DNA from: Botryosphaeria dothidea
Lineage: Eukaryota; Ascomycota; Dothideomycetes; Botryosphaeriales; Botryosphaeriaceae
Assembly (NCBI GenBank): GCA_011503125.2
Contig: WWBZ02000040.1
Span: 3,410,001-3,474,000, forward strand
Direction of reading: 5' to 3'
DNA: 64,000 bases
Shown: positions 1-64,000 of the stretch, piece by piece
Numbering within the stretch: position 1 is the stretch's first letter
Layout of the letters: the number at the start of each line of letters is the position of its first letter
Position numbers and translations under genes: made by a program
Notes under the pieces: model-generated
What the model was told of the DNA's origin: nothing
The model's input: the letters and a program-made list of their open reading frames with translations, nothing else
Databases searched by the model: none

Positions 1-1519
1 CGAATTGGAGGGTGAGGTGGTAGCTCATGAGGGCGAAGGTCTTGAGGAAGATGGTGGTGAAGCAGAGGAGGAGCGGGGCGCTGGGGGAGGAGTGGAGGAG
101 GTGGGGGAGGGAGGTGGCGAAATTGCGGGCGATGTGGAGGAGGGAGGCGTCCTGTGGGGTTGGGATTAGTGCTGTGAGGATGGGAAAAGAAGGGGTGCGG
201 GCTTGCCTTGGGTTTTGCGGACGTGTTTTCGGTGGCTGCGCCTTCTATCACGCTGTCGTGGCGGCGGCGTCGTGGGCGCGGGGGCAGGGTCTCGGGCATT
301 GCTAGGATTATTGGGAGGGACATTAGTAGGATTGGAGTGCTTATCTTGAAGGGGAGCCAGAGGTCCCGGGACAAGAGCCAAGATCCGCCTGCGGCGGAGA
401 CGATATCAGTTACTCGAATGAGAGCGCCGACCAAATAGAAAGTGGACGTTCTAGAATGTGTTAGCTTCGAGATCTGAGCAGCCCTAAAAAGAAAGAGACG
501 CAGAAACGAGAACTGTCCGCAGGAGAAGGACCAAGGAATATGATGTCTACCTCGAGTTTTCCGGTGCAACATCAACAATCACCGTATTCATGAGCGCTGA
601 TATGTTTCGATGACCGCCACCCATGAACTGAAAGACCGCACACGCCCAGACCAGTTTGGTTGGAAAGATGTCATGGAAATAGCCTGAACATCAAAATTTC
701 AGCAACTCTCTAGATGGGCAGAGATTCACGGGATTCCTACAGATCATAATCACCCAGAGATAGCTCAATATCTGGCCCGTCATACCCAGCAGCAGCACGG
801 GCTTTCTGCCCCACACATCTGCTAGTCGTCCGAAGAGCACGGTGCAAAGAAGGCCTAGAGGACACAGCAATCAGGCATCGCATACAATTTTCAAAGCATG
901 CTCGCAAGCTCTCACTCAACACCAGCCATCCCTGAGCACATGCTAAAGGATCAACATCGCATAACCAGCTTCACAGAAATGAAAGAGCGACGAAAATAAA
1001 AATTGACTGTGAAGCAGTAAACCCACCAGGAACCGCTGCGAACAGCCCCTTCAGCGCGCGCAGGTACGCCAGCTCGACCTGGATGGCGTCGCGCTTGCAC
1101 AGCTCCTCGCGCACGTACCGCAGCGGCGGCGGGCCGACGAGCGACGGGTCGCGCGCGAGATAGTAGTCGCGGCAGACGGCCGTCTCGAGCAGGCGCACCT
1201 CGGGCGCTGCCGTCAGGCCGTCGCCGAGGTCCGCGACGAGCGAGAGCGCGCCGCAGAGGATGGCAGCGCGGGGCCAGAAGCGGGAGCGAGGACGAGTGTC
1301 CGAGCGCTGCTGCGACGGTGGTGCGGGGGAGCGGGAGTGTTGGGAGTCAGGTCGCGGGCGGGCGGCGGGTGCGGTGCCGCTGTTGTCATGGCGGGTGTCG
1401 TAGGGCTGCGAGCTTAATGGGGTGGAGGAGGGGTCAGGGTGCTGTCCTGGGTGGAGCAGTGGTGTTGTCTCCTCGGCATCGGCTTCGAGTAGAACTGAAC
1501 GAGTAATTGAGTTCTCCAT
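1..1519 (-). CDS. MFS transporter, partial (runs off left edge)
   Basis: N-terminal half of a multi-pass major facilitator superfamily transporter. Exons 1519-1027, 854-741, 683-551 and 450 to the edge join in frame across GT..AG introns. A hydrophilic Ser/Pro/Arg-rich tail of about 75 residues precedes the first membrane segment (around RAAILCGALSLVADLG). Exon 2 carries the loop 2-3 signature GRLADVWGRKPVLLLG, which is MFS motif A. Exon 3 has a glycine-rich segment (FMGGGHRNISALM) followed by VAPENSR, as in fungal efflux transporters. Near 110-200 the frame changes, so a further intron or a frameshift lies there that I could not settle. The substrate cannot be read from sequence. The ATG at 1519 is the only one upstream of the conserved region. 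Confidence 0.8.
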
Positions 1520-2027
1520 TTACAAATTCGATGGGAATAAGAGAATTGGGGTTGAATTAGTTGGGTTGAAAGGCATGAAGGGACGTCTACAATCAAGCCG
1601 CGTTTACCCCTCCTTCATGCAGCCACTCAACCTTATCTCTAAAGCTTCTAATTGGGAGCCCTGGGAGGAATGTGAGCTCTTGCATGGATGCAGATAAACA
1701 CCCAATCAAATGAGTCAAATACACATTGTACACCTCATACACGGCAACGACAAAATCAATGCCGGCGAGCTCAAACCAGGTAGCAGGGATGTGGTACCAA
1801 TCAACGCCAAGCTTAGTACAGATTGGACGCATCTCTTGTTCGTGAGTGAAACCCAAATCAAGATTGAATTCTGTCGAGACGACTGCCTAAAAGCAAGTCT
1901 AAATTTTCCTTGCCCTGTCGACGCCTTAACACCTCGCTTCGTTCAAACGCCGGCATCGTGCATAATGTTTGACTAGTGGGCAGCACGTACTCTTTGATGG
2001 ATATCGCTGCCTCTGGTTCCTAACTTC

Positions 2028-3368
2028 TTACGAAAAGAACTTGGCGTACGCCGCCTTCTCCTTCTTCCTGAACTCTGCGAGCTTCTTCTTCGCGTTGGCC
2101 AAGCCATTCAGAACAGCCGCATCGCTGGGTGCGAGCTTCTGTGCCTCCTCGTAATCCTGGATAGCCTCCTCCTCACTCTTCCGAGCCTCGCGTGCTTGAG
2201 CCCTGCGGAAGTAGGCCTTGGCCTTGTCCGCATCGCCGGTACCCTGGACCTCAAGAGCATATGTCGCGCTCTTTATGGCCCCCTCAAACTCCTTCAGCTT
2301 GTTCTGCAGCAGAGCGCTGTTATTGTGCAGCTGGAAGCGCAGGGATGACAGCTGCTGTTTGGTCTCCGGCGGGTCCTTCTCCTCGACCTCGGGGTTCTCG
2401 TTCAGGTAGCGCAGACCCTTCTGATACTTGGCTAAGCCGAGGCGCAGGTCGCCGGCCTTGAAAGCCTTGTTACCCATGTCCTTGAGCTCGGCAGCGATCT
2501 TCGCAATCTGAGGGGCAGTAAGCTCCTCGGATTGATCTTCAGGGAAGTCTTCATAGGGGTCGCCAGTGCTGTCAGGGATACGCTCAGTGCACTTGTCGTA
2601 GTCCTCGCCAGTGAGCTCGCCGCAGTCTGTGATGCGTCAGCTTTGACCCCAAGGTGCCAAGATGGGACGACTATCGAAACTTACCGGCAATAATGGGGTA
2701 ATTTTCCGGAGCGGGTCTGTCCTGCGCAGCGGTGGGAAGGTTCTCGATCTGGCGCACGATCGATTTGCCGTTAATGACCTCGCCGAAGACGACGTGTTTT
2801 CCGTCGAGGTGGGGAGTTGGCACGGTGGTGACGAAAAACTGAGAGCCATTGGTGCCAGGGCCGGCATTGGCCATGGACAGCAAGAAAGGCTTCTCATGCT
2901 TCAACTCAAAGTTTTCATCCTCGAACTTCTCGCCGTATATGCTCTCGCCGCCGGTGCCGTTGCCTGCGGTGAAATCACCACCCTGGATCATGAATTGCTT
3001 GATCACACGGTGGAAGCCAGAACCCTTGTAGTGCAGCGGTTTGCCCGACTTGCCCTCGCCCCTCTCGCCAGTACAGAGGGCGCGGAAGTTCTCGGCGGTC
3101 TTGGGGACGACTGCGGATATTGGTCATTACGAGGCTGGATCGGGGAAGTGTGGGGCAGGGTGCTTACTGTCGTTGTACTGCGAGGCATCAGTCAGCGTGT
3201 GACGCGGGCGCAGAAGAATGGGAAGGTACTTACAAGCTCAAAGGCAACGCGTCCAGCGGGTTGATGGCCGATCTGGATGTCGAAAAAGACACGGGAGCGT
3301 TCTGTCCTCTGGAGTCAGCATACGACGCGGAAGCTCTGGACGGGGTCAAGCTCACTCTGGTCGGCCAT
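2028..3368 (-). CDS. 40-kDa peptidyl-prolyl isomerase (cyclophilin 40, TPR co-chaperone)
   Basis: Cyp40/Cpr6-type cyclophilin, which isomerises prolyl bonds and docks on Hsp90. The predicted CDS joins 3368-3356, 3301-3234, 3177-3168, 3110-2685 and 2626-2028, giving 371 residues, the usual family length. The N-terminal cyclophilin domain (about residues 5-175) contains [15 protein letters not shown] and a NGSQFF segment, both active-site motifs. The C-terminal half holds TPR repeats ([20 protein letters not shown], then helices to the end), and it ends in a lysine-rich tail [19 protein letters not shown]. The first exon is only 13 bases and exon 3 only 10 bases (Tyr-Asn-Asp plus one base). All introns are 54-58 bases. 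This is a housekeeping gene and the identification is secure. Confidence 0.93.
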
Positions 3369-3901
3369 TGTGGAGTCGCAGTTGGTGAGTAATGGCTGAG
3401 GTCAGGATGCAGGTATAGCAGGGAGCAGGACGCGAGTACTGAGCGTGCAGTCGATATGTTGGCGAACACACAGTCAAAGATATGCGCGTCGAGTCGTGTA
3501 GAGCAGGCTGGAGTCGCTGCTTCAAGAAGATTCCATTCGACAATGACGGATGCGTTCGGGCCGCGCGCTGCCCTAGCCGCCGCTTCTCAGGGCCCAACCG
3601 CCGCAACACCACCACAATGATCCGCGGCAAGGATCGCATCGCTCGCCAGTTCTTCGCACCTCGTCAACTTGCGAAACTTGTCGCCAATTGCCATGGGAAA
3701 GTTTCACGGCCATTTGGGACAGCTTCATGCACCGCCATCGCAGCAGATCCCGTCGCCGGCCCTCACCCATCACCACAGACATCTCTCCGTAACAATTCAT
3801 CACTTCTTGCTCCATGGGCTTGATCCCGAATGAGTCCTGTCAACTAGATCTCAAAAATTATGCTCTTCATTATTTCCTGGATCGGCTTCTTTTTTGACAG
3901 C

Positions 3902-5585
3902 TCAGTACAGCCCTTGCGTATACAGCTGATCGTACTCGTAGCAGAGCACTCCTGCCTTGATGTCCATCACATCTCTCACGGTTATGTTCTCCGCATTAAC
4001 GTCCAAGGTCATCGGAAAGTCCAGCGTCACGTTGCCTCCCTGCGCATTGTCGTAATCCATCAGGTAAATCGGCCCCGAAATATCCGTCAGCCTCTTCTCG
4101 AGGTCTAGTGCTTGCCATGACCACCAGACACGGTCGAGGTTAGCATGGTGCATATAGAACTGCTTTTGTCAGTCACTTGCGTCCATCACCCACAGTTCGG
4201 ATTTACGTACGACAGGCTACGATATCAGTCAGTTGCATGCGCATGTAAAAGGTGGACGAACTCTTACGTCCGAGGGGCTGGCGTAGAGATCACCCATTTG
4301 CCCATAAGTACCGCCGATTCCATAATGCCCGCCGCCGTGAACGCCCGATGCGTCAAATGAAGGTCCTCCTTCTACTACTCTATCGAACCATCCGAAGTCG
4401 CTTTGGCTTAGAGTCAATTGGGTCTGATTCATTCCTAGGTATCTTCCGGCAAAGTACGGACTGAAGTCACGCGCCAAACACCGGGGATTGCCGCTGAGGT
4501 CGCTCAAAGGTCCCAAGTTCACAGTCAAGTTGACAAATGGCCCATCTTGGATGCACCCACCGCCGGTTCGGCCAGGAACAGAGAGAGGATCCGATATGTT
4601 GACGGGGATGAGCAACCCATTGCCCCCAAACCCGGATATCGGATCAAAAATCGGCGAGCTCACGAAGGCGCTGTCAGAAGTGACATCCAGCGTCCAGTCC
4701 CAGTATGGTTGAGCTCCGGTGTAGCCGCATTCCTCCCGAAGGCCCTTCTCGTAAACTGCAGTAAACCATCTGTGCCAGGCGAGGAAATGACCCTGCAGGT
4801 CTGCTGTTAGCACCCGGTCAAACCTGAAACTTGCCTTAGGCCGGCGATCTCTCTTCGCATCCGGGTCGATAAATGCCGAGGCGGCACGGCATTTCGATGT
4901 CGAGCATCGGAAAACACTGCGGACCCTTGCAACCACCAATATGAGACTGGGGTCTGGAGATCTTGGCACGTCACATGGATAGTCGAAGCATGCATTCTCA
5001 CGCGGATTTGCGTGGAGAAAAACCTTCAAATCCCTCTTGGAGTATGCACGGTGGTTCCGTCTCCGACCTCGGGGTTACATCGGAACCATCAAAGGGACGT
5101 ACTGACCGTGTAGTGAATATCGAAGGTCCATATTGACGTCAGCTCCATGACTCGACGCGGACGACTTTCCACTTACTTGTCGGATGTGCGTTGCTACGAG
5201 GTCTTCAAATCGTGAGCCGACACCGGGCGCAGTTGCCTTGGACGTGATCGGTGGCTTCGTCAAGAAGCATTGCACAGCGACCAGGTAGTCAAGCTTCTCG
5301 TTGATGCTGAGGGTGCGCCTGGAAGAGCTTGTTCAGTAATTTGATTTATCTAGAATTCGCCCCTGCAGACCTCCCTGCTCATGGACTAGGTCCCCAGGCC
5401 CTCCACGTCGGGAATCTTGAAACAACTTACCATTCCTTACGTACGATTGGGCTTTGGCACGCAGCGACGCCTCGAGCCTGTGGCGGCAGCGCTGCATTGC
5501 TGCCATGCGGAGCCGCGTCCGTCCCTGAAGCGAAGGCAAGAACCCCTAGAACGAGGACAGCGCCACAGTTCCTAAGCCTCGCCAT
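3902..5585 (-). CDS. Tyrosinase (type-3 copper monooxygenase)
   Basis: Common central domain of tyrosinase, which hydroxylates monophenols and oxidises diphenols. The predicted CDS joins 5585-5431, 5318-5177, 5142-5107, 4792-4268, 4216-4211 and 4159-3902, giving 373 residues. The N-terminus is a signal peptide (LRNCGAVLVLGVLAFASG), so it is probably secreted. Copper A histidines lie in DIHYTGHFLAWHRWF; copper B in GVHGGGHYG and, across two splice junctions, DPVFYMHHANLDRVWW. The Pro-Val of that last motif is supplied only by a 6-base exon at 4211-4216. Intron 5106-4793 is long (314 bases). The intron at 5176-5143 would be only 34 bases, so that join is the least sure part of the model. No C-terminal caddie domain follows, so it is a short form. 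Confidence 0.88.
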
Positions 5586-7006
5586 GAATCGATGATGAAG
5601 CAGCTTGCGAATTACGGCTGTCGATCTTGCTATGTTCAGGTTAAGCCCTCCTTCGCCAGATCAGTTCCACTCTGGGGTCTCGGCGAACCTATATCAGAAT
5701 TTTTATCAGATGGGTCTACCGGAAGAATCCAAGGCATGGTCGACTGACCTGCAAGGCTGAGTAAAGCCGGGAGAGTTTCAATGAGTGCTCGTGCTGGAAG
5801 ACATCGGCAGAAGATCGTGAGCAGCTGACCTTTAATACGCGGCTGAGATCTACATGCTCACGAAGCGTCGTGCCGCTCACGAGTCACTATCTTTACTACC
5901 GAGCTCAGCATATGTGCCGCACTCTATGCTTCACGCATTGGTACAGAGATCCGGATGTAAGGCCCACGGCAAAGACACCTTAGGCGATCCGCGGCACCAA
6001 TAATGGCAACGACTTGGGACCGGGGCTACAGTCGTCCGATGACGGCAGGGAAGGATGCCGCGAGAGCCATCGCAGCGGCAGCCGGGATTGTACCGCGACC
6101 GGCGCGTTCACGACAAGCTTTATGAGTCGCGATCTGGGCCACGGCGCCGCCCGTGCTGTGCAAGAAGGTTTGCAAGCGCTCGCCCCGATGCCTGCATCAA
6201 CCAGGTCGCAGTGAAACACAAGCTGCACGGGTTGCCGGGGGATGCGCGACCTCAACCTCGCAGCACGGCGCACGCCTATCAAGCGAACGCGGCTAAAGGC
6301 GTTTACAGGCCCTCTGCTGACTGGCAGCGCCGCAGCGGGCTGGTTACCGAAAGAGAAGCAGATGCCGTGCACCTTGGACCCGCCGCGGGCCGACAGCAAC
6401 TACAGCGGAGCTGAGAGCTGCACGGCTGAAGCTTGGGCGCTCCACCTCAGTGCAGAATGCAACACGCTGGAGATTTGCACATTGCTCGCGATTCTGGATC
6501 GCGGTGTGCAACACCCACGTGGACTGGAGCTGGTGCACCAGACAACGGCGGCCCGGCGCTGCGCCTCCCGCTCGGAACGGCAGTGACCAGCACTCCGCAT
6601 ATTAACTTGCATGATGCATCTCTGTGCATCGGGACAGGGAGGCAAATTGCGGATACGCGCCAGTGCCAATCAGGCCGGGCGCCACCTCGTTGCTTCGTCG
6701 GCGATCTCCAGATGATGGGGTCAAACCAGCCAGTCTGTGCCCCGCTGCTCGGCGCACAGGGACTGGCATGCCTCAAGTTCCTATGTATGCCTCGAGATTC
6801 CAGAAACCTATGCCTCGTCGACGATAGATGGGCCTCCCGGCCGTTGAATCCGCGCCCGCTGTTTTATGCCCGGTGCTGCGGGTAAAATAACTGATCTCCC
6901 TCTCCCGCGTTCAATCCCTCAGTCCCGGTATCGACACTAGACCTCGCATGAATCCCGTCGATCAAGTCGCCGCTGGTCCTCGAGCGACACTGCTGTCCTA
7001 ACCGCA
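5586..7006. other. Intergenic, no supported gene
   Basis: Between the divergent tyrosinase and rhodopsin-domain genes. GC-rich stretches at 5980-6885 stay open in several frames on both strands, but none shows a recognisable domain, splice pattern or hydrophobic pattern. I treat them as chance. It probably holds both promoters. Confidence 0.4.
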
Positions 7007-8475
7007 ATGGCTCCCAACGACTATGGTCCGCGTATACAGGTGACGGCCTTCACCCTTACTGCCGTCTCTACTGTCATCGTCAGCCTTAGGTATGTTTTCC
7101 TTCGAGGCACAGCTGCCATTAGCCAGGGGCTTATCGTGAACTCAGACTATACTGCAATGTCCACCTGTTGAAAAGGGCTGGGGTATCGGATCTCATGATG
7201 AGTGCAGCGATGGTACGTGACTCGCTCTTATTGAAAGGCGGCACTATCTTACTTATTTTCACAGGTAATGACATGGGGCATTGCTGTCATCAACCACTAC
7301 CAGGTCAAGTACGGCACTGGAAAGCACATCTATGACCAGAGTTCGGTAGGTAGCCATTCCACACCCGCTTATGGCGTGACTAATATTAAATAGTCTATGG
7401 ACGCCCTCGCGGGAACGCTCAAATCATGTAGGGCCCAAATGGATTTCGGTGAGGCCGCGTATGCTAACCATGAGCAGGGTATTCCTTCCAGATTGCCTAC
7501 CTCGTCGACCTCCTGCTCGTGAAACTCTCCATCCTCTTCTTCTACTGCGCCATCTGCGACCAGAAATGGTTCCGCACGGTCATCTACTCCATGATGGCTA
7601 TAGTCGGGAGCTTCACCATCGCCATGACCTTCGTCAACGCCTTCGAGTGCCCAAACCCCTCGGATGCCTTTACCGTTGAAATCATCATGGCTGGCCTTGG
7701 ATCATGCCGGGACCTACATTCAATGTACTTCGCGCAGGCTGGATTCAACATTGCGTCCGATGTGGTTATCATGTTGATCCCAGTTCCTCTGCTCGCACGC
7801 CTGCAGATGCCGAAGGCTAGACGTGTTGCGCTTTTCGGTATTTTTAGCGTCGGATTCGTTGCAGTCCTGGCATCCATCCTCCGTTTGTGGACGTTGACGA
7901 TTTGGGCGAGAACGAAGGATGTCCCTTACACTGGCGGTCCCATTCTCATCTGGACTCAGATCGAACTGAACTCCGCAATCATTTCCGCTTCGTTCCCCGC
8001 CATGAAGGCACTATTCGCGCATACTTTCTCGGAGAACCCGAGTACGCGGCAGTCCTCGAGTGGTGCGCGTTATTTCAAGTACGGGTACGGAGCCAACTCG
8101 GCAGAAAAGAGTAAAGGAATAAAGGTGAAGGCCAGCACAATTAGCCTGAAGACGCTTACCTTCATGAGGAGTGGATCGGGTGAGACGCGAGCATCTGCCA
8201 CGCTTCCACGCGGAGGAACCGGTCTGCGAAGTTTCGATGCAAGCCACAACAATAGTGACGAGGAGCTATTCTTCGACAATCCCGCTGGAGAACAAACTAT
8301 AATTGGGAGCGGAAAGAACTCGTCAGACGATAAAAGAGACAAGATCGCAACATTGAAGCCGCCCCAGCCTACGTTCCCAACACATCAAGGCATCATGAAG
8401 AGCCTGACGGTCGAACAAACCACGGAAGATTCGACTGGACGACAGCAGTATTACCGTTCGCATTACCTCCGATGA
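7007..8475 (+). CDS. Rhodopsin-domain integral membrane protein (Pth11-like/SAT4 family)
   Basis: Seven-helix membrane protein of the large fungal family that includes Pth11-like receptors; its ligand is unknown. The CDS joins 7007-7089, 7146-7212, 7265-7345, 7394-7427 and 7478-8475, giving 420 residues, with all five exons in phase. The split codon at 7427/7478 restores the family's conserved Trp in LKSWYSFQIAYLVDLLLVK. Further marks are the KLSILFFY helix, a Cys in the extracellular loop (FVNAFECPNPSD) paired with another before helix 5 (GLGSCRDLHSMYFAQAGFNI), and ILIWTQIELNSAIISASFPA in the last helix. The last 150 residues or so are a Ser/Thr-rich cytosolic tail. Family assignment is firm; the role is not known. 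Confidence 0.88.
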
Positions 8476-11400
8476 TATTATTCTCTTACGATGAACGATC
8501 TTGGGACCCCCTGCATGGATTGGCTTTTTCTTTTCTGGTCTGTTTTCCCATGGGAATGACTGAACATGGCTTTGGCGAATATTGCGATATACCATCTCCT
8601 TTACGACACAAGATTTCCTTGACAAAACCATTCACGGCCACAGATGCAAGGCTCAAGAAGTGTACCTGTACCTGTCACAAGACTGTCTCCCGGCGTTTTT
8701 TCCTTTTGATGATACCAGATATCCATACCCAAAACTAAAGGTCAAAAAATTTGTACGCAACTAGCATAGTCAGGAGCGAAAAGACCTGCTCCCAAACCAC
8801 AGAATTCAGACAACTCTACATGCCGAGACCGTCTCCCGACTAACACCACCAACATTCGTTCGAGACCCTCGTTACAGATGCCGAAGTTCCAGCCCACCCT
8901 CTCGGAACAAAAACTCCCCCTTGTCGAACATGCGCGGAGGGGGTGGATTGATTGCACCTACCTAACTCATCCTTGCCGGACCACCATCCCCACCGCTCGC
9001 CCCCTGCAGCAGCAGCGGCAACCAATACAAGTGTCTCACTGGACAGGTGCCGAGAAGGTAGTCCCCGTTTGCTCCCTCCGCAACGCCTTGCAAGCAAGAC
9101 ATTCTCCACACCAGCAACGTGGTTTTGATGAGACGGTGCCCGCAACGACAGAACGCACCTCCGGAGTCGCTGACGCGTTGCGACGCCCATTGGCCTGTGG
9201 CGTCCGGTGCGCTGCCAGAAGTGTATCGCCTCATCCATTCTCCGCGCGCCACTCACCCGGAAAGAGTAACAAGACCAGCGTTCCTGCACGTTCCTGGCGT
9301 TCGCTTGTACATACGTTCCCCCCTCTCTCTGCGCTGGACGAGGCGGCGCCGCACGTGCGAAGATTCGCATATCCGTGGCTGAAGGACTTGCGCCTGAAAA
9401 GAGACGTACTCCGGCCCTCCGCGACCGTCTGGCTGCCTCGAGTAGAGTAGTGAGCAGCTGAAAGATAAGCGCGCAATTGCCACCTGCCGCCATCTTCGCA
9501 GACGGCGCGCTCGCGTGCCTGCAGACAGCGCAGAAGGCTTTCGATTGCCGCTCTCGTTGCGTTCTGCTGTGAGGAAACGGTCGACGGGGATTCTCCTTCG
9601 ATGTCTCGGCATATCCGAGCCGCAGGCCCGCAGCTCCGAACACCTTGCCTTGTACCTGCATGCGTTGGGTGAGGGGCCTGCGTGCGCGCGCGCCGCATGG
9701 TGGACGCCCCGTTATAGGCTTCTCCGTTCTTTTTTGAATTTTACTCTGCCTTTTCAGGTGCAGGGCTGACGAAATGGCGATGTGTTCTCGTCGCGGGCAC
9801 GCACGTGTGGGTCCGCTGCTCGTTCCCTCCCTCTCGGCAATCTTGACGAATTTCAGCCGAACGGGGCAAGTAGCTCGTCTCGTGGCGCGGTTGCTGTCGA
9901 TCATGTGCTTTGCTCGCGGACGGTAGGGGCCGCGATGGGGCTGGTGGTTGTTGGTGTGGGAAAAATATTGGGGCTGGAGGCGTCGTCATCAATCGTCTTG
10001 GGAGCTCTCGTGAAGGAGAGATTGGCGGAGGTGCGGCCAGTTCGCCGGCGAGAAGGAAGAAGATCACGAATACATCGGGAAGGGAGAGCTGGGAGCTGTG
10101 AGATGCGGCCCGGAGCGAGGGAGAAATGACTCGTACAGGCTTGCTCGAGGCTGTTGTTGTGGGCCTCAGGCCTGGCTTCTTTTTCTCGTGCTTGCTTCTT
10201 GGGGGTTGATGTGAAAAGGCTACAGCACAGCCCTCATTGCTAGAGGTCTGGAACATGTGTTCGGTTGTGCGGATGTGCTCAGGTACGCGCTATACGGGTG
10301 CTCCTACTGCTCAGGTACCATTTTTCCGACCAATAGGAAAGGTGCCGCCTGTCTACCTTATATCGAGTGAGCGCCTGGGTTTCTTCTCTTCTCTTCTCTT
10401 TGCGGGAATATCTCACGATCATGCTTCATTCAAACTTGTATCGTCATTGGGCAGCGTGAGCCCGTCCTCTACGCACGCCTCCTGGCTCGCCCCTCAGACC
10501 ACAAAGCAGGTCTTGGGTACTGCATTCGGGACTTGCAGGTCCGGTATCAGGCCAGTAGTACTGCTTCGCACTCTGCTTCTCCGTACGACAAAAAAGGGGG
10601 GAGGTCAGAAAGCTGCGGTTGCAAAAGCAACATATTGGCAGTTACCCACCTCCCGCTCGCGTAGTCGCCACATACGAGACGACTTTACCAGCATCGACCT
10701 TGTTATATACGTTCCATCGCAGAGGTGATTTTGGGCTGTCAAGGACGTGAGAACGGGAGAGCGTGAGAACGCCATGGCGCCCATTGTCGCACGAAAACGG
10801 AAAGAGGCCTTGCCGTTTGCCCTTGATACAGTTACACGGCCTCAGGCCTGCGGTTCCGGATGCGGAGCGGCTTGCGTTCGAGGCTTGCAGGGCGGCTCGG
10901 GTTGGGACGCGCTGGCGCTCCGTGATGTGCGGTTCACTTTCTGTTTGGACTTGTGGTTGTGGAGCGAGGAACCGAGAATGAGCCTAAACGAGTGCTGTCG
11001 CAACAAGAGCTTTCGAGAGGGTTGCTGCATCGGGAATATGAGGTAGGTTTGTTCGGTTGCACCTACTGATTGCGAATCTCTTGCGTTCCGTGGATAAGCT
11101 CACACTCCAAGTAAGAACGCGACAGAGTGACAGCTTTTGTGGCTTGCAGGGAAGGGGTAGTACATACATTAAGTTGAGCACGGTGGGTATGTAGAATGCA
11201 TGCTCGAGATCCTGCGAGAAGAGCTAGTCGCGGCGATCGTAGTCCCGGATACGAGGCGGAGAGTTTCCGGCTTCGTCCCTGTATTGTTTTTCCTGCACAT
11301 AATAGCTGTTTGCTATAGCTCTCTATGTCTGACAGGAACAACCGCGCCGTGGGATCACCATAGTTCCGGACGGGTACGCGGATCTCAGGGGTTGGGACGA

Positions 11401-11903
11401 TCCCTTTCTCGCGGGGCATGTGCCGGGCAGGGATCATCCTTGGGTGAAGAAACATGACAGGCCATCACGGGGCAAGGTGCGTGGGGTAGATTGGCATGGC
11501 GGCGGTTTACGACGTATGGCGTGAGGGTCCCCCGGCCATTTCAGGCAAACATGCCTCATTAACTTGTGACGCCATTCCAACACCTGGGACACTTGGGGCA
11601 CCTGTACAACGTCAATTGCTGCACTGACGGCACTCGCACAACGTCCGTGGCAGGTGGGGATCAAAGTTTTGTAGTGCACCTGCACGAGTGGTCTTTGCCA
11701 ACGATGCTCCTCAGCATTCTCTTCGATCATCGTACGAGATCTTCGCGTGATGGAACGAAAGCGATAAAGTATACTATACACTCTTGTCGCCACTACCTGT
11801 GCGATGGATGTGCATAGGTCTAGATATACTCCAAGTTAACGGCAACCGGACCAGAAGCTTTCGCCGTTACTTCGGCCCTCCCGCTGTCAACGTGAACCTT
11901 GAG
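8476..11903. other. Gene-poor stretch, nothing supported
   Basis: About 3.4 kb without a recognisable gene. Open frames of 100-354 codons occur on both strands at 8840-10256, overlapping each other almost completely. Their products are Arg/Ala/Pro-rich with no domain. CT-rich runs near 10380-10400 look like promoter or untranslated sequence. A lineage-specific gene cannot be excluded without transcripts. Confidence 0.4.
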
Positions 11904-13426
11904 TTACCACTCCAACTCATTACGGGACCCCAGTTTTCCCAAGAGGTCCATGTCCGGCGCCCTTTTTGGTTTCAGGTAGCTCAATTGCTTGCAAACTGTG
12001 TCCCAATCCGTCAGCGGGCTAAACAAGGAGGGGAAAAGAAGAAAGAAAGAAACGACGGATGCAGGACAAAAGCCTATCACCCCTGACTATCCCTCGTGCA
12101 GACAGAAATAAACGGCGAGACTTACGCAGATCAGCTTGATTGTACATCTCACTAACGGTCGAATCCCTGCTTGCAGGCCATACTTTCTTGCCCCTCTTCC
12201 TCTCTTCCTTCAGGTGCGCAGTCAACTCATCCAATATTCCGACTTGGAGCCCAGCCGCCGTAGCGTCCAATGTCAGTGGTGCTGCCTTGGCGCCTGAAAG
12301 GATGGAGTAGACCTCGTCCTTGATGGCCTGAACAGCGGTATCGGCTTGCGCATTGTCACCTGGCCAGTTCAGGTAGACATTGCACGTGAACCTGGTATGG
12401 CTCGTAGAAGTGGGAGACGAGGATAAAGTGTACCATAGTCGACCACCTACTGCAACGTGGAGTGAGCTTAGGCCGTTTGAGTCGAGGATGTTGTGGGTGC
12501 CCGGGTTGCCGATATTGAATAAGAATGGCATTTTCGAAGCAAATTCATGCCATGCATTGGGTGAAATATTAGCTGCATAACCAACTGTTTCCATATAGTG
12601 CACTATTTAGTAAAGTTTTATCAGTCGAAGCCAGCGGGAAAGGCTTGAAGCGAGTAACGTTACCAGCCTGCTTCCAGTTCAAGTCCTCCTCGACTTCAAC
12701 CTGGGCGAGAGGGGCAGACCTCTCTGAGATACCCCAGCTCCTAGCCAAGATGTCTTTGGTCTTCACATCAGGAGAAGACACTTTATCAGTGCTAAGATTT
12801 ACGTAGACGAATCCTTGACGGGTGGTGTGGGTGTGAATCTCGAAGAGTCCGTTCTGACTTTTGTCGAAATTCTCAATATCTTCAAACGCAGGTGCTTTGA
12901 CAAGTCGTCCTCGTGTGTCATAGCTCCATCCATGGTAACGACATCCAAGTACCGTGGATGACCCGGACTTCTTCTTAGTAATGGTGTATGCCCGATGACG
13001 GCATACGTTGTGAAACCCCCGAATTACATGATCCTTTCCCAGAATCAGGAAGATGGGGAAGTTAGCCAGCTCGAACGTGTGGTAATCACCAGGTTTCGCG
13101 AACTGGCTCCGATGAGCTATGTATATCCATTGCTGGAAGTCTGTGAGAAAACACCTTATTGGTTGGTTCGAATTATTCGAAAAGCTTACCTTGCTAAACA
13201 GTGCACGCCGTTCTAGATTGAAGAGGCTCTCGCCAATCCACCAATCCTCAGGGAAATCAGATGCTCGATGTGCCTCAAGTATCATACTCTTGTTAGCACC
13301 AGGAGCAACGGATGGATAAGAGCCAGACTTCTTGGCGTAGCTCCGGACACCGATGACATATCTATATGCCAAAAAGGCAAGAACAGCAGCAAAGACAGAG
13401 AGCAGAATTTTCATGAGGTTAGCCAT
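11904..13426 (-). CDS. Rieske oxygenase-like protein with intact [2Fe-2S] domain but no catalytic-iron ligands
   Basis: Predicted CDS joins 13426-13190, 13132-12664, 12602-12126 and 11995-11904, 424 residues. Residues 1-27 form an N-terminal membrane anchor (LLSVFAAVLAFLAYRYVIGV). The segment NLERRALFSK-QWIYIAHRSQ opens the oxygenase fold. The Rieske centre is complete: C123-x-H125-x17-C143-x2-H146 (CRHRAY ... CRYHGWSYD). In the C-terminal domain the family's NWK landmark is present (231-233), but the usual E-C-x-H-C-x4-H that follows is replaced by YMETVGYAANISP, so both iron-binding histidines are gone. The late E-D-x-x-L-C motif carrying the iron Asp is also absent. It could therefore pass electrons but not bind the catalytic iron. 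Its same-strand neighbour at 14049-15097 shows the opposite loss. Intron 13189-13133 is 57 bases and stop-free. Confidence 0.85.
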
Positions 13427-14048
13427 GGCAGACTTCCGAAACCTCTGAAAGGCTTCTCCGGGTTTGGGAGTAGATGCCTGTGGTGGACTGGATATACAAT
13501 TCAGCCAAAACCAGGTGGCTCGTCCGACCGAAGAAATCGCATGATATCTCGTCTTATTTTTTCCACGCGATGTCCCAAATCGGTCATGCTTTCCCTCGAT
13601 GTCTGGGTTGAAGAGGGAGAGCAGTAGAGGTTGATGCACTGATAATGCGGGGATTGGATTGCACTTCCCTTTTTGGCACAGCGTCGAGATCCCGCATCCG
13701 CGGTCCCCCGGCGAATAGGCCAACGCAGACCAATCATCATCTGCGCTTATGCAGACGATCTTGTACAAGTGGGCACGGGATGAGGTGGATGGCTGAAGTG
13801 TTGGCAGGTGGTTATCTTTGGCCTGTTTCGTCGAACGTCATGCTGTCGGTACTGCCGGAATGGGTAAGCCTCGACCACTGAGCGCTCAATGCTATATGTC
13901 TGAGGCGGCAAAACTGATTCAGAGCTGCTGCAATTCTTGTTGAATGACTGTGTATTCATGTGAAGCATCAAGCAGATGATTGTACGAATCTATAATGACC
14001 AGATAAGAAATATACAAAGTTCTCGAAAGGAATGTCGCTGTGAAATGT

Positions 14049-15097
14049 TCAGTGGACTTCTACGGCCTGTTGATCGAGGCTGTGTTGCTCAAAGACCATT
14101 TCAAGAACGCGACCTTGGTAGTCTGGGAGAAAGGTCAGTTATTAGTCACGAAGGTGAACGAATGACTTACAAGCGACACCGTTCTCCTTGTTCGGATTCA
14201 AGATCCCTTCGGCATAGATTCCCCTCTCCAGGTTGGCTTGTGCTTTCTCGCAGAGCTCGTAGTCCTCGAGCGCAACTTGCCTGACGAATTTGAAGTATTC
14301 GTCAAACTTATCGCCTGTTTCCATGTGATAGTAGTCGAATTCCATGCGTGTGATGTTCGGATCCTCTGTAGGGCAGACGCGGAAAGAGCTCATTCCACCG
14401 CCGTACACATTGAGCGTGCAGTTTGGAAAGAAGTACAGGAACAATCCATCATTCGGCTTCTTTGGGTCTGCGATGTGCTGAGAAAAGTTTTGGAAGTTCT
14501 TCACCGAGTAAAAAGTTGGCGGGTAGTAGATGGAGAATGAGGGATGGGTGTACTGGCAATGAAGGCATTCCTGGTACCCATCGACCATCGTCTTCCAATT
14601 GAATCGACCTTCATACTTGAGACTGCGTCGGTGTGGCAGCTTGGTGAAGTCAACGCGGGAAATCAATGACTCCAGATCAGGGAAGAAGTCGTCGAACTCA
14701 GGTGCATCGTCAGATATGGTGGCAAAGAGCAACCCGGTGGAAGTGGTCTGGCTGCGCACTTCTTGATTCTTAGTGCCTGCAACGTCAGCGGGGTCGTTCG
14801 GCATGCTAAACTGACGGAAACAGACCGTCTCCTGTAGCAGAACTTTGAAGCTTTCGTCCTCCGCACGGGTCACATAAACGGGTACCTGTGCAACTTCATA
14901 CTCTACACGATCTTCATGAAAACGAGTGACTGGTCCAAGGAGATACCACGACTGCTAACGTCAATATTATACGAGAATTTATGTCTGAGCTGACTAGCAA
15001 GGCAGACCTTGAAGAACACAGCACGGCGTTCCAGATTGTAAAGCTCTTGGCTGGTGTACCATGAGGCAGGCAGAGTCCTTGGGAGTACGGTAGCCAT
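14049..15097 (-). CDS. Rieske oxygenase catalytic domain lacking the [2Fe-2S] domain
   Basis: Predicted CDS joins 15097-15008, 14951-14171 and 14122-14049, 314 residues against about 400-430 for the family. The start is family-like (LPASWYTSQELYNLERRAVF), and the text then follows the oxygenase fold (SWYLLGPVTRF). Where the Rieske domain of about 90 residues should lie, only residues 70-103 are found (QETVCFRQFSMPNDP...STG), with no CxH or CxxH motif in any frame. The catalytic domain is intact: NWKTMVDGYQECLHCQYTHP with iron ligands H161 and H166, and the third ligand D260 in ALEDYELCEKAQ. It must take electrons from another protein, and the gene downstream at 11904-13426 is the obvious candidate. 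An ATG at 15277 would add 60 residues with no family match. A 49-base intron-like stretch at 14782-14830 would break the frame and is not used. Confidence 0.83.
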
Positions 15098-15730
15098 TCC
15101 GACAGGATTGTTAGTGACGCGTGACGCAGTTGACAGATATGGTGGTGAATTAAAGGCAGACGTCTCCCGGTAATCTTGGATACCAGTCTTATAGAGGAAC
15201 CAGGAAAAGACGTCGTTGGCTTTGGTCAAAATCGGACAAGCAGTCCCATAGTCCGTATAGGCGTAAACAGCATGCATGCAGATCTATTGTCAGTGTACGT
15301 GTCCTGTCAGGGTATGCTCCAAGGCTGATAAGCGGGAAACGCTATGTCGAATTTAGGGAAGAAATCCAACCGCCGAGAACACCAAGAATGGACACGTAAT
15401 GAGAACGGAAGAACCATGTGGACGCGATCATTTGCTAGGCAAGATCGTGCGTTATAGTAGAAAGCTCCGTGAAGCTGTCGGACACTCCTTTTCTTTAATG
15501 CACTGATGCCGCTTACGGATGAGTCTGGGCGATGAGAGGAGTGCTCTCAAAGAAGCAAAGCGGCTGAGAAGTGAGTGAAAAAGGAGGGGAAGGCGGTGGG
15601 GGCAGGGCGTTCGTGCAGACGATTCGCCGGAAGCTGGGCAGGGATGACGCGCGCGCGCCCGACGCGCCCGGAAGCTGCGCGCGCAATTGGAAGGAGAGCT
15701 TAGCTACACCTGCATTCCCGCATCATCGCC

Positions 15731-17712
15731 ATGGGCATCATCGGGTAAGTTTCCCAGCTGGATTCGCCTGCTGCCTTCATCTGCTCACAGTCCACAGTCT
15801 CTGGGACATATTGGGCGATGGTGAGATCACCTCCATTGCCCAACTCGCCTCCGACCACTTCCAACGAACCGGCCGCCCGCTTCGCGTTGCCGTCGATCAG
15901 GCTGGATGGCGCTTCTCCAACCTGAATTCCCACCAAGTCCGCGCCATAAGAGATAGTAATACGCCATGTCTCATCCCTTCGTAAATCGGAACACTCGAGT
16001 TGACACAGTGCGCTTGCAGAGGTGCCAGACGCCAACCCGTAGAAAAGGCAATCCTGTATCGAATCTTCAAGCTTTTGAAGCTCAACATCCGCCTCTTTTT
16101 CATATTCGATGGCTCGAAAAGGCCATGGAAGAAAGGGAAACCAGCTGGCCAGATCAAATACAAGGACATTGATACCCTCCGCCGACTCCTCGATTGCCTT
16201 CGGGTCCCGCACCACGAAGCCCCGGCTGAAGCAGAGGCGGAATGCGCGCGGCTACAACAGGCAGGCATTGTAGATGCTGTGTGGTCAGAGGACAGCGATA
16301 GTCTCATGTTCGGCTGCACTTTTCTCATTCGTACTCTTCGCGAAAAGAACAAGAAAAGCGACACCCATGTCAGGGTGCACCGAGCTCGCGATATATGGGA
16401 GAGAAAGCAACTCGATCGGGAAGGACTCGTCCTGTTTGCCATGCTAAGTGGCGGAGACTACGATCCTGTTGGAGTCAGAGGTTGTGGTGCCCAGCAGGCC
16501 TGGAGAATCGCAAAACGTGGCTTGGGAAAGACACTCTGTCAGCTTCCGGATAGAGAACTGCACTCCTTCAGAGACCTTCTATATCCTCTTTTTCACGGGC
16601 GGGATGTAGAAATACCATTCGACTGGCCTCGGGCTAGACACCTGGACAATTACCGGAATCCCAAGGTTTCTACTCAGGAAGAGCTTGATGATCTACAATG
16701 CCGCAAGCCCTGGGACCTTCCCATTCACCAATCCAAGCTCAGAGTCTTTCTCAGAGAGCAATTTCAAATCTTGACGAAATATTTCTTGAAGCACATCGCG
16801 CCGAGTCTGTTAGTTCAAAAGCTGTGCAACAAATCGGGCGACGAAGGCAATTCTTACTCAGTCGAGATTGTTCGCTCACGGAAACAGAACACAGCCAACA
16901 GTTCCGAGGAGTCTTTCGAGAGAAAGATCAAGTTTTTACCTCACACTGTAGTCGACTTCGATATTACTGAACAACCAGAGACTGAAGACTGGTCGAAGCT
17001 GGCGACCAAAGCTGACGGCGAATTCAACCCATGCGCCAAGCTTGATTGTGAAATTCTCGATGCAGTTCTCAGACGTAGTCTCCCTGCGTCTGTATTTGAG
17101 GCACCGTCTGCGAAATCTCCTAGGAAAAGAAAGCGCACATCAAGGGAGTCTGTTGGCCACGATGCCGAAGACTCCGATGTAATAATCACAGGTTCATCAA
17201 CTTCCATGGCGCATCAATCCACGGCAAACACACCGAGGAAACGTGCAAGGCCAACAACGAAGAGCTATCCTCGAGCTGAAGAGCCAGACAGTGGTTCGGA
17301 TGGAATTGACGATATTGTGGAAAGGATGTTGCACGTTCGTCAACGTACCAGTGGACGCAGAAATAATGGTCGTGGTAATGGCCGCGGACAAGCAAGCCCT
17401 GATGAACGACATGATATATCGGCAATGCCCCAAAATCGTATATCTACTAATATCGTCGATCTTGGATCTGAAAGCGAGGATGAAGGACTCCCTTCTCCGT
17501 CCGAACTTCTCCCACGGTCCGAGACTACGGTATCTTGTTCCGGGTCTTACCGCAGACGACCCGAGTCACTCGGTGCAGTCAGCAACGTCGTCTCTGCGCC
17601 GGATTTTGCGGATGACGGCCTTCGATTAGCGCGCCGATTGCAAGCCACTCATGGTACTGGATTAGACTCAAGATCGGCAACATCCGTCGCCACCCGTGAA
17701 CCTGCTCGATAA
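15731..17712 (+). CDS. GEN1/Yen1-like Holliday-junction resolvase (XPG family)
   Basis: Rad2/XPG-family structure-specific nuclease of the GEN1 class, acting on four-way DNA junctions in the nucleus. Exons 15731-15744, 15798-15955 and 16022-17712 give 620 residues. The N-terminal domain begins MGIIGLWDILGDGE; catalytic acids can be seen in VAVDQAGW, LFFIFDGS, APAEAEAECARL, WSEDSDSLMFG and LSGGDYD, the full XPG set. The GEN1 type is indicated by HEAPAEAEAE and by GVRGCG in the helix-hairpin-helix. The last 250 residues are acidic/basic and disordered with nuclear-localisation-like clusters (PRKRKRTS). The third exon's acceptor (CAGAG at 16021) was chosen because the alternative gives an immediate stop. 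The true C-terminus may lie further on, ending at 17951 with IECIDLTSD, a SUMO-interaction-like motif, but I could not find a clean splice. Confidence 0.85.
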
Positions 17713-18849
17713 TATCGAGAAGATCAATACCCGTACCCGAACCCCACAGGCAGATCCAACAAATCCCAAGGCAGCAGATCAATGTGGAACCGCCTGCTGT
17801 ACGGGAAGTGGTTTGTGCTCATTGGGCTAGATTCAACGCGAAGAGATCCGAACAGAATGTCACTATGCAGGATCCCTCCAGAGTCAAGTCCCAGAGACCT
17901 TCATACGTCGACTCTGATGCTATAGAATGCATTGACTTGACGAGTGATTGAGCGGAGCAGCACGAAGGGCTGAACGTTGCGACTGTCGTGCTGATTAGCC
18001 ACCCAACAATCTCTTTGAAAAGCGGAAGCTGATATTGCACGCCAACGTTTTACAAAGTACGACGAATCATGTCAAGGCGCTACCGTGTGTCTCAGTACGG
18101 AATTCCGCTGCAGCAAATATTCTGACGATTCGTTTATCCTCATCATCCTCCTCATCATCCCCCGTTATCGACCACGTGTCCGCACATACGAGCAAGTGGA
18201 AGATGCCATGGATTCGGCGCGAGCAGTATCGTCAGAGGACATGACTTCGAGGCCTCATAAACCCGCCGTTCAGACCATTGCCTCTCATATCCGACGATGA
18301 AGCTTCTATCCGAGAAGCAGCAGGAAGGTACACGCGCGCGTTGAGTTGATAAATTCATCCGTACAACAACTATGTCCCATCCACTCATTCTTTTCCATGC
18401 CGACACGATGGTTGGGATTTCTGCTGGTGTATGATTCTGGAAGAGCAAAAATTGAACTCCAGAGCTCTTCATATAATTGCCTCTGCTCACGCAGTCCAGT
18501 TAAAGTATGGCTCGCTGGACCGCCGTGCCACACATCAGAAGTTCTTCGCATGACTCAAAACACGACCTTCGGAAGCTATCGGTCCATGCCCGATCATTGT
18601 TTTAACGCTTTTCGAACTGGGGTCGAAGGTTGTTTTCTCGGAAATTTTGTAAGAACAACGAACGGATTGAAACCTCAAGACCCGAATCAAACATTCCTAC
18701 GAGTCAATGTAACTTCTCGATCCAGCATCTGTCTTTTCTACGCCAAATTTGGCTCGGTTATCTTATTGTGCGTCTGATACTTTGTTAATGCTAACAGCAT
18801 GAAAAGAGGGCGTCGCAAGCGAACGAAAGAGTCAGGTACCGAGTCTACG
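17713..18849. other. 3' flank of the resolvase gene; possible extra C-terminal exon
   Basis: An open plus-strand frame from about 17707 to the stop at 17951 ends in SDAIECIDLTSD and may be the real end of the GEN1-like protein. From 17952 to 18849 I see no gene. Confidence 0.35.
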
Positions 18850-18854
18850 TAAAG

Positions 18855-19322
18855 TGTAACGAGCGGGCCTCTGCCTCTAAGGATCCAAACACCAAAGAGG
18901 GAGAAAACCTGTCGAGGGTTTTCCTTGAGTGGGTACAAGAAGAGGTACGTGAGGAACGAGTAGACGACTGAAGACTGAGCACTGCGTGCGAAGGCCTTGT
19001 TACCAATAGAGTCCAAATTCTATTGTGAAGTTCTATTGTTGAAGTTGACCACGAAGGTCAAAGCTATCTAAGGAGTGTGGTTTATATATACGTAGGAGAT
19101 TGTCCACAATCTATGTGCTCAGTGTGCGTATTGCGCTTACTGACTGAGCGAGGTGATCCAATTGAGCGGTGGCTTAGTTAGTTTTATCCGCTCAGTTCCT
19201 GAGCGGGTAGGTCCAACTGAGCGGGATAGTCACGTGACTTCGGGTCCTAACGATCCCGAGTTCGACCGCTTCTGCGGGGCTGATCCCCAACTTCCTCAAC
19301 CTGTAGAGGCTGCGCCGTAACA
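18855..19322 (-). repeat. Solo LTR related to the chromovirus at 54898-62911
   Basis: This 468-base segment is the reverse complement of a diverged copy of the 478-bp LTR of element B. It begins TGTAACGAGCGGG and ends GCGCCGTAACA. It is flanked by a perfect 5-bp target-site duplication TAAAG (18850-18854 and 19323-19327). No internal element sequence lies next to it, so the element was lost by LTR-LTR recombination. It keeps the CACGTGAC core and several TGAGCGG motifs, including a tight inverted repeat at 19188-19206. Confidence 0.93.
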
Positions 19323-19327
19323 TAAAG

Positions 19328-20488
19328 GAGATGCGAGGGGAGACAAACCAAGAAAAGCACTGACAGAGCGGGCCGGCTGCGAGATTAAAGATCGTCCCAG
19401 GGACCTCGTATTGCAGTCAGACGCAGCCGACCTTTGCCCTCAGGCCAAGCGGTCTGTATCAGGATCGAATGTTTTCAAGTCTTTGGGAATGTAAATTCGC
19501 AGCGCTTGCCGCTGGTGTAAGCCCGTGACCACAGTCCGTGGAACCGGAGGGCGAATCTCCACGAATCGTGCATACCCACCGGACCAATAGAATGCTGAAA
19601 GCAAGCCACAGCACATGGACGCGCGAGACAGGTCGCACAAAGAGGACTGTCATGTCTCATGAGAACTGACAGAAGCATGTCTTACTCAGAGCGCATCATC
19701 AACTGCAGAGTCTTTCAAGTCCGTGGAGGCTGAGCTCTTGGTATTGCTGAGCCATGCGAAGTCAAGAAGGCGGAGCGCCGAGACGCCGCCCCCGTCTTAC
19801 TGATCTACCAGGCCGATGAAGATCGCCGAGTTATTTATGCACAGCTGACCGCAAAGTCGCACAGAGTACAGATTACGGGGTGTTTCGCGTGGAGTGTAGG
19901 GACGGGTTCGCTGGGCTGACTGGCCCTAAAATCTGACCTGGCGCACAACGGCTATGATTAAGCTCAAACTCTATTTGCTAAAAGCCGTCAAACTGAAGCT
20001 TTCGCCTTGACTCCAATGTCCATCCAGCCAATCGCATTCCTGCCTGCTTACCCGGCGTTTGCTGTCAAATCCCGAGCGTGGATCTGAGCGCAGACGCCGA
20101 GGCTACAGAGGGGGGGTCCAGGCAAGGAGTGACCATGATCAGCGTCTAGAGAAGCCTTGGTCGAACATCCGGTATCCCGGGTTCAGCACGCAATGGACGC
20201 TTGCAGCCCGCTGCCACCCATGTAGACCATCTGGAACTCCAGCCTAATTAAAGCAACCCACGTCAACCGGCACCAATTGTACGGCCCGGATAGCTGCTGT
20301 GCGAAGCTGGAGCCGCGTTTGCTTGACGCATGCTTTTCTCAAAATGCCATGGACAGCTCCTCGGGATCGGTGGCCCTTCACCCTGAGCGCCCTCCCACAT
20401 TAGGAGAGATAAACCTTCTCATAGGGCCTCATTCCTGCTCTCCTTTTCCCTTTTTCGCCGCCTCCTCCGATTGCGGTCCACCTTCAGC
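19328..20488. other. Intergenic, upstream of multicopper oxidase
   Basis: No gene supported. It probably contains the promoter of the downstream oxidase. Confidence 0.4.
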
Positions 20489-22576
20489 ATGTGGTTGTCG
20501 GCATCGTTATCTTTGCTCGTGGCCGCCGTGGCCTGGGCAAAGGAGCCTTACCTCAAGCTTCACGACGACACATTCATTCCTAATGCTGTCTTGCGAGTGA
20601 CCGAGGGAAGTGCCTGCCTTGGCTGTATTGATAGGAACTCGGTCATCGTCAATGGCACCGTTCCTGGACCAGCGCTGCATTTTGAGTCTGGCAGCCGTGT
20701 ATGGGTTCGTGTTTACAATGACATGCCGGACAAGAATCTCACAATGGTATGAACCGACGATATGTCCGACCCGATCCGGAGCGACTGACTTCGTGGACTA
20801 CAGCATTGGCACGGCCTAACCATGGCAGCCGCCCCATTCGCCGACGGTTCTGTTGCAGCCAGCCAGTGGGCGATCGCGCCGTTGAAATTCTTTGACTACG
20901 AGCTCTGTCTGTTCGACATCGAGCCGGGAACGTACTTCTACCACTCCCATGTCGGCTTCCAAGCCATGACTGCCGCGGGACCCTTGCTCATCACCAACAA
21001 GCCCGGTGAGGAGCCGCCTTATCAGTATGATGAAGAGCAGACGGTCTTCTTCTCCGACCTGTACAATACCACCGACCATGACCTCGAATCCGGTCTTGTG
21101 GCAAGCCCTTTCAAATGGAGCGGTGAGGTAGGTGATGTCCTCGTCAACGGCCATGGTATCTCCCAGTATCCAGCGACGAACAACGAAGATAGCTGTAGTC
21201 TTGCGCAAGTCTCCGTGGAAGCCGGAAAGACCTACCGTCTACGCTTTATCGGTGCCACTGCCATTTCTTTCCTGACCGTTGGCATCGAAGAGCATAACCT
21301 CACCATCATCGAGGCGGATGGCCATTACACGGAGGCTTTGGAAGTCGACTTCCTCCAGATTGGCGGCGGCCAGCGCTACTCGGCCCTCCTGAAGACGTTG
21401 TCCTGCGAGGAGCTCGCATCCCAAGGCGCAGGCCGCAGCCAATTCTACATGCAACTCGAGACCCGCGACCGCCCCAAGAACCTCACCACCTACGCCATCC
21501 TGGACTACGGCGACAGCTGCAGCAGCACCGTCAGCGTCGACGCCAGCATCGGCTCCGGCCCACCATCATCCGGCTCTCCGTCGTCGACTCCGCCCTCCAG
21601 TGCTCCACACGGCGACAAAAGCCCGCTCTCCCGCAAGACGCCGCCCAAGACGCCGCCGCTGAGCCTTCCGCCCATCGTCCCAGGCTGGCTCGACTACGAC
21701 CTGCGGCCGCTCGTGCCCGCGGCCGACTTCCCCACGGCCGACGAGGTGACGCGCACGGTGGTGATGGACATCTTCCAGCTGGGCGAGGCCGGGTTCGTCA
21801 AGTGGGCGCAGAACAACCTGTCGTGGTACGAGCACACGCCGGTCGTGCCATACCTCGTCGCGCTCTACACCAACAGTACGCAGTTCCTGCCCGACTACGA
21901 CTACGCGGTGGCCACGGGGACGGGGCACGACGAGCGCGTGGGCGCGTGGCCGGCGAAGATGGGCGAGGTGCTGGAGATTGTGATTGTGAACACGGGGTCG
22001 TACAGCGGCGGGATGGACGTGCATCCGATGCACATGCATGGGGCGCATTACTTCTACCTGGGGAGCGGGAAGGGGAAGTATGATCGCGAGGAGAACGAGA
22101 GGAAGCTTGCGGGCAGGACGCCGGTGACGAGGGATACGACGATGTTGTATCGGTACAGCGAGAAGGAGGAGGTGCATAAGGAGCACAGTTGGATCGCGTG
22201 GAGGATCAGGGTGACGCAACCGGGAGTGTGGATGCTGCATTGTCATACGCTGCAGCATATGATTATGGGTGGGTGCTGCTTGCTTTTTTCCCTCTCACCT
22301 GCTTTTGCTTTCTTCCTCCTCTTTTATTTCTTTCCTGGAGGAACGTGAAGAAGCGGGGCGGCCGAAGGAGGACTAAGCTGACATGATTTGACAGGAATGC
22401 AAACGGTCTGGGTGTTTGGAAATTCCACGGATATACTCACGCTTCCGCTACCATTGGTGGAGGGGTATCTGCTATTTGGCGGGGATGTTTACGGTGATGA
22501 CGAACATGCGCCGCAGGTCGTTCACTTCTTCGATCCGGATGACGATGACGACGAAAACGATAGCGACGGGAAATAG
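20489..22576 (+). CDS. Secreted multicopper oxidase (ascorbate oxidase/laccase-like)
   Basis: Exons 20489-20746, 20804-22268 and 22395-22576 give 634 residues. A signal peptide (LSASLSLLVAAVAWA) leads the protein. All copper ligands are visible: HWHGL across the first splice, YFYHSHVGF, HPMHMHGAHYF, and LHCHTLQHMIM with the type-1 Cys and axial Met. Three cupredoxin domains are evident, with a proline/serine-rich insertion at about residues 360-400. The fungal ascorbate-oxidase-like clade fits best (start TFIPNAVLRVTEG, DxCSSTVS), so a phenol or ascorbate-like substrate outside the cell is likely; laccase or ferroxidase use cannot be excluded. The tail ends in an unusual acidic run (DPDDDDDENDSDGK). 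The ATG was chosen 18 bases into the open frame because upstream codons are not ATG. Confidence 0.9.
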
Positions 22577-23996
22577 GGAGATGATGATTAGAAGGCAAAG
22601 AAGCAATTACCCAAACGAGGAGAGGGTTACTTGAACAAGCAAGAGAGCGGCTAGTGCGGAGGAGGCAATTTGTAATAATTCAAGATGTGCGACACAAGAC
22701 ACAAACAGGAATTTCGGACGAGAAAGCCCGGAAATAAGAGGAGGAGAAGCAATTAGAGTTTCGTACGAGGTCTTGACAATTAATCGCGATGCAATGCTCT
22801 GAGAGATATGCTGGCTGCGAACATGTTGAAGCCCAATATAGGACATTTGGATTTTACTTCCGGAAGAGCGGGAATAAGCAGACAGGACACAGTTGTTGTT
22901 CGGATGGACCCACCGTGGTGAGGGAAATAGGGAATGTCTCGTGAGATATCTGTGTTTCGATGTCGATAGGCACTGCTGCAGGGGATTGACCTCGGCAAAG
23001 GCAGGCAAGAGGGGAAGGGCTAGTCTTCCAAACTTTCCGGCAGCAGCACATCCCACTACCAACTGCATCTCTCGAGTGGATCCACGAGGCTCTTTCCCAG
23101 CATGCGTCGCACGATGCTCGCCCGGCTGTCGTCTCGCCCCTATCAGCGGCGCCGTCTTCACCTCGCTGCGTCAAGCTGCCGCAACCGGCCGGCCAGCGCA
23201 CCCGAGCTCTCCATTGCCGACGCCTCGCACCAGCCACGCCTGTCTGGCCCTTCGCTGGGCTGTCTCACATCCGAGTTGAGCGCAACAAACCTGACGTCGG
23301 CGACCCGGCAGCTGCGGCAGGAAGCTGGGACGATACCGGAAGCACAACGCGCTGCACTTCGACGCATGGCAGGCTGGGTGGTCGGGCTGCCGGCCGTTCT
23401 CGGTGCAGCTCTGGTGGCCGGCACATGGATCGGGAACAGAGACACGGTGGCGCTCAGGCGAGATACGTGATGGCACGAGCATCTCTCGAGATATTTTCCA
23501 AGCGGCCAAGGCCAACACGCGGCCGGCCCGGCTTTCTCTGCTGCAGGACTGGCCGCTCAACAAGGTGTACGACGCCGAGAACAGACGAGAAAAGTCCGGG
23601 TAAGGCTGAGATTGCATCAGTCCTCCAAGATGCCTGCCCCTTCTCCAGGTGCATGCTCAACGTCGGCCGAGCCCCACAAATCCAGCGGTCAGTCGGTTGA
23701 GACTGCAAAGCCCAGAAGGATAAATTCAACTTTCCAAGGTCCCTTTTTCCAAGCCTCCGCTGTACAGAAGCTTGTCGCAATTGATCCCGGCCCGTCGACA
23801 AAACAAAAGCCTTATCAACTGTCTAACGTCAGACCCTCGGTCCCTTTTTGGTCACACAACCCTTTTTTATCTTGAGTCAATATCAGCACACTATCGCGTG
23901 CCCGTCACCCACGCCACGATATAATCCCATCACGGAAGGAGCACTACTTGACGTCGCTCTCCCGCAACGGAAACCAATCCAGAAAAAGCAACCACC
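22577..23996. other. Intergenic, nothing supported
   Basis: About 1.4 kb. Overlapping frames on both strands at 22600-23800 are Arg/Ser/Pro-rich and show no domain. Confidence 0.4.
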
Positions 23997-24758
23997 ATGA
24001 CAGACCTCATCGTCACGCCCTCCAAACCAATGCGCTCGGTCCCACAAGCCTCCACCACGTCGCTCATCGACCGGCTACCAACCGAGCTCCGCCTCCAGCT
24101 CTACGACTACCTCTTCCCGGACAAGCCGGTGCCCTCGCACCCCTGCGACAAGGGCTCCTTCCGCGCCGACGGCCAGCCCTGCAGCACCCGCATCCTCCGC
24201 CTCAACCGCGCCATCCACGACGAGGCCGCCGCCATCCTCTACTCCAAGGTCCCCTTCCAGGTCAAGATCCACCCCGGCGGCATCGCGCTGTGCGGCGGCC
24301 AGCAGATGACGTACCCGGACTTCGACTTCGGCAAGCGCGGCGGCCCGCGCAAGGTGCATCCGGTTGCCGGGGGCACGTGGGACGCGGTGCTGCGCAACGT
24401 GCGGCGCGTCGACATCGTCGTCGTCGCGTGGGTCCAGTACAGCATCTTCGACGTCGTCAAGCAGTACGCGCACCATTTGGCCGATGCCCTCGCCGCGGCC
24501 GACCCGCCCCTGTTGGATTTGAGACTGGCCATCGAGTGGCACAACGGGACCACGAATTTCCCGGTTACGCACCCCACCCCGGCGATGGCGAGGCAGCTGC
24601 TCGAGCCGTTTGAGCGGTTGAGGGTGAGGAGGTGCGTCGATGTCGGGAATGTGGGGACGCCGCGGTATTTCTTTGGGGCGCCGGCGTTGGCGGTCGTGGA
24701 GGAGGAGGAGTATAAGGTGTTGAAGGAGGAACTGAAGGAGAAGATGCTGATGAGGTGA
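23997..24758 (+). CDS. F-box-like hypothetical protein
   Basis: Single-exon protein of 253 residues. After a short Ser/Pro leader it has SLIDRLPTELRLQLYDYLFP, the degenerate F-box-like opening of many fungal proteins that begin with a short leucine-rich helix pair, followed by ILRLNRAIHDEAAAILYSK, the helix that usually follows it. The remainder (VDIVVVAWVQYSIFDVVKQY) resembles the conserved body of these proteins. The C-terminus is a charged coiled helix (EEEEYKVLKEELKEKMLMR). The context ACCACCATGA is a good start. Function unknown; a substrate adaptor role is only an inference from the F-box similarity. Confidence 0.75.
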   Translation: MTDLIVTPSKPMRSVPQASTTSLIDRLPTELRLQLYDYLFPDKPVPSHPCDKGSFRADGQPCSTRILRLNRAIHDEAAAILYSKVPFQVKIHPGGIALCGGQQMTYPDFDFGKRGGPRKVHPVAGGTWDAVLRNVRRVDIVVVAWVQYSIFDVVKQYAHHLADALAAADPPLLDLRLAIEWHNGTTNFPVTHPTPAMARQLLEPFERLRVRRCVDVGNVGTPRYFFGAPALAVVEEEEYKVLKEELKEKMLMR

Positions 24759-25379
24759 TTTTTAAAGAGTCTGAGGCGTATGGGAAAGGCGTTTCTATAC
24801 CTGGGTAGAGGCTGATGATGGCATCGGCTGGGCTTGGGAAAAGCTTGGGAAGGCACTGGCGTTTAGAAAAAGGACTTTGAAATGATTGGATAGAGATAAT
24901 ATAACGCTAATGATGATACCTATCTAAATACTTGTACTGTTCGCAAATATGCATTAGTGAAGGCTAGTTACCGTTTCAATGATCAATCAGAGAAGAAGGG
25001 CCTATTTCTCGCTCAAAGAGTCGTTGGTTAAGTACAATATGTTCACATGGATGATGTCGCCGGGACAAGCACATAAATGCATGCGCTGGTGAAGCAGGTC
25101 ATGGATTTGGAGTCACGGTTTTTCATTTACACGTTTTATGAACAAGTAAATGGCTAGATAAGCTGTCAAAAGTTCCACCAGAAACTTCACTAACAAGTAA
25201 TATGCATTTTGCGACCACATGTTGAGTCTTGTGATGTAGCTCTTCGATTAAAATTTCGAAGACGCAAGTGATCCGCGATCCCCAATACGTTCTTCCTAAG
25301 CAAGTATTGCCATAAGATTCACTGTATATAGTTCAATCAAAATTCACTGCAGCCATCGAAGTTTCTGCAGTGATCAAAC
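24759..25379. other. Intergenic, AT-rich
   Basis: Relatively AT-rich spacer with no open frame of note. It holds the 3' end of the F-box-like gene and the promoter of the SRR1-like gene. Confidence 0.4.
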
Positions 25380-26520
25380 ATGGGCATCGAAGCAGCAGTC
25401 GTCGAACCGGGAACCGTCACTCTGGCCGGTGGACCCGGCTGTGGTAAGCCCGTCACGGCCCTCATCAACCAGGACATGCTGACCGCAGCGGAGCGCATCA
25501 ACCACGAGACACATTACGCTCAGTAAGTCATCGAAAACTGATATCACTGCCTCATAGACGCTACCATTTAGCTAGAATAGGAAGAAAAACAAAGGAACTG
25601 AATATACCACTGACCCAACCACAGCCTCGTCGCCAAACCCAACCCCGACACCAGCGAGCGCAGCTACACGCTCAAAATCTACAAGAAGAAAGACCTCGAC
25701 CAGCTGCGCGCCGAGCTGGGGCCGCACCTGCGTCGGTACGACCGCAAGAGAGGCGCGCGCAAGCGCATCAAGACCTTCGCCAAAGACCTGGTCTCCAAAG
25801 CCGACGTGACGAACGTCATCGTGCTGGGCCTGGGCAGCGTGTCGCTCGCCGACAGCGACCCCAACGGCGCTTATGATCGGCTGGCGTGGCTGCTCACGTT
25901 TGGGCATGTGCTGAGGCGTGGGTGTTCTTCTCTTCTGTCGCGCCATGGTGTCGTGTGGTTGACGCAGGATGCTTGCAGGTTACGTAACGCACCACTACGT
26001 CAAGCTGCTCGCACAAGACCACACCTTCTCGCCGCCGGAGCAGTTCTTCCTCTGGACGCTGGGCGTGCACGTCGTGCGCGATCCGGACGCGTTCGACCTC
26101 GTTAACGAGCACTCTGTCGTCGTTGCGTTTGGAGACGGCAGCGGCGACCATGGGTCTTGCTGGTCCCGTATTGCAACGAGGGTGTGGCCGGCGGCTATCC
26201 TGGCGGAGCGGGAAGGCGTGGAGGCAAGTACAGGGAGGCCGGAGGAGGGGTTTGGTGGCGAAGAGGATAGAAGAGAAGGAGAGGTTGTTGAGAGGGCGCA
26301 GGATTTCTTCGTGGCGTATGATAGATTGCCGCCTCCGGTTGGGCTTGAAGCGTTGGGGGATTTGGTGTTGTTGTTGAGAAAAGAGGAGTCGCCGAAGAAG
26401 ACATTGGAAGGTATCGGCGAGGTCCAGGCTGTGATGGCTGTTGAAAGGAGAGAAGATAGACGTTTAGCACGTCCAAGCCAGAACTCCCAGACCGTGCGGT
26501 GGGAGTCTTTGCCATTTTAA
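25380..26520 (+). CDS. SRR1-like domain protein
   Basis: Exons 25380-25522, 25625-25917 and 25979-26520 give 325 residues with consistent phases. The SRR1-like region contains TNVIVLGLGSVSLADSD, LAWLLTFGHVL, then after the second intron DHTFSPPEQFFLWTLGVHVV and SVVVAFGDGS. Plant SRR1 acts in light/clock signalling and the yeast homologue (Ber1) relates to microtubules, but the fungal role is unclear. The C-terminal region is Glu/Arg-rich and ends WESLPF. The first exon has a glycine-rich start (TLAGGPGCGKPV) that is not a P-loop in context. Family assignment is good; molecular function is unknown. Confidence 0.82.
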
Positions 26521-26677
26521 GGAAGGTCTGCTGTTTAGCAACAATCGTATGTCAACTTCCCGAATCACGGGTTATGTTAAATTGGTAGGCTTTTGCGGAA
26601 GGGCAGACAAATCATCTGTGGAGAATGTGTGCAATAGGAATAATTCATAAACATTACTGTGGTATCTCAAAAAAAGC

Positions 26678-28408
26678 TTAGAGAAGCTTGAAGTAACCCG
26701 TGCAAAGCCCATTGCTCGTGAAAATCCCTTCCGGGTCTATCGTCTTCTGTATCTCTTTCAACCTCTCCACATTCTCCGCTTTGTACCCGGCAAACACATC
26801 ATCGAACTCGGAACACGCATAGTTCATGTAGACGTATTTATTGAGTACTCCGAGTTCGGCGGCGGATTCCGTGAACCTTCTCTGTAATCTCTCGCGAAAC
26901 TCATACGCTGCGTTATCCTCCGCAGAATCAGTCCAACTCGTAGCCACGTTGAGGACTAGTGATAATTAGTAACCGATACAAAATCAAAAACGGCAGGCTC
27001 TGGGTTAAGCTCACGTGTTAATGGGCCGTCGGACTCGATTCCAATCGCATTGCCACCATGGTTGTTCATAGCGTTAATGGAGGCCCTCTGAATTGGTTGA
27101 AACGTCATTGCTGGACAGGCAGTTTTCGCTTTGACCTTAAGAATTTCGATTTCCTCCTTGAAGATCTGAACCATACGTCTCTCCTGCTCCTTTGACGGCG
27201 CGAAGGTTACTGAGGACATCCAATTGCTAGAAAGCGCAAGAGTCAGTTGACTATAGTTTCCAGGTATACCATATGCATCGCTTTCTGGATTTTGACATAC
27301 CGTTGTCCAGCTGGGGTGCCTGCCTTCAACTCCATGCTGAAGTTGCTAACGTATTCTGTTCTCATTGTGCTACCGAGCGCCTCAATCTTGTCGATTTCGC
27401 TATACACCGACGGACTCTCAGTGATATCCTTCGAGTACATCAGTTGGGAAAGAGCCAAAGTGGCATTTTTGGCCGGCATCCAAATGTAGCCGGTCCAGAA
27501 TGCAATATTAGGATCATCACTCATGGTCAAGTCGTAGGAGGCATCGATGAGGGCATCCATCTTGTCCGGAGTGTAGAACTTCTGTCCGCCGTAAATCTTG
27601 CCTTGGCTGACGGTAGCAAGAGTAAAGTGTGTGACGATGCCGAAATTATTGCCGCCGCCGCCGCGGAGGGCGAAGAAGAGGTCCGGGTTGCAATATTCGT
27701 TGGCGGTGACTATGGTGGTGTTTGGCAGGACCACCTCCATTTCCAGAATATTGTCCGTTGCCCAGCCATGCCGAGCAGACAGAAAGCTGATTCCTCCTCC
27801 AGTGAGCAGACCTCCCACACCGACATCGTCAACCCTCCCTCCTACAACAGCAAGGTTTTCTTTTTCCAAAGCCCGATAGACGTCGCCCCATACGGCGCCC
27901 GTGCCCACGCGCGTCTGAGTTTTGTCGTCGGAAAGTTCGACCTGGTTGATGCGTCTAAGATCGACGGTGACGCCGCCGACTGAATTGGAGGCACCTTTGC
28001 TGGAACTGTGGCCGCCGCTCTTGATAGCAAAGGTGCACCAGTTGTTGATCAGAATGCCGAGCACAGTGGCGACTTCTTCAGTTGATTTGGGCTCGATGCG
28101 GCAGGCGCGCTGGGAATCCTGCTGCTTTGCATCCCAGACGGAAAAGTTCTTGTCGGCATGCGGGTAATGCAGCTGTGATCCAAACTCGCTGGCCAGGGAG
28201 GCGCACTGTTGCACGTCGATCAGATGTGAGTGCTTGTTTTAAGCATAACGTCAAAACAGGCAAGAATTACCGCTGCATCACAGCCGCCGCTACTCAGGTC
28301 CCTGACAGTCGGAATGGCAAAGAATTGGGCCGAGGCCGCTTGGCAGAGAAAAGAAATAATAAGAGCGATCAAGGGGAGAAGCGGGAGCGAGGGAGCGAGG
28401 GCAGCCAT
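26678..28408 (-). CDS. Secreted FAD-linked oxidoreductase (BBE-like)
   Basis: Berberine-bridge-enzyme-like flavoprotein. Exons 28408-28271, 28205-27301, 27226-27015 and 26955-26678 give 510 residues, all in phase. A signal peptide (LPLIALIISFLCQAASA) precedes the FAD-binding PCMH domain, where the FAD-linking His sits in IKSGGHSSS. GVGGLLTGGGISFLS is the second flavin loop; the Cys used by bicovalent members is absent there, so single covalent attachment is likely. LRGGGGNNFGIVTHF follows. The C-terminal domain ends with YACSEFDDVFAGYKAENVERL and a DPEGIF motif. It lies beside the polyketide synthase, so a tailoring oxidation in that pathway is plausible but only inferred. No defects seen, unlike the synthase. 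Confidence 0.88.
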
Positions 28409-30501
28409 GATGGCTGTTGCCACGCCGGCGGGGGTGTGGCGAGGCAGTCTTTGAAGGGCAGCTTCGACGGGCGACAGGGAAACGGCAAGTTGACGTGGAG
28501 TGAAGGGAATCAAATAGTGCACCCTACGGAGAGCGCCAAGGCGGGAAGTTGCGGCGCTGGAGGCGGATCTAGTGTTGTAGACGGATTAGGAGCAAGCGTG
28601 GCTTTTGGGGGCGGCGGCAGGGTGAGCCAGGCGCAGGGCTGCACATCGGCTACCGGACCCCATCGTGGCCGAAGGAGTGGGAGAATGTTGCTCGGGTTGG
28701 CTGGTCGGGAGAGCTGAGAAACTGGGGCGGCGAGAGGTCGTGACAGGAGTCTGGAAAATTCCGTCTGTCGGAGATTGCAAGCACCCATTGGTGATCATGC
28801 CAGGGTTGCTGCACACCATCGCCCACGGAGCCATCCGCCAGCCCGTTGCGCCGTCCCCTTTGGGAAGACCACTTCTCTTCGCCGCGGCGACTGCCACCTC
28901 TGGCTGAGCGGCGTGGGCTCATGCGGCGCAACCAAGCCTCGAATCCAGAAGGCGCGAAGGTGTGAGAGCACCCGCATCTCGTGCCGTTCCTGCATCCAGA
29001 CCTCTGCTCCTTCCGGGCTTGTTCATCGCGCTAGCCCATCCTGGTGGCCTCTTCCGCCGCCCGCCTTGAGCCGCGCCTCCAGCCTGCAAAGCACCAACCA
29101 TCAGCACCAGCACCAGCTCCAGCGCTCGCTCACAAATAGCCGGCAAGCCGATATACCGTCTGCGCCCTATAGCCTTCATTCCACCAACCTCACGTCTGCA
29201 CGTTACATCGCCTCGTCGCCTGAGGCTCCGCACGGCATCATCCACGTCCGGCCGCGTAGTCATCATTTCCGTCTGTCGCATCCCGCTCAAGTACTCACGC
29301 ATCGAATTCCCTTTCCAGTGCTCGCTTCCCTTTCCTGGAGAGGCCCTGGTCACGAATCCTATCATCGCCGCGATCACCGCCTGCCTCGTCTCGTGAGTCA
29401 ACGGGGACGGCCTGAAACGAGTAGAGTACGCTTTACGGTGTACTTTCTATGTCATTGGCCATGTGGCGCCTATTGCAGGGAAACACGAAAAATGTTCACC
29501 GGCATCTCCGATGCCCGGCTTTCTCCACCGCCAACTTACGTAGCTGGGCGCCGTTGAGAAGACAACTGGAAAAGGGAAAAAGAAGAAAATCTACCAAGAC
29601 GTCCTTCGCTCGTAAAAAGTCGCCTTAAATATTTTTCCAGGAGCCCACAGCTGCGCATGACAACGCCGATGATCTTGAGCGCATCAAATTTCTGCAACTT
29701 CCACACAGCAGGCAATGCCCTCCGCGGCCCTTCCCAAACAATTGCATTTAAGAGTCCCCGTTTCACCGACTACTAACCACCGTGGTTACGATCGATCGTA
29801 AATCCGAGAAAATCGCCCCGCTCGTACGGATATATGAGTCGTCCTCTGTCCGTACGGAACATTCCGTGCTTCAAGGGAAACCGCCCTCTACACCACGCGG
29901 ATGCCGACTCGTGATGTCGTCAGCAAGTGTCAGCGCTACAATGGCCAAGGCTTGGGACAGCGTATTCCGACCGCCAACTTTATTCCGTGTTTCAAACTAC
30001 AGCTGCGCCTCTGCGTTGTCAAAGTCTGCATGTTTAAGGACCGACTGATCGACATCGTTCGCGAATGTGCTCATGGTGTGGAGAAACGGGGTCAGCAAAC
30101 GTCATACGATGTGCAGGTAAGACGGAAGGGTCTACAAATCCTTCAACTACCAATCAAAGGCCTAAAAAATAGCCGGTGCCTAGAATATACCTAATTCCAA
30201 GCCCCACTACAACATGAGCGAGAAGCCGCTTGCGCTCATGAGAGGACAGGGCAGATTCTCCACCTCGGAAGCAGTACATGCATGAGCATGGATTCAAAGC
30301 GTTGGACAGAATCCGAACGAAGCGAAGAAATGCCAGGATTATCCACGGAACTTGCCAACCGGCAGCTTTTACTCGCTGTATCTATATGACCCCACCCGGA
30401 TTCCGAATACTCCAATCCAGTTGCTACCATGGCCTTTAGGAAAATGAAAACGTACCATTCACAATTGAAAGCCAAAGGAGAAATTAACAGCGCCAAAAAC
30501 T
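28409..30501. other. Intergenic, nothing supported
   Basis: About 2.1 kb between the FAD oxidase and the PKS. GC-rich frames overlap on both strands at 28500-29560 without any domain. It probably contains the oxidase promoter and the PKS 3' region. Confidence 0.4.
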
Positions 30502-33500
30502 CTACTGCTGCACCCCGTCGATCAACTTACTCTTCCCCGCCAAATCCGCTGCCAGCGCCCTCATGGGCACATTCGCCATGATCTCAAATACGCTCACCTC
30601 TACACTCATCTCCTTGGCGATCCAGTTCCTGACCTCGACTGCGACCAGCGAGTCGACGCCATACGCACTCAATGGCTTATTTGCATCAATATCGCTAGCC
30701 GGCACCATCATCAATTTAGCCAGACGCTCGACCATGCTGCGCGTGATGAGTTCGACTGCTCCACCGATATCGCCACCCACACGCGCCAACTCATCACGCA
30801 GTGAGATGGAGCTGCCGCTGGCAGTGCTGGACCCAGCGGCGCGAGCCAGTAACGGCGTGAATTTGCCATCGGCGATCCAGTACCAGGATTCCGAGTGCTC
30901 GTTGATGGGTAGGCCGCACATAATTTGCGCCGGGTGTGGGGTCGATGACATGGCAGTGGCAAGAAGGCCATGGAGGTCGGAGTTGTGCATGACTTTGAGA
31001 CCTACAGAGAAAGAGAAGATGGTCAGGGAAAGGTAGATTCAGGGGAAAGGAGATCGGGTCGGTGTCACTCACCCATGCTCTTAATATGATCGACGTACTC
31101 ATCATGCTCGGCCACGAATCCGACACTGAGTAAGTATCCGATGTCGATGGCCATAGCGCGCAGGCCCAGAGAGCGGCGGTAACTGGCAAAATAATCCTGG
31201 AAAATGTTGCCCGCACCATAATTGCCTTGGCCACGGTGGCCCATAACGCCGGCAAGGGAGCTTAGCATGACGAAGAAGTCGAGATTCTTAGGCAGCATGT
31301 CGTGCAGGTTCCAGGCTCCGTGCACCTTGGGCCCAACAGTGATGCGCAGGTGGTCCGCGCTCATGGCATCAAAAAGCGTATCTCTGAGTACCATTGCACC
31401 TGTCACACAGCCGCAAACAGGAGGCAGAGAAGAGAGCTGCTCCAACACGGATGCCAAGGACTCCCGGCTCCCCACGTCGCAGTCGAAAGCAAGTGCGTTG
31501 GTGCCGTAAGTTTTCCGGAGGTTGGCGATGTAAGAAATGTTCTCCTCACCGGATGCGGCGGAGCGTGACAGGAAGACGAGGTTCTGCGCGCCCTTCTCAG
31601 CTAGCCAGCGGCCGATCTCACGACAGATGCCACCCAAACCGCCTGCCAGAACGTATGTTGCGTCTGGCCGGATCTGCACCTGCGGCGTACGCGGAACTGC
31701 AGGTACAAGATCGGAGTCGTCGACGCGGACGACGATCTTGCCCGTGTGCTTGCCCGTCTGCATGTACCGGAACGCCTTCTCGACCTCAGCGAAAGTGAAA
31801 AGCTGAACGGGCTTCACGGGCTTGATGGAGCCATCGTTGATCAGCTTCGCCACGTCTTGGAACAGGGTCACGGCACGTGGCGTGGGGTTGTTCTCGAAGT
31901 CGATGAGGTTTACTCCGCAGTAGCTCTTGTTCTCCAAAAATGGCATCATGTCGAGGCCGGTGTTGCTGAACAAATCAGCCTTTCCAATTTCGAGGAAGCG
32001 CCCGAACTTGGCTAGACAGTGCCAGCTCAGACGCAGCGCCTCGCCTGCCAGTGATTTCAGCACGACATCGACTCCAGCACCATTCGTCATGCGTTCGATG
32101 CCCTTAGCGAAGCTGAGGTCGCGGCTGCTGAAAATGTGGTCGGCAGGTATGCCATACTCACGCATTATCAGCTCTTTCTTCTCCGCAGAACCCACCGTGG
32201 CATAAATCTCTGCACCAATGTGCTGAGCTACTGCGATGGCGGCCTGTCCCACTCCACCGGCGGCAGCGTGGATCAAGATCGATTCGCCCTTGACGAGCCT
32301 ACCAACAGTAACGAGGGCATAGTAAGCTGTCAGGTAGATCAGAGGCATAGAAGCCGCATCCTCAAAGCTCATACCATCGGGCATAGGAATGACGCCCTGA
32401 ACGGGGAAGCGCACGTACGTGGCGAACGTATCGCAAGAAGACGTGCAGACACGGTCTCCTGGCCGGACCGTCATCACAGCCGCACCAACCCGCGTAACGA
32501 GGCCAGAAACGTCCACGCCTAGCTTCTACTCGTTAAGGTTTCCCATGGCGACGAGAACGTCCTTGAAGTTCAGCCCGACAGCCTTCACCTCGATTTCGAT
32601 CCAGTCCTCCGGCAAGGGCTTGTAGTACGTCTCATCCTCCTCCCAGCGGAACGTGTCCAGCAGCCCAGGCGTCTTGATCGTGAGCTTAAGCGGACGACCG
32701 CAACCTCTGAACGACACATCCTCTGGGTCGTCCTTGGCCTCGTACGTCCGCAGCGACGCGTCGACCGCGGGCGCCTTCTCGACGCGCGGCACGTAGACGC
32801 TGCCGCGGCGGGCCGCGTACTCGTGGTCCTGAACACCATCGCCCCGGCTGTGGCTGACAGCCACCTCCAAGACGGCGGCGGCGCTCGCATGGATATCCAT
32901 GCCATCGTCGTCCGCGGGCTCGATGTCGAGCGTGGCCAGCGACACGCCTGCGTTCTCGTTGCGGATGGCCCGCGAGAGGCCGACCATCAGCGCGCCGTTG
33001 TGCGGTAGCGGGCACTCCATCGCCGCGCCGCCCATCACCCACAGCGTGCCGCCTGCGTTCAGGACTAGCGCGCGCAGCCGCTCCCAGTCCTCGTCGCTGA
33101 TTCTGGCGAGCAGTGGCTGCTCCCACTCGGTTAGCGCGATGCAGTACTTGCCCCTGATGTCTTCCACGGCGAAAGAAGACCACCGCAGCACGTCGATCTC
33201 GTCGTATCCGCGCGCCCGGAACGCCTTCTTGATAGTGGCACTCAGATTATCGGTCGCGGGCGTACCGCTGCTGATGATGGCGAAGGCGGAAGCGGGCTCG
33301 GACTGGGAGGCGAGGGGTTTGGTCGAGACGAGCAGGCTGACGGGCTCCTGGCTGCCGTCGCGATCGCCACGCACGTCGAGGTCGACGCCGGAGAGGTCGG
33401 CGAGCTTGAGCGCGGCGTCCCATTCTTGGACGTCGAGGAGGGGACCGCCTTTGCGGCCGTCGGATTCGCCGAGCCACCTGGAGGATGTTAGTGATGAGGG

Positions 33501-36500
33501 TTTAGGGGGAGGAGGGGGAGGAGGGGGAGGTGATGTTTTGTGAGGTCCATCCGAGAAGTATTGCAAGAGTAAGTGTGTAAAGACGCATGGGTGATCGAAG
33601 CTTTCATTTGGACGCGGATGTGGTTAATCTTATCGAACACACAACCGGTCGAACGCTCCAACCCCATATGCGTGTCTGCGCTTACTGTTGCAATAGACTT
33701 CGAGATCGACCTCGCAAGCGGAAAGTATACTTACCATCCCGGCAACGGTCCCATGATGAAACCGCAGAAAATGCGCTTTATGGTAACCTCAGACAGAACA
33801 AGCTTGCCGCCAGGCTTGAGCAACGCGCGGCAGTGCGCCAGCGTCTCCTGGATGCTCTTCGTGGCGTGCAGCACGTTGGCGCAAACGATCAGGTCGAAGC
33901 TCTCGGGCTCGAAGCCCTGGTCCAGCGGATCGTCCTCGATGTTGCACGTTCCGAACTCCATGATCGAAGCATCCTTGGAGAAGCGCTCGGCCGCCTTCGC
34001 CAAGAAACCGGGGCTGATGTCCGTGAAGAAGTAGCGCGCCGTCTTCGTTGCGCAGCCGCTCCAGGACATGGTAGGTCGTGCCGCCGGTGCCGGCGCCGAT
34101 TTCCAGGATCGAGAGGCCGGGCTTCTTGTCGGCGACGAGGCCGACGTACTCGGCGACGTTGGTGTTGAACGAGGTGCCGAAGGCGCCCCGGTAGAAGGCG
34201 TACAGCAAGTCCCCCTCGAGCATGGCCTGCAGCGGTTCGATCTCATGCTTAAAGATGCGACCCAGGCTCAGGCCGATACGGTCCGTCGTATGCAGCGTGA
34301 TGTCGCCCGAGTTGGAGGTGACGATGCGCTTCCTCGCGGCCACCAGCTCCGCTTCGATCTGCGCCTTGTCGTTTGGCAGCGGCGGGAAGGCTACCAGCCG
34401 CTCGATCATCCACTCGTAGAACAGCTTGAAGAAGCCGTCCTGGGGCACGTACGCCTTGCCCTCCTCGCTCGCCAGCCAGTCCAACGTGCGCTGGATGTAC
34501 ACGAGGCAGACGTACTCGAGTTTGTCGAGCACCAAGTCATCATCCGCGTTGGGCAGCGTGCGCGCGTAGACGAGCTCCTTGATCTTGGCCGGCGATATCA
34601 GGTCGGCGTCCTCGTGCCAGACCTGCTCGAAACATTGGGCGCGGCCCTCGCCTATCCCCTTCTGGCTGTCGCTGGCACCCACGGACGCCAGACCCAGTCC
34701 TTCCATGATGATCTGCGGGGACTGCAAGTCATCCTCGGCAGCGATGGTGATGGAAGACATCCAGGTGGTGTAGCTTGTCTTCTGCGCAGTCGAGTAGCCA
34801 TGCAGCCTGGTTCCAGCGGTCGACGGCATGCTCGCCGACACATAGATGCGGTCGAACGAAAAGGGCACGACGGCCTCGTTCAGCGACTGCTCGGCGCCGC
34901 TGATGGACGGGAACAGCAGGTGCAGGACCGAGTCCAGTGTCGCTGGGTGGACGACGCAGGGGTACTCGTAGCTCGACGGCATGACGGCCCTTGTGTCTGG
35001 CACGCTGATGACGCCGTAACTAGCACTTTCTCCCGCGTACAGCTCCGTCATGTTCCTGAACGTCTTGCCGTAGTGCATCCCGATCGTCTCGACCGTGTCG
35101 TACAGGAAGCCCCGCGCCGGCTTCTGGCACTTCTCCCTGGCCTCGGCAAAAGCGTCGCGGCACCGTTGGTTCTCGAGCGAAAGTTCCTCCTGCATGGCCG
35201 CGGACGACAGGGAGGACTTGTATGTCACCGAGACCAGGCCTCTGCAGTACGCGGTCCATTGCTTCGAATCTACGGACCACAATGAGACGGCGAACTCGTA
35301 CAGGCTCGCGGACGGTGCCGCCTTGGTTTCCGTCCTGCGCGGGTGGAACTGGACCATCACCTCGACGCCTTTGTCGTCTTCCGGCACCCGCAGAGCCGTC
35401 GTGATTGACACGTCGCGTAGCTCGTACCCGAGCACCTCCTCGTTGGCGTCGGCCAGCTGCCGCGCGCCCTCGATAGCCATGACGACCATGCCCGCGCCCG
35501 GGTAGAGGATATCGCCCTAGACGCGGTGCTCGCGGATCCACGGGCTCTCGCCGCAGCGCAGGAAGTTGCGCCACACGGGCTCGGGCGAGTCGGGCACGCG
35601 GTACCCGAGCAGGTCCAGCCGCGGCGTCGGGCGTAGGCGGTGCTCGCGGCTGAGGTACGACTCCTCCCAGAAGCTGAGCGCGTGGTTCCACGCGTAGGGG
35701 GGCAGGTCGACCAGCATGGACGACGCGTCGGCGGGCGTCTCGTTGACCGCGCTCAGGTCGAGCTAGCAGCCCTTCCAGTATAGCTCGCCCGCGCAGGCGA
35801 GCGCGGTTTGCACGCCGTCGTGGTTGCGGCGGAGCACGGTGGCGTAGGACAGGTCGGTGAATTGTCTTCGTTCTTGAAGACGTCGAGCACGTAGCTGCGC
35901 AACGCAGAGTGCGGTCCCACCTCGACGAAGACGCTGGCGAAGGCGGTCCGGCGGTCGTGCGAACGCTTCTGCTCCTTGGAGTGGTGCAGCAGCGCGGAGA
36001 GGGCGCCGGCGAAGTTGACGGGCGAGACGAGGTTGTCGACCCAGTACGAGGGGCCCAGTTTCTCTGGCTGGATGAGCGCCCCCGTGACGGAGGAGAACAT
36101 GGGAATGTTCTGCGTACAGTCGACAGTGCCGACACCAGCCAGGGCAGTCTCGTATGCTTCGCGGATGACCTCCACGTGCGGCGAGTGGTATGCAACCTCC
36201 ACCTTCAGCTTCGTGCTGTTGACCTGCTCCACAGTGAGAATATCCTGCAGCTCATCGACGGCAGCTTCATCACCAGAGACAGTGCAGGCCTTGGGGCTGT
36301 TGAAGGCAGCCACAACAGCCTTGCCCGCAGTCAGACCGGCGAGCCGCTCTTTCAGAGACTCACCACTGGCACCGACAGCCATCATCGCGCCCTTGCCGTT
36401 CCTCTCCGCAACCGTCCCCGCAAACCGGCCCCTGAGCCATGCGATCTTGACCGCAGCTGCCCTCGTGATCGCGCCCGCGCAGTACGCCGCCGCGATCTCG

Positions 36501-38852
36501 CCGCTCGAATGTCCGACCACGGCAGCCGGCCGCACGCCCCACGCCACAAGCAGGTCCGCCAGCGCGACCTGCAGCGCCGTGCACGCCGGCTGGCTGAACT
36601 CGGCCAGCACCAGCCTGCTCTCGCCCTCCGGCCGGCCCAGCTCCTCTGCCAGGCTCCACGCGCAGCCGAGCGCGCGCAGCGTCGCGTCCGCGGCGGCCAG
36701 GCTCGCGCGGAAGGGCCCGTAGATCGAGAGGCCCCTGCCCATGGCGAACCACTGCGCGCCCTGCCCCGTGAAGACGAAGGCCGGGCGCGGCGCGTTGGCG
36801 TAGTCGGACGAGCGCGAGGCGGCTGGGCAGGAGGCGAGGCTGGCGACGAGGTCGGGGATGGAGGAGGTGATGGCGAAGGATTTCCAGGGGTGGGTGGTGC
36901 GCTTGGTGGAGAGGGTGTAGGCGAGGTTCGAGAGGAGGGAAGGTGTGTCGGGCTGGTCGTTGTGCGATTTGGAGGAGAGGTAGGTTTGGAGCTGTTGGGT
37001 GGTTCGTTGGATGCCGTCTTGGTCGTAGGAGGAGAGGACGAAGAGCTTGGGCTTTGCGGCGGTGGGCGTGGTGCCGTTGCCGTTAGTGTGGCCGTTGGTC
37101 AGGCAAGGTAGCTTTGGCTCGATCACAGTCGCGTGCCTTCCCTTCAGTCCCATCCTCTCCAGGTAATGAGCCGCATCTTCCAGCACAACGTGGGCGTTTG
37201 CGCCTCCAAATCCGAACGAGTTGATACTGGCCCGGCGGGGGCCGTCATGTGGCCATGCGGAGAGCTCAAGCGGGATCTTGACGTTCTCCGGGAGGTTGAT
37301 CTGGGGGTTTAGTTTCTCGAACCTTTGAAGTATTGTCAGCCAAGTAAGTTTTAGTACTACGATATAGCACCAACTCACCATAGGTTCTGCGGGATCAACC
37401 CTCCCTCCACGACCAACGCGGCTTTGATGATCCCCGCGACGCCAGAGGCGCCCTCAAGATGGCCAATGTTCGTCTTGACCGACCCGACGTACAAATCACT
37501 CGTCCTGTCCTTCCCGACAGTCTCGAGAATGGCGCTCGCCTCGAGCGGGTCGTCCGCCTGCGTGCCCGTGCCGTGCGCCTCGACGTACCCCGTCTCGGCG
37601 GGATCCACGCCCGCCTGCGCGTACGCGGTGCGGATGAGCTCCCTCTGCGCGGCGCTGCTCGGCAGGCTGATGCCGGGCGTCCGGCCGTCCTCGTTCGTCG
37701 CGCTCGCCAGCACGACGGCGCGCACCGTGTCACCGTCCCTCAGCGCGGCGTTGAGCGGCTTGAGCACGGTGATGCCGATGCCCTCGCCGCGCGAGAAGCC
37801 GTTGGCTTTGGCGTCCCACATCTGGCACTTGCCGTCGGGCGACAGGATCTTGGCCGCCCCCAGCAGGATGCTCATGTCCGGCCCGAACATCAGGTTGGCG
37901 CCGCCGACGACGGACATGGAGGCTTCGCCGGCGCGCAGGCTCTGGCAGGCGAGGTGGAAGGCCGTGAGGCTGGAGGAGCAGGCCGTGTCGATGGTCATGC
38001 TGGGGCCTTTGAGGTCGTAGAACCAGGAGAGGCGGTTCGATGCTAGGGAGGAGGAGAGGCCGGTTGCGTCTGTGATGGGGGTATGTCAGGTCGTTTGCTA
38101 GGCGGTTTGGTGGTGGAGATGATGACTTACGGTATATTGAAGGTCCTTCGTTGTCACGGACGCTGTGGTAAGCTTGTTAGTGGTTGCTACTCTGCTGGGG
38201 GAAAGTAGGTGTTCACTTCAAGCTGCTGAAGTCATTCGTGAATGAGCCAATGTAGACTGAGGTCTTGGAGCCTTTTACGGCATCCAAGGTCAATCCAGCT
38301 GGGGGAAGTAATGATCAGTATTACGAATTTTTCTCGAGAAATCCATAGGACATACCGTTCTCGAATCCCTCGTAAGTCGTTTCGAGCAGCATTCGGTGCA
38401 TCGGGTCCATTGCCTTGGCTTCCTTGGGCGTAATGGAGAAGAAAGGTGCATCGAAGACCTTGAAGTCTTGCTTCAAGAAGTGAGCATGGCTGATTGGTGT
38501 TAGCTAGACTTGTTCAGGTGAGAATATTCATGCATGCAAGGCTGGAGCATTCGACGAGACGTAAGTGTTCAGGAAGATTGATTACATCCGCAGCCAGACG
38601 AGTGCTTCAACTTCCCATGTCAACAACGGTGGCCTACCGAGGCTGTATACTCCCTAATCTCTCGGGGTCGGGATGATAGAAGCCGTCAATATTGTAGCGG
38701 TCCTTGGGGATTTCTGTCCGTGCCGAGCGAGCGTCTAGCAGCATCTGCTAGAACTTCTCTGAGTCGGCGCCATCGCCGGGCGCTCTGAGAGCAATGCCGA
38801 TGATGGCAATCGGCATTGAAGAGGGGGTGTCTTGAGTGATGATTCCAGGCAT
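30502..38852 (-). pseudogene. Highly reducing polyketide synthase, inactivated
   Basis: Iterative type I HR-PKS. Domains in order: KS (38.8-37.0 kb; [26 protein letters not shown]), AT (36.8-35.9; VVGHSSGEIAAAYCAG), DH (35.7-34.7; WIREHRV), C-methyltransferase (34.3-33.7; [18 protein letters not shown]), ER (32.6-31.7; [18 protein letters not shown]), KR (31.7-31.1; [10 protein letters not shown]) and ACP ([10 protein letters not shown]) at the C-terminus, with no thioesterase. Several KS-region introns and the intron after PLPGW (about 33727-33484) are canonical. The frame is broken by in-frame TAG codons at 38748-38750, 35763-35765, 35517-35519 and 32526-32528, and by single-base frameshifts near 35858 (after FKNED) and near 34050 (inside the methyltransferase). 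Each TAG stands where relatives would have Gln or Trp, so CAG or TGG has mutated. Catalytic residues otherwise remain, so inactivation is recent. Confidence 0.9.
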
Positions 38853-40149
38853 TGTGACGAAAGATGAAGAGCGAGAGGTGGAGAGAGAGAGGAAGGGGAA
38901 GCTGCAATATGTTATGAGGGTGGCGGTTCCTCAGGAAGGAGCTCAAAGGTCAAGCTGCTGGCGCAGCGTTCTCTCCTGGTTTATATCACTCTCTCAATCT
39001 TCTCGTTCTCCGCTGCTGTCCTCCCTCGAACTCGATGGCCACGGATACCTCCATCGTCCGGGCGAAAGCCGGACCATGCTGCAAGAAGTCTGGCCCTGGC
39101 AGTGCTCCCCTCCATCCTGATTCAAAGCCCGTCTCTGTCTAGACGTCAATCCATCCAATCGTGACCGGAATGCTTCCACCAGTGCGTTACGACTGGGACT
39201 CCGCACTGCGATCTTCGCAGGGTCTGCGAGTCGAACTCCCAAAAGGTGATCTTCCAAATGGTCTCTGGGGTGCACCGATGCCCGGGAATTTGGCCGGTGG
39301 CTGTCTTATCAGGCATGCTACCGTTAGTTCGGTTAATGGTACGATGTGAGCGAATATGGCAATGCAACGCCATGCTGGACATCGACGTTGATGGGGAACC
39401 CGTTCTAATCATCATGCGAGTGAACTTGATCTGGAGTATGACGATTGCTAGAAGCCTCTTGCGGCTCTGCTAAGCTTAACTTTTGACTGCAGCAGCAGCG
39501 CCTTTAGCAAAAAGTCAAAAGTACAGACTCTCGTGGCTTGTCCAGACAGTTCCCGGGTAGCACCTGCTGCACGTCCGTCTGTGCAACAGGCGGTGGTGCT
39601 TCGGGTTCGCTGGATCGATATAGAGAAGCCCCTCGTATTTTTTTTCTTTCGCGGGAAGTCCCCACCCTGACTCGTCTCTGTCAATCATTTCAGTATAGGA
39701 GAGGAAACGCGAATTGACCAATAGAAATGCTCACATCAAGCACATTGTCACTTCTCCATGACTCTTTCTCCAAAAGTCGGAAGCACCGACACGACGAAAA
39801 GAAGCGAAGCCTCCCGGGCGAGAGGCTTACGTTGTGACCAAGCCTCCTGCGCCGCCAGTGCTGCTCGCCTTATTTGTTCGAGAGCCGAGGGGTCCAGGGG
39901 CAGAGAAAGTGGGAGGGGGAGCTTGGGCGTTTTCTTCCGCGTGGGATAGCTCCGAGATGGCAAGACTTGAGCTGTTTCCCACAGAGCAACACGTGGGGTT
40001 TCCTCTTACCAGAAGCTACCTCTCCCTGTAACAGTGTTTTCTTGAGCTGTAGAATTCTCCTCCGTGTTTGTTTGCTTCTGAGATTTCGATCAGTTCATCT
40101 TCCTGATCCCCTGCGTGGAGAAAAAGGCAGTTCCATCACCAGTTACGTC
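38853..40149. promoter_or_regulatory. Shared upstream region of the divergent PKS and FAD oxidase genes
   Basis: 1.3 kb with no coding signal, lying between two divergently oriented genes of the same apparent cluster. It is placed where a bidirectional promoter would be; no specific operator could be identified. Confidence 0.4.
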
Positions 40150-41899
40150 ATGGCGACAACGAGCCTCGAGACTGTAGAAACGGGGCCATCTCCCTCAATG
40201 ATCCAGGAAGAGCTGTCAGCACAGCTGTCAAAAGATGCAGCAGTCTCCATCCCCGCATCCGAAGCTTTCGACAATTCAGACCTCAGGTTCACCGAGTACT
40301 CCCGGCCTGCAAGTCCCCCAAAAGAACCGTCTCGCCAACGAAACCCGCAGTTGACAAGACAGACAGACGTACATCGCCGCCGTCCGTCCAGCCTGCGACC
40401 AAGACGTCGTCGCGACCATCACCTACGCGCGCTCGAAAGGGCTCCCCTTCGCCGCGCGCTCCGGCCACCACTGCGTCACCACGACGATGGGCCGGCTGCG
40501 CAACGGCGTCGTCGTCGACATGCGCTCCGTCGCGCACATGCGGCTGGACCGTGCGAAGCAGCGCGTGACCTTCGGCGGCGGCGTGATCACGGACGACTTC
40601 GCGCGGTACCTGCAGAGCGAAGGCTTCGAAGTCAGTGAGTAACCGGCGTTCGTTCCTCCTCTTTCCAAAACACGGGCTGATTGTGATTTTAGCCGTCGGC
40701 TCCTGCCCGACGACCGGCCTCATTGGCGTGGGGTTCGGCGCCGGGTTGGGCCGCCTGCAGGGGAAGTACGGCTTCCCGCACGACAACATGGTCTCCGCGC
40801 GGCTGGCATTGGCGGACGGATCCGTCGTGACTGCGTCCGCAGACGAGCATCCGGATCTTTTCTGGGCCATCCGGGGCGCTGGGCACAACTTTGGTATTTG
40901 TTTTGAGGCGACTTTCCGCGTGTATCCGCAGGAGAACGGCGGCGTGCATTACACCTGGGATTTCGAGTACGAGCTGGACGCGTGCGAGGAGGTGCTGGAG
41001 GCGGTGAACCGCGTCCATCGCGCCATACCGCCGGAGTTGGCCATTTTCGTGCTCTGGAGGCGCGAGTCGCCCGGAGGTTTCAAGGTGAGAAATCAACGAG
41101 GAAGGTGAGGCAGGTACGTGGTGTTTTTGAACTGACACTCTACAGAACCTGATCCTCGTGAACCTCGTCTTCGCGGGGCCCGAGTCTGACGCGAGCCCCT
41201 GGGTCTCAAGATTCGAGATGCTGCATCCGATCCGCAGCAGCGGCAAGGTCACCACGACGTGGGACGAGCTGCCGTGGGAGACGTACGGTGGCCAGAACAA
41301 GCTGCTGAGCAAGCCCGAAGTCTGGAAGCTGGCGCCAAACAAGATGATGGCGGCGGTCAGTGTGAGGGAATTCGACATCCCGACGACAAAGGCCTTCTTC
41401 GAGTCCGTCAAGGAGATGAACGAGCGGTTCGCCGGGCGTGGGTGGTTTGGCGCTATGTTTGAGTGCTTGCCGCATCATCGGACTAGGGAGATTCCAGATG
41501 ATGCTACTGCGTTTCCCTGGAGGAATGGAGCGGATCATTTCCTGTGAGTATTGCGTCTCATCTGTGGTAAATGAGTTGGTAGGCTAACCGGTTTGTAGGA
41601 TGCTTACGGCAACGCCGGTGAGCATGGACGATCGCGAAGAGTTTGAGGCGCATCTGGACAAGTGGAAGAAGGCTTTCGTCGAAGTGTCGGGCTATGGGCG
41701 GTTGCAGCAGTATGTGAACTACGGAAATACCACTGCAACAGTGCGTGATCCAGTGGAGGCATTGTATGGATACGAATCTTGGAGGTTGGAGAAGCTGCGG
41801 GGGTTGTGTGATGGCTTGCATCCGGTGCACTCGCGGAAATGCAGTGGCATTACTATCTACGAGAAGACTAAGCTAAAGAGAAAAGAAAGAAAGGTTTGA
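40150..41899 (+). CDS. FAD-dependent oxidoreductase with disrupted C-terminus
   Basis: PCMH-type FAD oxidase. Exons 40150-40312, 40359-40634, 40693-41084, 41146-41543 and 41599-41899 are in phase (509 residues); the first intron (46 bases, weak donor) is the least certain. The flavin motif AARSGHHCVTTTMG with its linking His is present, as are VGSCPTTGLIGVGFGAGLGR and LFWAIRGAGHNFGICFEATF. No signal peptide, unlike the oxidase at 26678-28408. The C-terminal domain is normal to YGYESWRLEKLRGL, but the expected YDPxGVF/W ending is missing and is replaced by about 32 unrelated residues ending KTKLKRKERKV. That stretch lies next to, and probably inside, the LTR of Ty3/Gypsy element A, so the gene is likely truncated. 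Divergent from the PKS. Confidence 0.78.
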
Positions 41900-42721
41900 G
41901 TAAGATAGCGCTGCTTATATATCTCTCCAGAGTCCCTTTTACTGGTAGCGAGTTACAGAGTTTTCTTGTTGAGCTTCATTGAGCTTTAGGGTCCTCTTAA
42001 CCCAAGGTCTCGCCGCAGGATCCATCCAAGGCACCCTTAGGGTTTAAACCGTAATATTACCCCCCTCCCGGCTTTAAAGGTAGGTCTCTAGGGCTTTAGT
42101 ATCTTCTAAAGCGCTTGCTGGTTCCCAAGTTAGCCGCGCGTATCCTCTCCACTTAACTTGATAGAGTTTCTACCGTTTCCGCTGGCCAGGCCGTCTTCCC
42201 AATTTTTCACCTAAGATAGCTTCAACCCTCCATTCTTCTTCTCCATTAACGAGTATAGCTAGTAGTTAGTAATCGTCCTGTTCTTGGCTTAGTAGAGGAT
42301 CTATTCTAGCTAGGCGTAGGAGATCGACGTTAAAGACGTTATATATCCTAGTTGGTACGTCTAGTTTATAACTATGAGGGCCAATGACCTCGATAACTAT
42401 GAACTTTACTACTCGATTATCAAGCTTCCGGCTTGGGCGGTCCGTTCGTATATTCTTAAGATTTAGCCAGACTTTATCCCCTACTTTATACGCTGGTAAT
42501 GGGTCCCTATGTCGATTTGCTTGGGTCTCCTAATCCTATTATACGTTCGCCATTAATGCTTCTGCCCATTCGGTTATCTCTTTAATCTTTGCCACGATTA
42601 CTTCTCCTTTTTATATTAGTAATATAGGGTTCGGGACTGGTTAAGGATCCTCGAATAATTATAGTGGCTTAAGGTAGTATCTATAAGAGAGGAAGAAAGG
42701 GCTTACGCCTATCGATAAGGA
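41850..42721 (-). mobile_element. Ty3/Gypsy element A, 3' fragment (integrase C-terminus, chromodomain, LTR)
   Basis: Left part of an old minus-strand Gypsy element. Reading leftwards from 42721, GVSPFFLSYRYYLKPL and VGDKVWLNLKNIRTDRPSRK mark the integrase C-terminus, NVDLLRLARIDPLL the linker, and QVKWRGYARLTWEPASALED (42.18-42.08 kb) the chromodomain. A purine tract (GGGAGGGGGG on the minus strand, 42059-42068) is the probable polypurine tract, followed by the presumed LTR with a TATA-like ATATATAAG near 41920. In-frame TAG/TAA codons are frequent. The left boundary is estimated; the 5' part of the element lies at 54886-54897 and beyond 62911. Confidence 0.8.
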
Positions 42722-42738
42722 TTTTTGGCTATTTATAG
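42722..42738. repeat. Target-site duplication of the LINE, left copy (17 bp)
   Basis: TTTTTGGCTATTTATAG, repeated exactly at 54869-54885. On both sides it belongs to the same integrase codons (AINSQK) of element A, so it marks the LINE insertion. Confidence 0.9.
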
Positions 42739-45700
42739 ATAGATAGATAAATTCATTTCTTCCCGATATAGCTCCCTTACGGGTCCATGCGGGGCTGGCT
42801 ATCTATAGTTATTTTACTCGAGGGGGAAAACCTTATCGCCTGGCAAAAACCCCTCCTTTCTATCTAGGCCTGTTTATCCCTACTAGTTCTATTTTTCCTT
42901 CTTACCGGTAGCGGCTGCTATAGCAGCCCTATATTCGCCCACTAGCTCTACTCCTTTAGTCCTTATCCTCGTAGTTATCCGGGTCCTAGTATTCCCGGTA
43001 GTCCTCCTAGTTCCTCTTCCTAGTTGTCCTCCTAGATTAGTTCCCTAGCTAGACTAAACTAACTAAGCAGCCCTAGGCGTAGGAACTAGCCTATTACTGC
43101 TTTAATCCCCTTCTTTATTAAGAGGAGGGAGTAGTAGTCCGTGGTCCCTACCCTTTAGAGCATCTATGCCCTGCCCTATTAGAAGTAGGGGCAGAAGAGG
43201 AGGATATACTTTAGGGTTTGTCTATGCCAGCCGCATGGACAGGCAGGACTAGAATATCCTAGCACCTTGCGCCTTAAGAGGAAGTCCTCTAGTCTAATAT
43301 ACTCTATACGTAGTAGGGTGGCGAGTGTGCTCTATAGCTTGGATAGTTCGCTATAGATTTATCTAATTTTTAGGTTCTACTATATACTTTAGGCTACTAG
43401 CTTATCTTATCTTCCCTAGCTAGTAGACTTTATCTATCTCTCCTTCCACTTATTCCTATATACTATACGTAGCTTCGTTCGCTCCGGAAGACTCTAGTAG
43501 GTAGAGGGGTAGTAGTTAAGGAGTAAGTTTGCCTTTTTTCTAAGTAGGGTTCTTCTAGTAGGGCTAGTAGCGCCTCTAGTACTTAGAGTAGCCTAAGCTA
43601 TCTATTTAATACTCTAGTAAGTTTCCTCTACTACTACCGCGACTAGGCTATCCCTAGCTCTAATAGCCTAGGCTAGTGCTAGTTCGTCTAGGTATAGTAA
43701 GAGTAGGGGAATCTCTATCTTATACTCTAAGGTTTATATACTAGTTAACTTATACGCCCCTAAGATAGTGCGTAGGCACTAGTTTTAGATCTTCTTTAGT
43801 GGCTAGATAGTTGTTTTTCTCTACCCTAGGATTCCCTTTAGGGTATACTATACCCTATAGCCGTAGGTAAGAACTAGCCTTACTACGGCCGCATAGATAT
43901 AACGGGCTTTAGTAAATAAGGCTCCCTAGGTAGACGCTGCGAGTCTAGAGAGAGATATATACTATTTAATTGCCTTAGCTCCTGTTTCCCTAATATAGGG
44001 TCCCTATCTAAGCTTATTATCTACGTGGACTCCTAGAATCTTAATTATAGGCTCTAGGCATCTAGTAAATCTAGGGATACGGATCCCTGCTACCATATTA
44101 AATCTCCTTAGTTTCCTTATAAAATAAATAAGGTAATACTTATTGGGCGAGAAAGCTAACCCGTGGGTAGCTACCTAGTACTCGTAAATTTAATGTACTC
44201 CCTCTAGTATCCTATAGTTCTATTCTATAGATCTACTAAAGGTTAGAATATTAGTATTATCGACGAATCTAAGGGGGAAGGTATTACCCCTACGTAGCTA
44301 TATAAGTAGGTTAGAAGTAAAGAATAGGTAGAGTATCGGCGATAGTAAGGATCCCTAGGGAATCCCGGTTAAGGTCTAGATTAGTAGACTAGTAAAGTCT
44401 CCGAAGGATAGCTAAGTAGTACGGTCCTATAGAAAGGATCGAGTAAATCTTTCTACCTATTCTAGGAGTTTTACCATCCTTATATTATAGAGAAGCCTTC
44501 TATAAGATACGTAGTTATATACTCCCGAGATATCTAGGCTAAGGACTAAAGCTACTAGCCCTAGGTCTTATGCCTAGACAGTATAGATCTATTCTATAAG
44601 TAGGTTAAGAGCTGCTACTACGGATCTATTTCTTCTAGCTCCTATCTATATATTAGGGAGTAGGCCGTATACTTTAGTAGCCTAGGAGATTCTATCTACT
44701 ATAATCCTCTTAAGTAGCTTCTCTAGCGTATTAAGTAAAGTAATCGGCCTAAATAACTTAGCTTTAGTATAGTCGTCCCTCTATAGTTTCCTAAGGACTA
44801 CGGTAATAGAGCTTTTAAACTACCTAGGGTGGTATCTAAGTACGAAGTATTCCTAGAAGAGCCTAGTAAGGGGTCCCCTTAGTATCTTAGCGTATTACTT
44901 TAGGAACCTATTAGTAATCTTATCTAGGCCTAGTGCCTTATCTAGGGGAAGCTTCTTAATAGTATAGAGGACCTGCTCTTTAGTAAGGTCTTAGGGAATC
45001 TCTACTAGTACTAGGTATATATACCTATCTAGATCTAAGAGGTCGGTGGCCCTAGGAGGTGGGAAGAACTGGTTAGTAAGGATTTCTACCTTGGACTGGT
45101 TGTCGTAATGTAGTTATTTATCTACTCTCTAGAGGGGTGGGAACTAAGGTAGGGCTAGAGGTTCTAGTACCCTTGTTCTTACCTACTTTAAGAGCTTCTA
45201 GAGTATAGATAGGTCCGAAGTAATCTTAGCTACTATTCTGCGCCATACTTTTATTCTATCTCTTCTAATCTGCCTCTTCTTACTATTAGTAATAGTTTAG
45301 TATACTACCTAGTCCTCCTCCCTTTCTATAGCCGTCTACTTTCTTCTAGCTGCTCTAGCCTAGTACACTAGGTCCGAATACTCCTTTATCTATTATATAG
45401 AGGCCTAGGGCGAGGGTCTCGCTACTAGAATAGTCTCCTAGATTATCCTTTAGATAGCCTCCTAGAGTAGTATAGTAAAGTAATCTAGGTCTACTTTAGT
45501 ATTAAGAGGGGCTGCTTTAAGGTGTTCGAGCTTTAATTAGAGCATATTATTAGTTCTCTTCTAGTCTACTTTCTTCTACTAGGGCCTTAGAGGGCGTAGT
45601 TCTACGGGGGTAGAAGAAAAATTAAGTATAGTAAGGATAGGTAGGTAGTTAGAGGATGATTCGAGCTCCTAGCTAACTCTATAGCTAAGGATTCTCTCCT

Positions 45701-46734
45701 CTAGCTACCGTAATATAAAGATAAGGTCTAGAGTACTCTCGCTGCTACTATCTCGTCTAGTAATAGTGCCCCTTAAAAGGGCTAGGTTAAGATTAGCTAC
45801 GGTAGCTATCTTAATTAGGTTATCCGCTAGGGTATAGTATATTAGGGAGGTTATACCTTCCTAGATAGGATAGTAGAGGTTAAAGTCCCCTAGGAGGATA
45901 TACTCTCCTAGTTTTCTAAGAACTTCTAGTAGAAGAGATAGGGTTTCTAGAGCTATACTAGTATAAGAGGCTAGCGGGGGATTATAGTAGTTATAAATAT
46001 AGATTATACGTGTCTTAGTGGTAAGAAATAGTATAATAAGATCTAGTAAGTAGACTATTGCTTACTAGAAGTCGGGGGTAATAGCCTTACTTATAAAGAA
46101 GTAGATTCTTACCGTCCCCTCCTAAGGGAAAACTATATAGTAGGTAGAGTGTCTTACTATTGTCTTTACCCTCGGATTCCTCTAGGGTTTCTAGATAGCT
46201 AGGATGTAGTAGATTTTTAGGTCTACCTCCTTAAAGAGCGGGAGTATTACCCTATCCTTACTCTTATAGACGTTATACTATACGATAGAGAAAGCGCCTA
46301 TATCTAATATTAACTTTCTTCTATCTCTAAGTTAGGCTGCGAGAGAGTCGGTAGTATAGGCTGCGAGGCGGAGGAAGTTCCCGCGGGCTCCTCCTCCGAG
46401 GCATGCTGGAAGCTATTAAGTCCGGTAAACCGTATTTAGTTAGGAGGCGGGGGGCGGCTTAGGTCCCTTAGCCTGCCTAGCCCTCTCTTAGCCGGCTTCT
46501 CCTCTCTAGGCCTCTTCCTTAGCCCGACCGTTAACTAGTTAGTTTAGGGCTGTGTCTTAGCTATAGAGCATCCTACCCTATACCTCTCTAGAGCCGCTAG
46601 GCGGGCCTAGGTAGCCTTTGTCTGGCGGGCTCTGCGTGCTAGGCAGGCGTTGCTCTAGGCCGTATACTTTTATAAGTAGTTTACACACTATATTTTTTCC
46701 TTAGAGCACTCTTAGGTGTTATATGCCTCTATAT

Positions 46735-46899
46735 TGATGAAATTCGCGCTTGATCGGTCGGAATCGATGAATGAATGACTTGATTGCTTGGTTGCTAAGG
46801 CGCTCGTGGTGTTGCTCCCAAGACGTCTCAGAATGAATGACTAAGCTAATATACTATCCAATAACAGATAACGGAGGTGATTGAGCTCATTTTCCATCA
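46735..46899 (-). repeat. Copia 3' LTR
   Basis: 165 bp, ends TGATGA..TCCATCA (inverted ends). The adjacent minus-strand GATCTGGAGGGTG is the likely polypurine tract. Confidence 0.92.
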
Positions 46900-47147
46900 C
46901 ACCCTCCAGATCAATTACCTCTAGACTAATTGCCAAATAAAGAAGGTGGTGATATAAGAGCAAAATAATAGAATATAGAATTAATGCTTTACAATCTGGG
47001 TTGCTTACAAAGTCCAATTTGATTGACAAAACGTTCAAACTTCAATTTAGGTAATGGTTTAGTGAGCACGTCGGCAATCATATGCTCAGTTGGGACGTAG
47101 TTCAATTTGATCTTCTCCTTTTCGACTTGCTGGCGAATAAAGTGATA

Positions 47148-50100
47148 CTAAGTCTTAATATGTTTGATCCTGGAATTGTCCTTGCGGTCAGGTCGAGTGA
47201 GACTGATTACTGGTTGATTATCGCCATTCATTTGGATTGGTGCTAAGTCAGATCCATGATATCCGAGTTCATTGAGGAGATTCTTGATCCAGAGAGCTTC
47301 TTTTGCAGCGAGGGTCATTGCCACGTATTCAGCTTTAGTGGATGATGTAGCCACATTGCTTTGCTTAGTTGATTTGAACGAGATGGGTCCTCCGGCAGCC
47401 AGAAATACGTATCCTTGAGTACTGGCCCGATTCTCCTTATTATCAGCATAAGCAGCATCACTGAATCCCTGGAGATTCAGCTGATCATCTTTGGAGGCTT
47501 GGAATTTGATTGAAAGATCTGGTTTGCCCTTCAAATATCTGAGAATCCGGTAGGCTGTATTCAGATGAGATTCTGAGGGGTTGTGAGTGAACTGACAGAG
47601 CTTGTGGGTTGCGTAAGTAATGTCAGCTCGTGTCATATTCGCCGCGTATCCAATTGATCCAATGAGGGATTGATATTCATTGATCAGGTTGATTGGGGCT
47701 TGTTCTTCAGCTCTTGGTGTGAATGAAGCTCCAGATGGTTCCATTGGTGTTGATATTGGCTTGCAATTCTCTATGTGATGCCTGGATAGTATCCTCTGAA
47801 TGTAGGACTCTTGACTGATCCATATTATCTTGTTTGGGCGATCTCTAACGATTCTCATGCCGAGGTAGTGATGAATTGGTCCCAAATCGCGTAATTCGTA
47901 CTTGGCTGATAGTTGACTTCTCATAAGGTCAACGATATCCTTGTCCTGGTGAATAAGGATCAAGTTATCCACGTAGATAATGATGATTCCCTTGTGCTGA
48001 GCATGTTAGAATATATAGGGATCTGATTCTAGTAGGTAGTATTGGACAGTTGCGAGATGTTGAGTAATCTCCTGCTGCCAGATGCGTGGAGCTTGTTTTA
48101 ATCCATAGAGTGCCTTCTGGAGATGTGCAACGAGATTGGTTCCATTTGGTTGGTCATTAAATCCCGGTGGAAGTGCCATGTAGACATCATCCTTATCGAT
48201 CTTGCCGTTGATAAATGCTGAAGAGATATCCAATTGGTGGCATTCGAGATCTAGAATTGTGACAAGAGCTATGATAATCTTAAAGGTAGCTGGCTTGACG
48301 ACTAATGCAAAGGTTTCAAGATAGTCAAGTCTAGGGCGTTGCTTGTCTCCTCTGATACAAAGTCTTGCCTTGCAAGATGCGAGATTTCCGGTTGAATTAG
48401 CCTTATACTTGAAGACCTAGGTACAGGGTAAGATCCTAGCTGAATTAGGTGGCTCAGTAAGTGTCCAGGTGCCATTCTTCTTGTGTTGATCAATTTCCTT
48501 CGTGGTAGCTTGAATCCAATGATCCCTGAGAGGATGATTCATAGCTTCAGTCTAGTCTCGTGGTTCTGGTGGTAGGTCCTTGATTTTGGGCGCGTGATCC
48601 AGCCCGATGGCAAAACAATATGCCGTGATTGGTGGTAGAATTGACAGAATGGTGCGTGGGCGTCCAGGTTTACCGGTGCGTGCTTCCATAATTCTTCGAT
48701 AAGTTTGGCCCTTCTCTGTCTGAATCTTAGGGCGTGATAATTTTCGAACTAGGGTAGGCTGGCTCGATTCTTCTTGGTTGGCCATAGGTATTAAAGCCGA
48801 AGGTGATTCCGATGATTCTGATAGTTGGTCTTGGTCATTAATTGGTGGCAGATGTTGTTCTGCATCCGAAATTAGTAGAGATTCGATTGAAGATTGACGT
48901 GTTATTCCGAGATTAGGTAATTCAGGCAGGTTAAAAGTGCTAGTTGATCTGGGTGAGTCTGGTTGATCTTGAATTCGTAGAGCTTGTTGAGCAATTGACT
49001 GGAGTCTGTCCATCTGTTCATGTTCTTCTGATTGCTGAGATTCAATTTGATGCTGAGGTAGATCTGATGGAGTTCTACCCTCCGAATTAAGGGGGAGTCT
49101 GACGTATTCGATTATAGGGTCCTCCTCATCTGAGAGGTCCTCATTTGAAATATTGGGGAGGTCCAGATTCGATTCATTGAATGTAACATGGGAGCTTCTA
49201 ATAACAACACGCTTACTAGGCAAGTAGATACGGTAGATATTATCTCCCTTATATCCGATGAGATTTCCCTTCTAAGCTCTAAGCTCGAGCTTGTTTCCTT
49301 AGGTTCTTCGTTGCTTTGGAATATGGACGTAGGCAGTGCAGCTAAAGGTCCTCTAATTGGTGATATTGGGAAGAGTATTCGATATTTCCAACATCTCGCT
49401 AAGAGACTGGTATAGGGTCTTGGAATCCTTGTTGATTCTGGTGGGTGTCCGATTAATAATCTTGATTGCGGTATTCAAGGTTTCTGGCTAGAGAAATGAG
49501 GGCAGTCCGGCATCTTGAAGCATTGATCTAATTCGGGTTTCGATGATGTGATTGGCCTTCTCAGCCTTGCCATTCTGTTCAGGTGTATATGGGGCTAAAA
49601 TCTCAAGTTTAATGCCTTTTGTGCTGCAATAGGCTCGGAGTTGATTCATTGCAAATTCTCGACCATCATCAATTCGAATTCGTTTCGGGTAGTTCCCGGT
49701 CTGAGTATTCCACATCTCAATATGATCCTTGAGCGTATCAAATGCATGATATTTCTTCTTGAATGGGTAGCCCCAGCGGAACGTGGTTGCATCATTAGTT
49801 GTGAGGAGAAAGTAGCGTTCGCCGTGCATTCCAGGAGTAGACATCTGAACGGTATCGATATGGAATTCACCTGGTTCAGAGGCACGTCGTTGCTTCTCAT
49901 GGCTGATATTCCTTTGTGATTTGGTGAGGGCACAGATCTCGCAGTTGCCCTGTTCGCCGGTGAGTTGATAGCCAAGTTGCTGGGCAAGTATCTGGCAGGC
50001 TTGAAATGATGCATGTCCCATTCGTTGATGCAGAAGATTGATGTCGATCTTGATTGGTGAGATTGGAAGGAGTAATTGGCGTTGTTGATTCTCAGATTCG

Positions 50101-50366
50101 TTGCCGATAGCAATGATCTTTGGGCTAAAGAAGCCGAGTTCCTTGTTATAAGGCGTGTGCATGATTTCTTCGCCTGATGGAGTATAGAATCCTGGCTTGT
50201 TTGATCCATAGAAGAAGAGCTGATTGCCTTTCCTTTCATAGAAGACCCGAGAGGAAATTGTGCTAATTGGCAAATCGGGAGTGTAGAGGACATGCTGGAT
50301 AGTCCTCGTGATCTTGTCGTTCTTGGAATCTAGGTAGGTAAGTTGAATTGTTCCTCTGCCAAGCAC
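47148..50366 (-). pseudogene. Copia pol (integrase, reverse transcriptase, RNase H), broken
   Basis: Reading leftwards: integrase 50366-49488 with LLHQRMGHASFQ, the zinc-binding Cys pair CEICALTK, and the acidic core FHIDTVQ ... RIDDGREF ... YTPEQNGKAEKAN. A linker follows with MPSKRVVIRSS. Reverse transcriptase at 48.3-47.6 kb has DISSAFINGKI, ALYGLKQAPRIW and IIIYVDNLILI (YVDD in relatives). RNase H at 47.4-47.2 kb has STKAEYVAMTLAAKEALWIK. Stops at several points, mostly TAG, split it into pieces. Confidence 0.9.
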
Positions 50367-50578
50367 TCGGATTAGTCCTCCTCCGGTATAGATCTCACTT
50401 AGTAGGGTATCTTAGAGGTCTAAGAATGCTTCTCGATTGTTGCAGCAGTGATAGTAGGCTCTAGTGTCAACAATAAAGTGTTCACGGAACTATTCCTTGG
50501 ACTTTATGGGAACTTTGAGAGGTAACTGCATGATTGCCATATGATTCAAGGCTCCTGATTTCGCATCGGACTTCGCAT

Positions 50579-51300
50579 TTAGCTGACCCTTGGATTGAGA
50601 GGCATGGTATTCGCTGACAAGTTTCTGATTAGGGATAAATGATCCTCCTCGTGACAATTCAGGATATAGGTGGAAGCACCTCTCCGTTCGATGAGGTCTA
50701 TTACAGCAGAGGCATTTCTGCTGATTCGATTAATTCGATTGATTCGGTTGATTGAATTTAACTCCTCGTTTAATAATATTAACTTGTGAATTCGGAAGAA
50801 GCATATTGCGCTTGTTCTCATCGATAATCTGATTAATAAGGTCTTGGAGCTTGATTTTTTCGTTGTTGCGAAGTGATTGGCGCTTGGCCGTGACCCAGGT
50901 ATCGAAGTGCTAATCCAGCTTAGCAAGCAGCTCATAGACTGCTGCCTCAGGTAGAAGTTTAAGGCTAGATTGGATGCAGTCTATCCAGGCAGCACTATAC
51001 TTCCGCAAGAAAGTCTTAAGATTCGAGGTTGGATCATAGGTCATCTTGGTCCAGATTGAGAAGTAGATTGATTGCTGGACAGGACCTTCTCCTTCGAATT
51101 TGGAATTAATATCGTCCCACATCCCTTTCGAGGTTGAGAACGTAGATAGGGAACGAAGGTAGTCCATATGGACTGTCATCTTAATTGCGTAGATTGCCTT
51201 AGCATCCCTGGTGATCTAGTCCTTATACCGTTTGAGCTTGCGCTCGTACTTAGCAAGATCTGTCTCCTCTAGAGCGTCTTCTTCTTCAGGCTTCAGACGT
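50579..51300 (-). pseudogene. Copia gag remnant
   Basis: Minus-strand fragments such as STSKGMWDDINSKFEGEG, LKTFLRKYSAAWIDCI and LLPEAAVYELLAKLD match the Copia gag helix pattern (UBN2/DUF4219-like). TAG codons interrupt the frame near 50910 and in the Asn-rich stretch near 50740. Confidence 0.75.
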
Positions 51301-51700
51301 TCTTACTTTGGTGGTTATGCAAGATCGCCGCTGACGATCTCCTAAAGATCCTCTCTCTTAAAGTATCCTTCTAGTAAGGACCTCCATTGTAGATAGTTCC
51401 TTGAACTAATAAGCTTTAGGATAGTCCCAAGCTCCTTGGTCGACGATTCGGTTATTATGACGGTCGGAACAGTCGTTCGTCGTCAGAGATTCGATTCGGT
51501 AATTCAGTTGATGCGCCCAATAGGCTAATTAGTCGTTCTCATTATTTGAGAGACGATCGAGATGGCTTGCGCTAATGCTTGAATTAATGCGATGAGTGCT
51601 CGTCCAATAAACGGCCTCGGATGCGCCGGATTCGGCAGTATTCGGTGGAAATTGATTCTAAGTGATTGCGGCCGATCAGGCTATTGCTTAAGCACCATCC

Positions 51701-51712
51701 GGGCTCATAACC
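51701..51712 (-). other. Copia primer-binding site (initiator tRNA-Met anticodon arm)
   Basis: Plus strand reads GGGCTCATAACC, directly abutting the 5' LTR. This equals the anticodon stem-loop of initiator tRNA-Met, so on the element strand it is complementary to it. Copia elements are known to prime from an internal tRNA-iMet site. Confidence 0.85.
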
Positions 51713-51877
51713 TGATAAAATTCGCGCTTAATCGGTCGGAATCGATGAATGAATGACTTAATTGCTTGGTTGCTAAGGCGCTCGTGGTGTTGCTCCCAAG
51801 ACGTCTCAGAATGAATGACTAAGCTAATATACTATCTAATAACAGATAACGGAGGTGATTGAGCTCATTTTCTATCA
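51713..51877 (-). repeat. Copia 5' LTR
   Basis: 165 bp, partner of 46735-46899; a few transition differences between them fit RIP. Confidence 0.92.
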
Positions 51878-52015
51878 TATATACTAGCTATACTTATTCT
51901 CCCTTCTATAGTAGGTAGAGATATAGCTATAGTCCTGGTACTTAAAGCACTAGGTTACTATAAAGGCTATACTATAGTATTCTACTATATAGAGCGTATA
52001 GTTACTAATAACGTA

Positions 52016-53857
52016 CTCTACAAGCGAGTCGCGCACACAACCAAGCCGCGCACCTCACCAACTTTCTCTACCTTTGCAGCCATATAGCTTAACAACGCAT
52101 TAAGATTCTACAAGTATAATAACTATTATAGCTTAAGAAGCGTCTTAAGTATTCTTTCTACATATACGAGAATTATGGCCCATCTTGCCGCAGCTCCTAC
52201 AGCGTCTTTTACGTAGCTCACCCGTGCCTGCCTGCGCCTTATTTTGACGCGTTTCGCTCGTAAGCTGCTTATTAACGTCGTTTTGAGCGATAATATCCTC
52301 GCCCTCTGCCTTTGTTAAAGTGCCCTGCTTCTAGATCCGCTTTCTTTAACGTTATTTACGCCTTGTGGCTGCCTCATTTGCCTTCTAAAGGCTTGAGACC
52401 TGATCGCGTAATAAGACTATCTCATGCACTATTATCTCAGCGCCCTTAGTGAGCCGATCGAGCGACTGGATAATCGACGTAGGCGAAGAATCTTGATGCC
52501 TTTGAATACGATTGCGAATTAGCGTTGATTAAGACTCCAGCTCGCGGGCGTTGCTTAGTGTTTTCGATTCCTATATGGTATTCTCCGCAGTAGGTGGTGA
52601 CGGCGTCCGCAGCTGAATATCAAGCTTTAATAGCACAGCATCTAGGTTGTGTGGCACAAGGCCTACGCCTCGAAAGCTTGCGTAGATATTCTTCTCTGTA
52701 ATTGACTCGTCGAAAGCCGCTTTAAAGGCAGGTAAGAACTCGAGCTTGGTGATGTGGTTGATGTGGTTGCGCGCCAAGCTCTCGATCTGGCGCCTATATG
52801 CCTTCTTTAATGGAGAGAAGCAGCCTATATCAAGTGGCTGTAGTAGGTGTGACGAATGTGGCGGCATACAGAGAGTAATAATATTATTCTCCTTGCAGAT
52901 CTCTTGGAATTTAAGTGATATATGGCTCTCATGGCCATCGATTACCAGCAGCCGGTGCGTGCCCACGGTGCGCGTCTTCGTGTGCGCGTTGAAGTGCTTC
53001 AACCACGCGACTCCAAGCTCATTATTGGTCCATCTATTATCGCTCAATCCAATAGCCCAATCGCGAGGTATATCGTTGCCCTTGTACCAGGTAGAGAGGT
53101 GGTGCTTGCCCGCGAAGATGATGAAAGGTGGGATCGCCCATCTAGCAGCGTTGATTCCCTGGATCACGGTAACCTACTCACGATTGCCTGGCTGAACCAC
53201 CTTTGGCCTGCCACGCCTATCTGAGCCTGTGACAACTGATTGGGCTAAGATAACCCCCATCATAAAGCCAATCTCATCAAAGTTATAGCTGTCTTCGTCT
53301 TGGATGCCGTATTTCTCTTTAATAGAGCTTACAAGCTTGAACCACTGGCTAATAACCTTATAATCCTCATTCAAGGCTCGCTGGCGATTGTATGCGCGGC
53401 TCCGCTGAGCCTTTAGCTCAGGCGTGCGCCTGATAAAGTTATCTGGCCAGTTTATGCCAACTGGCTGGCCGCCACGAGCCTCCAACAGTTTATCAGCCAT
53501 AGCTCGTATCATCTGCTTCGTAGGCGGAAACCCTCGTAAATCTAGGTCAAGCGTATGCTGGATAATCGCTAGTTCTTTAGATTTAGTGAGCTTCTTGTAG
53601 TTAGCCTCACAATCGCGTCGTGGCTGCGTTCCAGCGCGTCGGTCGCGGAGCGTGCTTAGGGGAACGTTGAACGTTGATGCGGCGCGTCTTTCACTCTAAA
53701 TTTGCTTTTTATTAATAGCTAAGATAGCAAGGAAGATATCTCCTTCGTTATAGGTTGATTGAGTAGTAATTGGTTGAGCTATAGTAGTTGAAAGCTGACG
53801 TGTTGCGAAAGTTGGCGAGGTGCGCGGCTCGGTTGTGTGCGCGACTCGCTTGTGGAG
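52016..53857 (-). mobile_element. Fot1/pogo-type DNA transposon
   Basis: 1842 bp with terminal inverted repeats of about 50 bp (CTCTACAAGCGAGTCGCGCA at the left, its near-perfect complement at the right) and the TA target duplication at 52014-52015 and 53858-53859 typical of Tc1/mariner-pogo elements. It interrupts ORF1 of the LINE. Confidence 0.93.
52571..53800 (-). pseudogene. Fot1/pogo DDE transposase with nonsense codons
   Basis: The N-terminal DNA-binding part shows STFNVPLSTLRDRRAGTQPR. The DDE-1 catalytic domain has acids in YNFDEIGFMMG, LLVIDGHESHIS and LLQPLDIGCFSPLKKAYRR. Two TAG codons break an otherwise continuous frame: one after GNRE (53168-53173 region, where relatives have Trp) and one before SERRAAS near 53695. 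A light RIP load explains both. Otherwise near full length. Confidence 0.88.
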
Positions 53858-54868
53858 TACGTTAAGTCCTTTAGTAATAATCTAGTTAGCTGCCTCGGGG
53901 TCTATAGTGCTAAGAATAATCGCTAAGTAAGTTTTCCCCTCTAGGAGCTTCCTCTTTAGCTAGGCTAGCTTGCTAATACGTAGTTCTAGGTGTAGGAATA
54001 GATTCTAATTCTAAAGGGTTTGGGCGGCCTAGGGATCCTTAATATTAATGCCTTTAAGGGGGACGTTGTAGACTAGTACTAAGTAGAGCTGCTAGTTAGA
54101 GCGGACTTCTCTACCTAGTTCTATAGTCTATTCCTAGTCCTAGAGGAGGGCTGCTCTAGTCTGAGTATCAGGCACGAAGAGCTTAACGTCCCTACTAGGG
54201 AGCTTCTTAGCAGCTAGTATCTTTTTACACGCTAGGCTTTTCCCTGCCTAAATCTTCTTAATAATAGCCTTATTGGAGAGGTTAGCGACCTCCTATCTAT
54301 TCGTCTTATCTAGGAAGTATAGAGTAAGCTTAGTGGTGGCCGGGGGGGTAGGAGGCTTTAGGACTACTCGGGCTGTAATATTGGCCTAGCTAGGTACTGC
54401 GGGCGTAGGGGTAGTCTAGAGTCGGCTAACTATCTTCTAGACTTGCTGCACTTCCTTAAGGATATCCTTAAGGCCTAGCTTCTTAGTGGTCGCCTCCTAG
54501 TAGATAGTAATATAATCCTAGAAGATTATCTTAGTAATATCGAGAAAATTTTTTACCTGGCTAGAGAGGACTAAAGGGAGGCCAGCGGATGCTTGTAGGG
54601 CTTAGAGGAGGGTGTCTGCTGTTTTTAAGGCTCTTTTAACGTATTCTACGCTGTACTAAGTATTCTGCGGTTTATTGGGGGTGCGCTATGGTTGGGTAGA
54701 GGTGGTCACTGGAGGGGGCTGTTCGCCCCTTCCTGCGGCTTCTATATTAACTATAACGCGGCTGCAGCTGCTCTAAGTAGTATTTCGAGTCTCGCTGGGC
54801 CTAGGAGAGTCCCTGGGGCCCTCTCCCGGCGCCGTAGCTTGGGGTCGATTTTTTGGCGTGGTCATGTT

Positions 54869-54885
54869 TTTTTGGCTATTTATAG
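54869..54885. repeat. Target-site duplication of the LINE, right copy (17 bp)
   Basis: TTTTTGGCTATTTATAG, identical to 42722-42738. Confidence 0.9.
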
Positions 54886-54897
54886 CAAGCTCTGTTG
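54886..54897 (-). mobile_element. Sliver of Ty3/Gypsy element A between two insertions
   Basis: Twelve bases outside the TSD, reading on the minus strand as part of LPATELAIN. They join integrase sequence at 62912 to that at 42721. The last five (TGTTG, 54893-54897) are the target duplication of element B. Confidence 0.85.
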
Positions 54898-55375
54898 TGT
54901 TACGGCGCAGCCTCCACAGGTTGAGGAAGTTAGGGATCAGCCCCGCCGGAACAACAGAAGTCGGGGTCATAAAGATCCGAGGTCACGTGACCTCGCGCTC
55001 AACTAGACCCACCCGCTCAGATTGCCAAGGCTGCCTGAGCGGGCCCCACCTACTGAGCCATCCTGCTCAATCACAACAGCTCGCTCAGAAGACTACGCGC
55101 CATTGAGCGCAACCCGCCTATTGAGCACATAGATTGTATAGAACTCTCCTACGTATATAAACCACGCTCTCTAGATAGCTTTGACCTTCGTGGTCAACTT
55201 CAATAACAATTCAGCACCAATTGTTAGTAACAAGGCCTTCGCACGCAGTGCTCAGTCTTCAGTCGTCTACTCGTTCCTCACGTACCTCTTCTTGTACCCA
55301 CTCAAGGAAAACCCTCGACAGGTTTCCACCCTCTTTGGTGTTTGGATCCTTAGAGGTAGAGGCCCGCTCGTTACA
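54898..55375 (+). repeat. 5' LTR of element B
   Basis: 478 bp, TGTTACGG...CGTTACA. It contains the perfect palindrome GGTCACGTGACC (54981-54992), eight GCTCA/TGAGC pentamers at 54997-55126, and a TATA-like TATATAAAC near 55155. A promoter for the sense transcript is expected here. Confidence 0.95.
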
Positions 55376-55472
55376 CTTTGACCACCATCCTTGCAAGGAG
55401 AGGGACCGTTCAGGAAGAACGAGTTATTAGGTTAAGTATCACCCCGCCTAACGCGTTTAGGGAAAGCATACA

Positions 55473-57302
55473 ATGGCACCAGGATCTCAGATGGACGTCG
55501 ACCCAACGGAGGGCCGCGCTGAGGGTGCCCCAGGGCGTGCTCCGCCCGCGCTGCAAACAGAGCCTACCAGAGCTGAGCTCTTACAACTCATCGAGGAGTT
55601 GAAAGCTCAGAACGCTCGACTGATCGAGCACACGACAAAGCGGAGCGCTACTAAGGTTAAAGTAGCGGCACCCGAGAAGTTCGATGGGGACAGGAAGAAG
55701 CTCCAATCCTTCCTACTCCAGATGCAACGCTACCTCCAGTTTAACCAAGCACAATTCGACAACGACGCCGAAGAAGTGCTCTTCGCATCAACCTACCTCA
55801 GAGGAACGGCAGAAGCATGGATGGAACCATACCTTCGCGACCACCTAGCCAACGAACACTCTCTCGAGAAGAGACGGGCAAAGACCAAGGAAATCTTCGA
55901 CACCTACACGGGATTCGCAGACAACCTTAGGGCCACTTTCAACGATCGGGACGAAGTCCGCAAAGCCTCTAACGATATTATGACCGTTAGACAGATGGGA
56001 TCTGTAGCTGTCTACGCAACCAAGTTTCAGCAGCTTGCAGCCTACCTCGAATGGTCAGACGAGACTTTCCGCGACCTCTTCTATAAAGGCCTGAAGGACG
56101 AAGTCAAGAAGAACATGATCACTCACGAATACCCACCTACCTTTCAGAAGATGGTAGACCTTGCGTCTCAGATCGACGGTCGCATGTACGAATGGAAGAT
56201 GGGTTCTCGACAATCCAACACCTCGAAGCCCCGCCGTGAAAGAACAACCCTCGAAGGCGGAGACGCTATGGCCCTCGACGCGGCCAACAGACAGGATTCC
56301 AAGAAGGGCAACAATGGTCACAACAACAAGAAGCCCAAGGGACCTAACCCGAACTGGACGGATGAGCAGAAACAGCGCTATAAGGATCGACTCTGCATCA
56401 CCTGCGGCAGTGACAAACACTTCTCTCCTAAGTGTCCGCAGAACCCTCGCAGCAAGAAGGACAACAAGCAGACTTCGAGCGCTCAGCGTGAAGCGTCGGT
56501 TGCATCTCGCCAAGACAACCACGATACGCTACACTGGACAGCCTGTTACGATGACGGCTGTCAGACGCACCAAACCAGCAAGGATATCTCTGGATGGTAC
56601 CCCCACGAACCTCGAAACTTCGGTATGATGACCAGGAACGAAGAAGTCATCGAAACCGACGATATCATCGATAGTTTCCCTCTAGACGACGAACTTGTCA
56701 ACAGCGAAACAGGAGAACTATACGAGAGTACTAGTGAAACGCAGTCAGATAATGCACCTATACCATCGGACAAACTAGACACCCTCGTCTCGTTAGAAGT
56801 TCTCGCTGAAAGATACGGCATTGGCAACCACCTACGGGACGAATGGGGCAATCTTAGTCAAACAATCTGGATTCCGCATCAGAAAGGCATCGCGCTTACG
56901 GTCATTTGGGGATGGCGTCAGAACACCCTTTGGGAAACCCGAATTGAACAAGACGGGAAGAAGTACGAACTTCCGGTGACCAAAGAAACGACACTCGTCG
57001 AACGCCACCACCAAGGAACCTCAGCACGCGAGCAAGCAGACTACGACTCCCTCCGGGAACTAGCACGGATTCTCTGCCAGTACGGCACGGCAACGATCCA
57101 GCATCGTACACTCCAGTGGATTCCGGACAAGAAGCTCAATCGACCAACCTTTAGATATCAGGTTCGAAAGGACAAAGTCTACTGGCGAAGGAAGCAGAAC
57201 TCCGACAAATGGACCAACTGGAAGCAAGCATATCTCCAAGTCAACGAATGGGAAGACTATATGCACAGTGAAGTCTACGGCTACCCTATGCCAAAAAACT
57301 AG
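55473..57302 (+). CDS. Gag polyprotein of element B
   Basis: 609 residues. An acidic/Ala start is followed by a coiled helix (ELLQLIEELKAQNARLIEHT) and the retrotransposon capsid-like region (FLLQMQRYLQFNQAQFD, YLRGTAEAWMEPYL, FQQLAAYLEW). One CCHC knuckle (CITCGSDKHFSPKC) binds nucleic acid. After it comes an acidic linker, then about 150 residues with RYGIGNHLRDEWGNLSQTIW that I do not recognise. The stop TAG (57300-57302) is preceded directly by a slippery heptamer, so part of the product continues into pol. Confidence 0.93.
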   Translation: MAPGSQMDVDPTEGRAEGAPGRAPPALQTEPTRAELLQLIEELKAQNARLIEHTTKRSATKVKVAAPEKFDGDRKKLQSFLLQMQRYLQFNQAQFDNDAEEVLFASTYLRGTAEAWMEPYLRDHLANEHSLEKRRAKTKEIFDTYTGFADNLRATFNDRDEVRKASNDIMTVRQMGSVAVYATKFQQLAAYLEWSDETFRDLFYKGLKDEVKKNMITHEYPPTFQKMVDLASQIDGRMYEWKMGSRQSNTSKPRRERTTLEGGDAMALDAANRQDSKKGNNGHNNKKPKGPNPNWTDEQKQRYKDRLCITCGSDKHFSPKCPQNPRSKKDNKQTSSAQREASVASRQDNHDTLHWTACYDDGCQTHQTSKDISGWYPHEPRNFGMMTRNEEVIETDDIIDSFPLDDELVNSETGELYESTSETQSDNAPIPSDKLDTLVSLEVLAERYGIGNHLRDEWGNLSQTIWIPHQKGIALTVIWGWRQNTLWETRIEQDGKKYELPVTKETTLVERHHQGTSAREQADYDSLRELARILCQYGTATIQHRTLQWIPDKKLNRPTFRYQVRKDKVYWRRKQNSDKWTNWKQAYLQVNEWEDYMHSEVYGYPMPKN

Positions 57303-57350
57303 ACGGCCCTACGGCAATGGGACCAACCCAGGGGCCACAGTCTAGGTCCC
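57293..57350 (+). promoter_or_regulatory. Programmed -1 frameshift signal between gag and pol
   Basis: Heptamer A AAA AAC at 57293-57299 sits in the gag frame immediately before the stop; slipping -1 enters the pol frame (Leu-Asp-Gly-Pro...). After a 5-base spacer a pseudoknot can form: stem 1 GGCCCT (57305-57310) with AGGGGCC (57330-57336, one bulge), and stem 2 GGGACC (57319-57324) with GGTCCC (57345-57350). Confidence 0.8.
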
Positions 57351-60300
57351 TTCATATGGTATCGCGCACATCGGAAACGGAAACTCTTACCGGACCAAAC
57401 CTATGGAAACAGTTCAAGACACAAGGAATACTCAACGGAGTACCCACTAGAATCCTGATCGATACAGGATCAAGCGGAAATTTCATCCACAACGAGCTTG
57501 TGCAGAAGATGAATATCCCATACCGCAAGAAACAGGAACCGTATCCCCTCAGTGGATTCGACGGATCCCAGGCAGCCTACGGAGAAGGCTGGGTAAAGAT
57601 AGAAACGGAGGAAGCAACCCTCCAGATAGGGAACCATCAAGAACGGATTTCCCTCGACGTCCAACGTATTCCTGGGCACGATATCATTCTAGGTATGCCC
57701 TGGATCCGGACACAGAAACCTATCTTCGACTTCGGAGAAGGAGACTCCATTATCTTTCGAGAGGAGCTCGAGGACCTCCTACGAAAACAAGGATTACAGA
57801 AGGAGAATGGGTTGTTGGATACCCTTCGAAAGCTCCTATCGACATCAACACGGGAAGTAGCCAGTGTAAGGCCTGAATGTGGCAACTGTGTAGGCGACTC
57901 CGATAGTGGTGTAAGTCAGCACCAGGACTGCGACGCAAGTAGCGAAGCCTCCTCGGTAAAATGCAACCCTATTGCAGGAATAAGCCCTACTAAGCGAAAC
58001 GATACCCCCGACTTAAGATACGACTCTAGCCACGATGGCGTGAGGCCCAGTGACGGCAGCATCAACGGCAATGATGGCGTAAGGCCCAGCGACGGCAGCA
58101 TCAACGGCAACCTTAAGGAAAGCGTAAAACAGGACCAGGACAGTAGCGTACGAGACGCCGCCTCCTCGGTAAAATGCAGCACCTCAAGCGGAGTAAGACC
58201 AACCGAGTCTAGTATTCCCGACGAACAAGTACAGCATACGTCACGAAGGACTACGAGGAAAAGGCATAAGGCTAAGAGTAAGGCTTCGCGTAAGCAATTA
58301 GCAGCCACTGAACCTCAAGTCGACGTCCAGACAATCTCAGGAGAGGCATTCAAGCGTATGAGACGCCAAGGCCAGCAGGTCTGCCTCATGTACATCAAAC
58401 CCTCACAGGCGGTGCAACAGAGAGCACTAGCCAAGGCCGCACGGGAAAGGCTTAAGGATGAGGATAGTCCTACTCCCATTGGAGGAGACGATCCCGCGAG
58501 GATTAGAAGGGGACAACACGGTAGTTTGGAGACATGGAACAATCCATACGGAGAACCTCCAATACCGGAAATGGAAACGGTACCCAGCGAGTACTGGGAC
58601 TTAAAAGCCGTTTGCCAAGAAAGAGGAAAAGGAGATTTGCCGAAGCATCAACCATGGGACCACGAGATTCCACTCAAGCCGGGCACGAAGCCAGCTTATA
58701 AGCCCATCTACTCCTTATCAGCAAAGGAAATGGAGGCTTTAAGGGAATACATCGAGAAGAACCTCGAACGCGGATATATTCGGCCTTCAACGTCATCAGC
58801 CGGATATCCGATCCTTTTCGTCCCAAAGAAGAATGGCAAACTACGCCTCTGTGTCGACTACCGACAACTCAACGACATCACGATCAAGAACCGCTATCCG
58901 CTCCCACGCATCGACGAGCTCCAGGACAAGTTAGGGAAAGCAAAGTACTTTACGAAGCTGGACCTCCGGGAAGGATATCACCTGGTTAGGATCAAAGAAG
59001 GGGAAGAATGGAAGACAGCCTTCAGAACGAGGCTAGGACTCTACGAGTATACGGTTATGCCATTCGGGCTTACCAACGCGCCAGCAACTTTCCAAAATCT
59101 TGTCAACGATACGCTGCGCGAATACTTGGATATCTTCTGCTTAGCTTACCTCGACGATATCCTCATCTTTTCAGAGACCCTCGAGGATCATAAGAAGCAT
59201 GTCAGAAAGGTCCTAGAAGCCCTCCAGGCAAAGAATCTGTCTATCGCACCCGAGAAATGCGAATGGCACGTTCAAAGGACAGAATTCTTAGGCTTTGTCA
59301 TCACCCCAGGTCACGTCGGTATGGACGACTCGAAACTGGATTCCATTAGAGAATGGCCAGTACCCAAGACGATCAAGGAAGTTCAGTCTTTCCTTGGATT
59401 CGCGAACTTCTACCGAAAGTTCATTTGGAACTACTCAAAGGTCACGGAACCTTTAACGCGACTCACTCGAAAGGAGCATGGCTTCAAATGGGGAGACGAT
59501 CAGCAGCAAGCCTTCGAATCGCTTAAACGCATGTTTTGCGAAGCACCGGTTCTAGGGATATATGATCCCGACAAACCTATCGAAGTAGAAACTGATGCGT
59601 CAGGATTCGCCCTCGGAGCATGTCTCAGCCAGCCTGACGATCAAGGTCGATGGCACCCAATCGCGTTTTACTCTAGGAAGTTCACACCGGCAGAGCTCAA
59701 CTACGATACTCACGACAAGGAGCTCTTAGCTATCGTCTCAGCATTCAAGCAATGGAGACACTATCTTGAAGGAGCCAGCTACCAGGTGGTAGTGCACTGC
59801 GATCATCAAAACCTCACGCGCTTCACCACGACTAAGGAGCTGAACCGACGACAGGTTCGCTGGTCTGAAGAAATGGCCTCCTACGATTTTAAGATTACAC
59901 ATAGAAAAGGTGTAGATAACGCCGCCGCTGACGCGCTCAGTAGAAGGGTAGACTACATGGAAGGACGAATCGAGCCGCACCCTGCAGTGTTCGCAGTGGA
60001 TAGCGATGGATCGCTCACCCTTGCCAGACCGTCTTTCCCAATGCTTCGCATCGAGTCAAACCCATGGCATCTGAAGATCCGAGAAGCATACGCACAGGAC
60101 TCCTTCGCGCAGGAACTTTTAGCGCTTGAGGACGACCCGCGTATTGCTCGAGATAGGGAAGGAACGCTTCTCTTCAAAGGATTAATCTATGTCCCGGCAA
60201 GACTGCGAGAAGTACTAGTCAAGGATATACACGAAGCACCCGCGCATGGACATCAGGGCATCGACAGGACAACCGAAAGGATCACACGAAACTTCTACTT

Positions 60301-62233
60301 TCCAGGGTTACGGAAGACAGTCCAGCGCATAGTCTCGCAATGTGACCTTTGCATTAGAAGCAAAGCCGCGACACACGCTCCGTACGGACAACTACAACCC
60401 CTAGAAGTTCCAGAACGACCATGGCAATCGGTTACGCTAGACTTTATTACGAAGCTGCCACAGTCTAGAGACTCGCTTACCGGAGTTAAGCACGACTCGA
60501 TCCTAGTCTTTGTCGACAGACTCACGAAGTACGCTTACTTCTTGCCCTACCTCGAGGCATCGAATGCAGAGCAGCTAGCTCATACGTTCCTCCGATACAT
60601 CTTCGCGGATCACGGAATGCCGGAAGAACTGGTTTCGGACAGAGATAAGCTAATGCGTTCTGAATTCTGGCAAACGCTCATGCGTCAACTTGGGGCTAAG
60701 AACAAACTCTCTACAACCGCACACCCGCAAACGGACGGTCAGACAGAACGGATGAACCGGACTCTCGAACAATATCTCCGCTGTTTCGTCAACTACCCAC
60801 AGGACGATTGGGCCACATGGCTACCTATGGCACAGTTCGCCTACAACAGCGCCAAACAAGAGTCAACCAACGTATCCCCGTTCTTTGCCAACTATGGATT
60901 CGAACCAGACGCGTATAGAGAAGCCATCCCAAGTCGAAAATTGGCCCAACAAGGTGTTCTTAAAGCCGAGCAGCTAAAAGAACTACACAAAGCCATCAGT
61001 CTCGACCTCGAGCACGTACGAATCATGATGTCCAAGTACTACAACAGACGGCACCAGGCGGCACCGAACCTAAAGAGGGGGGATAAAGTATACCTCCTCA
61101 CAAAAAACATCAAATCGAAGCGACCAAGCGACAAATTGGATTTCAAGAAAACCGGTCCATTCGAAATTTCAGAAAAACTTGGAAACGTTACGTATCGACT
61201 CAAATTGCCAGCAACGACACGAATGAATTCCACCTTTCACGTGGCATTGCTCGAGCCAGCACCAGAAAACGCCACAATCCCAGAAACTCCAGAAGAGATA
61301 ATCCCAGAAAACCCAGATGCCGAAGAAGACGAATACCCAGTCGAGAAAATCTTAGACTGCAAAAGATTCGGACATCAGCTCAAATATCTTGTCAAATGGG
61401 AAGGATACGGAAATGAGGATAACCAATGGGTACCCAAGGACGACATACATCCAGATCTCGTCACAGAATTCCACCGTCAAAATCCCGACCTCCCACGGAA
61501 ACGAGGTCGTCCCCGAACGAGAACGGCGAGAGACCCTCAAGATAGGGGGATAAACGGGCAGAATTCACAGGCTCAGGAGAGCACGGAGATTTCGCACCAG
61601 CCACAGGCTCGCCGGCAGACTCGGCAGACTCAGCCACATGCGGCGCAGCAAGACCCACCGTCTCGTGACGTGGCCGTTTTGACGCGGACGGACCCTCAGA
61701 ATTCTCAGGGTCAGGAGCGTACCCCTCATCCTCGGCCAGCGCAGCCAGCAACTCCTCCGCTTCCCGACGATCATGCTCATCCAACGCGGCCAAACTACCA
61801 GACTCAGCAAGAAGAGCCTTGTAACCACGCTCCTCCAACAAACGCTGGTTGGCCCGCAACCGTTTCAAACGAGCAGCAACAGTCCCTAGCTCTTTCTCCT
61901 GGCATCGCAGGACCTCCTCATGACGACGATGCATCTCCTCTTGCTCCCGCCGTAAGCGCACTCGCTCTTCCTCCTGAACAGCACGGAGCCTATCAAGATC
62001 AGCCAGAGAAGCCAGAAACTTCTCTTGAGCCTCGGCCTCCTTGGCCTTTAACTTCTCCTGCTCGCGGCGAAGACTTAAGGCTAGAAAACGTGAGCAAGCA
62101 TCCCGGACAGAAGAAAAGACCACCTACCTCCAGAAAGCGACATCTTCTTCGCATCACACATCGTAGTACCCTTCGCAATACAAGCACCACAACGATCGTG
62201 TTCCGGAGCAACCTTACACGGCCTACCGTTTAG
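57317..62233 (+). CDS. Pol polyprotein of element B (PR, RT, RNase H, integrase, chromodomain)
   Basis: 1638 codons from the first ATG, though the frame is open upstream to the slippery site, so translation more likely enters by frameshift. Protease: ILIDTGSSGNFIHNEL (about residue 50). RT: FTKLDLREGYHLVRI, MPFGLTNAPATF and AYLDDILIFS (about 610). RNase H: VETDASGFALGACLSQ. Integrase: HHCC zinc site (HGHQGIDRTTERI...CDLCIRSKA, about 975-1015), then the DDE core (LDFITKLP, LVSDRDKL). Chromodomain: VEKILDCKRFGHQLKYLVKW (about 1340-1390), which targets heterochromatin. A 13-residue repeat (58034-58111) lies in the PR-RT linker. The 270 residues after the chromodomain are Gln/Pro/Thr-rich and overlap the antisense gene, so their sequence is probably dictated by the opposite strand. 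Confidence 0.95.
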   Translation: MGPTQGPQSRSLHMVSRTSETETLTGPNLWKQFKTQGILNGVPTRILIDTGSSGNFIHNELVQKMNIPYRKKQEPYPLSGFDGSQAAYGEGWVKIETEEATLQIGNHQERISLDVQRIPGHDIILGMPWIRTQKPIFDFGEGDSIIFREELEDLLRKQGLQKENGLLDTLRKLLSTSTREVASVRPECGNCVGDSDSGVSQHQDCDASSEASSVKCNPIAGISPTKRNDTPDLRYDSSHDGVRPSDGSINGNDGVRPSDGSINGNLKESVKQDQDSSVRDAASSVKCSTSSGVRPTESSIPDEQVQHTSRRTTRKRHKAKSKASRKQLAATEPQVDVQTISGEAFKRMRRQGQQVCLMYIKPSQAVQQRALAKAARERLKDEDSPTPIGGDDPARIRRGQHGSLETWNNPYGEPPIPEMETVPSEYWDLKAVCQERGKGDLPKHQPWDHEIPLKPGTKPAYKPIYSLSAKEMEALREYIEKNLERGYIRPSTSSAGYPILFVPKKNGKLRLCVDYRQLNDITIKNRYPLPRIDELQDKLGKAKYFTKLDLREGYHLVRIKEGEEWKTAFRTRLGLYEYTVMPFGLTNAPATFQNLVNDTLREYLDIFCLAYLDDILIFSETLEDHKKHVRKVLEALQAKNLSIAPEKCEWHVQRTEFLGFVITPGHVGMDDSKLDSIREWPVPKTIKEVQSFLGFANFYRKFIWNYSKVTEPLTRLTRKEHGFKWGDDQQQAFESLKRMFCEAPVLGIYDPDKPIEVETDASGFALGACLSQPDDQGRWHPIAFYSRKFTPAELNYDTHDKELLAIVSAFKQWRHYLEGASYQVVVHCDHQNLTRFTTTKELNRRQVRWSEEMASYDFKITHRKGVDNAAADALSRRVDYMEGRIEPHPAVFAVDSDGSLTLARPSFPMLRIESNPWHLKIREAYAQDSFAQELLALEDDPRIARDREGTLLFKGLIYVPARLREVLVKDIHEAPAHGHQGIDRTTERITRNFYFPGLRKTVQRIVSQCDLCIRSKAATHAPYGQLQPLEVPERPWQSVTLDFITKLPQSRDSLTGVKHDSILVFVDRLTKYAYFLPYLEASNAEQLAHTFLRYIFADHGMPEELVSDRDKLMRSEFWQTLMRQLGAKNKLSTTAHPQTDGQTERMNRTLEQYLRCFVNYPQDDWATWLPMAQFAYNSAKQESTNVSPFFANYGFEPDAYREAIPSRKLAQQGVLKAEQLKELHKAISLDLEHVRIMMSKYYNRRHQAAPNLKRGDKVYLLTKNIKSKRPSDKLDFKKTGPFEISEKLGNVTYRLKLPATTRMNSTFHVALLEPAPENATIPETPEEIIPENPDAEEDEYPVEKILDCKRFGHQLKYLVKWEGYGNEDNQWVPKDDIHPDLVTEFHRQNPDLPRKRGRPRTRTARDPQDRGINGQNSQAQESTEISHQPQARRQTRQTQPHAAQQDPPSRDVAVLTRTDPQNSQGQERTPHPRPAQPATPPLPDDHAHPTRPNYQTQQEEPCNHAPPTNAGWPATVSNEQQQSLALSPGIAGPPHDDDASPLAPAVSALALPPEQHGAYQDQPEKPETSLEPRPPWPLTSPARGEDLRLENVSKHPGQKKRPPTSRKRHLLRITHRSTLRNTSTTTIVFRSNLTRPTV

Positions 62234-62335
62234 TTCACAATCAAAGCAGGGACGAATCGCGGGAAAGGAAATAGACTCCACGAGGGCCGCCAAACGACGT
62301 CGTTCCTCCGTAGTATCCCGCTTACGTTTAGACAT
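61461..62335 (-). CDS. Antisense Zn2Cys6-like/coiled-coil protein of element B
   Basis: Spliced minus-strand gene inside the retrotransposon: exons 62335-62128 and 62080-61461, 275 residues, with a 47-base GTAGGT..TCTAG intron in phase. It starts with a basic stretch (MSKRKRD). Then come six cysteines, C-x2-C-x6-C-x8-C-x2-C-x7-C (CFDCELNGRPC ... CGACIAKGTTMC), the spacing of a Gal4-type Zn2Cys6 cluster. From exon 2 on it is a long Glu/Arg/Leu coiled coil (LRREQEKLKAKEAEAQEKFL and onward for about 110 residues), then an acidic Ser/Pro tail. It lies between pol and the 3' LTR on the opposite strand; a promoter could lie in 62336-62433 or in the LTR. It resembles widespread uncharacterised fungal proteins with KRKR, six Cys and coiled coil. 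A DNA-binding role is inferred from the spacing alone. Confidence 0.72.
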
Positions 62336-62420
62336 GATGGACTTACGGAGAGAAAGTAAGCCAGGAAGAACCCACAAGGAAATAGGCAATACGGAAGAAT
62401 CTTCGGGCCGAAGATCCTTA

Positions 62421-62430
62421 AGGGGGGGGA
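62421..62430 (+). other. Polypurine tract of element B
   Basis: AGGGGGGGGA, three bases before the 3' LTR; primes plus-strand synthesis in Ty3/Gypsy elements. Confidence 0.85.
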
Positions 62431-62433
62431 TAG

Positions 62434-62911
62434 TGTTACGGCGCAGCCTCCACAGGTTGAGGAAGTTAGGGATCAGCCCCGCCGGAACAACAGAAGTCGG
62501 GGTCATAAAGATCCGAGGTCACGTGACCTCGCGCTCAACTAGACCCACCCGCTCAGATTGCCAAGGCTGCCTGAGCGGGCCCCACCTACTGAGCCATCCT
62601 GCTCAATCACAACAGCTCGCTCAGAAGACTACGCGCCATTGAGCGCAACCCGCCTATTGAGCACATAGATTGTATAGAACTCTCCTACGTATATAAACCA
62701 CGCTCTCTAGATAGCTTTGACCTTCGTGGTCAACTTCAATAACAATTCAGCACCAATTGTTAGTAACAAGGCCTTCGCACGCAGTGCTCAGTCTTCAGTC
62801 GTCTACTCGTTCCTCACGTACCTCTTCTTGTACCCACTCAAGGAAAACCCTCGACAGGTTTCCACCCTCTTTGGTGTTTGGATCCTTAGAGGTAGAGGCC
62901 CGCTCGTTACA
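62434..62911 (+). repeat. 3' LTR of element B
   Basis: 478 bp, apparently identical to 54898-55375. The matching CCCGCTCAG...CTGAGCGGG inverted repeat lies at 62548-62579. Confidence 0.95.
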
Positions 62912-64000
62912 TGTTGCTGGCAACTAGTTAACCCAGTTATCTTGCGCGTAGTTAACTATCCGGTAGAGCTTCCTTTCTATCTCGGTGTTCGCACGCTCTA
63001 TTAATCTATCTATTTCTAGATAATAGGCTGTTAAGATTCGTCTTTCGATCCTAAGTAATTAGTAAACCCTCTTCTATAGCTGGCTAATAAATTAGCTTCC
63101 CCTATTAGAGATAATAGCTGCTGGGACTCTATGGTGGCGGTAGAAATAGCGAATAAATATTTTAGCAACTATTTCTGCTTCGATATCCTTATAGGCCTCA
63201 AGGATAACTCCTTTACCTAATCGATTAGTAATAACTATAAGCATTCGATATCCTTGGCTCTCGGGTAGCGGCCTAATAAAGTCGACTAAGATCTCTCTCT
63301 ACTAACGGTTTAGTACTAGTAACGGCCGTAGTAGTCCTTATTTACGGTCTCTCTAGACTCTAGTCCTTCCGTAAACATCGTAGTTACGTGTAATAAAGCA
63401 GAGGCAGACGGGTATAAGGGGCTTAGACTAGTAAGGTCTAATACCGGGGGCTAGGCTTAAGGGATAAGGAATAAGGGAAAGGTAGAGAGATATAGGTAAG
63501 TCTGCGGAGGGCAAGGTGGTCTAAGGAGGATACAAAGTTGCTAGACTAAAGAACTAACTACGAAGCAGAGGGGGCGAGGTTTATATACAAAGAACTAACT
63601 AAAATACTAGCTTCCTAATTTGTAAGCAGGTAAGTCTAGATCTCGGTTTTAAGTCAATAAAGGTAAAAGAGAAGTAAGGGGTCTATAGACTAGAATCCTA
63701 ACAAGGAGTCTCTTAGTCTCTTACGGCGGCTACCTTAGCTAGGTCTATAGAGATACCGTCTAGGGAGATAACGAAGCTAAGGAACGTAGTCGAAGTCGTA
63801 TAGAAGTTATATTTTTCGCCTTTAACGTGTAGGCCTGCTTCATAGAGTTTTTCGAGAACTAATCGGACGTGTTCGTAGTACTCCTCGGTTTCCGAGTAGA
63901 TAAGGATATTATCTAGATAGACGACGCACTAGCGGTCGAGATATTCACGTAGCGTATCGTTAACGAATTATTAGTAGGTAGTAGGCGTATTCGTAAGGCT
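62912..64000 (-). mobile_element. Ty3/Gypsy element A, pol fragment (RT, integrase), RIP-degraded
   Basis: Minus-strand continuation of element A, running off the right edge. Near the edge FVNDTLREYLDR and VVYLDNILIYSETEEYYEHV mark the reverse transcriptase (YLDD in relatives) followed by LEKLYEAGLHVKGEKYNFY. At 63.35-62.92 kb the integrase core can be read as LVDFIRPLPESQGYRMLIVI and VNYAQDNWV, ending exactly where element B was inserted. Stops are numerous, so it is dead. Not all of 63.4-63.7 kb is readable. Confidence 0.82.

Follow-up and report, generated by a model that had tools for sequence, protein, structure and literature searches.

Two neighbouring genes of the fungus Botryosphaeria dothidea encode relatives of Rieske oxygenases, one with the ligands of the [2Fe-2S] cluster and the other with those of the catalytic iron. 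The question raised by this locus is whether the two are remnants of ordinary enzymes or the two parts of a single oxygenase. Each chain in the ring of a typical Rieske oxygenase is at once a donor and an acceptor of electrons, so that the two roles cannot be varied separately; a natural pair with one role per chain would permit direct testing of the transfer across subunits. Such a pair would also assign a function to two families that occur in many moulds under misleading database names. The names in use are 'choline monooxygenase, chloroplastic', 'Bet v1-like protein' and 'iron-sulfur cluster-binding protein'. Here we describe the pair within the window, i.e. the whole analysed stretch of 64,000 nucleotides. 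We infer that the two proteins form a physical complex, and we assign a probability of roughly 0.8 to the reading that the pair is one Rieske oxygenase divided over two homologous subunits.

Gene structure and complementary metal sites

The features of the locus are collected in Table 1. The coordinates and four cluster ligands of the Rieske gene (gene 1), which lies on the minus strand, were confirmed as originally predicted, and so was its loss of both iron histidines and of the ED motif. Its splicing into four exons, with 424 aa and the end ...SRNELEW at 11904, was set by fit to the relative P0121. Pfam reported PF00355 as the only domain over the cut-off in gene 1 and found no reductase domain in it. 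The earlier 314-aa model of the catalytic-iron gene (gene 2, also on the minus strand), with H161, H166 and D260 and no Rieske [2Fe-2S] ligands, was reproduced exactly, and Pfam reported PF00848 only. These three residues make up a 2-His-1-carboxylate iron site, and the bridging carboxylate E158 stands three residues before the first iron histidine, H161. The description of gene 2 as short by about the length of the Rieske domain was overstated: about 60 residues are missing, corresponding to the cluster-binding part, and the basal beta-strands of the domain are retained. The real protein is probably 295 aa long after removal of a 57-nt in-frame intron, since the 19 residues encoded by that stretch are missing from P0001, the closest relative of gene 2 among the matches listed, and two test strings from these residues occurred in no fetched protein.

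Table 1. Features of the two-gene locus, in positions of the window
Feature	Position	Strand	Remarks
Gene 1, Rieske (electron-transfer) subunit	11904..13426	minus	exons 13426-13190, 13132-12664, 12602-12126, 11995-11904; 424 aa
C-terminal Leu-Glu-Trp of gene 1	11907..11915	minus	fits the [LIM]-[DES]-[WF] cytosolic Fe-S targeting tripeptide
CRHRAYTITKKKSGSSTVLGCRYH: [2Fe-2S] ligands C123, H125, C143, H146 of gene 1	12932..13003	minus	kept in 121/121 rows
Likely membrane anchor of gene 1 (hydrophobic, N-terminal)	13352..13414	minus	sequence and hydropathy test on relatives
Intergenic gap, 622 bp	13427..14048	.	gene 2 upstream of gene 1, same (minus) strand, head to tail
Gene 2, catalytic-iron subunit	14049..15097	minus	exons 15097-15008, 14951-14171 (probably intron-split at 14825-14769), 14122-14049; 314 aa in the earlier model, probably 295 in the real protein
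ECLHCQYTH of gene 2, with the iron ligands H161, H166 and the bridging glutamate E158	14544..14570	minus	kept in 121/121 rows
Probable 57-nt in-frame intron of gene 2	14769..14825	minus	read through in the earlier model; its residues are missing from P0001

A hidden exon restoring CxH/CxxH to gene 2 or HxxxxH to gene 1, which the original prediction had named as evidence against itself, was ruled out for unbroken motifs by a six-frame scan of 11800-16500, a scan that would miss a motif itself interrupted by an intron. The single CxH(10-25)CxxH motif in the six frames was that of gene 1 (from 13003 downward), and the single ExxHxxxxH on the minus strand was that of gene 2 (from 14570 downward). 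Two further ExxHxxxxH matches, at 14382 and 16077, lie on the opposite strand.

The same division of sites was found in the relatives of both genes. The protein search with gene 2 returned 337 proteins at E <= 0.001 and that with gene 1 returned 1547; counts were made on the best 120 of each, 10 of those for gene 1 being fused models. Among the matches listed, 120/120 relatives of gene 2 had the bridging glutamate as well as HxxxxH, the iron motif, and none of the 120 had the Rieske motif; all 120 listed relatives of gene 1 carried the Rieske motif. After addition of a third search, for which gene 1 of a Leotiomycete served as query, the Rieske motif was found in 175/175 unfused gene-1-like rows, and 165 of the 167 that could be judged (i.e. 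those extending 60 residues or more beyond the NWK landmark) were without ExxHxxxxH. The two exceptions, P0294 and P0310, are ordinary full-length fungal oxygenases; in the gene-1-like P0262 an HxxxxH occurs away from the iron site and lacks the glutamate. The complementary losses of the original prediction are thus real and are fixed across the listed families. Because the metal ligands and the bridging glutamate are invariant in 121/121 aligned rows of each family (C123, H125, C143 and H146 in gene 1; E158, H161, H166 and D260 in gene 2), we read the losses as a reflection of selection and not of decay. Neither gene has both metal sites in one chain, so by Pfam and motif content only the pair, two homologous chains with complementary sites, appears as a complete Rieske non-haem iron oxygenase alpha subunit, and neither gene does alone.

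The two families also differ at their ends. The proposed membrane anchor of gene 1 was upheld by a hydropathy test, in which a hydrophobic, anchor-like N-terminal segment was present in 128 of the 136 gene-1 relatives with enough N-terminus, as against 1/120 gene-2 rows listed. At the other end, the tripeptide [LIM]-[DES]-[WF] is a C-terminal signal for cytosolic Fe-S insertion, and choline monooxygenase is named among its bearers (both from an extract of PMC10623007). This strict tripeptide ends 58 of the 120 gene-1 rows listed, a set that includes fused and truncated rows, and none of the 120 gene-2 rows listed, which suggests that the cluster-loading tag was retained by the cluster-bearing partner only. 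A C-terminal Trp is likewise found in 95/120 and 1/120 listed rows, respectively. Counting against the tag, 26 of the 120 gene-1 rows listed end in LAW, which the strict motif excludes.

Linkage in other fungi and origin of the pair

The linkage of the two genes was scored by equal size of the source contigs between search tables, using the best 120 rows per search. By this matching, both types are carried by at least 29 species-labelled contigs, in each of which the two labels name the same genus, and by 3 others; no labelled rows came within 5 bp of a match without being equal. In one of the 29 pairs the two rows are labelled as different species of the same genus, A. rambellii and A. ochraceoroseus. 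Small contigs matched in this way include one of 11.6 kb (Calycina) and another of 4.7 kb; equal size is not proof, as the gene-1 row P0296 has a contig size of 11568, the same as the Calycina pair. Among the 43 species labels common to both lists, 28 have equal-size contigs and 15 do not, and the latter may represent different assemblies or, for three labels ending in 'sp.', different species. Consecutive locus tags were read by eye in all six pairs in which both tags were legible: Rasamsonia (5421/5422), A. niger (003061/003062), Polytolypa (06583/06584), Monascus (001499/001500), Oleoguttula (004149/004150) and Neocucurbitaria (062750/062760, numbered in tens). Sixteen gene models fuse both types, always as gene 2 followed by gene 1, and 11 of these have both motifs; most of them we take to be merged neighbours and not real fusions. 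With the third search included, a partner on the same contig was found for 8 of 15 listed gene-2 labels, which we take to belong to the Leotiomycetes, one of the eight (Xylogone) being the query itself.

The expectation that the two types co-occur as neighbours is therefore supported by the labelled contigs, the consecutive tags and the order within the fused models, but 'always' is not established: 23 gene-2 genus labels are without a gene-1 match among the matches listed, a figure that indicates neither absence nor presence. The recurrence of this complementary arrangement in numerous further moulds makes it most likely that both proteins act jointly, as a single oxygenase.

For the phylogenetic trees, 80 loci from bacterial genomes were reduced by a filter to 25 full-length proteins. 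The Rieske-half tree was built with 8 of 16 selected gene-1 rows and 25 bacterial rows, and in it the gene-1 rows group together (94/89) and are joined first by the fungal full-length enzymes P0310 and P0294 (98/91) and next by an ordinary oxygenase of this genome (C3:109299-110651, hereafter C3), with the bacteria apart (100/99). In the catalytic-half tree (16 gene-2 and 14 bacterial rows), gene 2 adjoins P0310 and P0294 (95/94) and the bacteria again stand apart (100/97), with a warning from the program that long branches (C3 and several bacteria) meet and that this joining may be false. In the domain trees P0310 and P0294 thus stand closest to each of the two genes, both of which belong, by these trees, among the fungal Rieske oxygenases. 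The shared-column trees contained all 16 gene-1 rows, and those with an AU test used 14 bacterial rows. A sister clade of gene 1 and gene 2 was not present in the best of these trees, yet it was not rejected (AU p 0.129 and 0.106); in one shared-column tree gene 2 fell with C3, both being long branches.

In the alignment, a phase-0 intron follows the same lysine in both genes (K30 of gene 2, K79 of gene 1) and is not present at this codon in C3, which favours descent of the two from one intron-bearing ancestor. The iron-binding stretch is gone from gene 1, but the protein still has the C-terminal tail seen in full-length oxygenases, with a mean of 30% identity to P0310; gene 2 has no such tail (10% identity to P0310). 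The proposed origin by duplication and reciprocal loss stands as far as the losses are complementary and both genes lie in the fungal Rieske oxygenase clade; the sister relationship that it implies is compatible with the AU tests.

Proposed mechanism and alternative readings

As a two-subunit Rieske oxygenase the pair is probably membrane-anchored. Gene 1 would sit anchored in a membrane, with its [2Fe-2S] cluster loaded by the cytosolic Fe-S assembly system, and would accept electrons from an NAD(P)H reductase; no reductase gene was found among the eight other ORFs of the window. The electrons would cross the subunit interface from gene 1 by way of E158, the bridging glutamate of gene 2, and would be received by the mononuclear iron on H161, H166 and D260, which would activate O2. 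A path from gene 1 to gene 2 is the most economical, because gene 2 has the glutamate and the iron ligands and gene 1 the cluster ligands. Each chain would then have a single role, giver or receiver, and only the interface from gene 1 to gene 2 would be productive. As the original prediction has it, the two might also depend on each other obligately. Two subunit types cannot alternate evenly in a three-membered ring, which counts against this arrangement.

The closest solved sequence for both genes is carnitine monooxygenase CntA (6Y8J). According to an extract of PMC7948474, the distance from Rieske cluster to iron in CntA is 44 Å within one chain and 12.2 Å across the subunit interface, which is bridged by E205, a residue essential for intersubunit electron transfer. 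The bridging glutamate of gene 2 is the equivalent of CntA E205. The group Va quaternary-ammonium oxygenases are defined, in the same extract (PMC7948474), by an aromatic residue at the position of CntA Y203. This position is aromatic in 120/120 gene-2 rows listed (Y in 107, F in 13), and a quaternary or similar cationic amine, choline- or carnitine-like, would therefore be a reasonable first guess at the substrate class.

AlphaFold models of two naturally fused proteins reached a pTM of 0.48 and 0.55, and in them the halves were not docked with confidence and the HxxxxH loop itself was under pLDDT 50; fold searches mostly probe the gene-1 half, although several top rows of one also cover the start of the gene-2 half. 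The lack of confident docking would suit a different arrangement, in which gene 1 is a general membrane-bound Rieske carrier that feeds the linked and co-inherited gene 2 transiently, in a ferredoxin-like manner, and no stable hetero-oligomer is formed. Gene 1 also looks less conserved, most of its listed relatives being 35-45% identical as against 59-70% for gene 2, which points the same way; we consider such a carrier improbable, though worth keeping in view. The iron of gene 2 might alternatively serve in lipid or ligand binding, or in hydrolysis by the helix-grip fold, with gene 1 occupied by a separate task. The name 'Bet v1-like protein', given by some databases to gene-2 relatives, and the lack of cluster ligands in gene 2 agree with this, but ligand binding alone needs neither the 2-His-1-Asp ligands nor the bridging glutamate, which do not vary in any of the 121 rows, and the next-door gene encodes a protein with the missing cluster, so that a role of this kind appears very unlikely.

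It must also be considered that an identical stretch is present twice in the assembly, letter for letter, which indicates redundant contigs and would fit an annotation or assembly artefact, or two decaying pseudogenes. Both genes have open frames, however, the same losses recur in every listed gene-2 relative and in all but two of the judgeable gene-1-like rows, and the six frames hold no hidden unbroken motif, which together leave this reading a negligible probability. Fixation in the listed families rules out a pseudogene or single-assembly artefact as far as sequence can. Beyond the divided oxygenase itself, we lean, with modest confidence, towards the broader view that the pair represents a common two-subunit Rieske oxygenase of the Pezizomycotina, consisting of tandem paralogues between which the two metal sites are permanently divided, a membrane-tethered, CIA-matured donor and a cluster-free iron chain able to act as receiver only, with one-way flow at one kind of interface, and that it arose independently of the algal and bacterial splits.

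Comparison with known systems

A search of the open literature, with hits listed in part and most subscription journals outside its scope, showed no split or heteromeric Rieske oxygenase from fungi among the hits listed. The splitting of Rieske oxygenases is already known from NdmCDE and from the chlorophyllide a oxygenase of Micromonas pusilla (MpCAO). Like the proposed fungal enzyme, MpCAO is a Rieske oxygenase in two polypeptide chains. An extract of PMC9615114 suggests a heterodimer or a trimer of dimers for MpCAO, and gives the enzyme as active in vitro with a reductase, for which VanB served. Kunugi reportedly described in 2013 that the two chains divide the metal sites, the Rieske site remaining in one and the iron site in the other. 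MpCAO differs in its host, a green alga, and in its substrate, chlorophyll; the fungal pair groups among enzymes of the fungal CntA/choline-monooxygenase-like kind, bears the CIA tag and is likely to have a membrane anchor.

NdmC of the caffeine N7-demethylase, the precedent put forward in the original prediction, is a fair one, but the two-chain enzyme of Micromonas (extract of PMC9615114) is closer. NdmC has no Rieske cluster and is thought to use the cluster on its reductase; NdmD, the reductase of this system, carries the Rieske domain as a fusion, and the GST-like NdmE is required (extract of PMC4408171). The likeness lies in an oxygenase chain without a cluster, to which the cluster is supplied by another protein. 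Unlike in NdmCDE, the fungal Rieske domain resides on a degenerate oxygenase paralogue and, by Pfam, is not fused to a reductase. For NdmA/NdmB, a review of 2025 gives the assembly as alpha3alpha'3 (extract of PMC12445004).

CntA shares the Rieske, iron, bridging-glutamate and Y203 positions, which are divided here between gene 1 and gene 2, and differs in being bacterial and a homotrimer with everything in one chain (extract of PMC7948474). Nearer to the pair stand the ordinary fungal oxygenases P0310, P0294 and C3 of this genome, which have a C-terminal tail like that of gene 1 and differ from the pair in carrying both metal sites in one chain.

Redundant contig and ordinary oxygenase of the same genome

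Contig C78 of the source assembly repeats positions 1-25673 of the window letter for letter (25,673 bases compared), a case of assembly redundancy (redundant contigs) rather than a diverged gene copy. The genome that carries the pair also encodes a full-length, ordinary Rieske oxygenase with two metal sites, both present, at 109299-110651 of contig C3 (locus L026; ends given with an assumed start codon), the C-terminus of which is LVW.

Surroundings of the pair

Other features of the window are listed in the table below; among them are ORFs resembling several oxidative enzymes (a tyrosinase, a multicopper oxidase and an FAD-binding oxidase), all in this single window.

Features of the window surrounding the oxygenase pair
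Feature	Position	Strand	Remarks
Tyrosinase-like ORF	4229-5074	minus	
Fungal rhodopsin-domain protein ORF	7474-8475	plus	nearest recognised to the pair on one side, among ORFs tested
XPG-type nuclease ORF	15985-17712	plus	nearest recognised on the other side, among ORFs tested
Multicopper oxidase-like ORF	20789-22348	plus	
FAD-binding oxidase-like ORF	27243-28238	minus	
Polyketide synthase pieces	31065-38085	minus	acyl transferase, dehydratase, zinc-dehydrogenase-like (enoyl reductase) and ketoreductase domains
Ketosynthase-looking stretch	37375-38085	minus	judged by reading the sequence
Copia-like, retrotransposon-like ORF	47148-50411	minus	judged by reading the sequence
Gypsy-like, retrotransposon-like ORF	55461-62233	plus	judged by reading the sequence

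Presumed neighbour in Aspergillus niger

In the Aspergillus niger proteins P0147 and P0148, relatives of the Rieske subunit recovered by protein search, the annotation fuses gene 1 with an Mpv17/PMP22 membrane protein, which is presumably the other neighbour of gene 1 in that species.
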